60,821 bases of DNA, taken from a virus. The stretch spans positions 1 through 60,821 of the IMG/VR virus record IMGVR_UViG_3300025030_000111; one strand, written 5' to 3'. A model generated the notes under the pieces. The model was not told where the DNA came from. It ran no database searches and was given only the letters and a program-made list of their open reading frames with translations. Shown here piece by piece: positions 1 to 60,821 of this stretch (positions within the stretch are counted from its first letter, which is position 1; each line of letters starts with the position of its first letter). Position numbers and translations under genes: made by a program.

Positions 1-54
1 ACAAGTAAAACTGGACAGTTGGATTCCTATCAAGCAGTTTTGAAAGCGAGGTAA
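1..54 (+). CDS. C-terminal end of an upstream gene (partial)
   Basis: Frame 1 is open from the window edge to a TAA at 52-54 and encodes 17 residues. The next gene starts 4 bp later and its ribosome binding site (GCGAGG) lies inside this tail, as is usual in this tightly packed genome. Too little is present to name the protein. Confidence 0.5.
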   Translation, partial: TSKTGQLDSYQAVLKAR

Positions 55-58
55 TGAG

Positions 59-1171
59 ATGAAACTTTATGCGGTTCAGGGATTTGTCGTAGACGATCAG
101 ACTTTCAATCATGCGCCCTCCCTAAATCTTCCTAACCTGTCACTAGACACATTGGACGATTACCATCTTTCGGCAATCGTTGGTCTAGGGCCCTATCCTT
201 ATCTGGGAGCACCAATTCCTCAACATAGCAGAAAAACTCTACTGGTTCCTGCAAGGGTCCGACTTGACTATATGCAAGCAACGGGAGGAAGCCTATTTTT
301 AAAAGTCACTTGCGGGCAGCATGATGGAATTCTGACGGGGGCAGGATTTGAAATTTTTGAATTCCCGCCCCCGCATTTTCAAGGGTTAACTCATTGCCTG
401 CTTTTATTAGATTATTCCAACGGGGAACTACAAGATTCTTTGGATCACGGAAACCTCTGTATAAACCGCCAGAATTTAATATTATACTGCGCGCAATCAA
501 ATTCTGGTATTCTAAGCTTCTCTGCGAACATAGGCCAGACTCCTGCAACAGCGCCTAGTGGAATTAACAATATTACCCTACCTACCCCATCCCAGACGCC
601 AACTCCAGTTGCTGCTTGGACTGATACACTCGTCCTGTCCAGCGGAGTCAGAATCGAGCCTCAAAACAAAGATAAGTACAGCCCCGACCAAAAAGCAATT
701 GGAGTTCTCGACCCGACAATCTGGTACAAGATCCTTTCCCATGACGACAATCTGCTGGGCAGCTATGCTCTCAGCCTGGAGAAAAGAGAGATTGTCCTCT
801 TTACCTCAACTGTCCAGGAATACTCGCTGGTCCTATACTATCGTGAGCCAAACAGGGGAAATACAAAATTTTATCTGCGGCCAACGGATGTCGAAGGAGA
901 AGTCTGGGGAGAATTTTTAGAAGACTACGCGGCCTATAATCTAGATGACCCAGCCACATTAGAGTGCGTATGCCAGGCAGCAGAAGAGCTGATTCAATTC
1001 TTCACTGAAAGAAGGTATACGGAACAAGAAGCTGCGGAGGAGAATCCGGCGGCTCCCGGTAAGATCGATTGGTATGCCATAGCGGGGTTACCAATTTCCG
1101 GCAGTAACATCGTATACCCAATAATGGGGGGCGGAAGCGCCTCTACTAATGCCTCTACGGGGAGCCCATAA
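59..1171 (+). CDS. Unknown 370-aa protein, possible virion component
   Basis: A 370-aa protein with no family I recognise. The first ~155 residues are beta-rich. They are followed by a Thr/Pro linker near residues 165-182 (TLPTPSQTPTPVA), a second globular part, and a Gly/Ser/Thr-rich tail after about residue 350. Two folded parts joined by a Pro/Thr linker is common in phage structural or adaptor proteins, so a virion role is an inference from composition only. The ATG follows a GCGAGG ribosome binding site. The next gene begins 3 bp after the stop. Confidence 0.8.
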   Translation: MKLYAVQGFVVDDQTFNHAPSLNLPNLSLDTLDDYHLSAIVGLGPYPYLGAPIPQHSRKTLLVPARVRLDYMQATGGSLFLKVTCGQHDGILTGAGFEIFEFPPPHFQGLTHCLLLLDYSNGELQDSLDHGNLCINRQNLILYCAQSNSGILSFSANIGQTPATAPSGINNITLPTPSQTPTPVAAWTDTLVLSSGVRIEPQNKDKYSPDQKAIGVLDPTIWYKILSHDDNLLGSYALSLEKREIVLFTSTVQEYSLVLYYREPNRGNTKFYLRPTDVEGEVWGEFLEDYAAYNLDDPATLECVCQAAEELIQFFTERRYTEQEAAEENPAAPGKIDWYAIAGLPISGSNIVYPIMGGGSASTNASTGSP

Positions 1172-1174
1172 TTT

Positions 1175-1453
1175 ATGCCAAGAGGAAAGACAAAGGAGAA
1201 CGCCGAAAGGCGATTCAGACGCTTTATCTATGAGATGCCGGAGATGGTCTATACGGGAAGCCCCTGTTGGGGCTGGTTCGGCGGCCATGATAAGGCTGGA
1301 TACCCCTGTTTCTGGTACCGGAGTCAGTCGATGCGGGCCTATCGGGCTGCTTGGTTAATCTTTAAAAAAGAGGAGCCGGTCGGGGAGATCGTGCGAAGCT
1401 GTATGAATAAATACTGTTGTAACCCGGAGCATCTAGAGGGAGAGATGAAATGA
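1175..1453 (+). CDS. Small HNH-type endonuclease-like protein, probably inactive
   Basis: A 92-aa protein matching the common phage HNH pattern: CWGW near residues 31-34, an AYRAAW segment at 55-60 and CCNPEHL at 81-87. In active relatives the core reads xHxCDNxxCxNPxHL. Here the first catalytic His position is Arg74 (sequence VRSC), while the zinc-type cysteines and the final NPEHL remain. It may bind DNA without cutting or be a decayed homing endonuclease. It overlaps the next gene by an ATGA. Confidence 0.7.
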   Translation: MPRGKTKENAERRFRRFIYEMPEMVYTGSPCWGWFGGHDKAGYPCFWYRSQSMRAYRAAWLIFKKEEPVGEIVRSCMNKYCCNPEHLEGEMK

Positions 1454-1686
1454 GCGTTCTTTTTGAAAAGTACAAGACAAAGAGTTCCAACGGTTTAACT
1501 CTCTATCAAATTCCGATGGGAGAAGCCATAGACACCTTTTTAGAACTAGAGGAGGCGTATAAGAACTTTTCTAAACTTCCTTATAGTTCTGGCTGGTCGG
1601 TAGCAAGACAACAAATAGTAGAGCGTAGAGCAGAAATAAGAAAACTACTAGACAAATTTATTATACACGCCAGCTCATCAGAGTGA
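1450..1686 (+). CDS. Unknown 78-aa protein
   Basis: No family recognised. It is largely helical and charged, with a C-terminal R/K/E-rich helix. The ATG overlaps the stop of the HNH-like gene (ATGA), indicating translational coupling. Confidence 0.65.
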   Translation: MSVLFEKYKTKSSNGLTLYQIPMGEAIDTFLELEEAYKNFSKLPYSSGWSVARQQIVERRAEIRKLLDKFIIHASSSE

Positions 1687-1708
1687 GGCAGCAAAAAGGA
1701 GTATAAAT

Positions 1709-2077
1709 ATGTGGCCATTTTCAAAGACGGCGCGTTCCTCAATGTCAACTGTTGTTCGTGCTCCCTCAGAAAAAGATCTGGAGGAAAGCGGACCAAAAAA
1801 ATACGAGCTGATAATCTATGCAGAGGCCGCCTCTAAAAGTGCTCTCGCCGGATTAATCGGAGAGGCGGCGGGCTATTTACGATTTGGGTCTGGAAATGGC
1901 AGATACTCCGACTCCAGGGGCTTCATAGAGTACCAAGCTAAGCCTGTAAAAGGGGAAATACGAGACACTGACGGGCCTTATATGATTCCTTATATCAGAA
2001 CTGAGATGCAGGTGTGGGATGACGAGGAGAGGCAGAGGAAAGAAGAATCAGAGAGAGACAACAAAAAAGGAGTATAA
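1709..2077 (+). CDS. Unknown 122-aa protein
   Basis: No family recognised. A short N-terminus precedes a mixed alpha/beta core (ELIIYAEAASKSALAGLIGEA), and the C-terminus is very acidic/basic (DDEERQRKEESERDNKKG). A good AAAAGGAG site lies 10 bp before the ATG. The same AAAAAGGAGTATAAA leader recurs before the next gene. Confidence 0.7.
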   Translation: MWPFSKTARSSMSTVVRAPSEKDLEESGPKKYELIIYAEAASKSALAGLIGEAAGYLRFGSGNGRYSDSRGFIEYQAKPVKGEIRDTDGPYMIPYIRTEMQVWDDEERQRKEESERDNKKGV

Positions 2078-2082
2078 AAGCC

Positions 2083-2265
2083 ATGACGGAATTCGATAAA
2101 TTGGGGGATTTCCTACATAAATTTATACTTCTCGTCGCAGAGAAGGAACAGGAGGAAAACTTCCTACGCGGAGGCATGAGCTTAAAATACTTGGAACTTC
2201 AGGAGGAGCTGGAACAGATGCAGGATCAGCTCAACCAAGTCGAGATTCGGAGAAGCAAGCCATGA
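2083..2265 (+). CDS. Unknown 60-aa helical protein
   Basis: A short protein made almost wholly of heptad-like helix (LQEELEQMQDQLNQVE near the end), probably a small coiled coil. It has an AAAAGGAG site and its stop overlaps the next start (ATGA). Confidence 0.6.
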   Translation: MTEFDKLGDFLHKFILLVAEKEQEENFLRGGMSLKYLELQEELEQMQDQLNQVEIRRSKP

Positions 2266-2345
2266 TCTGGTTAATCGTCTTAAATCTCATTATCCTGACC
2301 TGGGCGTTGGCCCTCTGGGTGATGTGGCGCTCTCGGAGGGGATAA
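2262..2345 (+). CDS. 27-aa single-span membrane peptide
   Basis: A very small gene coupled by ATGA to its neighbour. It encodes one hydrophobic helix (IWLIVLNLIILTWALALWVM) followed by a basic tail (WRSRRG), which predicts a cytoplasmic C-terminus. Function unknown; small phage membrane peptides can be lysis or superinfection factors, but nothing here proves that. Confidence 0.5.
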   Translation: MIWLIVLNLIILTWALALWVMWRSRRG

Positions 2346-2346
2346 A

Positions 2347-2733
2347 ATGAAGTTACTTTTTTGTTCCAAGGGCTGTTTTGATATCATACGACTATTCCAT
2401 GAGGAGAGAAGTTGTGTCTGTGGTAAGGTCAAGGGGAGATATTTGAAGGACGGCCATTATGCTGAGTATTCAGGAGAGGGGGCGGTGCCCCTGGGAATGG
2501 ACAATCACGAATTTACACAGACTTTGAAACAGTGGCCAAACTGGAAGCACAGCAGAGGCTTAAGATTCGACGCCTTTTTTATCGGAAAAAATTGTAAAAC
2601 CTTCGTCAATTTGGATGCCCCGGCGGGGCCTGTTCAGGTCGATCCGGAAATCAGACAAATCGCCGACAGGGAGAAGATTGTCCAAGAGGTCATTGCTGAG
2701 TTAATAAAAAATGGAGTACTGACAGACCCATGA
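2347..2733 (+). CDS. Conserved phage protein with Cys-pair N-terminus, 128 aa
   Basis: The N-terminus has Cys residues arranged as C-x3-C...C-x-CGK, which could bind a metal. It is followed by a GRYLKDGHYAEYSG...PLGMDNHEF block that I associate with a widespread uncharacterised phage/prophage family. The rest is helical. Function unknown. Its TGA overlaps an ATG that opens a truncated-looking ORF just before the TnpB insertion. Confidence 0.7.
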   Translation: MKLLFCSKGCFDIIRLFHEERSCVCGKVKGRYLKDGHYAEYSGEGAVPLGMDNHEFTQTLKQWPNWKHSRGLRFDAFFIGKNCKTFVNLDAPAGPVQVDPEIRQIADREKIVQEVIAELIKNGVLTDP

Positions 2734-2807
2734 GCGTTAGGTGGGTGGGGAAGCGTCATCCTCATTCTTTCCAAAAGTCCCCTGATAATTTAAAACTTGT
2801 GGAATAA
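2730..2807 (+). pseudogene. 25-codon ORF, possible gene remnant at the TnpB left end
   Basis: This ORF starts in an ATGA overlap with the preceding stop, like genuine neighbours, but stops after 25 codons just before the tnpB promoter. Its position suggests the 5' end of a gene cut by the TnpB element. It could equally be a chance ORF. Confidence 0.3.
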
Positions 2808-2810
2808 TTA

Positions 2811-2819
2811 TGCTATAAT
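2811..2819 (+). promoter_or_regulatory. Extended -10 promoter of tnpB
   Basis: TGC-TATAAT is a perfect TGn-TATAAT extended -10 element. Transcription would start about 7 bp downstream, at or next to the tnpB ATG (2826). No Shine-Dalgarno sequence precedes that ATG, so the mRNA is probably leaderless. Confidence 0.6.
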
Positions 2820-2825
2820 AAAAGT

Positions 2826-4043
2826 ATGGAGATCAAACAGACGATTCAAATTCTGATCGAACCTGACGAAGACCTCAGAGAAACTCTGGAAGCTTTTCGT
2901 CAAGTAAAACAGAGCTTGTCTAACCCCTGTTTTAATGCTGGTGATCCTCTCAATCAAATTGAGTTGCATAGATCCTCCTACTCTTCTGTGGCAGGGAAGG
3001 TTAACTCCCAAATGACCTGCTCTGCGATCCGTCTTGTGGCTGCTTCCTATATTACAGCCAAGCGGAATGGGCATAAGATTGATAAATTCTTCAACTTTAA
3101 ACGGAGACACGCCCTCTTCTTGATTGGTAAGAAGGGGCGGGACGCAGACTTTCGTAAAGACGGTACGCTCTCCATTTGGACAGTATCGGGGCGAAAGCGT
3201 ATTAACTACACTGTTCCTGAATACTTTAAACCCTTTCTCAGAGAGGCGAAAGAGATCGATTCGATTAATGTCGTCGATCGTAAGGGACGGCTGATCGGCC
3301 TTGTTTGCCTCGCCCTGGAAGTTCCTGATCCTAAAGGGATTCACCCCGTCGGCGTCGATCTTAATGAGACAAACGTTCTTGTGGCTGTAGATGCTGATAA
3401 CCAAGAATTGTTTATCCCTGGGATTTCCCACAGCGTCGCCAATACCAAGACCAGGAAGACCAAAAAGAGACTCCAGAGAAAACTTTCGAGCCGCAAGGCA
3501 GAGAAGCGAGATACCAGATCGGTACGCCGTCTTCTCAAACGGCTTGCTCGTAAGCAATCTAACAGGACTAAAACCTTCTGTCAAACCGTTGCTAAGCAGT
3601 TTGTCAGTTGGTGTCCCGAAGATTCGGTTATTGTTTTGGAAGATTTGAAAATTCCAAAAGTATCCAAGAAGATGAAGGCCAAGAAGGGCGTTCAACGTAG
3701 ACTCTCTCAGTGGGCTAGAGGAACTCTGACAACCTGGATTAACTCCAATGCTGAAAAGCGTGGAATCCTGGTGGTCAAAGTCAACCCCGCTTACACATCG
3801 CAGGACTGCTCCCGGTGTGGTTTGAGAGGAATTCGTCACCGTCATAAGTTCCTCTGTCCTTCCTGTTCCTTCTCGGCTCACGCTGACTTAAATGCGGCGG
3901 TAAACATTAGAAACCGCTATACTGTGCTCCGGCACAGTGGGGCTCTGTCAATGGCCCCTGAAGCCCTGCCTACAAGTACCGTTCAGGTACACTCTGGCGA
4001 GGGCAAACTCACGCGATACCGCAAGGTTAGCGGGAGTAATTGA
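2826..4043 (+). CDS. tnpB: TnpB, RNA-guided nuclease of the IS200/IS605 group
   Basis: A 405-aa TnpB of typical length. The split RuvC active site is complete: Asp178 in GVDLNETN, Glu272 in IVLEDLKIPK and Asp354 in HADLNAAVNI. A four-Cys zinc ribbon lies between the last two (CSRCG...CPSC, about residues 327-348). The family uses a right-end RNA to cut DNA next to a short target-adjacent motif, helping the transposon persist. No TnpA transposase is nearby, so it cannot move by itself. It sits on the same strand as the phage genes. Its stop overlaps the next start (TGATG), so it is neatly built into the operon. Confidence 0.93.
   Translation: MEIKQTIQILIEPDEDLRETLEAFRQVKQSLSNPCFNAGDPLNQIELHRSSYSSVAGKVNSQMTCSAIRLVAASYITAKRNGHKIDKFFNFKRRHALFLIGKKGRDADFRKDGTLSIWTVSGRKRINYTVPEYFKPFLREAKEIDSINVVDRKGRLIGLVCLALEVPDPKGIHPVGVDLNETNVLVAVDADNQELFIPGISHSVANTKTRKTKKRLQRKLSSRKAEKRDTRSVRRLLKRLARKQSNRTKTFCQTVAKQFVSWCPEDSVIVLEDLKIPKVSKKMKAKKGVQRRLSQWARGTLTTWINSNAEKRGILVVKVNPAYTSQDCSRCGLRGIRHRHKFLCPSCSFSAHADLNAAVNIRNRYTVLRHSGALSMAPEALPTSTVQVHSGEGKLTRYRKVSGSN
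3921..4040 (+). ncRNA. Candidate TnpB guide RNA scaffold (reRNA/omega RNA)
   Basis: TnpB guide RNAs overlap the 3' end of the gene and run past the right end. Here the end of tnpB holds three local stems: ACTGTGC/GCACAGT (3921-3938), GTACC/GGTAC (3976-3990) and CCGC/GCGG (4019-4033). The guide would then begin around the tnpB stop and read into the next gene. The exact boundary cannot be set from one copy. Confidence 0.5.
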
Positions 4044-4252
4044 TGAGTGACATCCTATTCTCTTATCCTGTCCCTGCCGGAACCTTGGTAACGGCAGAGT
4101 TAGTGGTGGAGCTGGCTTACCGGGCCGCCTCGGAAGGTAAGATCGGCCGAGAGACGGCTAACCACCTCAAATGGCAGCAACTTCAGGAAATCCCTGAAGA
4201 CTGGAACGAGGATGTACAGGATATTGTTGAATTTTTTAGAGAGGGGTCGTAA
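4043..4252 (+). CDS. Unknown 69-aa protein
   Basis: Starts at the ATG overlapping the tnpB stop (TGATG). It contains a helical core with AELVVELAYRAASEGKI and an acidic end. No family recognised. Without the TnpB element it would lie directly after the gene at 2347-2733. Confidence 0.65.
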   Translation: MSDILFSYPVPAGTLVTAELVVELAYRAASEGKIGRETANHLKWQQLQEIPEDWNEDVQDIVEFFREGS

Positions 4253-4566
4253 TGTCCAGTTCGATATCTGAAGACGATTGGAATAGAATTTGCTGGTACC
4301 TAGAAAATCATTACGATATCTCTATCCCCAAAGACGAGTTTAGCCCGTCCTATCGAGTCTGCTTTGCCCCTGACGGCAGGCAATGTATGGAGCTAAAAGC
4401 AACCGATCTAAGAACGGGGCAAGAATATCTTTTAACCACGGGCTACGATTCGGCCCCAACTAGCAAAAATGCTGGCCTTAATTGGGCCTTCGACCAAGTA
4501 AAACTTATTGTGAATTTGTTCATGTCTATTCATACCCCGAGCTGGATTGAGGAGTTAAAACTGTGA
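4252..4566 (+). CDS. Unknown 104-aa protein
   Basis: No family recognised. It has a mixed alpha/beta composition with a FAPDGRQCMELKATDLRTG segment that looks like beta-hairpins. It is coupled upstream by TAATG and downstream by TGATG. Confidence 0.65.
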   Translation: MSSSISEDDWNRICWYLENHYDISIPKDEFSPSYRVCFAPDGRQCMELKATDLRTGQEYLLTTGYDSAPTSKNAGLNWAFDQVKLIVNLFMSIHTPSWIEELKL

Positions 4567-4817
4567 TGAGCTGTTTAACTTTCTGGTGGACCACTCTAAT
4601 TTCAATTTATCTTCCTGCGGTTGTGGCCGTATTACTCTGTTTTCTTTTACTTGCCCCGGTAATTCTACTCTGTATGTTCTCCTTTTATCTAGCCCAAGAA
4701 AAGTTTCGTATCCCCTGGCTAACCGTTCCCATATACCTTTTCCTCTGTACCAACTATTTTATCTTCTTAGTCGTTACAATTCATACCCTAGGTAATTGCT
4801 TAGGAGTGGTACAATGA
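4566..4817 (+). CDS. Two-span membrane protein, 83 aa
   Basis: Two strongly hydrophobic stretches, about residues 12-44 and 50-74, separated by QEKFRIPW, predict a helical hairpin in the inner membrane. A GTG at 4563 is also possible, but the TGATG overlap favours the ATG at 4566. Function unknown. Its size and topology would fit a holin or inner-membrane effector, though it is not next to a lysis gene. Confidence 0.6.
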   Translation: MSCLTFWWTTLISIYLPAVVAVLLCFLLLAPVILLCMFSFYLAQEKFRIPWLTVPIYLFLCTNYFIFLVVTIHTLGNCLGVVQ

Positions 4818-5023
4818 AAGATTATAGTTTAGTAAGCGATTCAGAACTGGCACAAGATTTATTGGACACTATCCAAGAATGTAAAAGACTGAAACAGGAA
4901 CTTGGAACCAGAGGCTACAGAGTTAATTTTCTAGGTGCAGAAAATGAAATTCCCTCCGTGAACGAGATTTACAAAAATGTTCCTCTGCTAGGAAGAAATA
5001 GGGAGGTAATCTACTATGAGTAA
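4814..5023 (+). CDS. Unknown 69-aa protein
   Basis: The ATG at 4814 follows a TAGGAG site inside the preceding gene and overlaps its stop by ATGA, so I prefer it to any upstream start. The N-terminal half is helical (ELAQDLLDTIQECKRLKQEL). No family recognised. Confidence 0.6.
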   Translation: MKDYSLVSDSELAQDLLDTIQECKRLKQELGTRGYRVNFLGAENEIPSVNEIYKNVPLLGRNREVIYYE

Positions 5024-5285
5024 AACTACCAAACCTGCGGCGACGCACAATGCTGAGGTCGCTACTGAATACCAGAACCAGGAAGCTCAATCTTCTATTC
5101 CCCATGCCAAAAGTTCTCAATATTTCCAGGGGGCGGCCAAACCGTATGACAAAGATGTAAGTTGCGCTTGTGGAGGCCCCCTCTTCAAGTCAGAGCTAGG
5201 AATTACCCAATTTGATAAACCTGAAAAAGTATTTGTATTCTGTGGGCGCTGTGCCCAGGTATCTATTGTGTTGGAGAGCCAATAA
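5016..5285 (+). CDS. Small zinc-ribbon protein, 89 aa
   Basis: A disordered polar N-terminal half precedes CACGGP at about residues 50-55 and FCGRC near residue 78. The two Cys pairs are spaced like a treble-clef or zinc ribbon. Function unknown. Small zinc-ribbon proteins recur throughout this genome. Confidence 0.65.
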   Translation: MSKTTKPAATHNAEVATEYQNQEAQSSIPHAKSSQYFQGAAKPYDKDVSCACGGPLFKSELGITQFDKPEKVFVFCGRCAQVSIVLESQ

Positions 5286-5914
5286 TGACTAGAGAGAAAG
5301 AAAAAACACAAGAAGAGCTTTTCCAGCTTACCGCCAATCGCCAGCAGTTTGAGCTAATCAGCCGGGGCCTGGAACTTCTATCTAGAGTTCGCGCAGGACA
5401 GTTAACCTATCTGCGAGATGAACTAATCGGTGTCGAAGGTGTCACCGAAGATTACGAAGCCCTCCACACTGCCCTAGAAGCCCTCCATCACACTGTCTTT
5501 CCCCAGGATGCCTATAACGAGTCCAACCATAGCCGGAAGGACTGCTGGGAATGCTATGATATCCAACAAGTTATCCGAAATGGGTTAAGCTGGTCCAAAT
5601 ACCCGGAGGGAGATTGTACGAGAAGTTTTGACGAGCCCATGCTCTTCGGCCAGGAGCCTCACCCATACCTGATGCGCTGGAACGGGACTGAGGCTACAAG
5701 GATTAGAAATCAAATAAACAAAAAATACTTCCTCCGGGATGCGTTTTCCGATCTCATCAAAACTTCCGACCTACAAGACGGGATTGAGATTCTGAAAAAA
5801 TGGAAGGAAGCTTACGATATCCAGGAAGAGGCCATGGCAGAGGCCCGGAAATTCTTCGGAGAAAAATCTTATGATACAATTATGGACTCTTTCAAAACTC
5901 CCGGGGAGGTTTAA
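5285..5914 (+). CDS. Unknown 209-aa protein
   Basis: No family recognised. It is mainly helical, with a Cys/His cluster in the middle (HSRKDCWECYDIQQ) and an aromatic WSKYPEGDCTRSF segment. It is coupled by TAATG upstream, and its TAA overlaps the next ATG. Confidence 0.7.
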   Translation: MTREKEKTQEELFQLTANRQQFELISRGLELLSRVRAGQLTYLRDELIGVEGVTEDYEALHTALEALHHTVFPQDAYNESNHSRKDCWECYDIQQVIRNGLSWSKYPEGDCTRSFDEPMLFGQEPHPYLMRWNGTEATRIRNQINKKYFLRDAFSDLIKTSDLQDGIEILKKWKEAYDIQEEAMAEARKFFGEKSYDTIMDSFKTPGEV

Positions 5915-6078
5915 TGAAGGGAATACTGACTGGTACGGACGGCTCTCGTGTTCTTTTAAAGATCGGCGAAGAGCAGGCTGTTACCGTGTGGCTGGAACCA
6001 CAAGAGGCACGTTTTCTAGCGGCTCAGTTGAATTTACTGTCTGATCAGGCGGAGGAAAGGTCAACTACCTCCCCCTAA
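5914..6078 (+). CDS. Unknown 54-aa protein
   Basis: A small gene whose ATG overlaps the previous TAA (TAATG) with GGGGAGG just upstream. The product is a short beta-rich segment (GSRVLLKIGEEQAVTVWL) followed by a helix. It has the look of small phage proteins of unknown role. Confidence 0.55.
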   Translation: MKGILTGTDGSRVLLKIGEEQAVTVWLEPQEARFLAAQLNLLSDQAEERSTTSP

Positions 6079-6093
6079 AGGAGTTGGTCCGCG

Positions 6094-6522
6094 ATGAAGT
6101 TATTTGGGTTTATGTTAGAGGACGCTAAGGGAATCTGGAAGAAATTCCAGGAGTCAGAGCGAAAGTTAAGAAATTCCCAGGAGTTGATCTACGCCCTAAT
6201 TCAGATTATCTTAATGCTGCGGTACGAATTGAGGCAGAAAAAGGAATATGAGTTATCTGATAGGGTAAGGAATTATCTAGCTCTCAAAGGTATTCAGGCA
6301 AAAGATCCGGGTAAGGGGGGTCAAGAGGTTTTTAGGTACACAATTTCTTTGGATAAACCAAAAGAACTAACACTTCTGACCGATTTAGAATGGATGAACC
6401 GAATGGGTGCCCTTGACTCTCTCTGCTGCCGGGACCGGCATTACGATCCGGTTGTTTGGTTAAAGCCTAAACCCAATAAGGAATTTGAAGCCTACAAGAA
6501 AGGTCTACAAGGAAAGGAGTAA
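6094..6522 (+). CDS. Unknown 142-aa protein
   Basis: The N-terminal ~70 residues are helical and charged (coiled-coil like, ESERKLRNSQELIYALIQI). The C-terminal half is mixed and includes LCCRDRHYDPVVW. No family recognised. An AAAGGAG site lies about 10 bp before the start. Confidence 0.65.
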   Translation: MKLFGFMLEDAKGIWKKFQESERKLRNSQELIYALIQIILMLRYELRQKKEYELSDRVRNYLALKGIQAKDPGKGGQEVFRYTISLDKPKELTLLTDLEWMNRMGALDSLCCRDRHYDPVVWLKPKPNKEFEAYKKGLQGKE

Positions 6523-6526
6523 ATAA

Positions 6527-7168
6527 ATGGAAAAAAGATTTACGCTTGGTTTTGGGCGTACAAAAGGAACAGAGTACTCACTGATTTCATTGCGTCAGGG
6601 CAAGGGATTGGAGATCTTCGGCTGGTCTAAAAACGAAAAAAAGGACTGGGTAGAACTTAATTTCGACACTTTTGCCCAACTTCGGGACTTCATAGCAATT
6701 CTTCAGAGAGAGCTGGACAATTATCTGACTCGTGATCTGAACGCTGAGAAGGAAGAGATCGAAAGAGTAACCTATATTCAAAATAATGACTACTATAACG
6801 AGGAAGCACACTCCGCCTTGGAGTTATTAGGAGGGGTTACGATTACCGGACCAACAGATAATGGGTGGTGGACAGCTAAAGCGAATGGAAGTGTTGTGGG
6901 ACCGAAAAATTTATCGACCATTATCGCTTCCGGGAAATGTAAAAACGGTGCCGTCAATCTACTCTTTGCCAATATTACGGCTCAGGATACCGTTCTTCAA
7001 CTTCCTGGTAGGGAAGGGCTGTTGAGATGGTCTGGAACCTATTGGGAACCCTGCTCTCCCCCGCCGAGTAATCCCTTTTACCGGGAACAGAACTCCAGAC
7101 TCCTTTCTGTTTTTACGGAGGGCGTACAGCCGGTTGGAATTCTCGATCTTTCGCCCACGGACGAATAA
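6527..7168 (+). CDS. Unknown 213-aa protein
   Basis: No family recognised. The N-terminal ~100 residues look like an alpha/beta domain ending in helices. The C-terminal half is beta-rich with many Gly/Asn/Thr residues. A GGAAAGGAG site precedes the ATG. It is the last gene before a 428-bp non-coding stretch and may end the operon. Confidence 0.7.
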   Translation: MEKRFTLGFGRTKGTEYSLISLRQGKGLEIFGWSKNEKKDWVELNFDTFAQLRDFIAILQRELDNYLTRDLNAEKEEIERVTYIQNNDYYNEEAHSALELLGGVTITGPTDNGWWTAKANGSVVGPKNLSTIIASGKCKNGAVNLLFANITAQDTVLQLPGREGLLRWSGTYWEPCSPPPSNPFYREQNSRLLSVFTEGVQPVGILDLSPTDE

Positions 7169-7237
7169 AGACCCTACAAGGATAATCAATTTTATACTAG
7201 AAATAGCACAATAGGTTTTTCCGTCAGTAGTAAAAAT

Positions 7238-7279
7238 AGCGGGAGCGGGTACACCACTCCGCCCATTCGCTGATTTTTT
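7238..7279 (+). terminator. Imperfect terminator-like hairpin
   Basis: AGCG...CGCT closes an imperfect stem that includes GGGAG and CTCC segments and is followed by TTTTTT at 7274-7279. It lies 70 bp after the last gene of the upstream run. Confidence 0.4.
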
Positions 7280-7287
7280 GGCGCCCC

Positions 7288-7323
7288 CCGCCCATTTTTG
7301 GGCCCATTTTTCCGCCCATTTTA
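7288..7323 (+). repeat. Three perfect-phase 12-bp tandem repeats
   Basis: Units at 7288-7299 (CCGCCCATTTTT), 7300-7311 (GGGCCCATTTTT) and 7312-7323 (CCGCCCATTTTA) are directly adjacent. A partial copy, CCGCCCATT, lies at 7259. Such arrays can be iterons or a repressor array; which one is not shown here. Confidence 0.75.
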
Positions 7324-7529
7324 TTGGTTACATGCAGGAAACCTAAACTCTATGGTTTAATGCAGGTTATCTAATCTCCAGTCACTAGGCCAATAAGTGC
7401 CGTGGGGATTGACACCGTAACCCGGTCTTGGTACGATGGGGGTATCGATCAGTGCCGACTGACCGAAGACACGGGGTAGCGCCCGCCATAGTCGGCTAAG
7501 AACTGTATCGCCGTAACCAGACGGCATGA

Positions 7530-7589
7530 ACCTTGACAACTGAATAAGGTAGGAAGCTCCGACAGGCGCTACAAGCGCCATAAAGGAGC
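7530..7589 (+). promoter_or_regulatory. Structured leader that can hide the ribosome binding site
   Basis: ACCTT (7530) pairs with AAGGT (7546). GCTCC (7556) can pair with GGAGC (7585), enclosing a perfect GGCGCT/AGCGCC hairpin (7565-7579). The Shine-Dalgarno GGAG at 7585-7588 of the 7597 gene therefore lies inside a stem, as in a translational riboswitch or protein-controlled leader. Confidence 0.55.
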
Positions 7590-7596
7590 ATCAAAT

Positions 7597-8133
7597 ATGT
7601 CTAAAAAGTCCTTAGCGCCTGTACACGCTATCCCCTCACGGGCACTTGCAATAGAGTCGAACGCCGCGCCTGCTGCCACGCTCATCGTATCGTCTGAGGC
7701 GGCCACAAACCGCTTTGAGACGTTGATAGAGCCCAAACAGGTTGGGCAAGACGCAGACGGTAACCCCGTCTACGCCGATGGTATGGCAGTGGATGTATCC
7801 GGTTTGGCCGGTTACTTCGCCGCCCTTTCCATCGAAAGTCTGTTACGGATTGACCGTCTGAAGTTTGACGGGGCGTTCGATAGCACAGCTTGGTTAACAG
7901 TAAGCCAGTATTTTCTCGCTATCTCTCCTGAACGTTCTAGCGACGTTCAGACTGATTCTGAGAAGATGACCGGCTCTAAATCCGGTAGCAAGCCCGCCGA
8001 AAGGCAATACCGCAAGCTGGCCATGCCGGACTTGCGCCGGAAAGAAACGCCTCACCGTGCCGCCTGCTTGCTTAAGGCAAAAGAGGCGGCAAGCAATGCC
8101 CTTAATTCAAAGTTATTCCCCACAAAGGAGTAA
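7597..8133 (+). CDS. Unknown 178-aa Ala-rich protein
   Basis: No family recognised. The N-terminus is Ala/Ser/Pro-rich (APVHAIPSRALAIESNAA). The middle is mixed (DVSGLAGYFAALSIESLLRIDRL) and the C-terminal third basic (SGSKPAERQYRKLAMPDLRR). Base composition and residue choice look unlike the surrounding small phage genes, suggesting separate origin. It has an AAAGGAG site held in a predicted stem, and is followed after 5 bp by the 93-aa gene, so the two form a pair. Confidence 0.65.
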   Translation: MSKKSLAPVHAIPSRALAIESNAAPAATLIVSSEAATNRFETLIEPKQVGQDADGNPVYADGMAVDVSGLAGYFAALSIESLLRIDRLKFDGAFDSTAWLTVSQYFLAISPERSSDVQTDSEKMTGSKSGSKPAERQYRKLAMPDLRRKETPHRAACLLKAKEAASNALNSKLFPTKE

Positions 8134-8138
8134 CTGTT

Positions 8139-8420
8139 ATGGGTATGGTTTATGCCCCTGTACCCAAACGAGTACAGGGAACCATGGCGAAATGGTTAAT
8201 TTCTCTCTCTATTGGGGACTTCCAACGAGTTATCAGGGAACTACTAGGTTCCCCGACTAAACTAGGTTCCCAATTCATCTTTCCCTGTACTGGCTTTAAG
8301 CGCCTAGCCTGGGAAGACCAACAAGGTGTGATTGACGCGCTCCAACATCGGTTGAGAAGCAAGCTCAATCAAGCGCAGTCCCAATGGGTTAACCGATGGT
8401 TGAATGCCATCACCTATTAG
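8139..8420 (+). CDS. Unknown 93-aa basic protein
   Basis: No family recognised. It is basic and Trp/Gln-rich with two helices (GDFQRVIRELLG; DQQGVIDALQHRLRSKLNQAQSQW). It could bind nucleic acid, which would suit its place before a structured non-coding stretch, but that is inference. An AAAGGAG site overlaps the end of the 178-aa gene. Confidence 0.6.
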   Translation: MGMVYAPVPKRVQGTMAKWLISLSIGDFQRVIRELLGSPTKLGSQFIFPCTGFKRLAWEDQQGVIDALQHRLRSKLNQAQSQWVNRWLNAITY

Positions 8421-8457
8421 TAAAATGAGCTTTCTACCTTATTCTTTGTCACTAGGT

Positions 8458-8491
8458 TCTAATTGGTTCTACTCGAATAGAATCAATTAGA
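8458..8491. repeat. 14-bp inverted repeat (hairpin)
   Basis: TCTAATTGGTTCTA and TAGAATCAATTAGA are complementary, with one G-U, around a CTCGAA loop. There is no T-tract after it, so it is either an RNA structural element or a protein site. Confidence 0.6.
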
Positions 8492-8511
8492 GTCTAGCAA
8501 ACTCTTCCTAA

Positions 8512-8664
8512 GGTCACTTGGGAACCACGGCGGAATTGACCGTCAAGCGAGGTCATCCCCTCACGCTGACCACGTGAGACATAGGCCGGAGGTATAGCCT
8601 GTCAGGGGCTAAAGTACCCTGGATAGACAGGCGAAGGGGATGTATGGCAATTTGCCATACATCC
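8512..8664 (+). ncRNA. Candidate structured non-coding RNA
   Basis: Many perfect stems are packed here: GGTCA/TGACC (8512/8537), GGTCA/TGACC again (8551/8567), CTCACG/CGTGAG (8560/8573, competing with the last), GCCTGTC/GACAGGC (8597/8626) enclosing AGGG/CCCT, and a 13-bp palindrome with a one-base centre at 8638-8664 (arm GGATGTATGGCAA). I cannot match it to a named RNA class. The strand is inferred from neighbours. Confidence 0.45.
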
Positions 8665-8760
8665 ACAAACCCGCATGGGGATTCATTCCCTATGATCGGG
8701 GACTTTTCCATGTCTACTTTTTATTTTTCCAGCCTAGACAGGATAATCACGGAGAGGACT

Positions 8761-8788
8761 TCTCCTCTTTCTCATTTGGGAGAGGAGA
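8761..8788. terminator. Likely bidirectional terminator
   Basis: TCTCCTCT and AGAGGAGA form a perfect 8-bp stem between a rightward unit ending at 8420 and a leftward gene ending at 8801. No long T-tract is present, so this is tentative. Confidence 0.4.
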
Positions 8789-8800
8789 GGAGTAATTGAC

Positions 8801-9100
8801 TTAGATTCTATGTCTCTTACCCTTGCGCAAAAGACCTAACTCCATGAGAAGTGACCCAGTTCCTAATGAGTTCTGAGGAAGACCCTCCCCCCTCAATTTC
8901 TGAAGATCGTCTATGAGTTCAGATTTTGAGAAGAGGAGTTCAGGAGTAATTAGATTTTCTATCCCCTCCAACTCTAAGATGAGATTTATAATAGTATTAG
9001 GGAGAAGATTATGGTCTTTGTGGGCCACGCCTATAATCCTAATCTTCTGCTTGCTCTGTTCAGTTAATTTCAATCCTTGAGTATCGTAAAATATGGTCAT
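8801..9100 (-). CDS. Possible ribbon-helix-helix regulator, 99 aa
   Basis: The N-terminal ~50 residues (LKLTEQSKQKIRI...LLPNTIINLILELE) can be lined up with the ribbon-helix-helix (RHH) core of the neighbouring 67-aa protein: a short strand, a helix, then a second helix with the x-NxxI-xxIL pattern. The C-terminal half is helical and unknown. A TAGGAG site precedes the ATG. A 19-bp palindrome identical in its arms to the one before the 67-aa gene lies 18 bp upstream, so the two genes are probably co-regulated. Confidence 0.65.
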   Translation of the reverse strand: MTIFYDTQGLKLTEQSKQKIRIIGVAHKDHNLLPNTIINLILELEGIENLITPELLFSKSELIDDLQKLRGEGLPQNSLGTGSLLMELGLLRKGKRHRI

Positions 9101-9117
9101 AACTAGCTCCTAGCTCT

Positions 9118-9136
9118 GTGTTTCAAATTGAAACAC
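9118..9136. promoter_or_regulatory. 19-bp palindromic operator, copy 1
   Basis: Arms GTGTTTCAA and TTGAAACAC flank a single central A. The copy upstream at 9380-9398 differs only in the centre base. Placement just before the 99-aa gene suggests a second repressor site within the leftward operon. Confidence 0.75.
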
Positions 9137-9141
9137 AAGGT

Positions 9142-9345
9142 CTAATCCCAGAAAGGATCGTGTGTGTTATCGCTTTGATCCTGCGTCAATCTCGTTACCT
9201 GTTGTTCCACAACCTGGATATCATCAGATTCCAGAATGCGGTTAATGACGGCGTTAGACGAGGTTCCCCATCTTCCTGACAACCTCTCTAGCATATAGAG
9301 GGCCTTGTCAGAGAAGCGGACGCTCTTGATGTTTGGTCTTGTCAT
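9142..9345 (-). CDS. Ribbon-helix-helix DNA-binding protein, 67 aa
   Basis: The sequence IKSVRFSDKALYMLERLSGR...TSSNAVINRILESD is a classic MetJ/Arc/CopG fold: strand, helix A, turn, helix B. The tail is polar and acidic. Length is typical for a stand-alone regulator or antitoxin. It is leftward in a rightward genome, has a strong AGGAGG site, and its promoter -35 lies inside a palindrome, so it likely represses itself. A role in lysogeny or plasmid-like maintenance is possible. Confidence 0.85.
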   Translation of the reverse strand: MTRPNIKSVRFSDKALYMLERLSGRWGTSSNAVINRILESDDIQVVEQQVTRLTQDQSDNTHDPFWD

Positions 9346-9365
9346 GTCTTATACCTCCTAATAAG

Positions 9366-9395
9366 AGTATAGCATGGCTGTGTTTCAAGTTGAAA
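9366..9395 (-). promoter_or_regulatory. Promoter of the RHH cassette
   Basis: On the minus strand, TTTCAA (9390-9395), an 18-bp spacer and TATACT (9366-9371) make a sigma70-like promoter about 20 bp before the 67-aa gene. The -35 is part of the palindrome at 9380-9398. Confidence 0.6.
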
Positions 9396-9398
9396 CAC
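9380..9398. promoter_or_regulatory. 19-bp palindromic operator, copy 2
   Basis: GTGTTTCAA and TTGAAACAC flank a central G. It covers the -35 of the leftward promoter, the expected place for an autorepressor site. Confidence 0.8.
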
Positions 9399-9868
9399 GA
9401 AGCTAAAACATAGAGAGGACGCCGTTCTTTCTTTTTAGGAACTGATGTGAGTAAGTTAAAGCTCCTCGTAAGGAACCTTAGCTTGTCAAAATCCCAAGGA
9501 ATCTATATGATTCCGGCCCACTATGTCGGCTTGTAATTAGGGATAATTGGCATGATGGTTTTGAAGAGGAGAAACGGCGAAACACCTGTAGACTTGCGGG
9601 TCTACAGTATTTAGAAGATCAGAAATCTCTATTTGAGACGGCTTCGTGTTTCTAATTCTCAAGGCCAAACTTGAATGTGGTAAAGAATTGGATTGTCTGA
9701 AGGTGAGACAGGAAACTCAATAGAGACGCCAGATATTAGAAAGAAAAGGATAATCTATCTCTAGTAAGATATCCTGTGAACGAGCAGGAATAAGAATATC
9801 TTACAGGAACTAGGTTATCCTTATCTATCTCTAGAATAAGAGAGTATTCATGCGGGTTAGATATCTGT
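9399..9868. other. Non-coding control region with several hairpins
   Basis: No convincing gene is visible. Hairpins include GGAATC/GATTCC (near 9500), CTGTAGAC/GTCTACAG (9586-9607) and a nested structure around 9745-9823 (TAAGATAT/ATATCTTA with CCTG/CAGG inside AGGATAA/TTATCCT). The 12-mer ATCTATCTCTAG occurs twice, near 9752 and 9822. Lying between the leftward cassette and the early rightward run, it probably carries regulatory sites. No clear consensus promoter was found in it. Confidence 0.5.
9586..9607. repeat. 8-bp perfect hairpin
   Basis: CTGTAGAC and GTCTACAG surround a TTGCGG loop in the control region. Confidence 0.6.
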
Positions 9869-9882
9869 ATGAATACTCTCTT
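9838..9882. terminator. 14-bp hairpin, possible terminator
   Basis: AAGAGAGTATTCAT (9838-9851) and ATGAATACTCTCTT (9869-9882) are perfectly complementary around a 17-nt loop and are followed by a T-rich run, TTCCTTTT. It would stop transcription before, or attenuate, the small-gene run that follows. Confidence 0.55.
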
Positions 9883-10141
9883 TTCCTTTTCATTAGGTAT
9901 CTTATGGAAAGGAGTGAGGAACTTCCTAATTAGATCGTCTTTGTACTTTTTAATTAGGTTTGAGCATGACCAAATTAGCATAGACCGGATCATGCTGGAT
10001 CGGTTCATAGCCTCCATACAGTTTCCTAGTGGAGATTGTATAGAGGTTATAGCCTATGTGAATAGGTTTAACCTTGTAATAGAGGATAGAACTGTAGAAA
10101 ATCGGGAGTATGGGTTCTGCCCATTCTGTCGGATTAAGTAA
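9869..10141 (+). CDS. Possible small protein with C-terminal CPFC
   Basis: The second half (LDRFIASIQFPSGDCIEVIA... ending GFCPFCRIK) looks like a real small phage protein with a C-terminal CPxC knuckle. The start is unclear. The ATG at 9869 lies inside a hairpin arm without a ribosome binding site; GTG 9914 and ATG 9992 are alternatives. The opposite strand is also open here, so this call is weak. Confidence 0.4.
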   Translation: MNTLFSFSLGILWKGVRNFLIRSSLYFLIRFEHDQISIDRIMLDRFIASIQFPSGDCIEVIAYVNRFNLVIEDRTVENREYGFCPFCRIK

Positions 10142-10156
10142 AAGGAGGGTTAAATT

Positions 10157-10375
10157 TTGAGAATCGGCACCAGTCACTTTGTTTCGTTGGCAACAGCCGT
10201 GAACTACTACAGGGGGTACTACTGTGCGCGTAAGGATTTCATCCAGCTCCATGTGAGGCACAAAATTGAGCTGGGTGAAATCCATATTGGTCCTCCCCCT
10301 GTTAAAGAAGGAGAGACCCTCTCTGTGAATGAAGAGGGGAGATATGTACTTGAATATAAGGAGGTGAAATCATGA
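10157..10375 (+). CDS. Conserved phage protein of unknown function, 72 aa
   Basis: It starts at TTG behind a strong AAAGGAGGG. The MRIGTSHFVS...AVNYY opening and the IELGEIHIGPPPVKEGETL block match a small family I recall from many phages and plasmids, of unknown function. It is followed by ATGA coupling. Confidence 0.75.
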   Translation: MRIGTSHFVSLATAVNYYRGYYCARKDFIQLHVRHKIELGEIHIGPPPVKEGETLSVNEEGRYVLEYKEVKS

Positions 10376-10572
10376 GTACCTATATCCTCTATACTATCGT
10401 TGCTGGGGAGATGACAGAGTTCTCTCCCCCGTTGCATTTTCATTCAATTGCCAAAGCAGAGTCTGCTCGACAACTGGAGGAACGCTTCCAGAGGACATAC
10501 CTCTGCTCCCAAGAAGATTGGGATAAACTGAAGAAGTATGAAGACGAAAGGAAGGCAAAGTATGGAAACTAA
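10372..10572 (+). CDS. Unknown 66-aa protein
   Basis: Coupled to the preceding gene by ATGA with AAGGAGG upstream. It has mixed strands and then helix (KAESARQLEERFQRTYLC). No family recognised. Confidence 0.65.
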   Translation: MSTYILYTIVAGEMTEFSPPLHFHSIAKAESARQLEERFQRTYLCSQEDWDKLKKYEDERKAKYGN

Positions 10573-10750
10573 CGAGTACAAACGGGCGGAATTTAACCTA
10601 ATAGGTTATAAATTTATTCCTTATTTGGAGGAGATGTACTCTAGAGAGTACAACTCTCAAAACCACGCTTGGGCCTTCCAAAAGGCTCTCTTAGAGGGGC
10701 GGATAAAAGACGCCGAGGCGATTGATAAGGAGGTTCGATATTATGTCTAA
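10562..10750 (+). CDS. Unknown 62-aa protein
   Basis: The ATG at 10562 overlaps the end of the previous gene and follows GAAAGGCAAAG. The product is helical and aromatic (GYKFIPYLEEMYSREYNSQ). No family recognised. Confidence 0.6.
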   Translation: METNEYKRAEFNLIGYKFIPYLEEMYSREYNSQNHAWAFQKALLEGRIKDAEAIDKEVRYYV

Positions 10751-11087
10751 CCGTTACTTCACCCGATACGATAACCTTGTAAAAGAGGAGGGGTTCTCCC
10801 AACAAGAGGCACTTGACGCTATCAACCGAAATATCTACCAAGATGGAGCCCATATCTGGAATGGAGCCTGTAACCCAGTGGCGGTTGCCAATTCCTTGGC
10901 TGAGGCCACTCACTTCATTTCCCATTATCTGGGAGGACACCCCGCCGTCAAGGAACACCCGGCCATCCGCCTCATGGTCTATCAGCTTTCCTTTGTTATC
11001 TTCGGAACGGAGTACCGGCAAGAGGATCTGGTCACTCAAGCCTCGGAACAGGTCGAAGAGTTCTTAAAAGAGAGGACGAAGGTATGA
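10743..11087 (+). CDS. Unknown 114-aa protein
   Basis: A start at ATG 10743 behind TAAGGAGG is preferred. The IWNGACNPVAVANSLAEATHF segment around residues 39-59 is distinctive and looks like a conserved helical core. Function unknown. ATGA overlap with the next gene. Confidence 0.65.
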   Translation: MSNRYFTRYDNLVKEEGFSQQEALDAINRNIYQDGAHIWNGACNPVAVANSLAEATHFISHYLGGHPAVKEHPAIRLMVYQLSFVIFGTEYRQEDLVTQASEQVEEFLKERTKV

Positions 11088-11548
11088 GTGAGATAGCCCA
11101 AGTTCAGGCTGAATGGATCGGTTGGGATACCTACGAGATTATCAAATCTCAAATTGAATTTCTCAAGGAGGAAGGAGATGAGGACTTCCTCGCTATGAGT
11201 GAGGCTGAACAATTTAACTATGTGGCAGGAGACCAAGACCTCTTTCAGTGGCAATGGGAAGATCTGCTGGGGGAGTTAGATGATTGGGTTGAAGAGCTGA
11301 ACCCCAATCATTGGTATACCGCCAAGGTCTTTGGTTTTGGTTGGCGGAAACTAGATGGAACGAAAGACTTCTATGCCAAAAATGCTAAGGAGTTCTTACG
11401 GGAAGTCCTGCCCGATTGTGAGTGTACCTTCAAGAGCTACCGGGAGCCTGGACTCTTGCGGATTCAGAATAGCCATCATGATGCCCCAGCCAGAGAAAGG
11501 TATGAAATCACTGCTCTTCAGGAGGAATACGATGAAACTGAAAATTGA
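11084..11548 (+). CDS. Unknown 154-aa acidic protein
   Basis: Acidic, with NHWYTAKVFGFGWRKLDG in the middle. The same 'WYTA' start of a beta segment is seen in the 115-aa protein at 11886-12233, hinting at a shared fold. No family recognised. Confidence 0.65.
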   Translation: MSEIAQVQAEWIGWDTYEIIKSQIEFLKEEGDEDFLAMSEAEQFNYVAGDQDLFQWQWEDLLGELDDWVEELNPNHWYTAKVFGFGWRKLDGTKDFYAKNAKEFLREVLPDCECTFKSYREPGLLRIQNSHHDAPARERYEITALQEEYDETEN

Positions 11549-11729
11549 AATCAAGCTAGATAACGCCGCTTTTGAGGACGACCCAAATGAGATTAGCAGA
11601 ATTTTACATGACATCGCAACACTGAAAAAACTGGCCTACGGTTACCCGCAACCCCGTGAACGCGAAAATGTTTACGATTTCAACGGGAACAACATAGGAT
11701 ACTGGGAGATTACAGATGAGGAGAGTTAA
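11532..11729 (+). CDS. Unknown 65-aa protein
   Basis: ATG 11532 follows GGAGG at 11521 and overlaps the previous gene by 17 bp. It begins with KLKIEIKLDNAAFEDDP, typical of small phage proteins that open with a strand. Unknown function. Confidence 0.6.
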   Translation: MKLKIEIKLDNAAFEDDPNEISRILHDIATLKKLAYGYPQPRERENVYDFNGNNIGYWEITDEES

Positions 11730-11889
11730 CGTCAAAGACCTTCGGGTAGGGGACCATCTGATCAACAACGGGAAGATTACACACTTAGATATCTCCCCAA
11801 CTTACGTCCGCGTCTTTACGGCAGAGATGGGCGACCTAGCGTTTCAATTCTGGCCGCAAGAGTTTATCCAAATAGAGGAGGTAACATGA
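11716..11889 (+). CDS. Unknown 57-aa protein
   Basis: Starts at ATG 11716 inside the previous gene's end and stops in a TGA overlapped by the next ATG. It is beta-rich (VGDHLINNGKITHLDISPTYV), like a small beta-barrel domain. Unknown function. Confidence 0.6.
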   Translation: MRRVNVKDLRVGDHLINNGKITHLDISPTYVRVFTAEMGDLAFQFWPQEFIQIEEVT

Positions 11890-12233
11890 CTGAATTATCA
11901 ACCAAGCGTATCAGAATCGCCTATGAGATTATTACCCCTGAATCGGCGGAACAAGGAGATGCGGAGGAACGGGGGTGGATAGATGAGGAGGGGATTGCTG
12001 TTAGCCCTGATGAGTGGGACGAAGAAATCACTGCCGCTGCCAAAACTGTCATGTTTTTGAAGAACGAGGGAGTATCAGAGCCTTCCTCCTCCGCCTTCCA
12101 TCCAGGGGTCTGGTATACCGCCTATGGGGAACAAAACTGGAGGGACGGGAGTTACAAAAATCAGAGCTATCATCTGGTTAGGTTTACTCCCGAAGAGGAA
12201 GAGGAAGTTTATAAGAGGATTACAGAAAAATGA
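11886..12233 (+). CDS. Unknown 115-aa acidic protein
   Basis: Very acidic, with PGVWYTAYGEQNWRDGSYKNQSYHLVRF resembling part of the 154-aa protein at 11084. GAGGAGG precedes the ATG. Acidic small early proteins can be DNA mimics or inhibitors of host proteins, but nothing specific is seen. Confidence 0.65.
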   Translation: MTELSTKRIRIAYEIITPESAEQGDAEERGWIDEEGIAVSPDEWDEEITAAAKTVMFLKNEGVSEPSSSAFHPGVWYTAYGEQNWRDGSYKNQSYHLVRFTPEEEEEVYKRITEK

Positions 12234-12481
12234 ACCAAGAAGACCTAAAAGAGGTCAGAACATACCTGACCGAAGATATCCAGCACGATCTAGCCGGTTA
12301 CTATGCTGATAAAGAAAAGGGGCCTCACCTCTATCACGCTGACCTCGTAGAAATCTTTGAGACTGTCTTGCAAGAACGAGATGAACTTCTGCCGGTGAAT
12401 TGCCGGTGGGAGTACAATATCTATGCGCGGGGGAAACAGAAGCTACTTTATGAGCTAGCTGGAAAGGAGTGTTGGGGATGA
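12230..12481 (+). CDS. Unknown 83-aa protein
   Basis: Mostly helical. Coupled by ATGA upstream; its end overlaps the next start. No family recognised. Confidence 0.65.
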   Translation: MNQEDLKEVRTYLTEDIQHDLAGYYADKEKGPHLYHADLVEIFETVLQERDELLPVNCRWEYNIYARGKQKLLYELAGKECWG

Positions 12482-12972
12482 GTAGGCCAATTATCAAACA
12501 CAGTGAGGACTATCTAGGCTCTGGGAGTGTCCCCGGACGTAAAGAGAGTTGGCCTACATTGAAAAGACGAAACATCTATAAAGTTCTCTCGTTGGGGAAC
12601 GTGTTCCAAAGCCACTTCTTTGTCGATAATCTCCTTATAGAAATGGAGACGTACCGAGATGAAATACCTCCTGTGTTCAAACGAGACGGTTCTTACTACG
12701 ACCGCTACTCCGGTGTTGCTTGGTTGGAATGGCAAGGGAGAGCTTGGTTGGAGAAGAGAAAGGACGACTTCCTCTACTCCCTACAAATAGAGGATCACCG
12801 ACCCCTCATGCCTAGAGAGATTGAGGCGATTAAAACACTCCTTCGCACCAATAGATGCCCTAAAAATCTCCTCAAGTTGTACCAAACTGACTGTAGATGG
12901 AAGGAACTGAGAAACGTCAGAAGGAACACCAGATTGTTTATGATGAAGAATTTAAAGGAGTTAGGAACATGA
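12478..12972 (+). CDS. Unknown 164-aa basic protein
   Basis: ATG 12478 sits 8 bp after GGAAAGGAG. The middle is Trp/Tyr-rich (RYSGVAWLEWQGRAWLEKRK), and the C-terminal third is basic and helical (LKLYQTDCRWKELRNVRRN). It may bind nucleic acid. No family recognised. Confidence 0.65.
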   Translation: MSRPIIKHSEDYLGSGSVPGRKESWPTLKRRNIYKVLSLGNVFQSHFFVDNLLIEMETYRDEIPPVFKRDGSYYDRYSGVAWLEWQGRAWLEKRKDDFLYSLQIEDHRPLMPREIEAIKTLLRTNRCPKNLLKLYQTDCRWKELRNVRRNTRLFMMKNLKELGT

Positions 12973-13301
12973 CCAAAATAGCAGAGCTGGATTTGACACG
13001 GGGCTTGATCTATGACGAGGAGGGAGGAGAACGATTAGCTAAGGCTTTCGCCTTCTCGATTGAGAAAGGAATCCTCCCCCAACTCTTACGTATTATCAAC
13101 CACTACAGTAAGGAGGAGGGGGATGGTTGCTACTTGAGGACGAGAATCCGCCCTTACGACCGCTCACCCTATGACATGGTGTTCTTCTATGAGCAACTCC
13201 GGTTCGATCAGGTTGAAAAAGGCTGGGTGGAGATCTTTAACGGGGGTTGGAATTTACATGGGATAGATGGGGATAACCCCCAATGGAGCAGTAACACATA
13301 A
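12969..13301 (+). CDS. Unknown 110-aa protein
   Basis: Starts at ATG 12969, overlapping the preceding stop, with AAAGGAG upstream. It has the YDEEGGERLAKAFAFSIEKGILPQLL helix and an aromatic C-terminal half. No family recognised. Confidence 0.65.
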   Translation: MTKIAELDLTRGLIYDEEGGERLAKAFAFSIEKGILPQLLRIINHYSKEEGDGCYLRTRIRPYDRSPYDMVFFYEQLRFDQVEKGWVEIFNGGWNLHGIDGDNPQWSSNT

Positions 13302-13315
13302 GGAAGGAGAGTTGA

Positions 13316-13642
13316 GTGACAGTCAAGAATAAAGGTGCCTTACTGGATTGGAAGAAGATCCGGGAACGGTTAGATTTTGAACCTGTCCAAGAAGATGAGT
13401 TCGGGAATAAGGTAAAGTGTTTATTCATCGGAACGGTGATGAACCTGACGCCCAGTGGGAAATACTACGCTCTCTTTACCTCCAATCAAACTGAGAAGGA
13501 TGTAAGGGAGGATCAGAAATGGTGGGAGAAACAAGAGAGGCAGGCTAGTCGGTACGGACTCTCAATTGATACCAATCCGGGATGTCCGACTGATGTTCTA
13601 GCGGTATTGCGTTTGAATGTAGAGGAGGAAGATGATGACTGA
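13316..13642 (+). CDS. Unknown 108-aa protein
   Basis: GTG start behind GAAGGAGAG. The central YYALFTSNQTEKDVREDQKWW looks like a strand followed by a helix. The tail is EEEDDD. No family recognised. Confidence 0.65.
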   Translation: MTVKNKGALLDWKKIRERLDFEPVQEDEFGNKVKCLFIGTVMNLTPSGKYYALFTSNQTEKDVREDQKWWEKQERQASRYGLSIDTNPGCPTDVLAVLRLNVEEEDDD

Positions 13643-13973
13643 TTGGTTTTTAATCATATCCATCGGAGAAGGAGGTAGTATCCGACACGTCGAACTTTTC
13701 GATTCTTTGAGCGAAGCCCAGACTGCCTCTAAGAAACACCACGCTCAAATATTTGGCTTCGATTACCGTGGGGTAGGAAAGCCGGTCAGATTGTCTCATC
13801 AGTTTCGAGAACCTTGCCCTGGTTGTGGGATTCCGGTAGAGCTGGAGGATTATAGCCCCGTTGCTGACTGTGACAAGTACGACGCTACGCTCTGCGACAC
13901 CTGCTACGATCGGAAGAGTCGAGGATTCAATTGGATGACCAAGGAGAAAGATGATGAGAAACCTACTGCCTGA
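13632..13973 (+). CDS. Two-CxxC zinc-ribbon protein, 113 aa
   Basis: After an N-terminal alpha/beta part there are two Cys pairs, CPGC at about residues 59-62 and CDTC at about 89-92, spaced as a zinc ribbon. The family is unknown. It overlaps the neighbour upstream by 11 bp. Confidence 0.65.
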   Translation: MMTDWFLIISIGEGGSIRHVELFDSLSEAQTASKKHHAQIFGFDYRGVGKPVRLSHQFREPCPGCGIPVELEDYSPVADCDKYDATLCDTCYDRKSRGFNWMTKEKDDEKPTA

Positions 13974-14208
13974 GCTGTTTAGTTTCAATCTATATAAGTT
14001 CTCCGACGAGGTTCGTCTTTTAGATCAGTTAGGTTTAGAACAATTCAAAGTCAAAGACGACCCGTTCTTACACTCCGTTACCTACAGAATCCCGGAGACG
14101 GCCATGAAGAAATTGATGGTTCATTTGCGATCTTCCCGCCTCAAATGGAAACAGGAATTTCTTAGAGGTATTGAAGAAAGGCTTGGGGGAGAAGAAGAGG
14201 ATGAGTAA
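13951..14208 (+). CDS. Unknown 85-aa protein
   Basis: Two adjacent ATG codons (13951, 13954) could start it. It is helical, with RIPETAMKKLMVHLRSSRLKW. It overlaps both neighbours. No family recognised. Confidence 0.6.
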   Translation: MMRNLLPELFSFNLYKFSDEVRLLDQLGLEQFKVKDDPFLHSVTYRIPETAMKKLMVHLRSSRLKWKQEFLRGIEERLGGEEEDE

Positions 14209-14521
14209 ACACACTTCTGAATCTATCTCTTATCTCTATGGAGATGAGTTGGATGAGGCTGTTAAGGAACTGGCTCCGGCTGAGGGCTATACGATGAAAC
14301 CCAACCGATCCGACTGGGAGCTATTAGCTTACTGTGTCAACGAGGGAATAGATTCTCATTTGGAAGGCTTTACCAAAAGTAGCTTTGATAATCCTACTGG
14401 AGAAGTCCTGATTCACCCAGAAGAGTTACATATCTTAGTCAGGAGACTGAGTGAACTATCAGAAGGGGCTGGGAACTTTAAGGATTGTATCTTGGAGACA
14501 TTAGTTAAGGAGGAAGAATGA
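14201..14521 (+). CDS. Unknown 106-aa protein
   Basis: ATG 14201 follows GGGGGAGAAGAGG. It is acidic and helical, ending in a KEE repeat. Coupled by ATGA to the next gene. Confidence 0.6.
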   Translation: MSKHTSESISYLYGDELDEAVKELAPAEGYTMKPNRSDWELLAYCVNEGIDSHLEGFTKSSFDNPTGEVLIHPEELHILVRRLSELSEGAGNFKDCILETLVKEEE

Positions 14522-15096
14522 GCACAGAAATTCAAACAATCCCACAAAACCTATTAGACTTGGCTGACGCCCTGGAGATGAACTTACGAGGTAGTCACAA
14601 CCCCGGTAACTATGTCCTCTATGACAAAGAAGGGTTTAAGCTCTTTTTTACTACCAGTTATAACAAGAGAGAACACTGGCAAGTCTCAGTACTCTGGCAG
14701 GACGAAAATGGCGAATACATCTATCACAACTGCACAGGACTGGTAGCCGAGACCTACATCTTGAAAACTAAGGCGGCGGCACAGATGGCGAGCCAGATCA
14801 AGCGGACTCTCTTCCCTATGCGAACTTTCTTCTTGGAGCAGCTAGAATCCCATAGAAAAGAAAAGAAGAGAAAGGAGGGGGCACAACAGATCACGCAGAC
14901 CCTGGCACGTCTCTACGGGGGCTCTGTTTCCAAGTACGGGGAGGGAGATAAGTTTCACGGAATGGCAGGAGAAATCCGCTACGAGGTTCAGATATCGGGA
15001 GATGGGGCTTACAAAGTTGAGTTAAGATATCTCCCCATTCCTTTGTTACGGCAGGTTTTGGATCTTGTAAAGGAGGAAAGTCATGTCAAAATTTAA
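14518..15096 (+). CDS. Unknown 192-aa protein
   Basis: It has a beta-rich N-terminal half (GNYVLYDKEGFKLFF; HWQVSVLWQDENGEY), a basic helical linker (HRKEKKRKEGAQ) and a second beta-rich part. No family recognised. AAGGAGGAAG precedes the ATG. Confidence 0.65.
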   Translation: MSTEIQTIPQNLLDLADALEMNLRGSHNPGNYVLYDKEGFKLFFTTSYNKREHWQVSVLWQDENGEYIYHNCTGLVAETYILKTKAAAQMASQIKRTLFPMRTFFLEQLESHRKEKKRKEGAQQITQTLARLYGGSVSKYGEGDKFHGMAGEIRYEVQISGDGAYKVELRYLPIPLLRQVLDLVKEESHVKI

Positions 15097-15400
15097 TGAA
15101 TTTATTCAGGGTAAGGAGAAGGAGTACGGGGAAAGATTTGATCCCTCAGAGCTGGCTCCTCAGTTTATCCCTTTCTTTGATAGCGGAAAGAAGATCCGCG
15201 TCATGTTTAGGGGAGGGGAGGAGTTAACTGGCACGGTAGGCGTCTCTACCGGGTGGAGACCCGTCTTTCTTCTCATGCGGAGAACCAATAGTATCGGGTC
15301 TCTTCATGTCTTGAAGAGAGATACCATTATCACAGGGGTTTTGAGCGGCGGGAAAAACTACAGTGATTATTTAGGATTGAAAGGAGAGCTAGCGAGATGA
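15083..15400 (+). CDS. Unknown 105-aa protein with SH3/Sm-like strand pattern
   Basis: The segment KKIRVMFRGGEELTGTVGVS followed by further short strands resembles a small beta-barrel of SH3 or Sm type. Function unknown. AAAGGAGGAAAG site; overlaps the previous gene. Confidence 0.6.
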   Translation: MSKFNEFIQGKEKEYGERFDPSELAPQFIPFFDSGKKIRVMFRGGEELTGTVGVSTGWRPVFLLMRRTNSIGSLHVLKRDTIITGVLSGGKNYSDYLGLKGELAR

Positions 15401-15636
15401 AGATTATTTTTGTCAAGACGGGGGAACACCGGATTCCCAAGTGCGGGGAATGGATTTTCAATTCAGGAACAGCTAACCTTATTTGTAAAGACAACCAAAC
15501 TGATCGTCATCACGACATTGTTATGATCCTAAAAGTTGATGACGACTCCCCAATCTTGGCGGGGAGCCTGACTGAAATCCTGAGTAAAGATGCGGATCTT
15601 GTACAAAATCTGGAATATTCTCTCATTTTAAACTAA
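15397..15636 (+). CDS. Unknown 79-aa protein
   Basis: Coupled by ATGA. Mixed alpha/beta. No family recognised. Confidence 0.6.
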   Translation: MKIIFVKTGEHRIPKCGEWIFNSGTANLICKDNQTDRHHDIVMILKVDDDSPILAGSLTEILSKDADLVQNLEYSLILN

Positions 15637-15651
15637 GAAAGGAGGATTAAA

Positions 15652-15870
15652 ATGACACTTTGGAAAATAACCACACTTGAAGAAGGTGATTACGACGAGT
15701 ACGATTCCTTTGTCGTTCGGGCTCCCAATGAGACCGAAGCGCGAGAACTTGCGGCGGTCGTCGGCTCACAAAATTATGATAGGTGGAGAGATCCAACTAG
15801 GTCAAGCTGCGTCGAACTAGACCAAAATGGACGGGCTGAAGTAATTATCGGTAGCTTCAATGCAGGCTAA
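15652..15870 (+). CDS. Unknown 72-aa acidic protein
   Basis: It has GAAAGGAGG before the ATG. The pattern 'FVVRAPNETEARELAAVVGS' is the common small alpha/beta form in which a helix follows an 'A.NE.EAR..A' motif, found in many phage early proteins. Function unknown. Confidence 0.65.
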   Translation: MTLWKITTLEEGDYDEYDSFVVRAPNETEARELAAVVGSQNYDRWRDPTRSSCVELDQNGRAEVIIGSFNAG

Positions 15871-15881
15871 AGAGGCTAAAT

Positions 15882-16136
15882 ATGGAACATGACCTAATAA
15901 CCAAGGATACCCACGCGAAATATAACTTAAAGTTACTTGGGGAGGCGAACAGTCTATACTATGTTGGGGCTTGGTGGCGGGAGAAGGACACCAGAGGAAA
16001 TAAAGAGGAGAGCTTAAAATATTTGAAACTCTATTATCCTTACCAGACGGAGGAGGTCTTATTGAGGGCATTAGAAACCGTCATCGCTCATCCGCCTGAC
16101 TGGTTTCGTCAACCCAATACTAAAGAAAGGAAGTAA
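15882..16136 (+). CDS. Unknown 84-aa protein
   Basis: Basic, helical and aromatic. The start has only a weak upstream AGAGG. No family recognised. Confidence 0.6.
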   Translation: MEHDLITKDTHAKYNLKLLGEANSLYYVGAWWREKDTRGNKEESLKYLKLYYPYQTEEVLLRALETVIAHPPDWFRQPNTKERK

Positions 16137-16144
16137 AGATTAAA

Positions 16145-16798
16145 ATGTACTTTAAACTATTAGGCAGGGATGGAAAGTCCTGTAATGGAGGGAACTTTCA
16201 ATACGATCTTCCCAAACGGAGGAAGGACGGAACCTGGAAACCGGGGGAGTGGACGCCAAAAATAGAAGTGATAGAACCATGTAAATCTGGTTGGCATGGC
16301 TGTGAATTGAAAGACGCCCTGACATGGGCAAACCACTCCATGTATCTCTTGGAGTACAAAGGAGAACTTATAGATCACGGAGATAAGTTTGTCTTTCAGC
16401 AGATCCGCCTGATCCGCTCTGTAGAAGAATGGAACCCTAAGAACCTGAGACTCTTCGCCGCCGATTGCGCTGAACGGGTTATTGCGATCTATGAAAAAGA
16501 ATACCCTGAAGATCAACGGCCCCGCTTAGCGATTCAAGCAGCCCAGAAGTTCGCCCATGGTGAAATTACCCAAGAAGAATTGAACGCTGCTGGGGATGCT
16601 GCTTGGGATGCTGCTTGGGATGCTGCTAGGACTGCTGCTGGGGCTGCTGCTTGGGATGCTGCTGGGGCTGCTGCTAGGACTGCTGCTGGGGCTGCTGCTT
16701 GGGATGCTGCTTGGGATGCTGCTGGGGATGCTGCTGGGGCTGCTGAGCAAGAATGGCAAATCTCCCGCCTCAAGTTTTATTTAAAGTTGAAGGATTAG
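16145..16798 (+). CDS. DUF7666-like protein with Ala-rich tetrapeptide repeats
   Basis: A 217-aa protein. The N-terminal ~115 residues carry the 'CKSGWHGCELKDALTWA...LYLLEYKGELI' pattern that I associate with the uncharacterised DUF7666 group. It is followed by RLFAADCAERV and a C-terminal stretch of about 13 tetrapeptides of the form [WGR]-[DTA]-A-A, predicted to be one long helix. These are encoded by a 12-bp DNA repeat. Related proteins often end in such A-rich repeats of variable number. Function unknown. Confidence 0.75.
   Translation: MYFKLLGRDGKSCNGGNFQYDLPKRRKDGTWKPGEWTPKIEVIEPCKSGWHGCELKDALTWANHSMYLLEYKGELIDHGDKFVFQQIRLIRSVEEWNPKNLRLFAADCAERVIAIYEKEYPEDQRPRLAIQAAQKFAHGEITQEELNAAGDAAWDAAWDAARTAAGAAAWDAAGAAARTAAGAAAWDAAWDAAGDAAGAAEQEWQISRLKFYLKLKD
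16587..16745 (+). repeat. 12-bp tandem repeat inside the coding region
   Basis: About 13 copies of a GCTGCTKGGRMT-type unit. The unit is in frame and adds four residues per copy, so copy number can change by slippage without breaking the gene. Confidence 0.85.
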
Positions 16799-16801
16799 AG
16801 A

Positions 16802-17971
16802 ATGTCAAATTTAATTGCTATAGAGAAAGAGGACAACATGACGACAAGCAGCCCAGGAGAATTAGAGAAACTCCAACTATTGGCAGTAGAAACCCACCTC
16901 AACTCCCAAGTCGTGGAACGGGAAGAGGAGATCCGAGGGCTACTTCTTTCTTTACTCGCCAAGCAACATGTCCTTCTCCTTGGCCCGCCAGGTACGGGAA
17001 AGAGCCTGACCGCAAATTTATTAACCCAATCGGTTACAGATTCTAACCTGTTTGAAATCCTCATGACCCGCTTTACCAAGCCCGAAGAGGTCTTTGGACC
17101 TCCTTCCCTACCCGATCTCAAGGCCGGAAAGTACGCTTTTATCAAGGAGGGGACGATTCGCGAATCGCAAATCGCGTTCCTCGATGAGATCTTCAAGGCC
17201 AACTCGGCCATTCTAAACTCGCTCTTGAAGATCGTCAATGAAAGGGTCTTCCACAACGGGAGTTGCGGGGCGGAGAAGGTGCCTCTGATGTCCCTGATCG
17301 GAGCAAGCAACGAGCTACCACAGGGGGAGGATTTGTCGGCCCTCTTTGACCGTTTTATGTGTAAGTATCTGGTCAAGCCGGTACAAGATCAGAACAATAT
17401 CAGGAGAATGCTCCATTCCACTCCTCAGGTCGGTCCGACCATATACCTGTCTTCTTTGGAGACGCTACAAAAGCAGACCAATCAGGTCAAGACGGATACC
17501 TATCTGGATCAGCATCTTCATCTTCTCCTAAAACTACGGGGGGAGGGATTCAATATCTCTGACCGAAAGGCTAGGGAATCTCTTTCCCTTCTGAAAGCGT
17601 CGGCAGTCCTGGCGGGACGAAATCATGTCATCTTGGAAGATGCTCGAATTCTCGCCCACGTCTACTGGCAGGAACCTGACCAAGTTAAGAAATTGAAGTC
17701 CTTGATCTGGGAGTTTATCAATCCGCATGATAAATATGCTCTAGAGCAGTACGACGCCGCAACTGAAATCTTCCAGAGGGCTACCAATCCGACAGATGAC
17801 GGCAAGGTCTCGGTCGAAGAGTCTTTCAACTCGATTAGGACAATCCAGATCGAGCTGAAACAGAGAATCAGTAGTCTAACCCCGGAACAGAATCGAAAAC
17901 TTGTAGAGGTTTCTGACAAGATTCAACTCTACCGGGAGGAGTTAGTCCAGTTTATGCTGGGGAGAAAATAG
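16802..17971 (+). CDS. MoxR-type AAA+ ATPase
   Basis: A 389-aa AAA+ protein. Walker A is GPPGTGKS at residues 61-68, Walker B is IAFLDEIFKAN, followed by NSLLKIVNERVFHNG (MoxR hallmark) and a sensor-1 GASNELP. A DRFMCKYLV segment with an arginine follows. MoxR/RavA ATPases work as chaperone-like motors with a von Willebrand A (VWA) partner, and such a partner is encoded at 19724-21178. ATG 16838, with AGAGG before it, is an alternative start. It opens a cluster ending in a terminator at 22808. Confidence 0.92.
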   Translation: MSNLIAIEKEDNMTTSSPGELEKLQLLAVETHLNSQVVEREEEIRGLLLSLLAKQHVLLLGPPGTGKSLTANLLTQSVTDSNLFEILMTRFTKPEEVFGPPSLPDLKAGKYAFIKEGTIRESQIAFLDEIFKANSAILNSLLKIVNERVFHNGSCGAEKVPLMSLIGASNELPQGEDLSALFDRFMCKYLVKPVQDQNNIRRMLHSTPQVGPTIYLSSLETLQKQTNQVKTDTYLDQHLHLLLKLRGEGFNISDRKARESLSLLKASAVLAGRNHVILEDARILAHVYWQEPDQVKKLKSLIWEFINPHDKYALEQYDAATEIFQRATNPTDDGKVSVEESFNSIRTIQIELKQRISSLTPEQNRKLVEVSDKIQLYREELVQFMLGRK

Positions 17972-18469
17972 ATGCGGGGCTACTGCGGAGTTGGGCTAGT
18001 CAATCCCAAACACGAGGTCAATGTCGGCCATGTTCTACGAGCAGCGGGATGCTTCCAAATCCAGTGGGTTGCTGCAACAGGAAAACGGTATAAGCGGTCA
18101 GCCACTGACACCATGTCCGCCTATCGGCACATCCCCCTGCTATCGGGAATAGATGATCTTAAAAAGATTATTCCCTTTGACTGCATACCAGTCGCAGTGG
18201 ACCTCGTAGAGGGAGCAAAAAGTGTACATAATTATGTGCATCCTGAACGCGCCTTTTATATCTTTGGACCGGAAGACGGGACACTCGGAAAGGAGGTACT
18301 GTCCTGGTGCCGGGATGTCATTTATATTCCAACGAGGGGCTGCCTTAATTTATCAGCGGCAGTCTCAATCATACTCTATGACCGGCAGCAAAAACAGGCG
18401 GGGGCCGAGTCCAGAGAAAAGTACTTCTTTAAGGAAGAAAAAATCACAAGAAGGGGAGGGTACAGGTGA
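17972..18469 (+). CDS. SPOUT (SpoU/TrmH-type) RNA methyltransferase
   Basis: A 165-aa single-domain SPOUT enzyme. GLVNPKHEVNVGHVLRAAGCFQ is motif 1 (N...G...R). The AdoMet-binding knot lies in FYIFGPEDGTLG...IPTRGCLNLSAAVSIILYDR, with the usual P-x-x-x-x-x-LN-S/A pattern. Family members methylate ribose 2'-O in tRNA or rRNA; the target here is unknown. It begins directly after the MoxR stop and its own stop overlaps the next start, so it is part of the cluster. Confidence 0.88.
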   Translation: MRGYCGVGLVNPKHEVNVGHVLRAAGCFQIQWVAATGKRYKRSATDTMSAYRHIPLLSGIDDLKKIIPFDCIPVAVDLVEGAKSVHNYVHPERAFYIFGPEDGTLGKEVLSWCRDVIYIPTRGCLNLSAAVSIILYDRQQKQAGAESREKYFFKEEKITRRGGYR

Positions 18470-18639
18470 GCAGCTATAATCTATTTTCTATCGGGGAAAT
18501 AATTGCCATTGTTCTCATTCTGGCCCTTGGCACAATCATAACACTCAGCTACGGCTGTAGTTGCAGGACTATCTATCAAGTGGATTATCAACTGTACGGA
18601 GATTTTCAGCCGGAGGAAGGATGGGTAGAATGTCGATAA
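18466..18639 (+). CDS. 57-aa single-span membrane protein
   Basis: GTG start within AGGTGA, overlapping the methyltransferase stop. One membrane helix (IGEIIAIVLILALGTIITL, about residues 9-27) is followed by CSC and an acidic tail. A membrane partner for the MoxR cluster is possible. Confidence 0.55.
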   Translation: MSSYNLFSIGEIIAIVLILALGTIITLSYGCSCRTIYQVDYQLYGDFQPEEGWVECR

Positions 18640-18869
18640 AATTATTCAAAACGGTGGTGATGGTTCGGGTAGAACTAGAGCTATCTGGCCCCACCAAATA
18701 TGATGTCAACGAGTATGCCAAGAATCTCGTGCTAACCTCACTTCTCTATAAACTATCAGAGGCAAAGGCAGATATTTTAGCGGTATGTTCAGAGGAGATC
18801 AAATTAGAAGATGCGAAAGGAAGACTATCAAGCGGAGAGAAGTCTCATGTTGGAGAGGACAAAATTTAA
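18621..18869 (+). CDS. Unknown 82-aa protein
   Basis: Two starts are possible, ATG 18621 and ATG 18630, behind CGGAGGAAGG. The spacing is short for the first and long for the second. The product has a strand-helix-strand look (KTVVMVRVELEL). No family recognised. Confidence 0.55.
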   Translation: MGRMSIKLFKTVVMVRVELELSGPTKYDVNEYAKNLVLTSLLYKLSEAKADILAVCSEEIKLEDAKGRLSSGEKSHVGEDKI

Positions 18870-18981
18870 CCGGAGGCACGGCTATGTCAAAGCTCTTAGG
18901 TTTGTCCAACGAAGTCTGCTCCTGCTGAGATCCGACTATTACGGAAGGAGGGCGAGGCCCCATGACAAACGAAGAATATAA
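18847..18981 (+). CDS. Possible 44-aa basic peptide
   Basis: An ORF overlapping both neighbours with GGAGAG upstream. It is very basic (RTKFNRRHGYVKALRFVQRS). It fills the otherwise empty 92-bp gap, but coding is uncertain. Confidence 0.25.
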   Translation: MLERTKFNRRHGYVKALRFVQRSLLLLRSDYYGRRARPHDKRRI

Positions 18982-19273
18982 AAAGTTACAGGAAGCGGGG
19001 AGAAAAGAGGTAGAGGACCGGGCTAGGGCCATAGGGGAATCCAGAGTCCTCCTTTTAAGAAGGCTGAAAGAGGCCCGGCTAGTTCTAAATACGCCGGGAA
19101 GAGAGGGATTCCAGAAACTAATATTCGATTTTGCAAATAAACGACTCATTTCGGACGATGGTACTCTAGCCTTACAGTGGCTGGTTAGACGCTTTCCAAA
19201 TGAGCCAGTAGGCTATGAAAACCAACAGACCAGCACTGGAGTGGTCATTCTAGCGGCAATCAAAGGGCCGTAG
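18962..19273 (+). CDS. Unknown 103-aa helical protein
   Basis: The N-terminal half is charged helix (EEYKKLQEAGRKEVEDRARA). GGAAGGAGGG precedes the ATG. No family recognised. Its stop codon is inside the left arm of a 14-bp inverted repeat. Confidence 0.6.
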   Translation: MTNEEYKKLQEAGRKEVEDRARAIGESRVLLLRRLKEARLVLNTPGREGFQKLIFDFANKRLISDDGTLALQWLVRRFPNEPVGYENQQTSTGVVILAAIKGP

Positions 19274-19314
19274 CAAAACGTCGGCATATATTTATAATTA
19301 CCGACGTTTTGCTA
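19271..19314. repeat. 14-bp inverted repeat after the 103-aa gene
   Basis: TAGCAAAACGTCGG and CCGACGTTTTGCTA are perfect complements around a 16-nt AT-rich spacer. There is no T-tract beyond it, so it may be a partial terminator, an mRNA stabilising stem or a protein site within the MoxR cluster. Confidence 0.65.
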
Positions 19315-19341
19315 CAAAGTACTAGAAAGGAAAGAGAAACA

Positions 19342-19731
19342 ATGAGTAAAATAACCATTGAGAATGCAAGGATCAAATCTACAACACTAGGGGAAGCGGC
19401 AACTGACCGGGGCATGTTTAGCTACTGGCTCCATATCGAATGGGAGAGGAGCGGCTGTAGCTTTGGCGGTAAGGTACTGGACGAGAGACAATTCCCCGGA
19501 CAGGAGTGTAAAGACTACACCCGAATTGGTACAGCCTACGGGATGACCCACTTGATGAGGATTCTGGAAACGCTGGAAGTCCGGAAATGGGAGGATCTCC
19601 CCGGTACTTACCTACGCATCAAGTCGGAGGGACTGGGAGGAGGGATTACAGCTATTGGGCATATCATCAAAGATCAATGGTTTGATCCCAATGCTCTGAA
19701 ATTCTTGTTAAAGGAGAAGGGGGATGGATGA
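19342..19731 (+). CDS. Conserved phage protein of unknown function, 129 aa
   Basis: ATG 19342 behind GAAAGGAAAG. It is beta-rich, with YWLHIEWERSGCSFGGKVLD and LETLEVRKWEDLPGTYLRIKSEGLG. I recall similar proteins in many phages, where the function is also unknown. It overlaps the VWA gene by 8 bp, suggesting a functional link. Confidence 0.7.
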   Translation: MSKITIENARIKSTTLGEAATDRGMFSYWLHIEWERSGCSFGGKVLDERQFPGQECKDYTRIGTAYGMTHLMRILETLEVRKWEDLPGTYLRIKSEGLGGGITAIGHIIKDQWFDPNALKFLLKEKGDG

Positions 19732-21178
19732 TTGTGCAATCAAGCAACTCCAGTTCGACCAGCTTCAATTCAAGGAGATGACCGAAAAATCCCCGGCTCT
19801 CCAACAGAAAATAGATGCCAGCGATTATTCAAAGGCGTCAGAACTCTGTCGAGACTTATTTGCATCAATGTTCAAGTATACGCCTGAGATTAACCCCGAT
19901 GTCGCTCCCGACTATCTGGCCAATCAGAAGGTAATGAGAGAGTTGATGAATCTTAGAGAGTACGAAAATCTGCATGAGCAGACGAAAGGACAAGCAATTC
20001 TTTCTGCCTCCGCCACCCGTAAGTTCTGGGGGGAGGTAGAAGGAAAGTTGCCGGAGAGTGTTAAGGAACACGCCAGAACCACCGAAGAGATTCAAAAACG
20101 AATAAAAAACCTCGTTGAGCGTCAGAAGGCGTATGAGGAGCTGGTCAAAGACTACCCTGAATTACAGGAGGAGTTAGACAGACAGAAGGAGGCTCAAATT
20201 GAAGAAGAGGCGGCCTTGGCAGGAATCCCTGCGCCCTGGACTGATCCGGACGTTACTGACGGACTTAGACAGGCCATCCGAGGAGCACTTGAGGCGGCGG
20301 CACAAGATTCTCAACAACTACAGGACGCTATGGATGTCTTTGGCTGGGGGGACGGCCCCGGAAATGGAGGTGTGGTTGCAGAACGAGAGATCCAATTACT
20401 AGCATCTTCCTTACAACAAAGTAAGGATCTGCAACGACTGGTCGAGTTGGCCGGGAAGTTTCGACGGATCGCCTTAGCTAAAAGGAAACAGAAACTTAGA
20501 CATGAGCCGGATGAGATCGCCGGGATCGAGTTCGGTCAAGACCTGACCCGGATGATTCCCGCCGAGGCTCTCTACCTGGTCGATCCGGAACTGGAGGATC
20601 TCTTCTATAAGAAGTATCTCTCTAGTGAGCTGATGCAGTTAGAATTGGTCAGTAAACCCCCGGAAGGGAAGGGGCCGATCATTGTCTTCAGTGATGTCTC
20701 GGGCTCGATGCAGGGGATTCCTGATATCTGGAGTAAAGCGATCGGCCTAGCCATGCTGACCATTGCTCATAGAGAGGGACGAGATCTCTTTGTCGGTACC
20801 TTCGATACGTCGGTGTACCAGAGTTGGGAGTTTAAAAAAGGGAAGTCCAGAATTACAGACTTATTGAATTACGCCAATAGCTTTAGCGGAGGGGGCACTG
20901 CCTTTGCTCCTCCCTTGAGTAAGGCTCTTGTACAGATTCAAATGTCAGCTTTCAAAGAGGCCGATCTGATCTTTATCACGGATGGGGTTGCCCCCCTGAC
21001 CGATGACTTCCTAAAGAATTTTAACGCAGTGAGAAAGGAGAAAGCTTTTAATGTAATAACAGTACTGATCGGAACAAGCAGTTACAGAGCAAAAGTAGAG
21101 GCATTTAGCGATGAGGTAATCAAAATACAGAACCTCCTGGACGATAAAGTTGTTGAGGAAATTCTAAAGTTACATTAA
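19724..21178 (+). CDS. VWA-domain (CoxE-like) partner of the MoxR ATPase
   Basis: A 484-aa protein. The helical N-terminal ~300 residues precede a VWA domain with the metal site DVSGSM (Asp324), a downstream FSGGGTAFAPPL threonine loop and FITDGVAPLTDDF. Such proteins are the substrate-recognition partners of MoxR ATPases and usually lie next to them, as here. Complete MIDAS residues suggest a working metal-binding adhesion module. The target is unknown. It is in the same operon as the ATPase and the 288-aa protein. Confidence 0.9.
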   Translation: MDDCAIKQLQFDQLQFKEMTEKSPALQQKIDASDYSKASELCRDLFASMFKYTPEINPDVAPDYLANQKVMRELMNLREYENLHEQTKGQAILSASATRKFWGEVEGKLPESVKEHARTTEEIQKRIKNLVERQKAYEELVKDYPELQEELDRQKEAQIEEEAALAGIPAPWTDPDVTDGLRQAIRGALEAAAQDSQQLQDAMDVFGWGDGPGNGGVVAEREIQLLASSLQQSKDLQRLVELAGKFRRIALAKRKQKLRHEPDEIAGIEFGQDLTRMIPAEALYLVDPELEDLFYKKYLSSELMQLELVSKPPEGKGPIIVFSDVSGSMQGIPDIWSKAIGLAMLTIAHREGRDLFVGTFDTSVYQSWEFKKGKSRITDLLNYANSFSGGGTAFAPPLSKALVQIQMSAFKEADLIFITDGVAPLTDDFLKNFNAVRKEKAFNVITVLIGTSSYRAKVEAFSDEVIKIQNLLDDKVVEEILKLH

Positions 21179-21189
21179 GGAGGAAGAGA

Positions 21190-21387
21190 TTGTATATAGA
21201 AAAAGAAGACTGGTTTAGAATCCAGGACTTTTTTAAGCAAAACTGGGTCACTGAAGATGCTTCGCCAGGAGGTTACTCCGAGTATTGCCGCTACTGCGAA
21301 TCTCCAGTCTGGCACCCGGAACATAAAGAAGGGAGGGCAGAGCATCTATCTAACTGTCTTTACGTATTAGTTATGAAGTATAACTAA
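21190..21387 (+). CDS. Small C2H2-like zinc protein, 65 aa
   Basis: TTG start behind AAGGAGGAAG. CRYCESPVWHPEHKEGRAEHLSNC gives C-x2-C followed by H...H/C ligands, like a single zinc finger. It probably contacts nucleic acid or protein. Unknown family. Confidence 0.65.
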   Translation: MYIEKEDWFRIQDFFKQNWVTEDASPGGYSEYCRYCESPVWHPEHKEGRAEHLSNCLYVLVMKYN

Positions 21388-21404
21388 TAGGAGGAGATAT
21401 AATT

Positions 21405-21878
21405 GTGATCTCTAAAGGCCACATCAGAAGCTGTCGAGCTAAAACACGGCGCGGAACCGTCTATGAAACCTTAGAGGAGGCGCAACAGTCAGCTGCGGCG
21501 GCCAATGTTGCTGAAAAAAGAAAAAAACAGGATCTACTTTACGGGTATCCCTGTCTGCGGTGTGGAAAATTCCACAAGGGAAGTCACAGACGACTGGAAG
21601 GAGCGGAACATGACCAAATTATCAAAAGACTGGAGGGCGGGGAAGATTTACAAGATAGAAGAAGAATCAGCCTACTTCCTGCCGGAGCACGGAAATTGCG
21701 ACAAGAACTGTATCGTTGGCACCTACATCTCAGAGACTGGTGTCTTATTCGATTATCACGCGCTCTACGAAACCTTCTTAGAAATTACCCCGACGGAGCT
21801 AAAAGAGCTGGAAGTATTTCTGTACAGGGAGAAAAAAAGACTAGAAGGCCAACTTATGAGGTTAGAGGGCCTTGTTAA
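21405..21878 (+). CDS. Small Cys-rich protein with a long overlapping 3' end
   Basis: The first ~65 residues (TRRGTVYETLEEAQQSAAAA ... YPCLRCGKFHKGSH) match a common small phage type with a CxxCGxFHxG metal knuckle. After that the frame stays open for about 90 more codons, but the sequence turns into low-quality Arg-rich text and overlaps the well-formed gene at 21610-21900 in another frame. Either the gene lost its stop by a frameshift or it has a real extension. GTG/ATG choice near 21405 is uncertain. Confidence 0.55.
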   Translation: MISKGHIRSCRAKTRRGTVYETLEEAQQSAAAANVAEKRKKQDLLYGYPCLRCGKFHKGSHRRLEGAEHDQIIKRLEGGEDLQDRRRISLLPAGARKLRQELYRWHLHLRDWCLIRLSRALRNLLRNYPDGAKRAGSISVQGEKKTRRPTYEVRGPC

Positions 21879-21900
21879 AGCCCACAAACTGGAATATTGA
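21610..21900 (+). CDS. Unknown 96-aa protein
   Basis: ATG 21610 behind GAAGGAGCGG. Beta-rich first half (WRAGKIYKIEEESAYFLPEH) and a coiled C-terminal helix (ELKELEVFLYREKKRLEGQ). No family recognised. Confidence 0.6.
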   Translation: MTKLSKDWRAGKIYKIEEESAYFLPEHGNCDKNCIVGTYISETGVLFDYHALYETFLEITPTELKELEVFLYREKKRLEGQLMRLEGLVKAHKLEY

Positions 21901-21920
21901 AGGGAAAGGAAACAAGAAAA

Positions 21921-22787
21921 ATGACGACAACTGAATTGGAAAAGATGATCGAGACCACCGCCGTAGATCAGAACGAGATCGGCACGAAAGAACTGGGACA
22001 TCTGATCAACATGAAAATTCAAGGAGAGATCCCCCGGATCGAACTGGAGGAGCGTCAAAAGGCCGCCGGGTTGGAGCCTCTGCCCCGGCGGAAACAGAAG
22101 AAGACTGCCCTCTATCAAGCTTTAAAAGAGCTGGCGGGTAAGAACACTTTGCTGGCCTATGTCGGAATGGACGGGGAGTGGGCTGTCTACCGGCTGGTTG
22201 ATCAGTTTATCGACAAGATCGCCAACGAGGTAGACTTCTCCAAGCGGAACCGTATTCGGTTTAATACCGTGACCGATACAATCATCTTTGAGCTACCGGA
22301 GAGTATCGAGCAGGAGGTAAAGAACCGGCTGGCCCATTACTTGGGAACTTATACCGCCGATGATATTTACGATGTCTCCCAGCGGTATATTGAGTCCAAG
22401 TTCGCCGGGATTCGGATCGGTCGAGGTCTCTTCTTCGTCCCGGAGTCCTTCTCCGCCCAGACTTTGGCCCTCAAGTCGTTCGTCGATGCCATCCCCAACA
22501 GCAAGCTGCTGAGGATTGCCGTGGTTAATGACCAGGAGAACCAGAAGTCGATGTACAATGCCTTTATCGAGCAGTTGACCGAGGAGTACGACACACTGAG
22601 AGAGAACATCAAAGAGTTGGCAACCCGAGACGGACACATCCGGGTCAAGAACTTCAATGATAACTTCCAATCCTTCCGGCAACGGGTCGATATCTACTCC
22701 ACAGCCATGAACCGGGACAGCCGGGTACTGGAACAGAAGATCAACCAACTGGAGGCCGAGTTCAAACAGGCGCTTGCAGGAAGGTAG
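21921..22787 (+). CDS. MoxR-cluster protein (DUF6744-like), 288 aa
   Basis: Starts at ATG 21921. The N-terminal ~60 residues are a charged linker. The core (ALYQALKELAGKNTLLAYVGMDGEWAVYRLVDQF) and the following ITDTI..ELPESIEQEVKNRL and C-terminal coiled coil fit the pattern I associate with DUF6744 proteins found beside MoxR/VWA genes in phages. That family assignment is from memory and tentative. It is the last gene before a strong terminator, so it closes the cluster. Confidence 0.65.
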   Translation: MTTTELEKMIETTAVDQNEIGTKELGHLINMKIQGEIPRIELEERQKAAGLEPLPRRKQKKTALYQALKELAGKNTLLAYVGMDGEWAVYRLVDQFIDKIANEVDFSKRNRIRFNTVTDTIIFELPESIEQEVKNRLAHYLGTYTADDIYDVSQRYIESKFAGIRIGRGLFFVPESFSAQTLALKSFVDAIPNSKLLRIAVVNDQENQKSMYNAFIEQLTEEYDTLRENIKELATRDGHIRVKNFNDNFQSFRQRVDIYSTAMNRDSRVLEQKINQLEAEFKQALAGR

Positions 22788-22807
22788 GTAAAACGAGTAA
22801 GATAAAA

Positions 22808-22850
22808 GGGGGCGGGAGCACCTGAAGACTGTTACCCCGCCCCCCTCTTT
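22808..22850 (+). terminator. Rho-independent terminator
   Basis: A perfect 9-bp GC stem (GGGGGCGGG/CCCGCCCCC) is followed by CTCTTT. It ends the MoxR-VWA operon. Confidence 0.9.
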
Positions 22851-22880
22851 AATTCAGTAAGGTGTTTGGGAGAAGGTATT

Positions 22881-24404
22881 GTGCTTGTAGAAACCAAACT
22901 TAATTCTGCTGAACAGCTAGCAAGACTCTACCCAGGGGCGGAACAGGAATACAACAACTTTATCGCCTACATCTATAAAAATCATCGTCAATCCCTCCGG
23001 TTCAACCAGGAGATTATTGACCAGTTATTAATCGATAGCTTCTCCAAAAAACAAACACTAAAGAAAGTCTTAAATCTCGGAGACAATCTAAGGCGAGACA
23101 TTCCCTTCTCTGTAGAAACAGGGGGGAAGCCCTTCTTTCTCTGGATACGAAAAGCGATCTCCCACCTTATTTACGAAGGATTTATGTCGGTCGAAGATAA
23201 CCTCCCATTTTATAAACTCGTCTCCAAAATCAACTTCCCGATTAAGGGCGGGAAAGGCGCAAAAAGATTTCTAGGGGACTGCATAGAAAACAAACTATTT
23301 CCTATTAAAAATTCTAAAAACTCTTTAAAAATAACCAAATTCTTCAGCCTAGTCAAACAAATAGCGCCCAAAGAATACACCCTCGTAAAAGAAAAACTAT
23401 GTTGCGGAGACGACCCGCTGGATCTTCTAGCTCTGTTTTACGCCCTACCAAATATCGGAACCTTCACTCTGACAGCAAATCCCTTTGATTTGCTTCTTCT
23501 GTCGGAGAACGCGCTCTATAAAGTCTGCACCTGCCTGAACCCGCGTTCCAAGGCCAACAATATTGATGCTGATTACAGTAACGGGCTGATTAGCTATTGC
23601 CGAGACAAGTTCACACTAGCGGCCCTTGTTCTAGGCGAGAAGGATCAATATCCAAAGAAAAGAAGGGGGAGGCTTCTCCTGCATGTCATGCCGGAGAAGA
23701 ATAGCCTGATTCTAGGCCGTCGCTACGGAGAGGTCAGTCATAAAATGCTGCTCCTGCTGCAAAAAGAGCTGGTCGTGACCTTAAACAAAACAATGCGGAC
23801 AGAGACAACCTGGTACAGCAAAAACTACCAACACCCCTATACCAAGATCAAAAAAGCAAAGTCCCGCAACCTGACCAAAGTAGAGGGAGCTGTCTATTTC
23901 GACAAACTGGACACTCGCATTGTCATCAACAGAAAAGAGTTGAAACAAAGAATCACCAATTCCGATATACCCACGATCCAATTTGAACCCGCGCTCTGCT
24001 TTCGCTGTGGGAAGAACACCTACCATACCTCCTATTGGCAATGTAAAAAGTGCGCCCCCTACCCTTATAAGTGTCGAGAATGTAGGTGCAGGCTCTCCCA
24101 GGAAACCGACTTTGCCGACGATAGCCGAGAGATCAGAAATCATTTCTGTGAACGTTGCTATGGAAAGACAGTCAAAAAGTGCGGCTGCTGTAACAAGGAG
24201 TACTACCAATCTCTATTAGCCACCTATCAAAAAGAGGAGGAAGGAGTAAAAATAAATCTTTGCTTAAAGTGTCTAAAAAACTATACAATTTCGTGCTCTA
24301 GATGCACAGAGGTGATTTATATTAATCTCCAAGGAAAGCTTCCAGACGAATACATCTGTAATGAATGTGTAGAAACGACAGTAGCTGATGCGCCCAATCA
24401 TTGA
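22881..24404 (+). CDS. Zn-ribbon-rich 507-aa phage protein
   Basis: GTG 22881, 6 bp after GGGAGAAGG, is preferred; TTG 22866 is possible. The N-terminal ~370 residues form an unknown alpha/beta domain. It has a LLLSENALYKVCTCLNPRS...NGLISYCRDKFTLAALVL block and a LGRRYGEV motif that I have seen in uncharacterised prophage proteins. The C-terminal ~130 residues hold many CxxC pairs (CFRCG, CKKC, CRECRC, CERC, CGCC, CLKC, CSRC, CNEC), giving three or four zinc ribbons. It could bind RNA or DNA. No enzymatic motif seen. Confidence 0.75.
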   Translation: MLVETKLNSAEQLARLYPGAEQEYNNFIAYIYKNHRQSLRFNQEIIDQLLIDSFSKKQTLKKVLNLGDNLRRDIPFSVETGGKPFFLWIRKAISHLIYEGFMSVEDNLPFYKLVSKINFPIKGGKGAKRFLGDCIENKLFPIKNSKNSLKITKFFSLVKQIAPKEYTLVKEKLCCGDDPLDLLALFYALPNIGTFTLTANPFDLLLLSENALYKVCTCLNPRSKANNIDADYSNGLISYCRDKFTLAALVLGEKDQYPKKRRGRLLLHVMPEKNSLILGRRYGEVSHKMLLLLQKELVVTLNKTMRTETTWYSKNYQHPYTKIKKAKSRNLTKVEGAVYFDKLDTRIVINRKELKQRITNSDIPTIQFEPALCFRCGKNTYHTSYWQCKKCAPYPYKCRECRCRLSQETDFADDSREIRNHFCERCYGKTVKKCGCCNKEYYQSLLATYQKEEEGVKINLCLKCLKNYTISCSRCTEVIYINLQGKLPDEYICNECVETTVADAPNH

Positions 24405-24594
24405 CGTTGGGAGATCCTACTATCTTGTTGGAGGCGAAATAATCAAAATTGTGAAATTCGACGAGCGCCGAGGATTCATAGACAACCGGGGTAACGCCCA
24501 TAATGGGTACGGGGGTCAAGATATTGTACGGGAGTTGACCCCCGACGAGTACACAATCAGACGATTAGAAGATGATTGGGAGGCCGCTAATTGA
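24388..24594 (+). CDS. Unknown 68-aa protein
   Basis: Overlaps the end of the Zn-rich gene by 17 bp. Short beta-rich domain, then an acidic helix. No family recognised. Confidence 0.55.
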   Translation: MRPIIDVGRSYYLVGGEIIKIVKFDERRGFIDNRGNAHNGYGGQDIVRELTPDEYTIRRLEDDWEAAN

Positions 24595-24827
24595 AATCAC
24601 CAACCTATATTCACAACTGCCCAAGTTGCTACTTCTTAGGACAATTCAAACAGGCGGACCTTTACGCCTGTCTCAAAAACGGAAAACCGCATTCCTTTGT
24701 GGCAAGAACTGGGAATCGCCCGGATACCTACATTTCGGGCGGTAGTGTCAGAGATATAAGATTGAGGAGGGCAAAAGAGCTGTGGGAAACCCAAATGTTG
24801 AAAGTATCCACAACCGTCCAGACCTGA
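24591..24827 (+). CDS. Small conserved zinc-knuckle phage protein, 78 aa
   Basis: TTG start overlapping the upstream stop. HNCPSCYFLGQFKQADLYAC gives a CxxC plus a distant Cys, and the ISGG-type end resembles a small phage family seen repeatedly. Function unknown. Confidence 0.6.
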   Translation: MKSPTYIHNCPSCYFLGQFKQADLYACLKNGKPHSFVARTGNRPDTYISGGSVRDIRLRRAKELWETQMLKVSTTVQT

Positions 24828-25063
24828 TCGAGAAACGTCTCAGATACGCCCGCCATCATATTCCAGAACTAGAATACCGGCGGGCCTTCAAACAATGTAA
24901 ATTTTACCCAGATAAAGATATTCTTGTCTCATTAAACGGCAAGTTTGCCCTGTCATGGAGAGAGAAGCCGGAGGTGATTGTAGGAAAGCAGAATATCGGG
25001 TCAGTTCAATTCTTAATGTTAGACGAAGTGAAGGAGGCGCTCAGTGAGTCCATACGCAATTGA
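24782..25063 (+). CDS. Unknown 93-aa protein
   Basis: GTG start behind GAGGAGGG. Overlaps its neighbour by 46 bp. Basic N-terminal helix, beta-rich end. No family recognised. Confidence 0.55.
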   Translation: MGNPNVESIHNRPDLIEKRLRYARHHIPELEYRRAFKQCKFYPDKDILVSLNGKFALSWREKPEVIVGKQNIGSVQFLMLDEVKEALSESIRN

Positions 25064-25247
25064 AAAAAGAGGCGGAGAATTTCTGATCACAACTCCCAAT
25101 GGAGGATGGGAAACCAGGAACCTCTATACAGGGAAACTAACTGATTTTTCGATAGACCCGGAACTCGACTATGTTGATTTTCGAGAGATGGAACAAGAAC
25201 TTCAAAAACTTGTACAAGAGGAAAGAAATCAGCCTCAAAAACCGTAA
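25044..25247 (+). CDS. Unknown 67-aa protein
   Basis: GTG start behind GAAGGAGG. A strand pair (GGEFLITTPNGGWETRNLYTG) and an acidic helix. No family recognised. Confidence 0.6.
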   Translation: MSPYAIEKRGGEFLITTPNGGWETRNLYTGKLTDFSIDPELDYVDFREMEQELQKLVQEERNQPQKP

Positions 25248-25263
25248 AAGAAAGGAAAGGAAC

Positions 25264-25482
25264 ATGGGTAAACTATTTATGCGGCTGGGAGGCTGGACTC
25301 TCAAACAGATCTGGGACAAGTACAAGGGGCCAGGGCAAAATGTAGAAAATGTCATGGCCGTTGTCAAAGAACACGCAATTTACCGAGAGGGCGAGAAAGA
25401 AAATACCCGTTATCTCTTTTGTGACGGGGTAGCCAAGATCCAACCAAGCGGGCAAACTTCCATCTCTCTCAACGATGAGTAG
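25264..25482 (+). CDS. Unknown 72-aa protein
   Basis: ATG 25264 behind GAAAGGAA. A basic N-terminus and a small beta part. It is the last gene before a promoter at 25489. Confidence 0.6.
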   Translation: MGKLFMRLGGWTLKQIWDKYKGPGQNVENVMAVVKEHAIYREGEKENTRYLFCDGVAKIQPSGQTSISLNDE

Positions 25483-25488
25483 AAAAAT

Positions 25489-25518
25489 TTGAAACTGTAC
25501 AAGCCCTCCGTCTATAAT
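25489..25518 (+). promoter_or_regulatory. Sigma70-like promoter with a palindrome across the -10
   Basis: TTGAAA, an 18-bp spacer and a perfect TATAAT. AGCCCTCC (25502-25509) and GGAGGGCT (25525-25532) flank the -10, and the right arm is also the Shine-Dalgarno of the 25539 gene. Transcripts starting upstream could fold and hide that site. Transcripts starting here would lack the left arm. Confidence 0.75.
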
Positions 25519-25538
25519 AAAGAAGGAGGGCTAAAGAT

Positions 25539-25937
25539 GTGGATAAATTATTATGGAAGAAATTAACCAAAGCCCTGCATGAGCAGTCTATTGCCAGAGT
25601 AGAGCTGGAAGACGGAGAGTGTCTGATCGGTTTTATCCGAGAGATCGGAGAGGAATATTTTGAGATCCGTTGCCGATCCTACATCGCCAACAACCTCCAC
25701 ATGATGGACGACAACGAACCGGCTGATCTAAAATATTCTGATCGAGCCGTCTCTTTAGGAAGCATCTATCAGTTTGAGGGCGACAGCTCGCACTCTCTCC
25801 TACCGGATCAACTCAACGGCCTTCTTTTCCACAAGCAGGCAATCTCAAAAGAGGATTGGCGAGGAAAAGAGCTAAAAGGAAAACTTCCCAAGAAAGAGGA
25901 GGAACCGTGCGAGAACACAACTCAGAAGACATCTTAA
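25539..25937 (+). CDS. Unknown 132-aa protein, Sm-like N-terminus
   Basis: GTG start 6 bp after GGAGGGCT. SIARVELEDGECLIGFIREIGEEYFEIR resembles the strand pattern of Sm/SH3-like barrels. The C-terminus is charged and disordered. It has its own promoter, so it is separately controlled. Function unknown. Confidence 0.65.
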   Translation: MDKLLWKKLTKALHEQSIARVELEDGECLIGFIREIGEEYFEIRCRSYIANNLHMMDDNEPADLKYSDRAVSLGSIYQFEGDSSHSLLPDQLNGLLFHKQAISKEDWRGKELKGKLPKKEEEPCENTTQKTS

Positions 25938-26293
25938 GGGCGATGGGGTTAACCCCGGAAATCCTCAAACAAATGGGTATGACGGCTCACGTGGTCTTTG
26001 GAAATCAACAGCTCCAAAACGAACCTGTTGTTGTCGGAGAAATGGAGGATAGCGAGATCTTCACCCAAAAAGCTCTCATTGTCCGAAGCAAGGAGATCAA
26101 TCGAGAACTAGACGAACTTCGACTGAAAAAAGACCAGATCGCTCACGACCTGGAACAACTCAACCTCTCTATTGTAAAGCGGCTGGGGCTTGTCCGGGAG
26201 GATCTGATCTCAACCACCCTCGATAATAAGATTGTTGTTTACAAATCAGCAGCAATCAGAGAGGGCCTACCCTACAGTAAACATTCCTCCTAA
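25907..26293 (+). CDS. Unknown 128-aa coiled-coil protein
   Basis: GTG 25907 behind GAGGAGG. A central coiled coil (SKEINRELDELRLKKDQIAH) is flanked by short strands. It overlaps its neighbour by 31 bp and ends at a terminator. Confidence 0.6.
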   Translation: MREHNSEDILRAMGLTPEILKQMGMTAHVVFGNQQLQNEPVVVGEMEDSEIFTQKALIVRSKEINRELDELRLKKDQIAHDLEQLNLSIVKRLGLVREDLISTTLDNKIVVYKSAAIREGLPYSKHSS

Positions 26294-26316
26294 CGCTATC
26301 CCACCTGCCCACAGGA

Positions 26317-26348
26317 AGACCCCCCGGATTACAGTCTGGGGGGTCTTT
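26317..26348. terminator. Terminator between convergent genes
   Basis: AGACCCCCC and GGGGGGTCT form a 9-bp stem followed by TT on the + strand. It lies between the rightward gene ending at 26293 and the leftward gene ending at 26361, so it likely serves both. Confidence 0.85.
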
Positions 26349-26360
26349 CCTACAACCTAA

Positions 26361-26741
26361 TCAGCGGACGGAGGTAACGAGTTCAGATGCCTTGATCCGG
26401 CTAGGGCCGAGCTTTCCTGTGTCCCGGAGCAGCTTGTAGTAGTGGGGGTTCAGACTTCCCTGGTAGCCAGAGGCGATCATCTGCCGCTTCCAGTTCTGAA
26501 ACTCCTCCTTCTTGACTCCCTCCGGCCAACCGATCTTATTTTTCACAGTTGCTTTAACCAGGTTGGGGGAGGGTCTAAAGGTGACTTCATTGATCATCGG
26601 CGCAGCCTCCTGGACAGGCTCCTGGGGGGCCTGATTGGCAACAGAGAGCATATCCACAATCAATGCCGGAATCTCATGTGGATTAACGTCTGAACGCCTA
26701 ATCAGAAGCTCCATTAACTCGTAAATCTTATCCTTGGCCAT
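26361..26741 (-). CDS. Leftward 126-aa protein, possible regulator
   Basis: Start at the ATG (26741 on the minus strand) behind GAAAGAGG. The N-terminal helix block (DKIYELMELLIRRSDVNPHEIPALIVDML) loosely recalls the oligomerisation part of MucR/Ros regulators, but no zinc finger is present. The C-terminal half is basic (KKEEFQNWKRQMIASGYQGS) and may bind DNA. It stands alone with its own promoter, divergent from the HIRAN gene. Confidence 0.65.
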   Translation of the reverse strand: MAKDKIYELMELLIRRSDVNPHEIPALIVDMLSVANQAPQEPVQEAAPMINEVTFRPSPNLVKATVKNKIGWPEGVKKEEFQNWKRQMIASGYQGSLNPHYYKLLRDTGKLGPSRIKASELVTSVR

Positions 26742-26778
26742 GTGACAAACCTCTTTCTTACTTCGATATTCCAACTGT

Positions 26779-26808
26779 GTTATAGCTATATTATAGGGGA
26801 TACGTCAA
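26779..26808 (-). promoter_or_regulatory. Leftward sigma70-like promoter
   Basis: On the minus strand, TTGACG, an 18-bp spacer and TATAAC lie about 40 bp before the 126-aa gene; a TATAAT also occurs inside the spacer. Confidence 0.65.
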
Positions 26809-26863
26809 GTGGTCTTGCGTATCAGATTGAAAATTTAACCTTAGTTAGAAAGGAGAAATAAAA

Positions 26864-27397
26864 TTGAAAGTGATTACATTGCGCCCTCTCAGACTGGCAG
26901 ATTGGGGAGGCAGACCTACTCTGACCAGATTTGGTGTGGATCAAAAAACTGACTGCCCTAAAGGCGCAACCTTTCCGGTCATTGGAGAATTGAAATACAA
27001 CTACATCATTGACTTGGGAGAGGGATACTCAGCCAAAGTCTCCAAACACGACGTCCTTATTTTACAAGGAGGAAGAGAGATGCATAGCAAAATTAATGGC
27101 CTCAGCTTCAGGACCAACATTCCCTGGGACCAAATCAAAGTTGGGGATAGCCTGATGCTGGTCCACGACCCCTGCGGTAAGACTTCCCAGATGGAACACA
27201 CGGACCCTTTTGCTCTCATGATTGTCCATGAAAAAACGAATTTCCACCTGGGATTTGTCCCAAAGGAGACCGCTAAACTTCTTTTGGATAATATCAAGGC
27301 TACCCTCTTCCAATGTCAGATCACAGAGATTACAGGAGGTTACGGAGAGAAGACAAATAAGGGCGTAAATATCAAGATCTGTTACGAATTAGAATAA
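26864..27397 (+). CDS. HIRAN-domain protein
   Basis: A 177-aa protein starting at TTG behind GAAAGGAG. Residues ~80-175 follow the HIRAN pattern: INGLSF...VGDSLMLVHDP......DPFALMIVHEKTNFHLGFVPKETAKLLLDNI...TGG...NKGVNIKI. HIRAN domains bind 3' ends of single-stranded DNA and are found in fork-remodelling helicases such as HLTF and Rad5, fused to a SNF2 motor. Here it is a separate gene 0.85 kb before a SNF2 helicase, so they may act together. The first 80 residues are unknown. Confidence 0.75.
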   Translation: MKVITLRPLRLADWGGRPTLTRFGVDQKTDCPKGATFPVIGELKYNYIIDLGEGYSAKVSKHDVLILQGGREMHSKINGLSFRTNIPWDQIKVGDSLMLVHDPCGKTSQMEHTDPFALMIVHEKTNFHLGFVPKETAKLLLDNIKATLFQCQITEITGGYGEKTNKGVNIKICYELE

Positions 27398-27401
27398 ATG
27401 A

Positions 27402-27430
27402 TTGACAGAAAATAGGAGACAAACTACTAT
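27402..27430 (+). promoter_or_regulatory. Sigma70-like promoter of the RHH-SNF2 unit
   Basis: Perfect TTGACA, a 17-bp spacer and TACTAT. Its start site would fall just before the repeats at 27447-27488. Confidence 0.75.
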
Positions 27431-27446
27431 AAAATTAGGCTCAAAC

Positions 27447-27488
27447 AGGAGCAAAATAAGAGCGAAAAACAGGAGCATTTTAGGAGCA
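27447..27488 (+). repeat. Four phased AGGAGCA-type repeats (operator-like)
   Basis: AGGAGCA at 27447, AAGAGCG at 27458, AGGAGCA at 27471 and AGGAGCA at 27482, spaced 11, 13 and 11 bp on the GAGC core and each followed by an A/T run. Ribbon-helix-helix proteins bind such phased short direct repeats, and the next gene encodes one. Confidence 0.6.
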
Positions 27489-27522
27489 TTTTATGGACTT
27501 GATTTTGAAAGGAGTCGAATAG

Positions 27523-28251
27523 ATGCCCAAACCACCAACAGTTAAGGTTGTATTAAGTGTACCTACCGTTCACGCTGAATGTGTCAGACGTGTAGCGGCA
27601 GAGGTTGGTCTCACCATGTCAGCTCTGTATCGGGTTATTCTCAAGGAGTATTTACAAAAGTACATACAGAACGGGAAAAATCTTAATTTAAATTTCAGTA
27701 AAGAAACCTTGACAGAACTGGAAAATCCCGCTACCCTTAATTTTTTTAATAAAAGAGAAAGAAGAAAAATTATAAATCGTCCTTCTATCGTCCCTCCTGT
27801 ATCTATCTATCCGACAGACAGAATCCCGAAAGACGAAGGAATGACGACCTCTCACTTTTCTCTCCCCCCGGGAGGAGAAGAGGCCACACTAAACGCTTTA
27901 ATATTTCAAAATTTAAAAACCTTTAAACTTATCCAAAAAAATAATACTCATCAATACCTTGCTAAACTCCTTGGAGATACTTTTGGAAAGATAAAAATAA
28001 TTCAAATATTGATTGATAAAGATTGGAATAGCCTGAATCAAATTATCTATAAAATAAATTCAAAAAAAGAAAAGAATCAGTTAATAGATAATGAGATTAG
28101 TTATTTCCTTAAGTCCATAGAATCAAGTAAAGTGGATAGAATTCCCTTTGATAACTTCAAACCGTTTTTAAAAAATTTCCTAAAAAATAAAAAATCAGAG
28201 GATTATTGGACAATTACCAATGGTTTTCCAACAGAGGCTGAACATGATTGA
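27523..28251 (+). CDS. Protein with N-terminal ribbon-helix-helix domain, 242 aa
   Basis: Residues ~6-48 (TVKVVLSVPTVHAECVRRVA...LTMSALYRVILKEYL) fit the RHH fold. The remaining ~190 residues are Lys/Asn-rich and unlike anything I recognise. It may control its own promoter through the repeats just upstream and could also have a replication or partition role. It overlaps the SNF2 gene by 8 bp. Its A/T-rich codons stand out from nearby genes. Confidence 0.75.
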   Translation: MPKPPTVKVVLSVPTVHAECVRRVAAEVGLTMSALYRVILKEYLQKYIQNGKNLNLNFSKETLTELENPATLNFFNKRERRKIINRPSIVPPVSIYPTDRIPKDEGMTTSHFSLPPGGEEATLNALIFQNLKTFKLIQKNNTHQYLAKLLGDTFGKIKIIQILIDKDWNSLNQIIYKINSKKEKNQLIDNEISYFLKSIESSKVDRIPFDNFKPFLKNFLKNKKSEDYWTITNGFPTEAEHD

Positions 28252-29989
28252 AATAAGTAAGCAGAGTAATCAAATAGGTCTTTCCATTAAGACCCAGGAA
28301 GATCGTATTTTTCAGAAAGCCATTCAGATCTGTAAAGAGATGAAGGGACGGTATGAACCAGAGAATCGTCAGTGGCTTTTCCCAACGTATCGTCTCCTGG
28401 AAATATTGGAGAAGCTAAGTCTGGTTGATCATCTGGAGTTGGACTATCCCCTAAGAAAAGAGATGGAAAGACAAATTTCCGGTCTTTCCCCTGAAGCAGA
28501 AGCTATTCTTCATGAGCTTTCCCCCGTATTGATGAAACATCAAATCTCAGGAGCTAAATTCCTTCTGCAAGGACACTCTCTCTTGTTGGATTCCCTGGGG
28601 GTCGGGAAAACCCGTGCCACCTTAGCTTCTCTGCTGGTTCGGCTGAAAACCCAACAAATATCCCGCTTTCTTATCCTCTGTCCCGCCTCAGTTATTTCCT
28701 CTTGGCAGAGTGAATACGAGATCTGCTCCCAACAAATTGGTCTGAAGGTGCCGCTAATTTTCATTGCTTCATCAAGTAAGATGACCTCGTACAAGGCCAA
28801 ATTAGAGGAGGAAAAGTCTTTTGGGTGCATTATGACCTCCGACCTATTTAAGAGGGCTCCTGAGAAGTGTCAGGCACTTCTCAACGAGTTTAAGCAGGTC
28901 AACGGAAACATCCATATTCTTGATTGGGTAATTATATTCGACGAAATTCACGCCCTGGCAAATCCAGCAAGTAATATTTCAAAGGCGATCCGACTTGTAA
29001 GTCCTACTTACAAGATCGGTCTAACGGCGACCCTCTTGCCTAAGAATGTCGAGAACGTTTGGAGTCCAGTTGATTGGGTCAGGCCGGATTATCTAGGCAA
29101 TTACTGGGCCTTCTACAGCCGTCATGTCGTCACCCAGGATCGGAAAATTAGAACACCGCAAGGCCCGAGAACAATCAAAGAGAAGATCGGCTATAAGAAC
29201 CTTGATCATCTCCGGAAGCAGATCCAGGAGATCTCTTTAAGAAGGGAAAGGCATGAGGTTCTAGATCTGCCGCCTCAGATTTTTATTACCCGGTACGTGA
29301 GCATGACCAAAGAACAGCAGAAGATCTATGAGGCAGTGAAACAACAGCTTTATGATGAGTTGAAAGGAATGAACGCGGATGAGATTTACAAAGCCATTGT
29401 TCTCTTTCCGATGGTTAAAGCGATACGGCTTCTGCAAGCGGCCAACGATCCCTCTCTGTTCGGAGAGGCAGGTTCATCTATCAAGCTGGAAGAGATGGAG
29501 AGGGTTCTCGAAGAATCTGAAGAACCAGCGATTATCTGGACAAATTGGCAAGGGCAGATGGATCGTCTTAAGGAGCATTTCCGAGATGCCGCTGTCTACA
29601 TAGATGGCCGTACCCCTCAGAATCAGAGAGCCTCGGCAGTGGCCAGGTTCCAAGCTGGTGAAGTAGACATCTTCTGCGGAAATCCCGCAGCAGCAGGTGA
29701 AGGGATCAATCTTCAACGCGCTACCTTAGCGATCTATCTGGACCGTTCTTATTCAGCCGTAGATCGGATTCAAAGCCTCGCCAGAAATTATCGTTATGGG
29801 AGTGTTAATAGAGTTACTGTGGTTGATTTGATAACTCGCGGCACCATTGATGAAATACCACTTCGCGTTATTAGTCAGAATTTTGAGACGATGGAAAAGG
29901 TAATAAGAGGAGGAGACATAGATAAGAAAAAACTTTACGAAGAGTTGATTCAGGCGGGAGTAGTTGAACTCCCCAAAGGAAAAGTGTAA
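28244..29989 (+). CDS. SNF2-family helicase with HARP-like N-terminus
   Basis: A 581-aa DNA-dependent ATPase. The first ~65 residues (FQKAIQICKEMKGRYEPENRQWLFPTYRLLEIL) resemble the HARP/SMARCAL1 substrate-recognition motif. Walker A is GVGKT (119-123), the Walker B box is DEIH (Asp233) and GLTATL is motif III. The C-terminal RecA lobe carries the DGRT...R..AVARFQ and AAAGEGINLQRA..A.YLD...Q..AR.YR motifs. Annealing helicases with HARP domains rewind or reverse replication forks. ATG 28244 is preferred as the coupled start. The HIRAN gene upstream strengthens a fork-repair role. Confidence 0.88.
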   Translation: MIEISKQSNQIGLSIKTQEDRIFQKAIQICKEMKGRYEPENRQWLFPTYRLLEILEKLSLVDHLELDYPLRKEMERQISGLSPEAEAILHELSPVLMKHQISGAKFLLQGHSLLLDSLGVGKTRATLASLLVRLKTQQISRFLILCPASVISSWQSEYEICSQQIGLKVPLIFIASSSKMTSYKAKLEEEKSFGCIMTSDLFKRAPEKCQALLNEFKQVNGNIHILDWVIIFDEIHALANPASNISKAIRLVSPTYKIGLTATLLPKNVENVWSPVDWVRPDYLGNYWAFYSRHVVTQDRKIRTPQGPRTIKEKIGYKNLDHLRKQIQEISLRRERHEVLDLPPQIFITRYVSMTKEQQKIYEAVKQQLYDELKGMNADEIYKAIVLFPMVKAIRLLQAANDPSLFGEAGSSIKLEEMERVLEESEEPAIIWTNWQGQMDRLKEHFRDAAVYIDGRTPQNQRASAVARFQAGEVDIFCGNPAAAGEGINLQRATLAIYLDRSYSAVDRIQSLARNYRYGSVNRVTVVDLITRGTIDEIPLRVISQNFETMEKVIRGGDIDKKKLYEELIQAGVVELPKGKV

Positions 29990-30013
29990 GCTGAAGAGGC
30001 AAGGAGAAAAAAG

Positions 30014-30640
30014 GTGAAAAAAACTATTACCAGAACTGATCAGCCGGTTATTTCGGTTTTGATGCGGCAGACAGCAATGGGTCGGGTCATCAATGGTGTT
30101 GAGGTATCGGTTTATTCCGGCCCTTCCGGAGAGTATTTTCTTAGGGGTACAGAAATTGTAAGGGCGCTGGGGCATAGTCCTTGTTGGATCTCTAATAAAG
30201 TAGCCGAAAATAAAGATAAGTTGCAGGGAGGATATATTTATGTTAACAACCTACAAAAGCCTCACTTGCCCTATGCCCTGTATATAAAAATAGGCAGCGC
30301 CCAAACACTTTTGGAGACCAGCAAAAGGAGCCCTTTTAGGGATGAGTTGGAAAATTTTGTCAGGTCTGTGTTGAATTACAATAAATTGACAACTGCTAAA
30401 GAACGATTCAAAAGGTTTCCAGAGATTACTAACGGTGATAGCTCCGTTCCCGAACAGGAAGAGCTAGTCCCTAGTCCTTTGCGGCAAGATATTGAGAATG
30501 TGCCGAATCCTAGAGGAATAGTGGAGCTGGAAGATATTCCAGAGTTTCGGGTAGCGCCATCGAATTTTCCTTGGGGAGTTTCGATTATTTCGTTTGTGCT
30601 AGGAATCGTGCTTGGGCTAGTTTTCCGAAAAGGAGTTTAA
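30014..30640 (+). CDS. BRO-N-like protein with a C-terminal membrane anchor, 208 aa
   Basis: GTG start behind AAGGAGAAAAAAGG. EYFLRGTEIVRALGHSPCWISNKV (about residues 39-63) resembles the core of BRO-N antirepressor domains. A Pro-rich acidic linker is followed by one transmembrane helix at the very end (WGVSIISFVLGIVLGLVF) and a basic tip. A membrane-anchored BRO-like protein is unusual. The BRO assignment is moderate. Confidence 0.65.
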   Translation: MKKTITRTDQPVISVLMRQTAMGRVINGVEVSVYSGPSGEYFLRGTEIVRALGHSPCWISNKVAENKDKLQGGYIYVNNLQKPHLPYALYIKIGSAQTLLETSKRSPFRDELENFVRSVLNYNKLTTAKERFKRFPEITNGDSSVPEQEELVPSPLRQDIENVPNPRGIVELEDIPEFRVAPSNFPWGVSIISFVLGIVLGLVFRKGV

Positions 30641-30641
30641 A

Positions 30642-30893
30642 ATGTTAAATCTGATTGAGGGAAAGAAGGTAGTTATCTGGACTGGAGACGGGCCTTTAAA
30701 TACCTCAGAGACTTCTGGGCACCTGATGGGAGTTACAGATCGGTTCTTTCTGGTCGATGACGGGGTTGATCTGCATCTTGTGAATATTGATAAAGTTCGA
30801 GTGTTGAAGGTTTTAGGCGGCAGTGGTTCATTAGGAGACCCTTATGACATTGATGGTGGCAGAACAGGCCAAACGATTAGCATCGCTGGCTAG
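30642..30893 (+). CDS. Unknown 83-aa Sm/SH3-like protein
   Basis: KKVVIWTGDGPLN...TSGHLMGVTDRFFLVDDGVDLHLVNIDKVRVLKVL has the five-strand rhythm of small Sm-like barrels. GAAAAGGAG site. Function unknown. Confidence 0.6.
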   Translation: MLNLIEGKKVVIWTGDGPLNTSETSGHLMGVTDRFFLVDDGVDLHLVNIDKVRVLKVLGGSGSLGDPYDIDGGRTGQTISIAG

Positions 30894-31212
30894 GGACTAT
30901 GTTCATTTACAGGTCTATGAGATTAATCCTCCTGGCTGTGAGGAAAAGCCTTATCCTCTCTACTGGGTAGTAAATAAGAAGAACGGTAAAGGCTATGAGG
31001 TAGATCTTGAAAATGTTAGGTGCTCGTGCTACGATTACAGGTTACTACACCGCATGGCCATGGACAATATGTATCGGAAAGGAAAGGAGAGGAACTGGGC
31101 GGTCTGTAAACATATTTTGAAACTCGGTTTGACAATCAAACAATTAGAGAAAGGAGAGGCAAAGATAAAATATATACAAAATTTACCAGAGGTTTGCTGG
31201 TGCTCAGATTAG
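30844..31212 (+). CDS. SWIM-type zinc finger protein, 122 aa
   Basis: GKGYEVDLENVRCSCYDYR...NWAVCKHILK has the SWIM signature CxC-xn-CxH. SWIM fingers bind nucleic acid or proteins and are found in recombination factors and SNF2 relatives. It lies between the SNF2 helicase and the ssDNA-binding protein, which suits a recombination role. ATG 30844 follows TAGGAG. Confidence 0.75.
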   Translation: MTLMVAEQAKRLASLARDYVHLQVYEINPPGCEEKPYPLYWVVNKKNGKGYEVDLENVRCSCYDYRLLHRMAMDNMYRKGKERNWAVCKHILKLGLTIKQLEKGEAKIKYIQNLPEVCWCSD

Positions 31213-31267
31213 GGCAATTTTGGAATTTTTTGAAGAAGTTTAGTCCCTGGTGTAGAAAGGTTAAAAA

Positions 31268-31459
31268 GTGAAGAGTGTAGTGTTGTTTAAGTTAGTCGTA
31301 GAGACTGAGATTGAGTTTGATCCAGATATTTATGAGGGGGAAAATTTGAGTTTTGAGGAGCTTGTAAAGATGGAGCATCAGGCTTATGAGAGTGTGCCGG
31401 AGATGTTGATTAGACCAGATTCTAAGGTTACAATTATGAGTGAAGTAAAGGAGGGCTAA
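31268..31459 (+). CDS. Unknown 63-aa acidic protein
   Basis: GTG start behind AGAAAGG. Begins with a strand (VVLFKLVVETEIEF), then acidic. Unknown family. Confidence 0.55.
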   Translation: MKSVVLFKLVVETEIEFDPDIYEGENLSFEELVKMEHQAYESVPEMLIRPDSKVTIMSEVKEG

Positions 31460-31463
31460 GAAG

Positions 31464-31679
31464 ATGTGGTTGAGGTTGACGTTACTTAATGAGTCTGTTG
31501 GTGTTTTTTATTTTGGCTCTGGGGGCGTTGTTCATTTTTATGAGGAGGTGGACGAAGTAGATGGTGAAATAGAATCTTATACAGTTTTGGAATTTCCAAC
31601 GGGCGGAAAAGATTATGTTAAAGAATCAGTTGAGCAAATTTTAGATATGTTACGGACCAGCGAGATTGTTAAGGGATAA
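31464..31679 (+). CDS. Unknown 71-aa acidic protein
   Basis: ATG start with AGGAGGGC upstream. Beta-rich, then a short helix. Unknown family. Confidence 0.55.
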   Translation: MWLRLTLLNESVGVFYFGSGGVVHFYEEVDEVDGEIESYTVLEFPTGGKDYVKESVEQILDMLRTSEIVKG

Positions 31680-31690
31680 GGAGAACTGAG

Positions 31691-32548
31691 ATGAATGAAG
31701 CTGTACAGAATTATCGAGACAATTTAAGAAAGCAGGCAGAGGAGGCGGCGGCGAGGAAAGAGGCGGCTAAGCAGTTTAAAGAGCAGCAACAAAACCGGAA
31801 GATGATCGAGCGGCTGGCTATTGAGAAGGGCGGTTCGGTTCTTTTCCATCCGTTCAATGATTTCTATACGATTCCCCGGCTGACCGGACACAATGTGGTC
31901 AGGACTTCTAAAAAGGGGAATAGGCTCTTCCGCAAGGTCTTCTGTCCCGAGCAGTTTGGGCTGGCCTGTGGCCTCTGCGAGAAGAGGTTGGATTGGTCGA
32001 ACCTCAGCCCGTCGGAGCAGGCCGAGGCCAGGATCTCTAAAGTGATGGTCATCTTTGGACTGGATCAGGAGGCGATTGGAAAGACAACGACCTACACTAA
32101 TCTCAAAGGAGAGGAGGTTACGGTACCGGTCAGTCCGATCAAATATTTTCACCGGACCTCCGGAAAGGCAGACGCTAATTTCTTTGAGCTTGAGAATTTT
32201 GAAATTGATACAGAGGTTCCGCTCAGTAAGATGGAGCTAAAGATCTCCCGCCACGAGGGAGAGGATATCACAGAGTACACAGTTAGCTATCTACACAAGT
32301 CGGTGGGTAAAGAGCTGAAGATGCCGAAGGGTCTTTCTCCTGAGCAGGAGAAGCTGTTTAAAGAGATGACGACAGCGCAGAAGAAGGGCGATATGCTCTT
32401 CTTATTCATGAAGGCACTCCAGACCTTTGATCTGCCGGAGGAGTGCAGCGAGTATCCGGATGTGGCCAATCATGAGTTACTGGTAGGAATGTATGAGTCC
32501 TCAACCTCACAAGCGGAGGAAGTAGAGCCAGAAGAAGTGCCCTACTAA
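31691..32548 (+). CDS. Phage single-stranded DNA-binding protein
   Basis: A 285-aa protein with the layout of T4 gp32-like SSBs. It has a basic helical N-terminus, a central OB-like region with FCPEQFGLACGLCEKRLDW (Cys cluster where gp32 relatives hold zinc), and an acidic C-terminal tail (EEVEPEEVPY) for partner binding. It coats ssDNA at the fork and in recombination. It lies just before DNA polymerase and ends at a strong terminator, so it is expressed with the SNF2 unit or separately in high amounts. Confidence 0.8.
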   Translation: MNEAVQNYRDNLRKQAEEAAARKEAAKQFKEQQQNRKMIERLAIEKGGSVLFHPFNDFYTIPRLTGHNVVRTSKKGNRLFRKVFCPEQFGLACGLCEKRLDWSNLSPSEQAEARISKVMVIFGLDQEAIGKTTTYTNLKGEEVTVPVSPIKYFHRTSGKADANFFELENFEIDTEVPLSKMELKISRHEGEDITEYTVSYLHKSVGKELKMPKGLSPEQEKLFKEMTTAQKKGDMLFLFMKALQTFDLPEECSEYPDVANHELLVGMYESSTSQAEEVEPEEVPY

Positions 32549-32566
32549 TCATCTAACTGCCAATCC

Positions 32567-32610
32567 GGGGAAGAGAATAGCCAATCCTCTGTTCTCTTCC
32601 CCCTTCAATT
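32567..32610 (+). terminator. Rho-independent terminator after the SSB gene
   Basis: GGGGAAGAGAA and TTCTCTTCCCC form an 11-bp stem followed by CTTCAATTTT. Confidence 0.85.
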
Positions 32611-32632
32611 TTATAAAAAGGGGGAGTAGAGC

Positions 32633-32941
32633 ATGATTGTCCGACCTAAGGCACGTCAACTCAAGCACGTCCCGGAGCTGGAGATGCTACGGGCGATCCG
32701 GGCGTTTCGGGAGGATCTGGAAGGCGGTAATCTTCGTGCCCCTTTTCCATACGAGCGCCTTGGAGACCGTTTTCCTTGGAAGGTTTTGTATCGGAAGATG
32801 GAGCAAATGGATGAAAAAGGGTATTTGGAGTACGGGGTTAGTCTGAGTACAGGCTGGTTAACGGATAAAGGTAAAGCGAGACTGCGAGAATTAGAGGATG
32901 GGGCGAAACATGAAATCAAAATTGAAGAACAAGGAACTTGA
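32633..32941 (+). CDS. Unknown 102-aa winged-helix-like protein
   Basis: The ending YRKMEQMDEKGYLEYGVSLSTGWLTDKGKARL has the recognition-helix plus wing look of winged-helix proteins. GGGGGAG site. It could be a small regulator. Confidence 0.6.
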   Translation: MIVRPKARQLKHVPELEMLRAIRAFREDLEGGNLRAPFPYERLGDRFPWKVLYRKMEQMDEKGYLEYGVSLSTGWLTDKGKARLRELEDGAKHEIKIEEQGT

Positions 32942-33176
32942 GTTTTTTAAAGAGTTTCATGAGCTGCTGCGGAAATATAGAGCTTCTATCGTCGTAGCGT
33001 TAGATGACAGTGCTACAGTTCTTATAGCGGGTAGAAAATTAAAGAATTTAGAGGCCACGCCTTACGGGGTGACTGTGCAGGGAATCGGTGAATATTCCTG
33101 GGAAGACGTTCTGGTGGCCGGGAGGAGGTGCCCGGAGGTTCAGAGAAGGAAAATCTATGACTTAGCTTACGGGTAA
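32910..33176 (+). CDS. Unknown 88-aa protein
   Basis: ATG 32910 is preferred because GAGG lies just upstream; ATG 32898 is possible. Helical N-terminus and beta-rich end. No family recognised. Confidence 0.55.
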   Translation: MKSKLKNKELEFFKEFHELLRKYRASIVVALDDSATVLIAGRKLKNLEATPYGVTVQGIGEYSWEDVLVAGRRCPEVQRRKIYDLAYG

Positions 33177-33191
33177 GGAGAAATCAAAAAG

Positions 33192-35126
33192 ATGACAACT
33201 GTTTTAGATAAAAAGTATAGGCTCATAGAAGACACAGAAGAGGCGATGAGGATTCTTTCTGATCTTGCTCGGTTTCCTACAGTCGGACTCGACTTTGAGA
33301 CTGCTTTGAGGCCAGGATATTTGAAAGTATTTAAATATAATTGGGAGTGGGAGGGCACTGGCAAGAATCGACACGAGGAGAACTGGGCGACTGATATCAG
33401 AACAGCAGACATCCGACTAATGCAAATTGCCACTCCGGACGGCAGACAGTATGTCTTTGACATCTTTAAAATTCCCATTGGTAACTTTAAAGATTACTTA
33501 GAGTCTGGGGTGCAATTAATTGCCCACAATGCCAAGTTTGAAGCCTCATTTCTTCTAAAGTACGGAATCTCTCCGATAAATTGGGGAGATACGATGATTG
33601 CCCACCAGCTTATTACAGCGGGGCTCCCAGCCAAGCATGGCCTGGAGGAGGTTGTTTGGGAGGTTTTTCAAGTTAAATTAGACAAGACTGAGCAACGTTC
33701 AGATTGGTCTGGGGAGCTGAGAGAGTCCCAATATGATTATGCTGCTCAGGACACAACTTATCTTCTTCCTCTTTGGGATCTTTTTTATGGAGTCTGTCAA
33801 GCTGACGGATTGTTGGATGTTCTGGCCCTGGAGATGCGGACTCTTCCAGCAACAACGGCAATGGAGGCTAATGGGGTCTACGTCAATCTTCAGAGGACTG
33901 AGCTTCTTCGTCAAGCTTACGCGGAGGAGATGGCGAGCTATGCTGGTAAGGTTATGGAGATTGTTCGAGCGGCAAATCTTACGGTCAAAAATGAAAAGTT
34001 CCTAAACTCCTCTCAACAATTGATTCAAGCTTACACTGAATTAGGGCTGGATCTGGTTAAGTTGGAAAAGGGAGAATTTGATGAGGGTGGCAAGCCAAAG
34101 TATTCAACAGATGCCAAGTATCTTTCAACGATCAACCATCCCTTTACCAACAACCTGCTCAAGTATCGGGAGTTTAAGAAGTTGATCTCAACCTATCTGG
34201 ATAACTTTCCTCTGATGCGGCACCCTCTGACTGGGCGAATGCACTGTAATTGGATGCAGGCATTTACTGATACCGGACGTTTTTCATGCAGTGCCTTAAA
34301 TTTAATGAACATTCCCAAAGAGGGGGCAATGAGGGAACTTTTTGAGGCCCCGCCTGGATACCTACTTTGTCTTGCAGATTTTGAGCAAATAGAGGTTAAG
34401 CTCGCTGCGATCCTTAGTTGTGATCCAGTTATGTCAGAAGTATTGAAACAGCCTGGAGCTGATCTTCATGCTGAGACGGCGATGAAACTGTTGGGGGCAC
34501 ATCCGGATGATCCTGACTGGAAAGAGAGCCGGGCCATTGGGAAGAACAGCGTATTCTCGGGGATGTACGGAAGTGGGGCCGAGGCACTGGCTGAAAAATC
34601 CAAGGGGAGGTTTACCTTGGCCCAGGCCCAGGAATTTCTCACAACTTTCTTCAATCACTATAAAGGATTCTCTCAGTATCTGAGCAGTGTTCGACACGGC
34701 GCTGTTTTTGGTAAGAAAGAGAGCCGGTCGATCTTGGGTAGGAGGCGCAGTTACCTACCCAAGGAGTGGGAAATTGACTATATCACGAGCCGTAATAAGG
34801 GGAAAGTCAAGAAGATATTTTTAACAGCAACGGAACGAGAGGCCGGTAATCATCCCTTTCAAAGTAGCGCCGCCGATTTTGTCAAATCTGCCATGTGCGA
34901 AGCCTATTATGTTCACAACTTAGAGGTTGTTATAAACTGTCATGATGAACTTCTCTGCTACACCAGGGCGGAAAACTCAGAGGAGGATAGAGCAAAGTTG
35001 GAGATGGCCATGGTTGAGGGAGCTAATAAAGTAATTTCCAAGGCCGTTAAACGAGGTTACAAGATAGACTCCTCTGTTCCTATTATGGCCGAGGCTAAAG
35101 TTGTTCAGTCTTGGCGGGATAAATAG
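33192..35126 (+). CDS. polA: Family A DNA polymerase with 3'-5' exonuclease
   Basis: A 644-aa replicative polymerase without a 5' nuclease domain. Exo I is GLDFET (Asp34, Glu36), Exo II LIAHNAKFEASF, and Exo III YAAQDTTYL. Polymerase motif A is LCLADFEQIEVKLAA (Lys where Arg is usual), motif B GKNSVFSGMYG, and motif C INCHDELL. All catalytic acids are present. It synthesises the phage genome with the DnaB helicase, primase and SSB found in this window. TAAGGAG lies 14 bp before the ATG. Confidence 0.95.
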   Translation: MTTVLDKKYRLIEDTEEAMRILSDLARFPTVGLDFETALRPGYLKVFKYNWEWEGTGKNRHEENWATDIRTADIRLMQIATPDGRQYVFDIFKIPIGNFKDYLESGVQLIAHNAKFEASFLLKYGISPINWGDTMIAHQLITAGLPAKHGLEEVVWEVFQVKLDKTEQRSDWSGELRESQYDYAAQDTTYLLPLWDLFYGVCQADGLLDVLALEMRTLPATTAMEANGVYVNLQRTELLRQAYAEEMASYAGKVMEIVRAANLTVKNEKFLNSSQQLIQAYTELGLDLVKLEKGEFDEGGKPKYSTDAKYLSTINHPFTNNLLKYREFKKLISTYLDNFPLMRHPLTGRMHCNWMQAFTDTGRFSCSALNLMNIPKEGAMRELFEAPPGYLLCLADFEQIEVKLAAILSCDPVMSEVLKQPGADLHAETAMKLLGAHPDDPDWKESRAIGKNSVFSGMYGSGAEALAEKSKGRFTLAQAQEFLTTFFNHYKGFSQYLSSVRHGAVFGKKESRSILGRRRSYLPKEWEIDYITSRNKGKVKKIFLTATEREAGNHPFQSSAADFVKSAMCEAYYVHNLEVVINCHDELLCYTRAENSEEDRAKLEMAMVEGANKVISKAVKRGYKIDSSVPIMAEAKVVQSWRDK

Positions 35127-35128
35127 AC

Positions 35129-35425
35129 GTGCTTACTTCTACAGAGTACTCAATCTTAGCGTCGTTTGCAGAGGCCGCCATTGTTGATCCCTCTCATATT
35201 GATTTGCTATCCATGATAGCACTAGATATTGGGCCGAGCGATGACTTGAAACGATGTATTGGCTTAGTAAAATCAGTAATTTGTGGGGTGCGGACAGAGG
35301 ATCAGATTCTAAAAGAGGCCGAAAAATTTATAAAATCAAGGGATGAGGCTGAGCGTCTTGTCGGGATAGTCTTGAAATCGGACATACATTGCCTGAGAAG
35401 TGTGCGAAAGCAGAGAGGGGCGTAA
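35129..35425 (+). CDS. Unknown 98-aa protein
   Basis: GTG start 3 bp after the polymerase stop. Helical, with IGPSDDLKRCIGLVKSVICG. No family recognised. Confidence 0.55.
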   Translation: MLTSTEYSILASFAEAAIVDPSHIDLLSMIALDIGPSDDLKRCIGLVKSVICGVRTEDQILKEAEKFIKSRDEAERLVGIVLKSDIHCLRSVRKQRGA

Positions 35426-35426
35426 C

Positions 35427-35455
35427 TTGATTACTGAGGGTATTTGAGGTATACT
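35427..35455 (+). promoter_or_regulatory. Sigma70-like promoter before the IscB region
   Basis: TTGATT, a 17-bp spacer and TATACT. It would transcribe the 78-aa gene and run on through the omega RNA into iscB. Confidence 0.7.
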
Positions 35456-35504
35456 TGTAGTTTAGAAGAAATTGTTGGAGTTACGAGAAAGAAGGAGTTC
35501 TTGC

Positions 35505-35741
35505 GTGATTGACGATCCGAGTTTTCGTCTTCCGGTCTTTTACCCTATTGAAAATAAGATATTTCAATATCAGAAAGTTCTGGATGGTTGGGCGTTCTCC
35601 AGCCAGAGAAAGGTGGCGGAAGAGCTGGTCAAAGCTCTGGAGGTGGCGCTGTACTGGAAAAGGCGGTTTGAACAAGCGGAGGAGTTGTATGGAGGGTTAA
35701 AGCTTAAGGAGTTAGAAAAAGTGTCAACTACTCCGCCTTGA
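35505..35741 (+). CDS. 78-aa protein, 3' end possibly altered by the IscB insertion
   Basis: GTG 35505 behind GAAGGAG. Helical and charged (RKVAEELVKALEVALYWKRR). Its last codons run into the first hairpin of the IscB RNA, so the original 3' end was probably replaced by element sequence. It also lies where the IscB guide would be encoded. Confidence 0.6.
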   Translation: MIDDPSFRLPVFYPIENKIFQYQKVLDGWAFSSQRKVAEELVKALEVALYWKRRFEQAEELYGGLKLKELEKVSTTPP

Positions 35742-35984
35742 AAGGCGGAGCTTGAGGAAAACTTCAGGCTCGGGTTGACCAGGAAAAGCGGTACCCAATC
35801 CGCTACGTTGTAGATAGGTTAAAGACCGACGTTGGGATGCTTCCTCAGTTCCAACCTCTCGAAGCTCCGGTTGCAGACACGCAACAGGGTAAGCACGAAA
35901 CGGATCGGAGCCTAATGCCGGTCTACAACATTTCCGAGGGGAGAGGTTCGTAAGAACCCGTTACAAGGCCCGTAAGGGCAATTA
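35720..35984 (+). ncRNA. HEARO / omega RNA of IscB
   Basis: The ~260 bp before iscB fold as expected for the HEARO class, now known as the IscB omega RNA. Stems seen: CTCCGCC/GGCGGAG (35731-35750), AGCGG/CCGCT (35787-35804), GTTGG/CCAAC (35831-35855), GCTCCG/CGGAGC (35864-35911) enclosing GTTGC/GCAAC, and a long-range GTTGTAGA/TCTACAAC pairing (35807 with 35922). Two hairpins with GTAA tetraloops follow: GGTTC/GAACC (35945-35958) and GCCC/GGGC (35968-35979). The guide should be the ~16-20 nt before 35731. Confidence 0.88.
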
Positions 35985-35999
35985 AAAGGAGGATGGCCC

Positions 36000-37385
36000 A
36001 TGGCCGTCTGTGTTTTGGATCGTCACAGCAAGGCTTTGATGCCCTGCAGCGAAAAACGAGCCCGATTGCTGCTGGAACGGGGTCGGGCAAGGGTGCATCG
36101 GCTGATGCCGTTTGTGATTCGGCTGATAGACCGTGAAGTAGAGGAATGCGAATTTCAACCGCTGCGCCTGAAGTGTGATCCTGGCAGCCGAACCACGGGT
36201 ATGGCGCTGGTGCGTATTCAGGAGGATGGAGGAACAGTCGTACTTCACTTGTTCGAGCTCAAGCATCGGGGCCGCGCTATCTCAGAAGCCCTGACAGGCC
36301 GACGGGCCAAGCGTCGGCGTCGGCGCAATGCCAATCTGCGTTACCGGGCTCCCCGTTTCTTGAATCGCCGCAGACCGCCTGGTTGGCTGGCACCCAGCCT
36401 GCAACACCGGGTGGACACGACGATGGTCTGGGTTCATCGGCTGCAACAGTGGGTACTCCTCACGGGAATCAGTATAGAGCTGGTGCGTTTCGATACCCAG
36501 GCCCTGGATAACCCGGCTATCGAAGGAGCGGAGTATCAGCAAGGGACGCTGCAAGGTTACGAAGTGCGGGAATACCTCTTGGAGAAATGGGGCCGGAAGT
36601 GCGCTTACTGTGATGGGGCAGGGATGCCGCTGCAAATTGAGCATATCCATCCCAAGAGCCAAGGGGGGTCCCACCGCATCAGCAATCTCACTCTGGCTTG
36701 TGCTGGCTGTAACCTCAACAAAGGCCCTCAGGATATCCGTTTGTTTCTGGCTCCCCATCCCCAGCGATTGGCCCGTATCCTGGCCCAGGCCAAAGCCCCC
36801 TTGCAGGATGCCGCAGCGGTCAACAGTACCCGCTGGGCTCTGTTCAAGGCACTCAAGGGCACGGGCCTGCCAGTGGAAACCGCCTCCGGGGGACGAACCA
36901 AGTGGAACCGCTCCCGCTTCGGGATTCCCAAGACCCATGCCCTGGATGCGGTGTGTGTCGGCTCCGTAGCCAAGGTGAGCCTCTGGCAGCGCCCCACCTT
37001 GGCTATCAAAGCCACAGGCCGGGGAGCCTATCAGCGGACCCGCCTGAGCGGCCATGGATTTCCCCGTGGCTATCTGATGGGTCAGAAACAAGTGCAGGGG
37101 TTCCAGACCGGGGATCGCGTCAGAGCCATTGTCCTTAAAGGCCAAAGGGCCGGAACTTACCTCGGTCGCGTTGCTGTTCGCCGTAGCGGCAGTTTCAACA
37201 TCCAGACTGATAGCGGGGTGGTGCAGGGAATCAGTTACAAATACTGTCAATTGCTCCAGCGCAACGATGGCTATGGGTATGGGCAACACCACGATTTCAA
37301 GAAAGGAGAAGCGGGAAGAGGGCAGGCTGCGCCCGATGCGCTATCCCTCCCCGGCATGAATGCCGAGGTTTCCCGCGCAATCTGA
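36000..37385 (+). CDS. iscB: IscB, RNA-guided DNA endonuclease (Cas9 ancestor)
   Basis: A 461-aa IscB with all parts. It has an N-terminal PLMP-type region (VCVLDRHSKALMPC), RuvC-I Asp60 (CDPGSRTTG), an Arg-rich bridge helix (RRAKRRRRRNANLRYRAPRF) and RuvC-II Glu160 (IELVRF). The HNH domain has CAYC, EHIHPKSQGG (His215) and LACAGCNLNKG. RuvC-III is THALDAV (His313, Asp316). The C-terminal target-interacting domain contains the G-rich segment GNDGYGYGQHHDF. Both nuclease centres look intact. It uses the RNA encoded just upstream. AAAGGAGG lies 7 bp before the ATG. Confidence 0.95.
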   Translation: MAVCVLDRHSKALMPCSEKRARLLLERGRARVHRLMPFVIRLIDREVEECEFQPLRLKCDPGSRTTGMALVRIQEDGGTVVLHLFELKHRGRAISEALTGRRAKRRRRRNANLRYRAPRFLNRRRPPGWLAPSLQHRVDTTMVWVHRLQQWVLLTGISIELVRFDTQALDNPAIEGAEYQQGTLQGYEVREYLLEKWGRKCAYCDGAGMPLQIEHIHPKSQGGSHRISNLTLACAGCNLNKGPQDIRLFLAPHPQRLARILAQAKAPLQDAAAVNSTRWALFKALKGTGLPVETASGGRTKWNRSRFGIPKTHALDAVCVGSVAKVSLWQRPTLAIKATGRGAYQRTRLSGHGFPRGYLMGQKQVQGFQTGDRVRAIVLKGQRAGTYLGRVAVRRSGSFNIQTDSGVVQGISYKYCQLLQRNDGYGYGQHHDFKKGEAGRGQAAPDALSLPGMNAEVSRAI

Positions 37386-37936
37386 TGAGGGAGATTCAAC
37401 TGGTTGGTAGAAAATACCAATATTTTTCTGTCGGAGGTAAACAGAAAAAGAAATTAGTGGGTCAGGAAACTGCGGTTGTCAAAGTAGACGATGAGGATGT
37501 CGCTGGGCTGAAGATGTGGGAGTGGAAATTCGCCCCCAGAAAGAGTGGCGGAGGCTATGCTTATCGAGATGTCTATGACGCATCAGGTAGGCGGATTCGC
37601 AAGTTGATGCACCGGGAGATTATGAAGGCCCCTCCGCACCTTTTGGTTGATCACATTGATGGAGATGGGCTGAACAATCAAAAGTCTAATCTCCGCCTGG
37701 TTACTCCTACGCAGAATCAACAAAATCAGACAACGGCGAGAAGAGACAACAAGTCCGGTGTTAAAGGAGTGAGCTGGGACAAGTTTAGAAACCGTTGGCG
37801 GGTTTCGATTACAGTAAACGGAATGAATAAAACTCTCCTCTATACTGAAGATCTTGAGCTGGCCAAAGAAAAATATGACGCGGCGGCGAAGTTGTATTTT
37901 GGGGAGTACGCCAGAACGAACGAGGAGGCGAACTGA
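37385..37936 (+). CDS. HNH-AP2 homing-type endonuclease, 183 aa
   Basis: The HNH core is LMHREIMKAPPHLLVDHIDGDGLNNQKSNLRLVTPTQNQQN (about residues 78-115), with DHIDGDxxNN and NLRxxT. It is followed by an AP2-like DNA-binding unit (KSGVKGVSWDKFRNRWRVSI...). Such free-standing genes are homing endonucleases in phages. It begins inside the iscB stop (TGATG), so two nuclease genes sit back to back between polA and an RNA ligase. Confidence 0.9.
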   Translation: MREIQLVGRKYQYFSVGGKQKKKLVGQETAVVKVDDEDVAGLKMWEWKFAPRKSGGGYAYRDVYDASGRRIRKLMHREIMKAPPHLLVDHIDGDGLNNQKSNLRLVTPTQNQQNQTTARRDNKSGVKGVSWDKFRNRWRVSITVNGMNKTLLYTEDLELAKEKYDAAAKLYFGEYARTNEEAN

Positions 37937-38109
37937 TGAGTGCTTGGATTTTGTTACTTTGTAATATGGTTATGGCGGTTAGTATGTTTTCTCACATGAT
38001 TGATTCAGTTCAAAATAACAAGCCGTCTGGACAGGGGGCGGGAGGGGCATTATTTTTCGTTTTGGGTGCTGCTAATTCAGTTTATATTGCGGGGACATTG
38101 TTTCAATAG
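37936..38109 (+). CDS. 57-aa two-span membrane protein
   Basis: Overlaps the endonuclease stop by TGATG. Two hydrophobic helices (about 2-22 and 36-55) are linked by a polar loop with GQGAGG. It is small enough to be a phage membrane effector. Unknown family. Confidence 0.6.
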   Translation: MSAWILLLCNMVMAVSMFSHMIDSVQNNKPSGQGAGGALFFVLGAANSVYIAGTLFQ

Positions 38110-38121
38110 AGGAGAAAGTAC

Positions 38122-39129
38122 ATGGCTAACAATTGTGCAACTATTCAGAGAGTGGATGCTGTAAATCCCATTCCTGGAGCGGATCGAATTGAGGTTCTTT
38201 CGGTAATGGGGTGGAGTACGGTATCTGGTAAGGGACAGTATAAAGTAGGAGATTTAGTAGTTTTTGTTCAGCCGGATTCCGTGCTCCCTGAGACGCCAGA
38301 ATTTGAGGAGTACAGGCGTTTCGCGCCAAAACGCGTGAGAATCTGTCAATTTCGTGGTCAGATTAGTCAGGGGTTGGTTCTCCCGTTTTCAATATTGGGG
38401 CCTTTGGGAACTGAAGAGTGCCTTATTGGAGATGATGTCTCGGAGTATTTAGGAATTACTCACTATGAGAAGCAAATCCCAACTGAGCTGGCCGGAGTAG
38501 TTAAGGGAGGTCTGCCCAAGGGCGTTCATAAAACAGATGAGGAGAGCGCCCAGAATGTTCCTGGCTTTTTTGAGCGGCATAAGGGAAAGAATATCTATAT
38601 CGCGGAAAAAGCGGACGGGTCGTCCGCGACTTTTTATTATATTCATGAAGAATTTGGCTGCTGTGGGCGCAATTGGGAGTACGAGGAATCCGAGACCAAT
38701 GCCTATTGGAGAGTCGCCAGGGCGCTAGATCTAGAGACCAAGTTAATTGAGCTGGGAAAAGATATAATCCTCCAAGGTGAGTTGATTGGGCCAGGGATTC
38801 AAGGCAATAAGTACGGGCTGAAAGAGCTTAAGTTCTTATTGTTCAATGTCTGCGATCCTCAGACAGACCTAAATTACGATCTCCCGAATATGTTGAGCAC
38901 CGCCCTTCTGTTGGGTATTGAAACAGTTCCGGTTCTGGAGATTAGTACTTTTGATTATTCTCTTCAGGAGCTGGAGGAGATGTCCAATCGGAAATCTTTC
39001 CTCAATCCCAGTGTGCTGGCTGAAGGGATCGTTTTACGGACGTTGGATGATGAACGAGATCCAGAGACTGGGAAAGCCTCAATCAAGATCGTAAGCTCCA
39101 AGTATTTGCTGGCTAATGAGGACGCTTGA
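38122..39129 (+). CDS. RNA ligase, Rnl5 (DraRnl) type
   Basis: A 335-aa nucleotidyltransferase ligase. An N-terminal OB-like domain (IQRVDAVNPIPGADRIEVLSV..) precedes the adenylation domain, the order found in the Deinococcus Rnl type. Motif I is EKADGSS (Lys163), motif III LQGELIGPGIQG, motif IV EGIVLR, and motif V IKIVSSKYLL. It seals RNA ends, probably as repair of cut tRNA. A second, unrelated RNA ligase is encoded at 54833. AGAGGAGAAAG site. Confidence 0.88.
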   Translation: MANNCATIQRVDAVNPIPGADRIEVLSVMGWSTVSGKGQYKVGDLVVFVQPDSVLPETPEFEEYRRFAPKRVRICQFRGQISQGLVLPFSILGPLGTEECLIGDDVSEYLGITHYEKQIPTELAGVVKGGLPKGVHKTDEESAQNVPGFFERHKGKNIYIAEKADGSSATFYYIHEEFGCCGRNWEYEESETNAYWRVARALDLETKLIELGKDIILQGELIGPGIQGNKYGLKELKFLLFNVCDPQTDLNYDLPNMLSTALLLGIETVPVLEISTFDYSLQELEEMSNRKSFLNPSVLAEGIVLRTLDDERDPETGKASIKIVSSKYLLANEDA

Positions 39130-39130
39130 G

Positions 39131-39250
39131 ATGTATAGGTGGTATACAAACCCAACCGTTTGGTTAGTAATTTCAGCCATTTGTTTTGGTACAGCTTATC
39201 TGCTTCAAGGGATAAGGTGGTTGCTTGGGCATAGTTTGGGAGTTCAATGA
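39131..39250 (+). CDS. 39-aa single-span membrane peptide
   Basis: The ATG follows the ligase stop by 1 bp. One hydrophobic helix (NPTVWLVISAICFGTAYLL). No strong ribosome binding site. Coding is plausible because it fills the gap up to the next gene. Confidence 0.45.
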   Translation: MYRWYTNPTVWLVISAICFGTAYLLQGIRWLLGHSLGVQ

Positions 39251-39253
39251 GAA

Positions 39254-39628
39254 ATGAGAATTGCTGTTGTAGGCTCAAGGCCAAAGTCTTTCAAGGATCT
39301 TTCGGAAGTTGAAAGGTCGGTGGCAGATTTCATGGCTAATATTTATGATGCAGAAGTAGTTTCAGGGGGAGCCTCCGGTGTTGATAGTTTAGCGGTAAGG
39401 GCGGCAGAGGCTAAAGGATTGAAGACAAAGGTATTCTTACCTGATTGGGACAGGCATGGTAGGTCGGCGGGGCCTATCCGCAATAAGTCCATCGTGGATT
39501 ATTGTGATAGGTTGGTAGCTTTTTGGGATGGAAAATCTAAGGGGACTGAACACTCAATTAGCCTAGCCAAGAAAGCGGGTAAGCAGGTAGATATCTTTAT
39601 GTTTGAAAGTAACCAATCTGATGGCTAG
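39254..39628 (+). CDS. SLOG-superfamily (DUF2493-like) nucleotide-binding protein
   Basis: A 124-aa Rossmann-like protein: RIAVVGSR, VVSGGASGVDSLAVRAAEAKG, PDWDRHGRSAGPIRN and LVAFWDGKSKGT are the defining blocks of the YspA/DUF2493 branch of SLOG. Members are thought to bind nucleotide-type signals or ligands. In phages the role is unknown, but SLOG domains occur in defence and NAD-linked systems. Confidence 0.88.
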   Translation: MRIAVVGSRPKSFKDLSEVERSVADFMANIYDAEVVSGGASGVDSLAVRAAEAKGLKTKVFLPDWDRHGRSAGPIRNKSIVDYCDRLVAFWDGKSKGTEHSISLAKKAGKQVDIFMFESNQSDG

Positions 39629-39839
39629 TAAGAGAAGGATTCGTCGTAAATCTTGTGAGGGTAAGGCTCGACACTCTACATGGAGAGGAGCGGAGATCGC
39701 GGCGGATATTCACTATCAGAGATACAGAAGTGTCGTATTCCCCTATCTGTGTCAATTCTGTCGGCATCCCACTTATCATATTGGCCATAATCCCCAGATG
39801 GAGAGAAGGTCTAATATTCAGAAAAGGAGATTTGGGTGA
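39621..39839 (+). CDS. Small basic zinc-knuckle protein, 72 aa
   Basis: ATG 39621 inside the SLOG gene's end. Basic N-terminus (ASKRRIRRKSCEGKARHS) and CQFCRHPTYHIGH, a C-x2-C..H..H metal site common in small phage proteins. Confidence 0.6.
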   Translation: MASKRRIRRKSCEGKARHSTWRGAEIAADIHYQRYRSVVFPYLCQFCRHPTYHIGHNPQMERRSNIQKRRFG

Positions 39840-40156
39840 GCCTCGTTGAAATTTTAAAAAATTGGTGGGTTACGCCCTCTAGGCCCCAATCTCCCAAGCC
39901 GCTGCCGGGACCAGCTTTCCTGATGGAGGTGACTCTCGTGACGGGCGAGAGGCGGACTTTTCGGTTTGAAGACCATATCTCTTCTGAGAAGTTGTTTAGT
40001 GACTGTAAGTGGCGGGTTGTGCCCGCCGTGGTCAGGGCTTTCAATGTTATGGAAGGAAAGAATCACTTAAAGTGGGATGAGGTTGGATCGATTAGGATTC
40101 CTAGACATCAGATTGTTTCGTATCGAATTTATCAAGAAGGGAAATCGCATGAATGA
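39836..40156 (+). CDS. Unknown 106-aa protein
   Basis: GTG start overlapping the previous stop. An N-terminal helix, Pro-rich linker, and strands with LVTGERRTFRFEDHIS. No family recognised. It overlaps recA by 8 bp. Confidence 0.6.
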   Translation: MSLVEILKNWWVTPSRPQSPKPLPGPAFLMEVTLVTGERRTFRFEDHISSEKLFSDCKWRVVPAVVRAFNVMEGKNHLKWDEVGSIRIPRHQIVSYRIYQEGKSHE

Positions 40157-41234
40157 TTATCAACCAGAGAATCGTCCCAAACCTTCGACCGATACTCAGG
40201 CGCTGTTGGCTGAGTTGCGAAAGCAGCATAAAAGTTTGAGTATTTTGACGACTGCGGGACAGTTAGACCTTTCCCTGGAACCGTATAGTTCGGGTATTCT
40301 GTCTGTTGATTGTGTTCTGGGAGGAGGAATCTATCCACGTAAAATCTATGAGTTCTACGGTCCGGAAGCAAGCGGTAAGAGTCTGATATTATATAACATA
40401 TTATCTTCTGTGCAAAAAAGAGCAAACGGAAATTTGGTGGCTATTTACGATTCGGAGCGGTCTTCCGATGCCAAGGAATGGCTAGAGTTTAATGGGGTGG
40501 ATATTGATAATCTAATCTACATTGTCGGAACGGCAGAGACCTCTTTGGATGCTCTTTTGACCTGTACTAAAGACCCAAGATGCGGAATTATCGCGATTGA
40601 CTCGATTGCTAGCATGGCTACAGCCCAAGAGATGGAGCATGAAATGGCTACCCGAGAGGTGGCGACAATTGCGGGCCTCCTTCCTAAGTTTTTCAAGAAG
40701 TTTGGTAATTATACGACCAATACTTCCATGATCTTGATCAATCAAGTCAGAGAGGCGATCGGAACCTACACGGCCTATGGAGAGGCATTGCGGACTCCCG
40801 GCGGCAGGTCGGTTCGGCACTGGGCCTCCTCTCTTTTGGAGGTGAGGGGGGTGAGGAAAGAGCTGACTGAGGGGAAGGGGATTGAACAGACAATCAAGGG
40901 GGTGGATGTCTATGTCAAAGCTGTCAAGAATCGACTGGGCGTGGAGGGCAGTCGCAGTTATTTCCGTTTTATTTTTGATCAGGGTATTGATGAGCCCGAG
41001 ATGGTCCTCCGGTTGGCAAAGGTATCGGGGCTATTGAGACAGGGAGGAGCCTGGGTCAAGGGGACGATTATGGGAGAGGACGTGACGTTCCAAGGATTGG
41101 AAGGATTCAGAACTCTCTTAAAGAGCAGACCGGAGTTTGATCCCTGGTTGCGGAGCCGGATCTTGGAGAGTTATAAGAAGCATACATTTGTTACGAAAGA
41201 GGAGGGGGAGCTACCAGATGTTGTTGAAAAGTAG
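40149..41234 (+). CDS. recA: RecA/UvsX-type recombinase
   Basis: A 361-aa RecA. Walker A is GPEASGKS (71-78), Walker B is CGIIAIDSIASM, the L2 region follows ILINQVREAIGTYTAYGEALRTPGG, and the core ends with a RecA-like C-terminal helix set. ATG 40149 behind GAAGGGAAA. It forms filaments on ssDNA for recombination and repair and works with the SSB, RuvC and SNF2 proteins in this window. It lacks the full length of cellular RecA at the N-terminus, as is typical of phage forms. Confidence 0.92.
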   Translation: MNDYQPENRPKPSTDTQALLAELRKQHKSLSILTTAGQLDLSLEPYSSGILSVDCVLGGGIYPRKIYEFYGPEASGKSLILYNILSSVQKRANGNLVAIYDSERSSDAKEWLEFNGVDIDNLIYIVGTAETSLDALLTCTKDPRCGIIAIDSIASMATAQEMEHEMATREVATIAGLLPKFFKKFGNYTTNTSMILINQVREAIGTYTAYGEALRTPGGRSVRHWASSLLEVRGVRKELTEGKGIEQTIKGVDVYVKAVKNRLGVEGSRSYFRFIFDQGIDEPEMVLRLAKVSGLLRQGGAWVKGTIMGEDVTFQGLEGFRTLLKSRPEFDPWLRSRILESYKKHTFVTKEEGELPDVVEK

Positions 41235-41243
41235 GGGGGGGGA

Positions 41244-41474
41244 ATGGAAAACCCAACTAGAGTAACTTATGAGATCTGGAAAATATATGATGATGGTACC
41301 GTGGAACGCTGGAACCAGTTTCCAACATTGGAGAGGGCAAAAGAAGTCAAGGAATTATTCAGCGAGGACCATATGTGCCGGGAGCGAGGATATACCGTTC
41401 GTGCCAAGACCGGATTAGGAATCAACAAATCGTATGAAATATACCGGGTTGAAAGAACCCACGTCAGAGATTAG
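41244..41474 (+). CDS. Unknown 76-aa protein
   Basis: ATG behind a G-rich run. A short alpha/beta unit with the 'W.QFPTLERAKEVKELFSED' pattern of small phage proteins. No family recognised. Confidence 0.6.
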   Translation: MENPTRVTYEIWKIYDDGTVERWNQFPTLERAKEVKELFSEDHMCRERGYTVRAKTGLGINKSYEIYRVERTHVRD

Positions 41475-41476
41475 AG

Positions 41477-41737
41477 GTGGAGACATTGTTGAGTAGTCAT
41501 ATTATTTTACCAACTGATTGGGAAACGTTTTGGCCGCAGATGAAAATGAATCTGGAGGCGCAAAGAGAGAAGGAACTGAGCTGCTCCTCTCATGATTTTG
41601 TCTCTGACTATGTTGAGGTGACAGACAACACCGGCATGAGCCTTGCTTTGAGGGAGGATGAGCTAGGTACGTGGTTTGAGGGACGAAGATCGATCGGAAA
41701 ATACTGTGTTCACTGCGGAAGGTACAAAGAGGCATGA
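41477..41737 (+). CDS. Unknown 86-aa protein
   Basis: GTG start near TAGAGG. It ends in YCVHCGRYKEA, a CxxC knuckle that may bind zinc with an earlier Cys/His (LSCSSHD). Coupled by ATGA to the next gene. Confidence 0.55.
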   Translation: METLLSSHIILPTDWETFWPQMKMNLEAQREKELSCSSHDFVSDYVEVTDNTGMSLALREDELGTWFEGRRSIGKYCVHCGRYKEA

Positions 41738-41907
41738 GTAAGTGGAGGTTTGGAGATTCGCCATCCGGATGGGGGCGGATGTTAGAGCAATACAAGAGGA
41801 AAGAGTTAGAGGACTTGAGTAAGAGTATTGAGCTGTTTAAGAAGTTTCTCGGTGATGGGTCGGGTGTGGTGATTACGAGGATCAACGAGGAAGATAGAAA
41901 AAAATGA
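41734..41907 (+). CDS. Unknown 57-aa protein
   Basis: Overlaps upstream by ATGA. Charged helix (MLEQYKRKELEDLSKSIELF). Coupled downstream to the 59-aa gene. Confidence 0.55.
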   Translation: MSKWRFGDSPSGWGRMLEQYKRKELEDLSKSIELFKKFLGDGSGVVITRINEEDRKK

Positions 41908-42083
41908 ATAAGAAGGAGCGCGATAAACTTTGGGCGGGAGATAGAGCTAAAATAAAGAAAACTGGAGAGTCTGCTGTGATTAGATATTTTTCCGATGAGT
42001 CGGCTGTGGGAGTTAGTCCAGACAGCGACCCAGGAGAAATACTTGTATTCCACTATCGAGAGTTGGAGGTTTACGATGGCTAA
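41904..42083 (+). CDS. Unknown 59-aa protein
   Basis: The ATG overlaps the previous TGA. Charged N-terminus and a beta-rich acidic end. No family recognised. Confidence 0.5.
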   Translation: MNKKERDKLWAGDRAKIKKTGESAVIRYFSDESAVGVSPDSDPGEILVFHYRELEVYDG

Positions 42084-42387
42084 GAAAGAAGGGAAAAAGC
42101 CTACACTGAAGGAGCGGGAACTTGTGTTAAAAGAGCAGGAATTGGTTTTGAATGTGAAGAAGCAGCAGTTTGAGGAGCAAAAGTTCCAGTTACAAAATAC
42201 GACGGAGCGGCAATACCAGCAGTATCGAGCGGCGGAGGCAGCGTTTGCCTGGACCGTCATTGGGACGATGGGTGGGAGTGGGCAAGTCAAAGATTGGGAC
42301 TCTTTATTGAAGGACACTCGCAGTGCCTGGGAGTTTATAGCCAGCCGCAGCGGTAGCCTCCCGGTTATGTCGGATTCAATAGAATGA
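42076..42387 (+). CDS. Coiled-coil protein, 103 aa
   Basis: ATG 42076 behind GGAGG. Residues 5-50 are one Lys/Glu/Gln coiled coil (LKERELVLKEQELVLNVKKQ). The end is mixed. No family recognised. Confidence 0.6.
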   Translation: MAKKEGKKPTLKERELVLKEQELVLNVKKQQFEEQKFQLQNTTERQYQQYRAAEAAFAWTVIGTMGGSGQVKDWDSLLKDTRSAWEFIASRSGSLPVMSDSIE

Positions 42388-42695
42388 AGCCGGGAATTAA
42401 AGCTGAGAAGAAGATTCTCTCTAAGCTAGAAATTTCTAGAATTCCTTTCTCCGGCTCTAACTGGTGGCTGAAATCTGATGGGACTAATAAACATTTTAGG
42501 GTAGAAGTAAAGAGCACCGAGAAAAAAAGTTACTCCCTTAAGAAAGAGATATGGAAGAAGATCGAACGGGAGTCGCTAGAGACTGGAAAGATTCCCTTAA
42601 TGGTTCTGGATATCTCCGGGCTGGAATTGGTTATTATGGACATTGAAACCTTTAAAGATATAAGCTTCGTCTATCTAAACCAGACGAGAGCATAA
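42384..42695 (+). CDS. Candidate PD-(D/E)XK resolvase-like nuclease, 103 aa
   Basis: AEKKILSKL (Glu), then KSDGTNKHFRVEVKSTEKKS with D-xn-E-x-K, is the core of the PD-(D/E)XK fold as in archaeal-type Holliday junction resolvases and phage endonucleases. The rest (PLMVLDISGLELVIMDIETF) fits the later strands. It could process recombination intermediates. Coupled by ATGA. Confidence 0.6.
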   Translation: MKPGIKAEKKILSKLEISRIPFSGSNWWLKSDGTNKHFRVEVKSTEKKSYSLKKEIWKKIERESLETGKIPLMVLDISGLELVIMDIETFKDISFVYLNQTRA

Positions 42696-42711
42696 GAAAA
42701 GGGAGGTCATA

Positions 42712-43122
42712 GTGGGCGGAATTTTAGGGCCTTGTCAGACAGAGAAGGACATGACCTACTTACAAAATCTGGCTAGGAAGCTTTACGAAGGATCTGAAAG
42801 ACTTTCTCCAAAGCAGATCGGGCCGAGAATCGGGCGCAACGCTTCTGAGATACGCGGCTGGGTCAAGCGATTTGGGTGGACCAGAACGCCCATGCAAAAA
42901 TCCTCTGAGCTGCGTCCCCCGCCTGAAGATGACGAGGCTCCCTTTATCTGCGAAAGCTGCCGCATCAATTCTACTTGGAATAGATTATGTAGCCCCTGCT
43001 GTATCCTAGAGATACGCAGAGATCTGGGCATAGAAAAAAAGAAGTTGAAGGACGGGATACGGGATTCAACTGCTGTTAGGCTAGCTGGTAGTCGTTTGAA
43101 TCGGGGATCGGTAATCTGTTAG
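42712..43122 (+). CDS. HTH plus zinc-ribbon protein, 136 aa
   Basis: GTG start behind AGGGAGG. LSPKQIGPRIGRNASEIRGWVKRFGW is a helix-turn-helix (Homeodomain/terminase-small-subunit style). It is followed by CESCRINSTWNRLCSPCC, a zinc ribbon. It could be a DNA-binding regulator. Not certain enough to call terminase. Confidence 0.65.
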   Translation: MGGILGPCQTEKDMTYLQNLARKLYEGSERLSPKQIGPRIGRNASEIRGWVKRFGWTRTPMQKSSELRPPPEDDEAPFICESCRINSTWNRLCSPCCILEIRRDLGIEKKKLKDGIRDSTAVRLAGSRLNRGSVIC

Positions 43123-43132
43123 GAGGATTTTA

Positions 43133-43342
43133 GTGGGCGCCAGGTTTATTCAAACAAAAACTGTATCGATGTGGGGTTCAGAGTTTCCTGATAAATTAGC
43201 ACAGATTAATGTCGATCACATTTCTTTTATCAACGAGCAACCAAACGGATTGGTCTTTGTTGGCCTGAACGGCCCCACGGGGGTTTATGTCAGAGAGACG
43301 TTAAATTCTATTATGGATAAGATTAACGGGGTGAGGGCGTGA
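43133..43342 (+). CDS. Unknown 69-aa protein
   Basis: GTG start behind TAGGAGG. Beta-rich followed by a helix (YVRETLNSIMDKI). No family recognised. Confidence 0.6.
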   Translation: MGARFIQTKTVSMWGSEFPDKLAQINVDHISFINEQPNGLVFVGLNGPTGVYVRETLNSIMDKINGVRA

Positions 43343-44055
43343 AAAAGAATAATCGAATCGACGCAGAAAGCCTCTTCCTCTCTGAGTTTGCAGAGCCGGA
43401 GGAGAGGACCGAAGTAGAATTGGAACCGGCTCCTAAGATGCGGCTAGAAGCCCCCTCCGATAAGCTCAGTCCGATGGAGTGGACGATGAAATACTGTCAA
43501 AACGACCAACAGGCGGACTGGCTTAGGCGGAAGTATACAACTGACTTGCTTCGTAACTTCGTTTCCGCTTCTAATATTTCACCCATGACTGGAAAAGGCT
43601 TCGTCGGATTTCTCAAGACTTATAAACCTAAAGAGGTAATTAATTGGGTCGTCACCGTCAACCAGGAATTTTTTCAAGGAAGAGCTTTACAATTTATTGC
43701 TAACCTGGGGGAAAAATTAACTCCCTTTCCTTTATTAGAATTGACTCAGGCGGTGGAATGGCTGAAAGAAAATGAGGCCGCTACTTACGAGGAGTGGAGA
43801 AGGGCTGGTATGTTTAGCCCGGCGCATGTCCTCGATACCAAAATTGGAGAGGAGCCGTTTACTTTAATCGCTTCTGGTGATATCGTAAGTATACTGGAGG
43901 CATCCAATTTGAGGGCCGCTCGCTCGGTTCTTGGCAGGTTGACGGCTACAGGATGCAGTGTTTTGATTTTATACTCAGATGAAAAAAGTATTGCGGAATT
44001 AGAGCAAAGGCAGCTCTTTTTTGGTCTGAAGAAATTCTGGTTGGGGGAGTTCTAA
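43339..44055 (+). CDS. Unknown 238-aa protein before DnaB, possible helicase loader
   Basis: GTG start. Disordered acidic N-terminus, then a largely helical core. It sits 63 bp upstream of the DnaB helicase, where phages often encode helicase loaders or primosome parts. No AAA+ motif is present. The role is inferred from position only. Confidence 0.55.
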   Translation: MKKNNRIDAESLFLSEFAEPEERTEVELEPAPKMRLEAPSDKLSPMEWTMKYCQNDQQADWLRRKYTTDLLRNFVSASNISPMTGKGFVGFLKTYKPKEVINWVVTVNQEFFQGRALQFIANLGEKLTPFPLLELTQAVEWLKENEAATYEEWRRAGMFSPAHVLDTKIGEEPFTLIASGDIVSILEASNLRAARSVLGRLTATGCSVLILYSDEKSIAELEQRQLFFGLKKFWLGEF

Positions 44056-44118
44056 CTAAAACTTGATTACAAATCTAGTGGTTTTTCTGACATTTATTTG
44101 AGTTAATAGGGGTTGTCT

Positions 44119-45333
44119 ATGTTGTATGCGGAGAGTCAAATCCTCTTATCTCATCTGATAAAAGATGTAGAGGTTCCTGACCATCTCCTGTCAGAAGAGG
44201 CTATGACCGCCCGCAAGTGGATACTCTCTTATAAAAATCAATATGGAAAGAAGCCCTCTCCTGAAAGTTTCTCTGAAAAGTTTAATGTCCCTTTGCGGGA
44301 TCTTGACCCTTATGATGAAATCTTAGAAACCTTGGTAGATTTCAAGGCGGCGGCGGCGATTGAAGATATTGAGGGAATTCTAGGGGATACACGAAATCCT
44401 CGCAAAGTCATGGAAGCACTCCTGGAGAAGGCCAGGGAGTTTATGGATCAGGTGGGGGCTTCCCAAGATAAGGTATCTGCTGTCCGGGACGGGATGGATG
44501 AATTTTTTAATGATTACCGGCATCAACGTGCTCAGGGGATCGTTCCGCACGTAGCTCGCTTTGGGTTCCCTACTCTGGATGATGAGACAAATGGTTTTGA
44601 ACGGGGGGATGTGATTGTTCTCTGCGCAAGGCTCAAGGCAGGGAAGAGCACCTGGGCTAGGCATGTGGCGATCAACAACCTCAAAGATAACAAGAGAACT
44701 GTTTATTTCGCTCTGGAAGAGAATGTAGAGATGACATTAAAACTTTTCTATTCTTACTTCGCTCAGATGCCCTCTCGTGGGTTTCTCCGTAACAATAACT
44801 CGCAGCAGGAACTCTCTGATTTGATTCAGAAGACTCAAGCTATTAAAGGGCTAACAGGAGACATCCTCGTCCCTCACGTCAATGTCTCCTCGACGTTGGA
44901 TATTCTTCGTTACCTGGATCAGCACAATCCGGATCTCTTTATTCTAGATCAGCTTTCGATTTTTGCGGGCGATTTGGATTGGAAGGTTGTAACGAAGCAA
45001 ATTTATAAGTTGAAGAATGATGTCTGTATGAAGACGGGGATTCCCGCCTTGGTCTTGACTCAAGATAACCGGAAGGGAATTACGGCTTATGCTGATGGAA
45101 TTGAGGCGGCGGCGGACAAAGTGTTGAGGCTTTCTAAAGATCCAGAATCCCCAACTGAATTGAAGACAATTACGGTTGAACGGAATCGACGCGGAGCTTT
45201 TGGAGGGGTTATCCCCTTAAGATGGGAGCCTCAGAATAGTATCTGTGAAGAACTTGGTACGGCCCCCGTGAATGTGTGGAAACCAAATACATCTGGGGGA
45301 ACCTCAGTGAAACCGTTAAATTGGGAGGAGTAA
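44119..45333 (+). CDS. dnaB: DnaB-type replicative helicase
   Basis: A 404-aa DnaB-like protein. The N-terminal ~130 residues are helical. The RecA-like motor has Walker A ARLKAGKST, Glu in VYFALEEN (H1a), Walker B DLFILDQLSIF, the ALVLTQDNRKG loop and R-finger region KTITVERNRRG. ATG 44119 after AGGGG. It unwinds the fork ahead of the family A polymerase with the primase at 47332. Confidence 0.92.
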   Translation: MLYAESQILLSHLIKDVEVPDHLLSEEAMTARKWILSYKNQYGKKPSPESFSEKFNVPLRDLDPYDEILETLVDFKAAAAIEDIEGILGDTRNPRKVMEALLEKAREFMDQVGASQDKVSAVRDGMDEFFNDYRHQRAQGIVPHVARFGFPTLDDETNGFERGDVIVLCARLKAGKSTWARHVAINNLKDNKRTVYFALEENVEMTLKLFYSYFAQMPSRGFLRNNNSQQELSDLIQKTQAIKGLTGDILVPHVNVSSTLDILRYLDQHNPDLFILDQLSIFAGDLDWKVVTKQIYKLKNDVCMKTGIPALVLTQDNRKGITAYADGIEAAADKVLRLSKDPESPTELKTITVERNRRGAFGGVIPLRWEPQNSICEELGTAPVNVWKPNTSGGTSVKPLNWEE

Positions 45334-45336
45334 AGA

Positions 45337-45654
45337 ATGTCGAAAGATGTGACTCAAGATATTTTGATTCAAGCTCTAGAACGAGAGCGGGACGAACTGA
45401 GATTGGTGCTTGATAGTGCCCGCGCGCTCCAGGAGGAGACGAGTGCGGCACTAAAGCGGTCAAGGCTGGAGGTCGAAAGGCTGACGGAGGAGCGAGATCG
45501 CCTTTTGGTGATTGAGAAAGCCTCTAGGGATTTTATCCTCAGCAACGCACATGAGCCGGGATGTTATGACGACAATCCTTGCACCCTGTGTGAGACTCGG
45601 GAGTTTCGTCTGGTAAAGGCTTTGGGTTTGATTGATGCAGCATCTTCCCAGTGA
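45337..45654 (+). CDS. Coiled-coil protein with Cys pair, 105 aa
   Basis: ATG behind GGGAGGAG. A coiled coil over residues 8-65 (ALERERDELRLVLDSARALQ), then CYDDNPCTLC, a possible metal site. Function unknown. Confidence 0.6.
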   Translation: MSKDVTQDILIQALERERDELRLVLDSARALQEETSAALKRSRLEVERLTEERDRLLVIEKASRDFILSNAHEPGCYDDNPCTLCETREFRLVKALGLIDAASSQ

Positions 45655-45678
45655 GTGAGTGAGATAGAAGGAGGAACG

Positions 45679-45978
45679 GTGGACGAGGAAATTACGCGGA
45701 AGTTGCTAGGGGATGAGGGTTTCGCCATGTATCGCCAGATGGTTGACACACCCAGATTGGTTGATCCCTCTCCATTGCAGGCCCGCATCAAAGAGTTGGA
45801 GGCGGCGTTGAAGGCTGTCGAGTGGGCCGTGAGGGCCAACATGACGGATGAGGAAATCTATCTTTGCCCGTGTTGCTATTTCGAGGAGGCTAAAGGCCAT
45901 TCGTCGTTCTGTGCGGTTGGTAGAGCCCTGGGAGGTGCAGCGGAGCGGTCCAGGAAGAAAAGGCGTGAGGAGGGCTAG
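45679..45978 (+). CDS. Unknown 99-aa protein
   Basis: GTG 45679 follows AAGGAGG; a GTG at 45655 is possible. Helical with YLCPCCYFEEAKGHSSFC, a Cys/His cluster. A related-looking coiled region is in the 105-aa gene before it. Confidence 0.6.
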   Translation: MDEEITRKLLGDEGFAMYRQMVDTPRLVDPSPLQARIKELEAALKAVEWAVRANMTDEEIYLCPCCYFEEAKGHSSFCAVGRALGGAAERSRKKRREEG

Positions 45979-45979
45979 G

Positions 45980-46192
45980 ATGTGCAGATGCGGCATGAAC
46001 CGGCGGAGGTGTTACATATCCCGGCGCGAGCCTCTACGACCGCTCGTGCGGCAACTGTGGGAGCAGGGTATCTCCTTGGCTGATATTCACGACGTCACCG
46101 GCGTCTCAGAGGACGAACAGAGGCGGTGGGCTGCGGAGGAGGGATGGGGACAGCAGGAATCGGACGAAGAGGGGCGGAAAACAAAAATGTAG
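45980..46192 (+). CDS. Small HTH protein, 70 aa
   Basis: ATG 45980, coupled after the preceding stop. LVRQLWEQGISLADIHDVTGVSEDEQRRW is a clear helix-turn-helix, like that of recombinase or transposase tails. The Cys-x-Cys N-terminus may add a metal site. It could be a regulator. Confidence 0.65.
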   Translation: MCRCGMNRRRCYISRREPLRPLVRQLWEQGISLADIHDVTGVSEDEQRRWAAEEGWGQQESDEEGRKTKM

Positions 46193-46221
46193 GGAATAAG
46201 AGTTAAGATGGAGGTAGAGAC

Positions 46222-46734
46222 TTGAATAATTGGACACGACTTTTTGTGTTGATAAGTGTTCTGCTTGTTATTTTGTTTGGGATTCGTCCGTCCTATCCAG
46301 TTTCAACAAATTTTCAAGTTTCAGCAACGGTTGAAACTGTCCTGGGAGTGAAACCGTTGGTTCGGCAACCTATGGGGCTGCTGGTTGCCAGTTCCGAAAA
46401 TGAGCATTACGATCTGCTTCTCGCTATGGGGCCGATTGAACGGAAGTTTTCTAACGCAGTCGATGAGAGGACGATTAACGGTAAGCGATTCTGGGTTGCT
46501 CACGACAGGGGCGGTTCCTTGCAGATCCTTACCTTTATCAGCGGCGGAGGAGAAGCGACTGTTCAGGTTGAGAGCGAGCTGGAACTACTGCCGGTGATAG
46601 AAAAGGAACTGATTTATAATGTTGAAGCCCGACCGGGCGAAATCTTTATTACCGTCACCCCAGAAAGAAACAGAGGAGAAGAAACGTTGGAGGGTGGCGA
46701 CCTCCGGGAATACCAAACCGCAGATCTTCTCTGA
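46222..46734 (+). CDS. Exported 170-aa protein
   Basis: TTG start behind ATGGAGG. An N-terminal signal or anchor (TRLFVLISVLLVILFGI) is followed by a beta-rich extracytoplasmic domain. No cleavage site is obvious. Paired with the lipoprotein at 46804, it may act at the host surface, for example in superinfection exclusion. That is inference. Confidence 0.65.
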   Translation: MNNWTRLFVLISVLLVILFGIRPSYPVSTNFQVSATVETVLGVKPLVRQPMGLLVASSENEHYDLLLAMGPIERKFSNAVDERTINGKRFWVAHDRGGSLQILTFISGGGEATVQVESELELLPVIEKELIYNVEARPGEIFITVTPERNRGEETLEGGDLREYQTADLL

Positions 46735-46831
46735 TCTCGCGGCAGCATTGAGAAGGGCATCTGATTTGTGTAAAACTACACACGTAATTGTCGAGGCTCT
46801 TCCATGCGGCTCTCCTCTAAATACCTCTTGA
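46619..46831 (+). CDS. Possible 70-aa protein overlapping the exported gene
   Basis: Frame-shifted relative to its neighbour. The C-terminal half (IFSDLAAALRRASDLCKTTHVIVEALPC) reads like a genuine helix-strand unit and fills the gap to the lipoprotein gene. The first 35 residues overlap the exported protein, and no ribosome binding site is clear. Confidence 0.4.
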   Translation: MLKPDRAKSLLPSPQKETEEKKRWRVATSGNTKPQIFSDLAAALRRASDLCKTTHVIVEALPCGSPLNTS

Positions 46832-47280
46832 GTCTGCTTCTAATTCTGTCCTCCTGTGGAATGCCAGGACAATCTAATCCTCCCAGACCGTCCCCCACTC
46901 CTATTCCTTCTCCGGCTCCTCCTCCCGTTCAATGGGTCACTCCTGAAATTGTCGATAAACTCCTTGCTCTGCCCGAGATTAATTTCGCCAGAGTACAGAG
47001 CAAGCAGGAAATCAAAGATGCCAGTGCTGCCGTCTTCAATGTTTATTATGAAGAGAACTTGGTTCGGTTTGGTAAGATCGATCTCCAAGTATTGATACTT
47101 ATATATCAGAACCAGCTAGAGCATGTCGTGGTTGAATTTAACGATCCGATCGTCTATGATAAAGTCTACCAGGGGTTGCTGGTCTATTATACATTTACGG
47201 GACGGGTTATAATCTTACCTTATGACAAGGGAGTTTTGTACTTAAGGGAGATGAGGGTGGCGTTACCTTCAGATGTCTAG
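46804..47280 (+). CDS. Lipoprotein, 158 aa
   Basis: The N-terminus MRLSSKYLLSLLLILSSCG has a basic start, hydrophobic core and lipobox LSSC, so Cys18 should be lipidated. A Pro-rich linker (PPRPSPTPIPSPAPPP) leads to a ~110-residue alpha/beta domain. Phage lipoproteins often block superinfecting phages at the receptor. No ribosome binding site stands out. Confidence 0.75.
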   Translation: MRLSSKYLLSLLLILSSCGMPGQSNPPRPSPTPIPSPAPPPVQWVTPEIVDKLLALPEINFARVQSKQEIKDASAAVFNVYYEENLVRFGKIDLQVLILIYQNQLEHVVVEFNDPIVYDKVYQGLLVYYTFTGRVIILPYDKGVLYLREMRVALPSDV

Positions 47281-47331
47281 AGCCATTATGGTAACTGCTA
47301 ATGGGCGTTATAGAGGTTACGGTATATTATT

Positions 47332-48228
47332 ATGGACGTTAGAGGGTGGGTTTTAGAAAATTTAAGCAAACCTAGATCGTTTAAAAAGTATGTCTCTGCC
47401 TGTTGCCCGTACCATAATGACTCTCGGCCCTCATGGCTCTTTTTCCTGGATTCAAATTCTGGTTATTGCAAATCTTGCGGCCATCGTTCTACCTTACCAG
47501 AGTTAATTAGTCGGATAACAGGAAAATCTTTAGCAGAGTCTCGAAAGGAGGCCCGTCAACTTGTCAGAGGAAGAGATAGTCGCCCTGTTCATAGGTCTGA
47601 TTCTCATAACGCTCGGCCTTGGGACGTTACTCTGGGGCATTATTCTGTTGATCAAGGCGTAGAATATTGGGAGTCTAGATATGTTTCGGAGATTTCTCGA
47701 CTTCGTTATCGCCTGGGCTATGACGAGACCAAAGGTGCAGTTGTCATTCCAGTTCACGACCCAAAAGGAAGACCCGTCGGATTGATCTATCGGTACACCG
47801 ACCCTAATAGTTTTAAGCGATATGAAAATACCCCCGGCTTGGAGCCCAGCAAACTCCTCTGGGGGTATCATTATTTAAAAGCGCCTAAGAGAGTCTATGT
47901 TACTGAGGGGCCGATTGATTGTATACTATTAAACCAATGTGGATATCCGGCGGTAGCTAGTTTTACCTCTAGTATTTCTAAGCCCCAGATTAGATTATTG
48001 AATAAGCTTGGGTCGGAAATCTATGTAGTTCTTGATTCAGACCGTTCAGGGCTTGAATTAGGTGACAAAATTTCAAAGATGGGGTATAATATTTGTTGTA
48101 TAGCAAAGGAAGGGGTAAAAGACGCAGCAGAAATGGTAGATAAGTTAGGGAAGATTGAACTCGAACACATCCCCGCCCACTGCTGGAGATCCTGGATCAG
48201 GCAGTCAAAAAACAAGGGTAGAAATTGA
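47332..48228 (+). CDS. DnaG-type primase with CHC2 and Toprim
   Basis: A 298-aa primase. The zinc-binding CHC2 part is CCPYHND..P....CKSCG (Cys24/25, His28, Cys46, Cys49). The Toprim core has VTEGPIDCILL (Glu) and VVLDSDRSG (DxD). It is shorter than DnaG and lacks the helicase-binding C-terminal domain, as do several phage primases. It makes primers for the polymerase behind DnaB. The ATG has a weak upstream site. Confidence 0.85.
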   Translation: MDVRGWVLENLSKPRSFKKYVSACCPYHNDSRPSWLFFLDSNSGYCKSCGHRSTLPELISRITGKSLAESRKEARQLVRGRDSRPVHRSDSHNARPWDVTLGHYSVDQGVEYWESRYVSEISRLRYRLGYDETKGAVVIPVHDPKGRPVGLIYRYTDPNSFKRYENTPGLEPSKLLWGYHYLKAPKRVYVTEGPIDCILLNQCGYPAVASFTSSISKPQIRLLNKLGSEIYVVLDSDRSGLELGDKISKMGYNICCIAKEGVKDAAEMVDKLGKIELEHIPAHCWRSWIRQSKNKGRN

Positions 48229-48676
48229 CGATGAGTTAGTTGACTTGTTTGGTATCTACTTGTCAGAGCTGAGAGCTTTTGCCAGGAAGTTTAAGAATTT
48301 TGCCTTGAGCAATATCAAGATTGAGTTTGCCATGGAGGCGGTTGAGGGGAAGAAGCTCCTCAAGTATATGGTCGCCAATGGCCTCGCCACCTCCTACTTC
48401 CGAGATCCCCAAACGAGATACCGTCCCACGGAATTCCTACTTTCACGCGGCGGCTATGGAATCAAATCTAAGTGGTGCGACGTACCTGGATGCGGAAGAG
48501 TTTATGACAGTCCAACATTTGAGCAGAAGATTTGTGCTTGTGGTAATTCAAACCTCCGGCTTGGTCATCCTTTTAGGGCAGAAGAACCTAGTAAAGACGT
48601 TGGGTGTAGTCCTACAGTGACTGTTAGATTACACGGACAGCAGAGAGCACCGCTTAAGATTAGGGGGCAAGAGTAA
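48155..48676 (+). CDS. 173-aa zinc-ribbon protein
   Basis: TTG 48155 is the longest start, and the true start may be later. A helical part (LYLSELRAFARKFKNFALSN) is followed by WCDVPGCGRVYDSPTFEQKICACGN, a zinc ribbon like those in translation- or replication-linked proteins. It overlaps the primase end by 74 bp. Confidence 0.6.
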   Translation: MNSNTSPPTAGDPGSGSQKTRVEIDDELVDLFGIYLSELRAFARKFKNFALSNIKIEFAMEAVEGKKLLKYMVANGLATSYFRDPQTRYRPTEFLLSRGGYGIKSKWCDVPGCGRVYDSPTFEQKICACGNSNLRLGHPFRAEEPSKDVGCSPTVTVRLHGQQRAPLKIRGQE

Positions 48677-48885
48677 TGTCAAATAGACAAGGTGAGATTT
48701 TATTTCTTACTAGGAGGGTGAAAGATTTGAGACTATGGCTCGAAGAGGCTGAGGATAGGTTGAGTTATTTGATTAAAGCCGATTTAGAAGAAGTAGCGGC
48801 AAGAAAGAACACTGAGAATTACATATGGAACACAGGCGGTATTGTGACACGGATGATACTTCTATTCAGAGGTTATAGGCCATGA
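48676..48885 (+). CDS. 69-aa protein, paralogue of 49428-49613
   Basis: Its C-terminal half (ADLEEVAARKNTENYIWNTGGI...RGYRP) is nearly the same as in the 61-aa gene at 49428, so the two arose by duplication. Coiled-coil N-terminus. Function unknown. Overlaps both neighbours. Confidence 0.65.
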   Translation: MSNRQGEILFLTRRVKDLRLWLEEAEDRLSYLIKADLEEVAARKNTENYIWNTGGIVTRMILLFRGYRP

Positions 48886-49241
48886 GCATTAAATTTGAAG
48901 ATGTTGGTATTGCGAACATCAAAAGTAATGACCGAGAACTGATCGAAATCTATACGTCAGAGGGAACGATTATTCTAACTCAGTTTCAGGCATTGTTACT
49001 GGCCGATAGATTAGAGTATCTAGTTCGAGGCCATGCTACTTTTTCTGGCGGAGAGAGAGTAATCGATCAAGGAGGAACTAAGTGTCACTGTGGGGCGGGG
49101 GAATTACAAACTTTTTACAAATACGACAAGCTCCATTATGAAAATTATTACCAAAAGAGCGGCAATGAGGGCGTTTTCTGTTCTTCGTGTAGTTCTTATT
49201 TCCCCAGGTATGTTGTAGAGGATGTCAAGGATGACGTGTAA
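48882..49241 (+). CDS. Zinc-ribbon protein, 119 aa
   Basis: An N-terminal beta part (IEIYTSEGTIILTQFQALLL) leads to CHCGAGELQTFYKYDKL...VFCSSCSSYFPRY, two Cys pairs in ribbon spacing. Function unknown. Coupled by ATGA. Confidence 0.65.
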   Translation: MSIKFEDVGIANIKSNDRELIEIYTSEGTIILTQFQALLLADRLEYLVRGHATFSGGERVIDQGGTKCHCGAGELQTFYKYDKLHYENYYQKSGNEGVFCSSCSSYFPRYVVEDVKDDV

Positions 49242-49431
49242 TCATAACTGGGTATACTCCTCTCGTATTTTGACCTCTTCTCCGGCACAGCAAGACCGAA
49301 TCTGTAGATATTGCGGGCTGAGGGATCGGGTTCGGCAAGGAGAGATTTGGCCCAACGAGTACGACCATCTTCTGAAAAAATTTCACCCTCCTATTGACAG
49401 TTCTATAGACAATTCTACACAAACTTCATGA
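49222..49431 (+). CDS. Zinc-ribbon protein, 69 aa
   Basis: CNHNWVYSS...RICRYCGLRDRV gives C-x-H and C-x2-C ligands, like small phage zinc ribbons. Starts at ATG 49222 or 49231. Its end overlaps the next ATG. Confidence 0.6.
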   Translation: MSRMTCNHNWVYSSRILTSSPAQQDRICRYCGLRDRVRQGEIWPNEYDHLLKKFHPPIDSSIDNSTQTS

Positions 49432-49613
49432 CAACGGTTGATAGGATTTTAGAGGCTGCACGAAGAATGTTGGAGGCCGAGAAGGAATTAACTGATTTAG
49501 TTAGGGCTGATGTAGAAGAAGTCGTGGCTAGGAAAAACGCTGAAAATCGTAAGTGGAACACGGGCGGAATTTTAGCTAGGTTGGGTCTTATTCTGAGGGG
49601 CTATCGACCGTGA
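49428..49613 (+). CDS. 61-aa protein, paralogue of 48676-48885
   Basis: Shares ADVEEVVARKNAENRKWNTGG and RGYRP with the neighbour gene. The two copies flank the two zinc-ribbon genes. Coiled N-terminus. Function unknown. Confidence 0.6.
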   Translation: MTTVDRILEAARRMLEAEKELTDLVRADVEEVVARKNAENRKWNTGGILARLGLILRGYRP

Positions 49614-49975
49614 CGGTAGATTTCCTTCCCTACCTTAAGAGAAAGCTGATTCGGGAGTTGATAACAATTTGCTCAGAAGTGATGACTGAGTGGATAGCAG
49701 AGGACGATCAACCCAGACAGTTAAAAAATCTTAATAATCATTTTGAGCAGCTAGATCTGCGGGCGATTAAGAATTTGATCTCAGATGCAGAAGGGTTGAA
49801 AAATTTTATTAATATACAATTTACCAACGGCAGAGTATGCTTAGGATGTAGAAACTTAACAAGTAGGGGCCTGTGCAAAGTCTGGGATGAAAGCCGAAGT
49901 TGTTGGTCGTCATGTTCTAAGTTTGAGAGCAGGGAAGATGGTCCAGAAGGCCCGGATTCAAACCGCTACGCCTAA
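49610..49975 (+). CDS. Unknown 121-aa protein with Cys cluster
   Basis: GTG start overlapping the previous TGA. Helical, then CLGCRNLTSRGLCKVWDESRSCWSSC, four or five Cys that may bind metal. It overlaps ruvC by about 38 bp. Confidence 0.55.
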   Translation: MTVDFLPYLKRKLIRELITICSEVMTEWIAEDDQPRQLKNLNNHFEQLDLRAIKNLISDAEGLKNFINIQFTNGRVCLGCRNLTSRGLCKVWDESRSCWSSCSKFESREDGPEGPDSNRYA

Positions 49976-50531
49976 GAGCCGAGAAGAGATTGAAGCCCTG
50001 ATTCCGTTGCTTCCAAAGGACTTTGGGATTGTCTCGATAGATCAATCGTACAGTTGTACGGGCCTTTGTTTCGTAGACAGGCTTGGAATGGTCTATGACA
50101 CAATCATTCCGCGTAAGACTTTGGGCGTAGGAAGGCTATTAGAAATTGAATCTCGTCTGGTGGGATTTTTGAAACTGCACAGAGCCTCGGTGGTGGTCAT
50201 GGAGGGGTACTCAAGAAATTCTCAACATAGGAGAGAGGAGGCGGGCGAATGTTCGGGAGTTGTTAAATTATTGTTGTACCGTATGCAGATACCCACCTAT
50301 GTAATTTCCCCGCTTTCCGCCAAGTTGTTTATGACGGGGAAAGGAAACGCTAAGAAGGAAGAGATGGTTGCTGCTTGTTCGCTCACTCCCCGGCTTATTA
50401 AAGAGGGTAGGAGTAGGCAGGTTCAGGAGGCGATAGCGGACAGTTATGCCCTGGCTCTTTCGTGTTTATCAATTTTGACTGATCCGGAATCCGCCGTTAA
50501 GTTTACGAAAGTGGTAACAAGTGAGCGTTAA
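49938..50531 (+). CDS. ruvC: RuvC-like Holliday junction resolvase
   Basis: A 197-aa protein. FGIVSIDQSYSCTGLCFVD carries the first catalytic Asp, VVVMEGYSRNSQ the Glu, and EAIADSYALALSCL the last Asp, the RuvC order. KGNAKKEEM matches the conserved basic helix. It resolves recombination and replication intermediates. ATG 49938 behind GCAGGGAAG. Confidence 0.85.
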   Translation: MVQKARIQTATPKSREEIEALIPLLPKDFGIVSIDQSYSCTGLCFVDRLGMVYDTIIPRKTLGVGRLLEIESRLVGFLKLHRASVVVMEGYSRNSQHRREEAGECSGVVKLLLYRMQIPTYVISPLSAKLFMTGKGNAKKEEMVAACSLTPRLIKEGRSRQVQEAIADSYALALSCLSILTDPESAVKFTKVVTSER

Positions 50532-50715
50532 TTTTAATTACTATCCTCAAGAGCCAAAGGATTTCAAGACCGGAAGGTGTGTCCTCCCCTGTCTTGACTG
50601 TCGGGAGCTGGAACTGGAAATTTTAAGACTCAAATTGGAGTTAGCGGAACAAAAAATTGCTTTGAAGTCGCTTCAAAAAAGTGCTAGGATAGAGGAACAA
50701 GAAAATAAACAGTAG
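50521..50715 (+). CDS. Unknown 64-aa coiled-coil protein
   Basis: GTG start overlapping the ruvC stop. CVLPCLDCRELELEILRLKLELAEQ: a Cys pair followed by a coiled coil. It ends before a terminator. Confidence 0.6.
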   Translation: MSVNFNYYPQEPKDFKTGRCVLPCLDCRELELEILRLKLELAEQKIALKSLQKSARIEEQENKQ

Positions 50716-50788
50716 GAGACTGAGCTATATGGATTTAAAGGGTCGGAACATCCTTACTATATTCTTATAGCCTGTCTGCCGGGTCAAT

Positions 50789-50824
50789 CGGCCATCCCTT
50801 ACCAGGGTGGCCGGTTTTGTTTTC
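50789..50824 (+). terminator. Terminator before nrdJ
   Basis: CGGCCATCCC and GGGTGGCCG form a stem with a bulged T, followed by GTTTTGTTTT. It separates the RuvC unit from the ribonucleotide reductase. Confidence 0.75.
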
Positions 50825-50867
50825 TGAGGTATTTTACAAGCATTTTTTCAACTTCGGAGGCTATCTT

Positions 50868-52520
50868 ATGGTACAGGCTCTTTCATCCTTTCATACTAAG
50901 TTTGCAGAGAATATTTTTTATACTAAGTACGCACATGGACCAAGAGACACCTGGGAGGCTTTGGCAGATAGGTTAGTAGACGACGTTTGTGGAACGAACG
51001 GTCGGGACTTTACGACTCCTCTTCTCTCGCAAGAAGAAATCAAGGAGTTGAAGCGCCTTATTCGAGAGAAGAAGTTTGTCCCTGGGGGGCGCTACCTATA
51101 CTATGCCGGAAGGGCTTCCCACGCCTTCAATAACTGTCTGTTGCTTAAAGCGGAGGAGGACACAAGAGAAGAATGGGGGGCGCTAATTCATCGAGCTTCT
51201 GATTGTTTGATGGCGGGGGCGGGAATAGGAGTCAATTATTCTATTCTTCGTCCTAGAGGAACGCCCTTAATTCGTACGGGGGGAGCCGCGTCTGGGCCTG
51301 TTCCTTTAATGTGCTCAGTTAATGAGGTAGGGCGAAATGTAAAACAGGGGGGCGGAAGAAGATCTGCCATTTGGGCCGGGTTGAACTGGCAACACGGAGA
51401 TATTTTTGAGTTCACCTATGCCAAGAATTGGTCAGAGGCCGTGAGACGCCTAAAAGAGGAAGATTTTAACTTTCCGGCTCAACTCGACATGACAAACATT
51501 AGTGTTTGCTGGGATACCGCCTTCATTGAAGGCTATAAGAAGACGGGAAAGCTTCCAAAAATTTGGTACGACAGTGTGAAACAAATGCTGAAAACGGCAG
51601 AGCCCGGCCACTCTTATGATTTCTACAAGAACGAAATCTATAACTGTCGAAATGCCTGTGCAGAGGTGGTCTCAGCAGATGACAGCGATATTTGTAATTT
51701 AGGTAGTGTTAACATCGGGGCAATCGATTCTTTAGGGGAGCTTGTCTATGTTGTTGAGCTAGCGGCGAAATTTTTGGTTTGCGGGACGGTTCGAGCCGAT
51801 TTGCCGTATCAGAAGGTTTATAAAGTTAGGGAGAAGAATAGGAGAATCGGGCTAGGGCTGATGGGGATACATGCCTGGTTAATCAAGCGGGGGTATAAAT
51901 ACGAGGTAGTGCCAGAGCTGCATGATTGGTTATTGGAATATAGGTATCATTCGGAGTACGGGGCTAAAGAGCTTTGCGATGATCTGGGCATCTCTAGACC
52001 AATTGCTTATCGGTCTATCGCACCGACCGGCACAATTTCTATTTTGGCCTCTACTACCACGGGGATTGAACCTCTCTTTGCCACGGCCTACAAACGGCGC
52101 TATATTGTAGAAGGAAACACTTGGAAGTATGAATATGTCATTGATGCTACCGCTCAACAGCTCATTAATGAAACTGGGGCAGACCCAGACAAGATTGAGA
52201 CAGCTTACTCTTTGGCAGGAGATCCGGAGCGGCGAATTAGATTTCAAGCAGATGTTCAGGACTACGTGGACATGGCAATTTCAAGCACAATTAATTTACC
52301 TGCCTGGGGAACTCCCATGAATAATGATGACACGGCAAAAGATTTTGCTGAGCTGTTAGCTAAGTATGCTCATCGTTTGCGTGGGTTTACTGCCTATCCG
52401 GATGGGGCTAGAGGGGGCCAGCCAATTACTGAGGTTTCGTATTCTTATGCTAGGGGTAAAGAAGGAGTAGTCTACGAGGAAAACGAGGAGGCGTGTAAGT
52501 CGGGGGTGTGCGGCGTCTAG
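50868..52520 (+). CDS. nrdJ: Class II (adenosylcobalamin-dependent) ribonucleotide reductase
   Basis: A 550-aa monomeric-type reductase, shorter than most. FNNCLL holds the first redox Cys (Cys90). N262-A-C264-A-E266 is the radical-site N-x-C-x-E, and Cys276 in CNLGSVN is its redox partner. The C-terminal CKSGVCGV is the reducing pair. RSIAPTGTISILASTTTGIEPLF is the phosphate-binding loop. It turns ribonucleotides into deoxynucleotides without oxygen, using B12 that the host must supply. ATG 50868 behind CGGAGG. Confidence 0.92.
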   Translation: MVQALSSFHTKFAENIFYTKYAHGPRDTWEALADRLVDDVCGTNGRDFTTPLLSQEEIKELKRLIREKKFVPGGRYLYYAGRASHAFNNCLLLKAEEDTREEWGALIHRASDCLMAGAGIGVNYSILRPRGTPLIRTGGAASGPVPLMCSVNEVGRNVKQGGGRRSAIWAGLNWQHGDIFEFTYAKNWSEAVRRLKEEDFNFPAQLDMTNISVCWDTAFIEGYKKTGKLPKIWYDSVKQMLKTAEPGHSYDFYKNEIYNCRNACAEVVSADDSDICNLGSVNIGAIDSLGELVYVVELAAKFLVCGTVRADLPYQKVYKVREKNRRIGLGLMGIHAWLIKRGYKYEVVPELHDWLLEYRYHSEYGAKELCDDLGISRPIAYRSIAPTGTISILASTTTGIEPLFATAYKRRYIVEGNTWKYEYVIDATAQQLINETGADPDKIETAYSLAGDPERRIRFQADVQDYVDMAISSTINLPAWGTPMNNDDTAKDFAELLAKYAHRLRGFTAYPDGARGGQPITEVSYSYARGKEGVVYEENEEACKSGVCGV

Positions 52521-52566
52521 ACAGAAAATGTAATATACGTTATTCTAGAGAGGGAGGGTTTTAGGC

Positions 52567-52944
52567 GTGAGGCTGTATAAAATCGAGGGGGGAAAGTATA
52601 ACCTAGAACTGGGCTCCTCCACAGACATGCGAGATTTTTACCCAACTCCATACGGAACGATATTTTCAGAAAAGTTACTGGATAGTATCGTTGAGCAATA
52701 CAGTGAGCTTAAAAAGGGAGGCCCTAAGTTTCCCGCCGCGTGGCATATCGAGGGCAAGCTGATTGTTGATACCGAAACGGGGGCGGCGGTCTGGGGCGAT
52801 GATTGGGAGCTGTCATCGTTAGATTGTTTATGTACGATTATGAATTTAGTATATGCTAAAATCAAAAGTGAGCAGTCTGATAAGGTGGATCAGAGGAAAG
52901 CTTGTGCCCGCTCGGGCGCGAGTGGATTGGGGAGTGTTCGATAA
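52567..52944 (+). CDS. Unknown 125-aa protein
   Basis: GTG start behind AGGGAGGG. Contains FPAAWHIEGKLIVDTETGAAVWGDDWE, a hairpin-like pattern. Located between nrdJ and dut, but no family recognised. Confidence 0.6.
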   Translation: MRLYKIEGGKYNLELGSSTDMRDFYPTPYGTIFSEKLLDSIVEQYSELKKGGPKFPAAWHIEGKLIVDTETGAAVWGDDWELSSLDCLCTIMNLVYAKIKSEQSDKVDQRKACARSGASGLGSVR

Positions 52945-52945
52945 A

Positions 52946-53377
52946 ATGCAAGAAATTCCAGTTGGGTTTAAGAAGCTTGTTCCAGAGGCCAAGTTACCGA
53001 CGATTGCCCATCCTGGAGATGCCGGGATGGATCTCTACTGTGTCGGCCCCACCTTTGTCCCTGTAGGCGGAGCCCCAACGCTTATCTCGACAGGTATTGC
53101 TGTGGATCTTCATCCCATGTACTGGGGTCTGATCAAGAGTAAGTCGGGATTGGCTGCGAAAGGGTTGGATGTCGGAGCAGGCGTGGTTGATGTAGGCTAC
53201 TCCGGAGAAATTAAGGTCGTGATGTTTAATCATTCTGGTTCTGGGTATCAGTTTAAAGCAGGGGATAAGATTGCACAGTTAATTCTGATTCCCTATGTTC
53301 CGACACGGATCTATGAGGTCGAGCATCTGAAGAAGTCTCAACGCGGGGCTTCTGGTTTTGGGAGTTCGGGCCGGTGA
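52946..53377 (+). CDS. dut: dUTPase (trimeric type)
   Basis: A 143-aa enzyme. Motif 1 is DAGMDLYC, motif 2 IKSKSGLA, motif 3 GVVDVGYSGEIKVV, motif 4 KIAQLILIP, and motif 5 RGASGFGSSG. It hydrolyses dUTP to dUMP, keeping uracil out of DNA and feeding dTMP synthesis. ATG 52946 follows GGGGAG. Next to nrdJ, as expected for a nucleotide module. Confidence 0.93.
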   Translation: MQEIPVGFKKLVPEAKLPTIAHPGDAGMDLYCVGPTFVPVGGAPTLISTGIAVDLHPMYWGLIKSKSGLAAKGLDVGAGVVDVGYSGEIKVVMFNHSGSGYQFKAGDKIAQLILIPYVPTRIYEVEHLKKSQRGASGFGSSGR

Positions 53378-53628
53378 GTATGACAAAGCTCGAATTGTAC
53401 GACGTGGTTTTCAAGCCCAATGAGAGATCATTTTTTGGCCGAGAGGTTCTATCAATTCGTGTAACTGTGCCCCATTATTCAGATATATCGGATACAGTAA
53501 GAAGGGCTTATTTGGCGGCAGAGTTGGAGGTCATCGATTCGCCAGTCACCTATATGGAAAATAAAATAGAGGACGTGAGGAAGTACGTCCTGGAGTCTTT
53601 GACTCGTTCTGGTCATGTTTATATTTAA
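53374..53628 (+). CDS. Unknown 84-aa protein
   Basis: GTG 53374 or ATG 53380. Strands and helices in mixed order. No family recognised. Coupled to dut. Confidence 0.55.
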   Translation: MSMTKLELYDVVFKPNERSFFGREVLSIRVTVPHYSDISDTVRRAYLAAELEVIDSPVTYMENKIEDVRKYVLESLTRSGHVYI

Positions 53629-53640
53629 AGGAGAAAAATT

Positions 53641-53775
53641 ATGCTAGGCTTTGATTTAGACCCGGCGACGTTAGACACGCTATGGAAGGCGGCGGTCTCA
53701 ATTCTGTCTGGGGTTGGTGTGCTCTGGTCGTTCTTCCAGCATAAAACCTTGAAGACCAAGGTGGACAAAGAGTAG
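53641..53775 (+). CDS. 44-aa single-span membrane peptide
   Basis: AAAGGAG site. One helix (LWKAAVSILSGVGVLWSFF) with a Lys-rich C-terminus (HKTLKTKVDKE), an arrangement seen in tiny holin or spanin-like proteins. Function not shown. Confidence 0.55.
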   Translation: MLGFDLDPATLDTLWKAAVSILSGVGVLWSFFQHKTLKTKVDKE

Positions 53776-53817
53776 GTTAAGAACGTAGCTCTAACGCTAC
53801 CGAATTAGGGGTGATTG

Positions 53818-54141
53818 ATGCGCCAGATTCAACCGGATCACGTCCTTCAATTTGACGTAGAGGTGATCCAGACAGCGACTCCTGAAGATTTTCTCAAAGA
53901 GGAGTTAGATTTCGGAGGTACGTTTGATGATGTTGAAGAGTGGCGTGCTTACAGTCTGGCGATGGCCAAAGCCTATCCAGAAGGGATCACCGCCGCCTAC
54001 TTTAATCAATCTCTGGAGCAATACCACTTCAACAAATCAATTGCTAATTTGGAGAAGTATGGGTTGATCCGGATTTCGGAGGATGAAGAGGGCCGGGACA
54101 CTTATCAAATTGATCCAAATGTGAAAATTATAGGAGATTAA
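53818..54141 (+). CDS. Unknown 107-aa acidic protein
   Basis: ATG 53818 behind AGGGGTGA. The KSIANLEKYGLIRISEDEEGRDTYQ end looks like a winged-helix wing, so it may be a small regulator. Not certain. Confidence 0.55.
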   Translation: MRQIQPDHVLQFDVEVIQTATPEDFLKEELDFGGTFDDVEEWRAYSLAMAKAYPEGITAAYFNQSLEQYHFNKSIANLEKYGLIRISEDEEGRDTYQIDPNVKIIGD

Positions 54142-54144
54142 ATC

Positions 54145-54576
54145 TTGGCAAATGGTGATATTTCTTGTGCATTGACAATATCAGGGACTACAAGTAACGG
54201 CGAAACGATTAAAGGACTGACCAACACGAAGACTTACTCTAGTATCGCGGGGGTGTATGAGAGGACTCTCTCAGTTGATACCACGGCCAGAACTGTTATT
54301 GTCATTGATGCTACTAATGTGGACGGGGACGCTCTCGCCGCATTGAACTTCTTCGCCGTGAAAAATACCCACGCTTCCGTGGCCATAAGGGTAGGCTTAG
54401 TATCGGCAACGGACACTGTTTTCATTCAGGTAGACGCAGGAGAGTCTTTTATCTTAGGTTCGGATCAGATTGATGCCAATGTTACAGGAGCCGCCTACAG
54501 TGCAATGGTTGCCATTACCTCAATCACACTTACTGCGGCCAGCGGGTCTGTTGTGGCGGGAGTTATTGCATTTTGA
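54145..54576 (+). CDS. Possible virion protein, 143 aa beta-rich
   Basis: TTG start behind AGGAG. Composed of Thr/Ser/Ala/Val-rich strands with few charged residues (ITSITLTAASGSVVAGVIAF at the end), the style of phage head fibre or decoration proteins. No family match. It lies in a small-gene run, away from other structural genes. Confidence 0.55.
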   Translation: MANGDISCALTISGTTSNGETIKGLTNTKTYSSIAGVYERTLSVDTTARTVIVIDATNVDGDALAALNFFAVKNTHASVAIRVGLVSATDTVFIQVDAGESFILGSDQIDANVTGAAYSAMVAITSITLTAASGSVVAGVIAF

Positions 54577-54833
54577 TCTCTGAATTAGAATTACTTCGGC
54601 GGCCCCTGTTGAAACCTTATTTTTATTTTCAGGGTCGAGATGATAATGATAAGTGGTTTCCTCCGGATTATTTAGAAGCTGAAGATTGGGAGGGGGCGCT
54701 AAAGATAATGCAACACTTGTCTAAACAGTTTCAGGCCCCTCTTATTGAGAATGAGAAAGAGTGGGTACTTGAACAGTCTTTTGACGATTGTGGGGGCGGC
54801 ACAAGATATGTACTGAAGAAAACGGATCAATAA
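54573..54833 (+). CDS. Unknown 86-aa protein
   Basis: TTG start overlapping the previous stop. Acidic, Trp-rich with a helix. No family recognised. Its TAA overlaps the next ATG. Confidence 0.55.
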   Translation: MISELELLRRPLLKPYFYFQGRDDNDKWFPPDYLEAEDWEGALKIMQHLSKQFQAPLIENEKEWVLEQSFDDCGGGTRYVLKKTDQ

Positions 54834-55936
54834 TGTTAAAGTTTGACCTAGAAGAGCTAGAGAAGTATGTCTCCGAAGGATTGCTACGCCGTCAGAGACA
54901 CTCAACTCTACCATTGACCATCTGGAAATATTCAGAGAAGTGTCAGTACGAGAAAGCTTGGAATCCGACCCTTCGGCAGATGCGCGGGGTTGTTTTAGAT
55001 GATGAGGGAAATCGAGTCACCCGACCGTTTGACAAGTTCTTCAACTTTACCAGGTTGGAAAACGGGAAACTCTATGATGAGTTGGATCAATCGGTAAATT
55101 TAAATGATTATCATTATATTTTTGTTAAATACGACGGTTCCTTAATTACAGTCACCGAAAATGATAAGTATGGCTTGATTATTACTTCATCTGGCTCTTT
55201 TACCTCGGCCCATGTTGGTTGGGCCGAGGAAATTATTCGAGAGAAGTATCCCCGTCGGAATTTTCAACCGGGGTTTACTTATTGTTTTGAGTTGATTCAT
55301 CCGGATAATAGGATTGTAGTCAATTATCAAGAGATGAGAGATCTGATTCTTCTTGCCCAGATTAATATAAAGAGTGGATGGGAGGTGGGCCCGGCTGATC
55401 GAATATTCGCAGGATTTCCGGTAGCCGAGACATTAAACTCCCCACTTTCTGTGGTAATAGATAAGTTAGGAGAAGCGTTCGCTAATCAGGAAGGGGTTGT
55501 CATGTTCTTTCTGGGACAACCTAATCGGCGTCCCTTCAGGATCAAAGCAAAATTTTTCGAGTACGTCCGGCTACACAAAAAAATGGATATTTCAAACAGA
55601 GACCTCTGGGAGGCCCTTAGAGGTGGCAGACCCATAGGGGAGACCTTAGATGCCGTTCCAGATGAATTGATGGCCTCAGTGAGGATTGTGGAGGGCCAGT
55701 TAAAACATGAGTTTGATAAAATCATGTGGAAAGTCTATTCTGCCTTTACACAGACTCAAGTAGAAGGGCTAGAGGACAGAAAAGAGTTTGCTCTTTATGT
55801 GATGAAAAATTATAAGGAGATTTCAACTGTCCTCTTCTGCTTAAAAGATGGGCAGGACATGAGAGCCAGAGATTTTGTCTGGAAGATGATCAAACCTGAG
55901 CGGGCCCAGAAACTGTGGGGAGTTCAAGGTGAGTAG
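54833..55936 (+). CDS. RNA ligase, T4 Rnl1 type
   Basis: A 367-aa ligase. Motif I is VKYDGSLI with Lys99 (the same number as in T4 Rnl1), motif III FTYCFELI, motif IV NQEGVVMFF, and motif V FRIKAKFFEYV. The C-terminal ~110 residues are helical, as in Rnl1, which recognises tRNA. In T4 this enzyme repairs host tRNA cut by PrrC. It pairs with a different ligase at 38122; no kinase-phosphatase gene was seen. Confidence 0.9.
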   Translation: MLKFDLEELEKYVSEGLLRRQRHSTLPLTIWKYSEKCQYEKAWNPTLRQMRGVVLDDEGNRVTRPFDKFFNFTRLENGKLYDELDQSVNLNDYHYIFVKYDGSLITVTENDKYGLIITSSGSFTSAHVGWAEEIIREKYPRRNFQPGFTYCFELIHPDNRIVVNYQEMRDLILLAQINIKSGWEVGPADRIFAGFPVAETLNSPLSVVIDKLGEAFANQEGVVMFFLGQPNRRPFRIKAKFFEYVRLHKKMDISNRDLWEALRGGRPIGETLDAVPDELMASVRIVEGQLKHEFDKIMWKVYSAFTQTQVEGLEDRKEFALYVMKNYKEISTVLFCLKDGQDMRARDFVWKMIKPERAQKLWGVQGE

Positions 55937-56237
55937 AGATCAACTAGTTGACTACTTTTCTCGTGAGTTTGAGAAGAAGATGACCCCTTATTTTATTGCT
56001 CTTTACAAAGGAGATTATCAGGAAATGATTCGTCTTCACACTCAAAGCTACGAGAAGAGAAGACAGAGTGTTCTGGAATCTATTCAACATGCAAAAGATC
56101 ATTACGTACCTAAATACGGACGAAGTGGTCCCCATATTGGATTAAAGGGGTTGGCCGATTTTGAGAGGGATCTTGTGGTGCTCGAAGAAGAGCACGCCGA
56201 GACGATTGCCAATCTGAAGGAGAAAGGGAATGTCTAA
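55929..56237 (+). CDS. Unknown 102-aa protein
   Basis: GTG start overlapping the ligase end. Helical and basic. No family recognised. Confidence 0.6.
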   Translation: MSRDQLVDYFSREFEKKMTPYFIALYKGDYQEMIRLHTQSYEKRRQSVLESIQHAKDHYVPKYGRSGPHIGLKGLADFERDLVVLEEEHAETIANLKEKGNV

Positions 56238-56487
56238 GTTTGGACAGGCTCCGACGTTCCCTATTCAAGTTCATCTCCGCTATGCTGAGCGAGATTATAT
56301 TTTTTCGGAGACGGGCTACTACGACATGGATCATGTCCGATATATGTACAAAGAGGGAAACTTCTCCTGTGACTGCAACAAAAGCTTATTTATCCAGCAG
56401 TTATGTGATGAGGAGTTTCCTGAGTTTGAGTGTGGTAATCTGATCGAGTTAGTTTCAGTTGAGGAGAAAAAAGATGCCAGTATTTGA
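56230..56487 (+). CDS. Unknown 85-aa protein
   Basis: Overlaps its neighbours. Aromatic strands (VRYMYKEGNFSCDCNKS) with a CxC. No family recognised. Confidence 0.55.
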   Translation: MSKFGQAPTFPIQVHLRYAERDYIFSETGYYDMDHVRYMYKEGNFSCDCNKSLFIQQLCDEEFPEFECGNLIELVSVEEKKDASI

Positions 56488-56665
56488 AATTTTTGGGTCT
56501 TATTCCGGTTCGTTTCCTCTTGGAGAGATCGAAGCGGAGAATGAGGATGCGGCCTATGATAAGGCCGAAGAACTGTTTGGGAGTAAGACAATACAAGTGT
56601 CGTTAACTGATATGGATTTAGATGAAGAGATCTATTTTGATGATATTGAGGTTTCGGAAGCATGA
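56474..56665 (+). CDS. Unknown 63-aa acidic protein
   Basis: ATG 56474 after GAGGAGA. Small alpha/beta unit with 'GEIEAENEDAAYDKAEELFG', the common small-phage pattern. Coupled to the next gene. Confidence 0.6.
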   Translation: MPVFEIFGSYSGSFPLGEIEAENEDAAYDKAEELFGSKTIQVSLTDMDLDEEIYFDDIEVSEA

Positions 56666-57057
56666 TCAGGCGGTTTGTCGAACGGTTTGAGGCGGGGAAA
56701 GACACCTTACGGGAGAGTCTGTCGAAGGAACATCCCTCCGATTATGAAGCCTTAGTCAAACTACTGGTCGAGACGATCACTTCTGACGATTATGACGATA
56801 TCGACCCTGAACGAATTCGTGAGATTAATGATGGCGACTACCAGGGAACTCTAGTTTATGTTATCGGGGCAAAGGGCTATCAACCCTCAACTTATTATTA
56901 CACGAGGGTCAATTATGGTTCTTGCTCCGGCTGCGACACGCTCCAGGCGATTCGGGATTACGATTCCGATGAGTTTCCTAACGAACAGCAGATTGAGGAG
57001 TACCTAACTCTTGTTCTCCACTTGCTTCAAAATTTGAAGCAGATGTACGACACCTAG
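56662..57057 (+). CDS. Conserved phage protein of unknown function, 131 aa
   Basis: The DGDYQGTLVYVIGAKGYQPSTYYYTRVNYGSCSGCDTLQAI block is one I recall from many large phages, with no known role. The rest is an acidic helical frame. Coupled by ATGA. Confidence 0.7.
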   Translation: MIRRFVERFEAGKDTLRESLSKEHPSDYEALVKLLVETITSDDYDDIDPERIREINDGDYQGTLVYVIGAKGYQPSTYYYTRVNYGSCSGCDTLQAIRDYDSDEFPNEQQIEEYLTLVLHLLQNLKQMYDT

Positions 57058-57064
57058 ACGGAGT

Positions 57065-57301
57065 ATGGAATACGATATATACTTGACCTCTGATGTGTTA
57101 GATCGGGCAGTCCGACATGCAATTTGTCGATCCTACGGGGCAGTCAATGCGTGGATTAAGGACGAAAAATCAAACGAGCCGCTGGTTATTAGATACACAT
57201 ACAGGCAACCGGCTGGTCCCATGGGTAGCGAGCAAGAAGAGGCGTGGGTGTCTAATTGTATATCTATAACTAAGGCTGATTTTCTTAAGGATCAATTTTA
57301 A
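57065..57301 (+). CDS. Unknown 78-aa protein
   Basis: ATG behind ACGGAG. Its stop overlaps the 3' end of the leftward lysozyme-like gene. No family recognised. Confidence 0.55.
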   Translation: MEYDIYLTSDVLDRAVRHAICRSYGAVNAWIKDEKSNEPLVIRYTYRQPAGPMGSEQEEAWVSNCISITKADFLKDQF

Positions 57302-58050
57302 AGTGCTTGCTCATCTCCGAGATTAAACTCTTTTTTTAGATCATATCTACGTCCATGAACAGTTCCTACGCCGCGAGAAATGCACATTTTTCGACTTAGT
57401 ACATCTGCTTGCCATCTTGGGTTGGCCTGTTTAGAAACGGCTTCCGCCAGCTTTATCAATCTGGTCTGTTCCGTAATTACACGACCTGCCGTTGCTGCAA
57501 AGTAGCGGGCGCGTGTGCCTGCTGAGAGAGAGCCCATTTGAACGCAGATATCCAGCATTAACGCCACCGCCCGTTCCGTGACAAATTTGTACTTTTTACA
57601 GTAGTCAATCGCTCTGTCCATATAGGGCTTGGCGAACTCTCGTTGCACCGCTTGAAATTCTGGTTCCTTACCTAGATTAGTGAACAGCTCTTCCCAGTGG
57701 GGGGCCAATCGAAAGGTCTTGGGGTTCTGGCGGGAGGGGTCTGTAAAGTAAGCTCTGAATCCAGAAATGGGGGCGTCACAAGCGATTAGCAGAGGTTTGG
57801 AGAGGTCAACCTTCTTTTTGTAGAAGTTTACATAGACAGTACAACACTTAGAGAAGAGTTCTGGGTTTCGCTTGTTCATCGCCTTGATGACAGGTTGTAA
57901 CTTCCCTTGCCCGGCAGCAAATTGGATAAACCCAAAAGATATAATCTGACCGTCTCGATTACCTGCTAAAGTACAGTAACCTTTCCCCCCCTCAAAATTT
58001 TTTGTAATTTCAAAGGCTTGTAGTTTTGCTTCTTCTAATGTCTTAGCCAC
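57298..58050 (-). CDS. Lysozyme-fold-like protein, candidate endolysin, 250 aa
   Basis: The N-terminus EITKNFEGGKGYCTLAGNRDGQIISFGFIQFAAGQGKLQPVI has the Glu-containing helix and 'GN.DGQ.ISFG..Q' motif of a lysozyme-superfamily group seen in Firmicutes, Chloroflexi and phages. The rest is helical. It would cut peptidoglycan if active. No signal peptide, so a holin would be needed. GTG start behind GAGAGGAGG. It is leftward, unlike most genes here. Confidence 0.6.
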   Translation of the reverse strand: MAKTLEEAKLQAFEITKNFEGGKGYCTLAGNRDGQIISFGFIQFAAGQGKLQPVIKAMNKRNPELFSKCCTVYVNFYKKKVDLSKPLLIACDAPISGFRAYFTDPSRQNPKTFRLAPHWEELFTNLGKEPEFQAVQREFAKPYMDRAIDYCKKYKFVTERAVALMLDICVQMGSLSAGTRARYFAATAGRVITEQTRLIKLAEAVSKQANPRWQADVLSRKMCISRGVGTVHGRRYDLKKEFNLGDEQAL

Positions 58051-58053
58051 GGA

Positions 58054-58082
58054 TTGAACCTCCTCTCCAGTTATCCTATACT
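58054..58082 (+). promoter_or_regulatory. Sigma70-like rightward promoter
   Basis: TTGAAC, 17-bp spacer, TATACT, directed to the 58130 gene. It lies just upstream of the leftward 57298-58050 gene, giving divergent control. Confidence 0.7.
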
Positions 58083-58129
58083 ATTATTATGAGCTTAATT
58101 GAGTGCAAGAGAGAAAGAGGAGAACTATT

Positions 58130-58321
58130 GTGCGTTCAGAACTACTTTGTCCTAATAACGGAAAGATGTTTCCACAAGGAGGAGGAGATAGATTAGGAGG
58201 ATGTCCTTACTGTAACTGGTGGAGAATAGGATTAGAGTTTAGAAGTATAAAACACCCAGATGGGAGAATGATGGAGACTGTTCCTGGGTACAGTGTAAGG
58301 GTTGATAAGAAGAAGGGTTGA
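58130..58321 (+). CDS. Small zinc-knuckle protein, 63 aa
   Basis: GTG 58130 behind AGAGGAG. CPNNGK...GGCPYCNWW is a likely metal site. It stands alone between two promoters. Function unknown. Confidence 0.55.
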   Translation: MRSELLCPNNGKMFPQGGGDRLGGCPYCNWWRIGLEFRSIKHPDGRMMETVPGYSVRVDKKKG

Positions 58322-58347
58322 CTTGGGCATGTTCACTGTGCTATAGT
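58318..58347 (+). promoter_or_regulatory. Promoter of the HTH-HNH-AP2 gene
   Basis: TTGACT, 18-bp spacer, TATAGT. The -10 overlaps the left arm of the palindrome at 58334-58369. Confidence 0.65.
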
Positions 58348-58369
58348 TTACTTGTAATATAGCACAGTG
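58334..58369. repeat. 12-bp inverted repeat over the promoter -10
   Basis: CACTGTGCTATA and TATAGCACAGTG, perfect, around a 12-nt spacer. It covers the -10 and lies just before the GGAGG ribosome binding site. It is likely an operator or a fold blocking read-through translation. Confidence 0.75.
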
Positions 58370-58380
58370 GAGGTTATAAA

Positions 58381-59334
58381 TTGAGCAAGTACCCAAGAGA
58401 GTTACGAGCGGCGGTGTGCGAATCTTATTTACAAGATTTGGATTACCAAAGAGTGTTCTTAGAGTATGGAGTGTCAAAAAATACAATAAGTAATTGGTTG
58501 AGGGAAATGGGAATATCCACTACCTTAGCCGCAGAGAGAAGATGGGCTAAAGGAAAACAGGAAGCTATTGAATTGATAAGTTCCCTTAAGCTGCCTGATG
58601 AAACTCAGGCTATTCCGCTGACTCAGGGGAAGTATACCTTGGTAGATGGGGATGAGTATGACTGGTTGATGCTTCGACCTTGGCATTACAGTCATGGCTA
58701 TGCTAAATGCCCTTCTGGAGGCGGAAGAGGGGTATCCAGACCTATCCCTATGCACTTGATGCTACTGGAACATTGGTACGGCCCTTCTAATCTTGTGGGG
58801 GACCATAAGAATGGTGATACTTTGGACAATAGGCGGGATAATCTTCGTTGGGCAACTCAGCAACAAAACGCTCAAAATGCTAGAAGAGGAAAAGACAAAG
58901 AATACACGTCCAAATACAAAGGAGTTTATTGGAAGAGAAGAGAGAATGCTTGGGCTGCTGCGATTACAGTGGGTGGGGAAAGCCAAGCGTTGGGGCTTTA
59001 CCATAAGGAAGAGGACGCTGCTTTTATTTACAATCAAGCTGCTATGAAACATCAGGGGGATTTTGCCGCTTTAAATGAGCTTCCCGATTGGGCTGACGGA
59101 AGTTCTAGAGTCAAGAGGAAGAATAAGAGCGGAACTACTGGGGTTTGCTATGACAAGAATAGAGATTGTTGGAGAGCGTTTATAAATGTAGATAAGAAGT
59201 GGATAGGTCTTGGGAGACATAAAACATTTGAGGAGGCGCTAAAAATTAGGAAACAGGCAGAGGAACTGTATGGAGTTAGTGGGAATCTAGCCTGTGATAG
59301 AATCGACCAGCGATTGCAGCAAAGTCTCCCGTAA
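58381..59334 (+). CDS. HTH-HNH-AP2-AP2 endonuclease, 317 aa
   Basis: TTG start behind GTGGAGG. The N-terminal HTH (ELRAAVCESYLQ...GVSKNTISNWLREMG, residues 5-45) is of the transposase OrfA type. HNH: MHLMLLEHWYGPSNLVGDHKNGDTLDNRRDNLRWAT (about 122-158). AP2 units at about 178-225 and 243-290 (SKYKGVYWKRRENAWAAAI; SGTTGVCYDKNRDCWRAFI). A homing-type nuclease with extra DNA-reading domains. Its 3' end overlaps the phosphoesterase gene on the other strand by 59 bp. Confidence 0.88.
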   Translation: MSKYPRELRAAVCESYLQDLDYQRVFLEYGVSKNTISNWLREMGISTTLAAERRWAKGKQEAIELISSLKLPDETQAIPLTQGKYTLVDGDEYDWLMLRPWHYSHGYAKCPSGGGRGVSRPIPMHLMLLEHWYGPSNLVGDHKNGDTLDNRRDNLRWATQQQNAQNARRGKDKEYTSKYKGVYWKRRENAWAAAITVGGESQALGLYHKEEDAAFIYNQAAMKHQGDFAALNELPDWADGSSRVKRKNKSGTTGVCYDKNRDCWRAFINVDKKWIGLGRHKTFEEALKIRKQAEELYGVSGNLACDRIDQRLQQSLP

Positions 59335-60370
59335 TAATGTAGTTCTCAGGGAAGACGGTCTTGTTAGTAGTGTCGATATGGAACAAAGCAAAGCCCATGA
59401 TGGCCTTGCTCAGATTTTCAACATAGTGGGCATCAGGACGCGCTATACTACCTGTGACAGTCCAAGTGACCTTACCAAGAGCTAGATTACGATTGGAGAC
59501 TGTCCCAGGTCTGTGTGTGTGTCCTGATGTTCCTGACATACCAAATCCGAAGTCCTGGAAGTGAGAGGCGACAAAACAATCATAATAGATCACATAATTC
59601 TGACGAAGTTGTTCTTTGATGTCATTCTTGTTCCAAGCTGCTAAATCGACCTTCGAGTACAGATTAATCTCAAACGGCCTAACGCCAAAAATATCAGCAA
59701 TAGAAAGCCCCATAACGTCCGAAAGAAGTGTGCGCGTGTTGGGCGATTTATCAGCTAGGTGCTTGATGAGACGGAATGAATGGTTTCCCATTACATAATC
59801 AATCTGAGCATCAGGGCAGACTTCCCTTAGAGCGGAGAATATATTGATGTGGACGAAACCAAATCTCTCTTTTATTTTTATCTCTCTTGGGTCTTTGTCG
59901 AATCTCGAAAACTCATAATTATCAAATACGTCTCCGTTCAACAGAATGATATCCGGCTGGATTTGTTTAGCGACATCAATGAAGACTGACAAGACAAAAG
60001 GGTCGGATTCCAGATCGTGGAAGTCCGACCCGCAGAGGATGGTTTTGATCTTCTTGGATTTACCTACCCTCGGATACTTCTCCGTCCAGGGCATGACCTC
60101 ATCCCTGAAAAAATCCCGGTAGACATCGACGCTGGAGTGTCTGGCAATCTGGAGGAAGTGATTGTGCTGAGGCCGGGTATTTTCCAACCCGGCCCGCTTT
60201 CTAAACTCACTGAAAGTTCCAAAATACGCTTCCCAAGTTCTATCTGAGTAACTTCCTTTAGTTCGATAGTAGTTGCGTGAGATAAAGGTGTTGGGATAAT
60301 CTTCTTGGAGTTGTGCTAAGTCTCGGATACAATCATCGATTGTAATATGAGATTGAGCGGCCTCGGTCAT
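59276..60370 (-). CDS. Calcineurin-like metallophosphoesterase with HNH-repeat N-terminus, 364 aa
   Basis: Residues 1-60 (IDDCIRDLAQLQEDYPNTFI...FGTFSEFRKRAGL) match the homing-endonuclease-associated repeat. The C-terminal enzyme has SDFHD, LNGDVFDNYEF, VMGNHSFRL, ASHFQDF and SGHTHRPG, the metal ligands of calcineurin-like phosphoesterases, all present. It may remove end phosphates or cut nucleic acid. Leftward; ATG at 60370 behind GGATGGAG. Confidence 0.85.
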   Translation of the reverse strand: MTEAAQSHITIDDCIRDLAQLQEDYPNTFISRNYYRTKGSYSDRTWEAYFGTFSEFRKRAGLENTRPQHNHFLQIARHSSVDVYRDFFRDEVMPWTEKYPRVGKSKKIKTILCGSDFHDLESDPFVLSVFIDVAKQIQPDIILLNGDVFDNYEFSRFDKDPREIKIKERFGFVHINIFSALREVCPDAQIDYVMGNHSFRLIKHLADKSPNTRTLLSDVMGLSIADIFGVRPFEINLYSKVDLAAWNKNDIKEQLRQNYVIYYDCFVASHFQDFGFGMSGTSGHTHRPGTVSNRNLALGKVTWTVTGSIARPDAHYVENLSKAIMGFALFHIDTTNKTVFPENYIITGDFAAIAGRFYHRLDSH

Positions 60371-60455
60371 GCTCCATCCTCTCTGTTCCGATTCACCACT
60401 ATTACTTTAACAGAATATAAGGAAAAGAGCAAGTAGTCATCCTATTGAGTAGAGT

Positions 60456-60773
60456 TTAACTACCCAAAGAGACTGTAAAGACGCCAGTTTGTAGATCAAA
60501 CTCGAAAGGGGTTCCCTCGGTAATCCCGGCCAATTCCGCCGCTTGGTTCATCGCCTGAACATATCTATCAGCCACCCCCTGTGCCACAGCGTAAGTAGAA
60601 GTAGAGATTTCATTAGCGGCCATTGCAGCGGCGTATAGTTCCCGCAGCTTAGGGAGTTTGTTTTCTGGGGCGGTGTAAGTAACGGTAATTCCTGCCATAT
60701 TATTTTCTTCATCCGCTCCATTCTGGGACGGACCTGCTTCCAGCAGTTCTGCAAAGGGTTTGTTTCTAGACAT
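60456..60773 (-). CDS. Unknown 105-aa protein
   Basis: Leftward. ATG at 60773 with GGAGAC upstream; a TTG at 60791 would add 6 residues. Ala-rich helical core (ELYAAAMAANEISTSTYAVA) and a C-terminal strand pair. No family recognised. It is likely co-transcribed with the phosphoesterase. Confidence 0.6.
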   Translation of the reverse strand: MSRNKPFAELLEAGPSQNGADEENNMAGITVTYTAPENKLPKLRELYAAAMAANEISTSTYAVAQGVADRYVQAMNQAAELAGITEGTPFEFDLQTGVFTVSLGS

Positions 60774-60821
60774 CTGAGCTAAAGTCTCCAATAATAATAG
60801 AAGCCGAGAGGTTTTGGTTCT

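Follow-up and report, generated by a model that had tools for sequence, protein, structure and literature searches.

A diverged HIRAN protein and a HARP-SNF2 motor encoded close together in the replication region of a phage: a putative split fork-remodelling module

Introduction

A SMARCAL1 fragment made up of a single HARP domain and the SNF2 motor that follows it is enough to act as an annealing helicase, and HARP domains confer the same activity when fused to other SNF2 motors (PMC4035279). HLTF is brought to forks by its HIRAN domain, which also determines the direction in which the motor runs; residues Y72 and Y93 of HLTF border the DNA pocket and stack on DNA (PMC4666394). Among phages, T4 UvsW carries an N-terminal HARP domain and regresses forks (PMC4666394), and the standalone HIRAN proteins of DLP4 and AXL1 have been noted as possible sensors of stalled forks (PMC6469090; PMC9206674). 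A 2022 review stated that no prokaryotic homologue of SMARCAL1 was known (PMC9368896).

Here, we analysed a phage locus, obtained from environmental DNA, within one complete record of the IMG/VR virus collection (60,821 bases, hereafter the window). A preliminary description had made a HIRAN protein and a SNF2 motor with a HARP-like N-terminus neighbours in this genome, next to an SSB, a SWIM protein, a polymerase and RecA, and had proposed a "fork-restart system," a label that extrapolates from domain function. Profile searches for HIRAN and HARP support both domains, and fold searches agree clearly for HIRAN and weakly for HARP. The reading that we favor, with a probability slightly better than even, combines a motor for fork annealing or regression with HIRAN as a separate DNA-binding partner; of these two parts, the motor is the likelier one and the partnership the less likely. 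With these genes, the phage may be equipped to rescue stalled forks by itself.

Results

The locus lies in a replication region

The genes surrounding the HIRAN/SNF2 pair are on the plus strand and belong to the replication region of the phage (Table 1). The family A polymerase gene, 3.2 kb downstream of the motor gene on the same strand, agrees with the context first proposed, whereas RecA is encoded ~10 kb from the pair and is hardly an immediate neighbor. The other two supposed neighbors are not supported: the "SWIM" protein has a sub-threshold Pfam match only, and the "SSB" was rejected as an established neighbor, having no match in Pfam, PHROGs, NCBIfam or the PDB. A strong terminator-like hairpin (32567-32602) was observed after the latter ORF.

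Three other viral contigs hold near-identical copies of the region, with open reading frames, and single-protein scans of viral contigs returned nothing beyond such near-identical contigs of the same phage. No relative was found when the HIRAN alignment was searched against 84,980 genomes for a host or prophage.

Table 1. Coordinates in the window of the HIRAN/HARP-SNF2 locus and of genes in the surrounding region
Feature	Position	Strand	Basis or remark
HIRAN protein, 177 aa	26864-27397	+	Pfam PF08797, own HMMs, Foldseek
242-aa ORF, putative RHH-like N-terminus	27523-28251	+	Without family; between HIRAN and SNF2 genes
HARP-SNF2 motor, 581 aa from preferred start	28244-29989 (ORF opens 28220)	+	PF00176, PF00271
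HARP-type domain of motor, residues ~1-60	28244-28423	+	Family profile finds PDB 4o66
Small protein with CxC...CxH residues, SWIM-like (putative)	30844-31212	+	PF04434 E 0.41, below cut-off
285-aa protein, first described as SSB (putative)	31691-32548	+	Without database match
Family A DNA polymerase with 3'-5' exonuclease	33192-35126	+	PF00476 6.5e-64, PF01612 5.5e-19
RecA	40077-41234	+	Replication region
DnaB-like helicase	44113-45333	+	Replication region
Primase-like Toprim protein	47332-48228	+	Replication region

A diverged HIRAN protein

The HIRAN domain occupies residues ~75-177 of its protein and is preceded by ~75 residues without a recognised fold; AAAGGAG, resembling a ribosome-binding site, lies ahead of the TTG start. 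Pfam alone leaves the ORF undecided, because its PF08797 match (E 0.0017, 18.6 bits) is under the curated cut-off of 24.7. Searches with the single sequence (tblastn in phages, phmmer in the PDB) gave nothing useful. This failure, like that of the Pfam HARP model on the motor described below, can be explained by low sensitivity and was overcome by adding relatives. Phage G gp253, a clear HIRAN (Pfam 4.7e-12) that itself matches the HIRAN of HLTF, was used as the lead to 80 viral HIRAN loci, and an HMM was built from 27 dereplicated members with the window protein left out. The ORF scored 20.6 bits with this HMM, whereas none of 5,000 shuffles exceeded 5.6; HMMs of Pfam-passing viral HIRANs gave it 18.7-20.6 bits, with 5,000 shuffles at ≤6.6. 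Among 6,846 ORFs scanned in the window and the other SNF2 loci, only the HIRAN ORF and its copies scored.

The window protein was further aligned with 17 viral HIRANs, all 18 of 18 members being matched by PF08797, and the resulting profile finds the HLTF HIRAN structures in the PDB (3e-15). When the AlphaFold model, confident in the core only, was searched with Foldseek, ranks 1-10 were taken by HLTF HIRAN, lp_0118 and Rad5, with a probability of 1.00 for ranks 1-9 and E-values of 0.0075 or weaker. Shuffle controls, PDB profile match and fold bear out the proposed HIRAN protein, and its identity as a diverged member of the family is secure. At the positions of HLTF Y72 and Y93, the window HIRAN has F82 and T113, and the loop carries an insertion. 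Judged from this alignment, the DNA pocket appears to be partly kept, and these changes may alter the binding of 3' ends.

A HARP-type domain before an intact SNF2 motor

The Pfam HARP model PF07443 gives no match to the window motor at E ≤ 10, nor in hmmscan, and scores above cut-off in relatives (L020, L021, L022, L023, L026, L180) at the corresponding position, directly ahead of the motor. We aligned the window N-terminus with 10 relatives, including L171, L173 and L190 to set the loop register; PF07443 matches 6 of the 11 members. With an HMM of the 10 relatives, window left out, the motor N-terminus reached 20.6 bits, against 10.5 for the highest-scoring of 5,000 shuffles; for the HARP part by itself, the corresponding figures were 24.5 and 7.7 bits. 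Among 712 window ORFs, the motor was the best match of the relatives' HARP HMM. An HMM of four sequences was weak on the window (7.6 bits, with 2 of 2,000 shuffles as good), and larger sets separated the window clearly from shuffles.

Searched against the PDB, the profile of this alignment finds one significant structure, the SMARCAL1 HARP domain 4o66 (E 8e-6). The AF2 model of residues 1-60 (pLDDT ~90) has the order strand-strand-helix-strand-strand-helix. Its Foldseek matches are weak: the N-terminal half of archaeal XPB comes first (probability 0.96), MutS is also listed, and 4o66 stands at rank 21 (probability 0.33). Mason's 2014 account of the SMARCAL1 HARP domain reportedly describes a fold common to HARP, the damage-recognition domains of XPB and MutS, and T4 UvsW, so that such a mixture of matches would be expected of a HARP domain. 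Residues ~1-60 are confirmed as a HARP-type domain, immediately N-terminal to the SNF2 motor as in SMARCAL1.

The motor itself matches SNF2_N (PF00176, 7.5e-27) and Helicase_C (PF00271, 6.5e-13), with PF00176 far above other SF2 models, and keeps helicase motifs I, II, III and VI intact (GVGKT, DEIH, TAT, QSLARNYRYG). The start at 28244 is preferred over that at 28220, since the motor gene then overlaps the end of the upstream ORF by 8 nt, stop codon included. Relatives are only 25-27% identical; a similar protein is present in 1,105 phage records, and the best PDB matches are Sulfolobus SNF2/Rad54-like and CHD1L. Sequence comparison confirms the SNF2 identity; the proposed motor with a HARP-like N-terminus is upheld, by a family profile that reaches 4o66 where PF07443 itself misses. 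A reading as a defence helicase was rejected, since its NCBIfam hits, ZorD and DrmD, score far under the cut-off and are of a kind that all SNF2 proteins give.

As the proteins of this phage score below the Pfam cut-off or not at all, one could suppose that domains have been misassigned, or that decayed or unrelated genes without joint function became neighbors by chance. This explanation is highly improbable and, as regards domain identity, already disfavored by the shuffle controls, by the solved structures of HIRAN and HARP that the profiles retrieve and by the fold matches; the near-identical open copies in three contigs, the intact helicase motifs and an independent operon in an unrelated phage (see below) speak against it as well.

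The ORF between the HIRAN and SNF2 genes

The HIRAN and SNF2 genes had been described as neighbors. They are close and on the same strand, and they are next but one rather than immediate neighbors, owing to a 242-aa ORF between them to which Pfam, PHROGs and NCBIfam assign no family. Its N-terminus resembles a ribbon-helix-helix (RHH) DNA-binding domain, a tentative assignment for which the PDB offers one weak match, of the first 56 aa to Sulfolobus ORF56 (E 0.21). GAAAGGAG is found ahead of the ATG of this ORF. A promoter-like site (27402-27430) was observed between the HIRAN gene and this ORF; HIRAN and the next gene could thus be uncoupled.

SNF2 motors in general have roles in protein-DNA remodelling. 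It is therefore conceivable, if improbable, that the motor acts with the RHH-like protein on protein-DNA complexes, stripping RecA or host proteins or taking a HepA/RapA-like part in transcription; it is indeed the RHH-like ORF, rather than the HIRAN gene, that is directly coupled to the motor gene. Against this reading, support for RHH is weak, the surrounding genes are replication genes, and HARP-type domains are a specific mark of enzymes that remodel forks and lesions (PMC4035279; PMC4666394).

Co-occurrence of HIRAN and SNF2 in other phages

The census from the SNF2 side comprised 50 entries, including two near-identical contigs, and one entry was counted as phage G. Leaving aside the genome of the window itself, 49 records were covered, of which one (phage G) has a Pfam HIRAN; so do two of 30 further records, namely L191 (IMGVR_UViG_3300008255_000016) and the 252-kb contig behind L173. 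HIRAN is thus seen by Pfam in 3 of 79 other SNF2-bearing records. From the HIRAN side, SNF2 was found in six of nine tested named phages and in 4 of 27 dereplicated viral records, nearly all cases being of Bradleyvirinae type (PaMx74, Mallos, Donnerlittchen and relatives). The remaining 23 of 27 lack it, some being fragments, and the absences in all these counts are soft because many records are incomplete.

Where both genes occur, the distance between them varies. It is about 7-9 kb, within the same replication region, in the Bradleyvirinae-type phages, about 255 kb in phage G and about 200 kb in the 252-kb contig. The N-terminus of the L173 motor can be aligned with the HARP family, so that contig holds both HIRAN and a HARP-like motor, far from each other. 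In L191, HIRAN, a 60-aa ORF and SNF2 follow one another with overlapping stop and start codons, on one strand and directly after a DNA polymerase gene. The L191 motor is only 23% alike to that of the window, and the phage is unrelated, making this an independent case; SFRT and DPFA stretches are common to the two HIRANs. The L191 SNF2 protein has no recognisable HARP domain, and the exact triple arrangement is therefore seen only in the present phage and its near-identical contigs, the one phage in which HIRAN and HARP-SNF2 were seen as near neighbors. The co-occurrence that had been expected in other phages accordingly takes the form of one adjacent and several distant cases among low overall counts: the HIRAN-SNF2 link is recurrent, not obligate.

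This distribution bears on whether the two proteins work together. It is possible, though somewhat doubtful, that the motor remodels forks or recombination intermediates while HIRAN acts independently, for instance as a binder of DNA ends or lesions with the polymerase, RecA or a nuclease, and that their closeness reflects only a shared cluster of replication genes. Such independence would suit the majority of standalone HIRANs in records without SNF2, the wide spacing in the phages named above and the unrelated ORF that separates the genes in the window. It is harder to reconcile with L191, where the overlapping codons favor co-expression of HIRAN and SNF2 and the HIRAN shares sequence stretches with that of the window.

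Discussion

We favor a fork motor with a HIRAN partner, and the steps may be pictured as follows. Powered by ATP, the motor would translocate along double-stranded DNA, with its N-terminal HARP-type domain recognising fork-like junctions, and it would anneal or regress stalled phage replication forks in the manner of T4 UvsW or the minimal HARP plus SNF2 core of SMARCAL1. The HIRAN protein, encoded on the same strand two genes upstream, would bind single-stranded DNA or 3' ends at forks and would probably help to load or orient the motor, filling, as a protein of its own, the role that HIRAN has as a domain within HLTF/Rad5. Translocation and fork activity, DNA binding by the window HIRAN and contact between HIRAN and motor are all inferred here from the domains and their setting.

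A bolder version, which we hold to be unlikely, would make the two proteins a single remodeller in which a HIRAN subunit senses the nascent strand's 3' end while the HARP-SNF2 motor recognises the junction and translocates. One viral complex would then unite recognition domains that are split between HLTF and SMARCAL1 in eukaryotes, and phages of the L191 type would have a relative of this complex that lacks HARP.

If the favored pairing of fork motor and HIRAN partner is true, phages hold both recognition modules of human fork reversal as separable, small and easily purified proteins, a minimal system in which to ask what HIRAN and HARP each contribute. The locus also bears on the origin of these domains, as HARP-SNF2 proteins are found in many unrelated phage contigs. 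By architecture rather than by placement in the SNF2 tree, such proteins appear to qualify the statement that SMARCAL1 has no known prokaryotic homologue (PMC9368896). The idea of a eukaryote-like novelty is weakened by the HARP domain of T4 UvsW (PMC4666394) and by the standalone phage HIRANs already annotated (PMC6469090; PMC9206674). Since UvsW is a HARP-bearing phage motor for fork regression, the present case extends a known strategy.

Comparison with known systems

The window motor resembles T4 UvsW, compared here by description and not by alignment, in being a phage motor with an N-terminal HARP-type domain. It differs in being SNF2, whereas the motor of UvsW is a non-SNF2 SF2 motor, and no HIRAN partner is known for UvsW. 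The minimal SMARCAL1 core is matched in having a HARP-type domain directly before a SNF2 motor, with the profile match to 4o66; the window protein has one HARP domain in 581 aa, and no RPA-binding extension was seen. With HLTF and Rad5, the window protein shares the HIRAN fold and family. Their one-chain HIRAN-RING-SNF2 layout is absent: HIRAN is a separate protein on its own ORF, with an N-terminal part that lacks a recognised fold and pocket residues only partly kept, and Pfam finds no RING.

Closer to home, the Pamexvirus/Bradleyvirinae phages (PaMx74, DLP4, AXL1) and phage G with gp253 likewise have a standalone HIRAN, a SNF2-type helicase in the genome and a replication module. Their HIRANs, unlike that of the window, are ~95 aa long and match Pfam well; they are not adjacent to the helicase, and the helicase matches begin after the HARP region. 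L191 has the same order of HIRAN, one ORF and SNF2 on a single strand beside a DNA polymerase, and differs by its SNF2 protein without recognisable HARP and by a middle ORF that is short (60 aa) and not RHH-like. The nearest system is T4 UvsW by function, the minimal SMARCAL1 core by architecture, and the standalone phage HIRANs for the HIRAN protein; the parts are of known kinds, and their split HIRAN plus HARP-SNF2 arrangement is a new variation on these.

Nuclease and RNA ligase genes

A match to the HEARO RNA (RF02033; 116 bits, E 2.9e-23) belongs to an IscB-like unit at 35723-37385, and the RNA lies upstream of the RRXRR-HNH gene with a gap of 50 bp. The unit is apparently a complete IscB-omegaRNA unit within the phage replication region. 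The final base of the IscB-like ORF is also the first base of one of two HNH-AP2 endonuclease-like genes, both of which are probably homing endonucleases. Besides the IscB-like gene there is a TnpB-like gene, thus the phage carries both kinds of nuclease gene. The presence of two RNA ligase genes of different types suggests mending of RNA cleaved by host defences.

Features of the window
Feature	Position	Match
TnpB-like protein	2826-4043	Cas12f1-like_TNB, 5.5e-22
Imm5-like immunity domain protein	16145-16798	5.7e-11
MoxR-type AAA ATPase	16802-17971	bpMoxR, 2.1e-52
VWA-domain protein	19724-21178	
IscB-like RRXRR-HNH protein	36000-37385	
HNH-AP2 endonuclease-like	37385-37936	
RNA ligase, first	38122-39129	PF09414 with PHA02142 OB-fold
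RNA ligase, second	54788-55936	T4 Rnl1-like, PF09511
HNH-AP2 endonuclease-like	58381-59334	

SNF2 motors in other viral records

SNF2 and HIRAN genes were observed on the same strand, ~6 kb apart, at L118:2395-10315, a separate contig from IMGVR 3300025018, a dataset numbered close to that of the window. A group of marine-type SNF2 motors (loci L192, L193, L195, L196 and L207) has a WxxxxGLW-like N-terminus, which scored weakly (0.0006-0.08) against the HARP HMM; these motors are possibly another, more diverged HARP branch.

MoxR-VWA genes and an Imm5-like protein

The Imm5-like protein also contains a DUF7666 match and, close to its end, alanine-rich WDAA/GDAA repeats. The MoxR-type ATPase and VWA-domain genes, spaced 1.8 kb apart, look like MoxR-VWA pairs.
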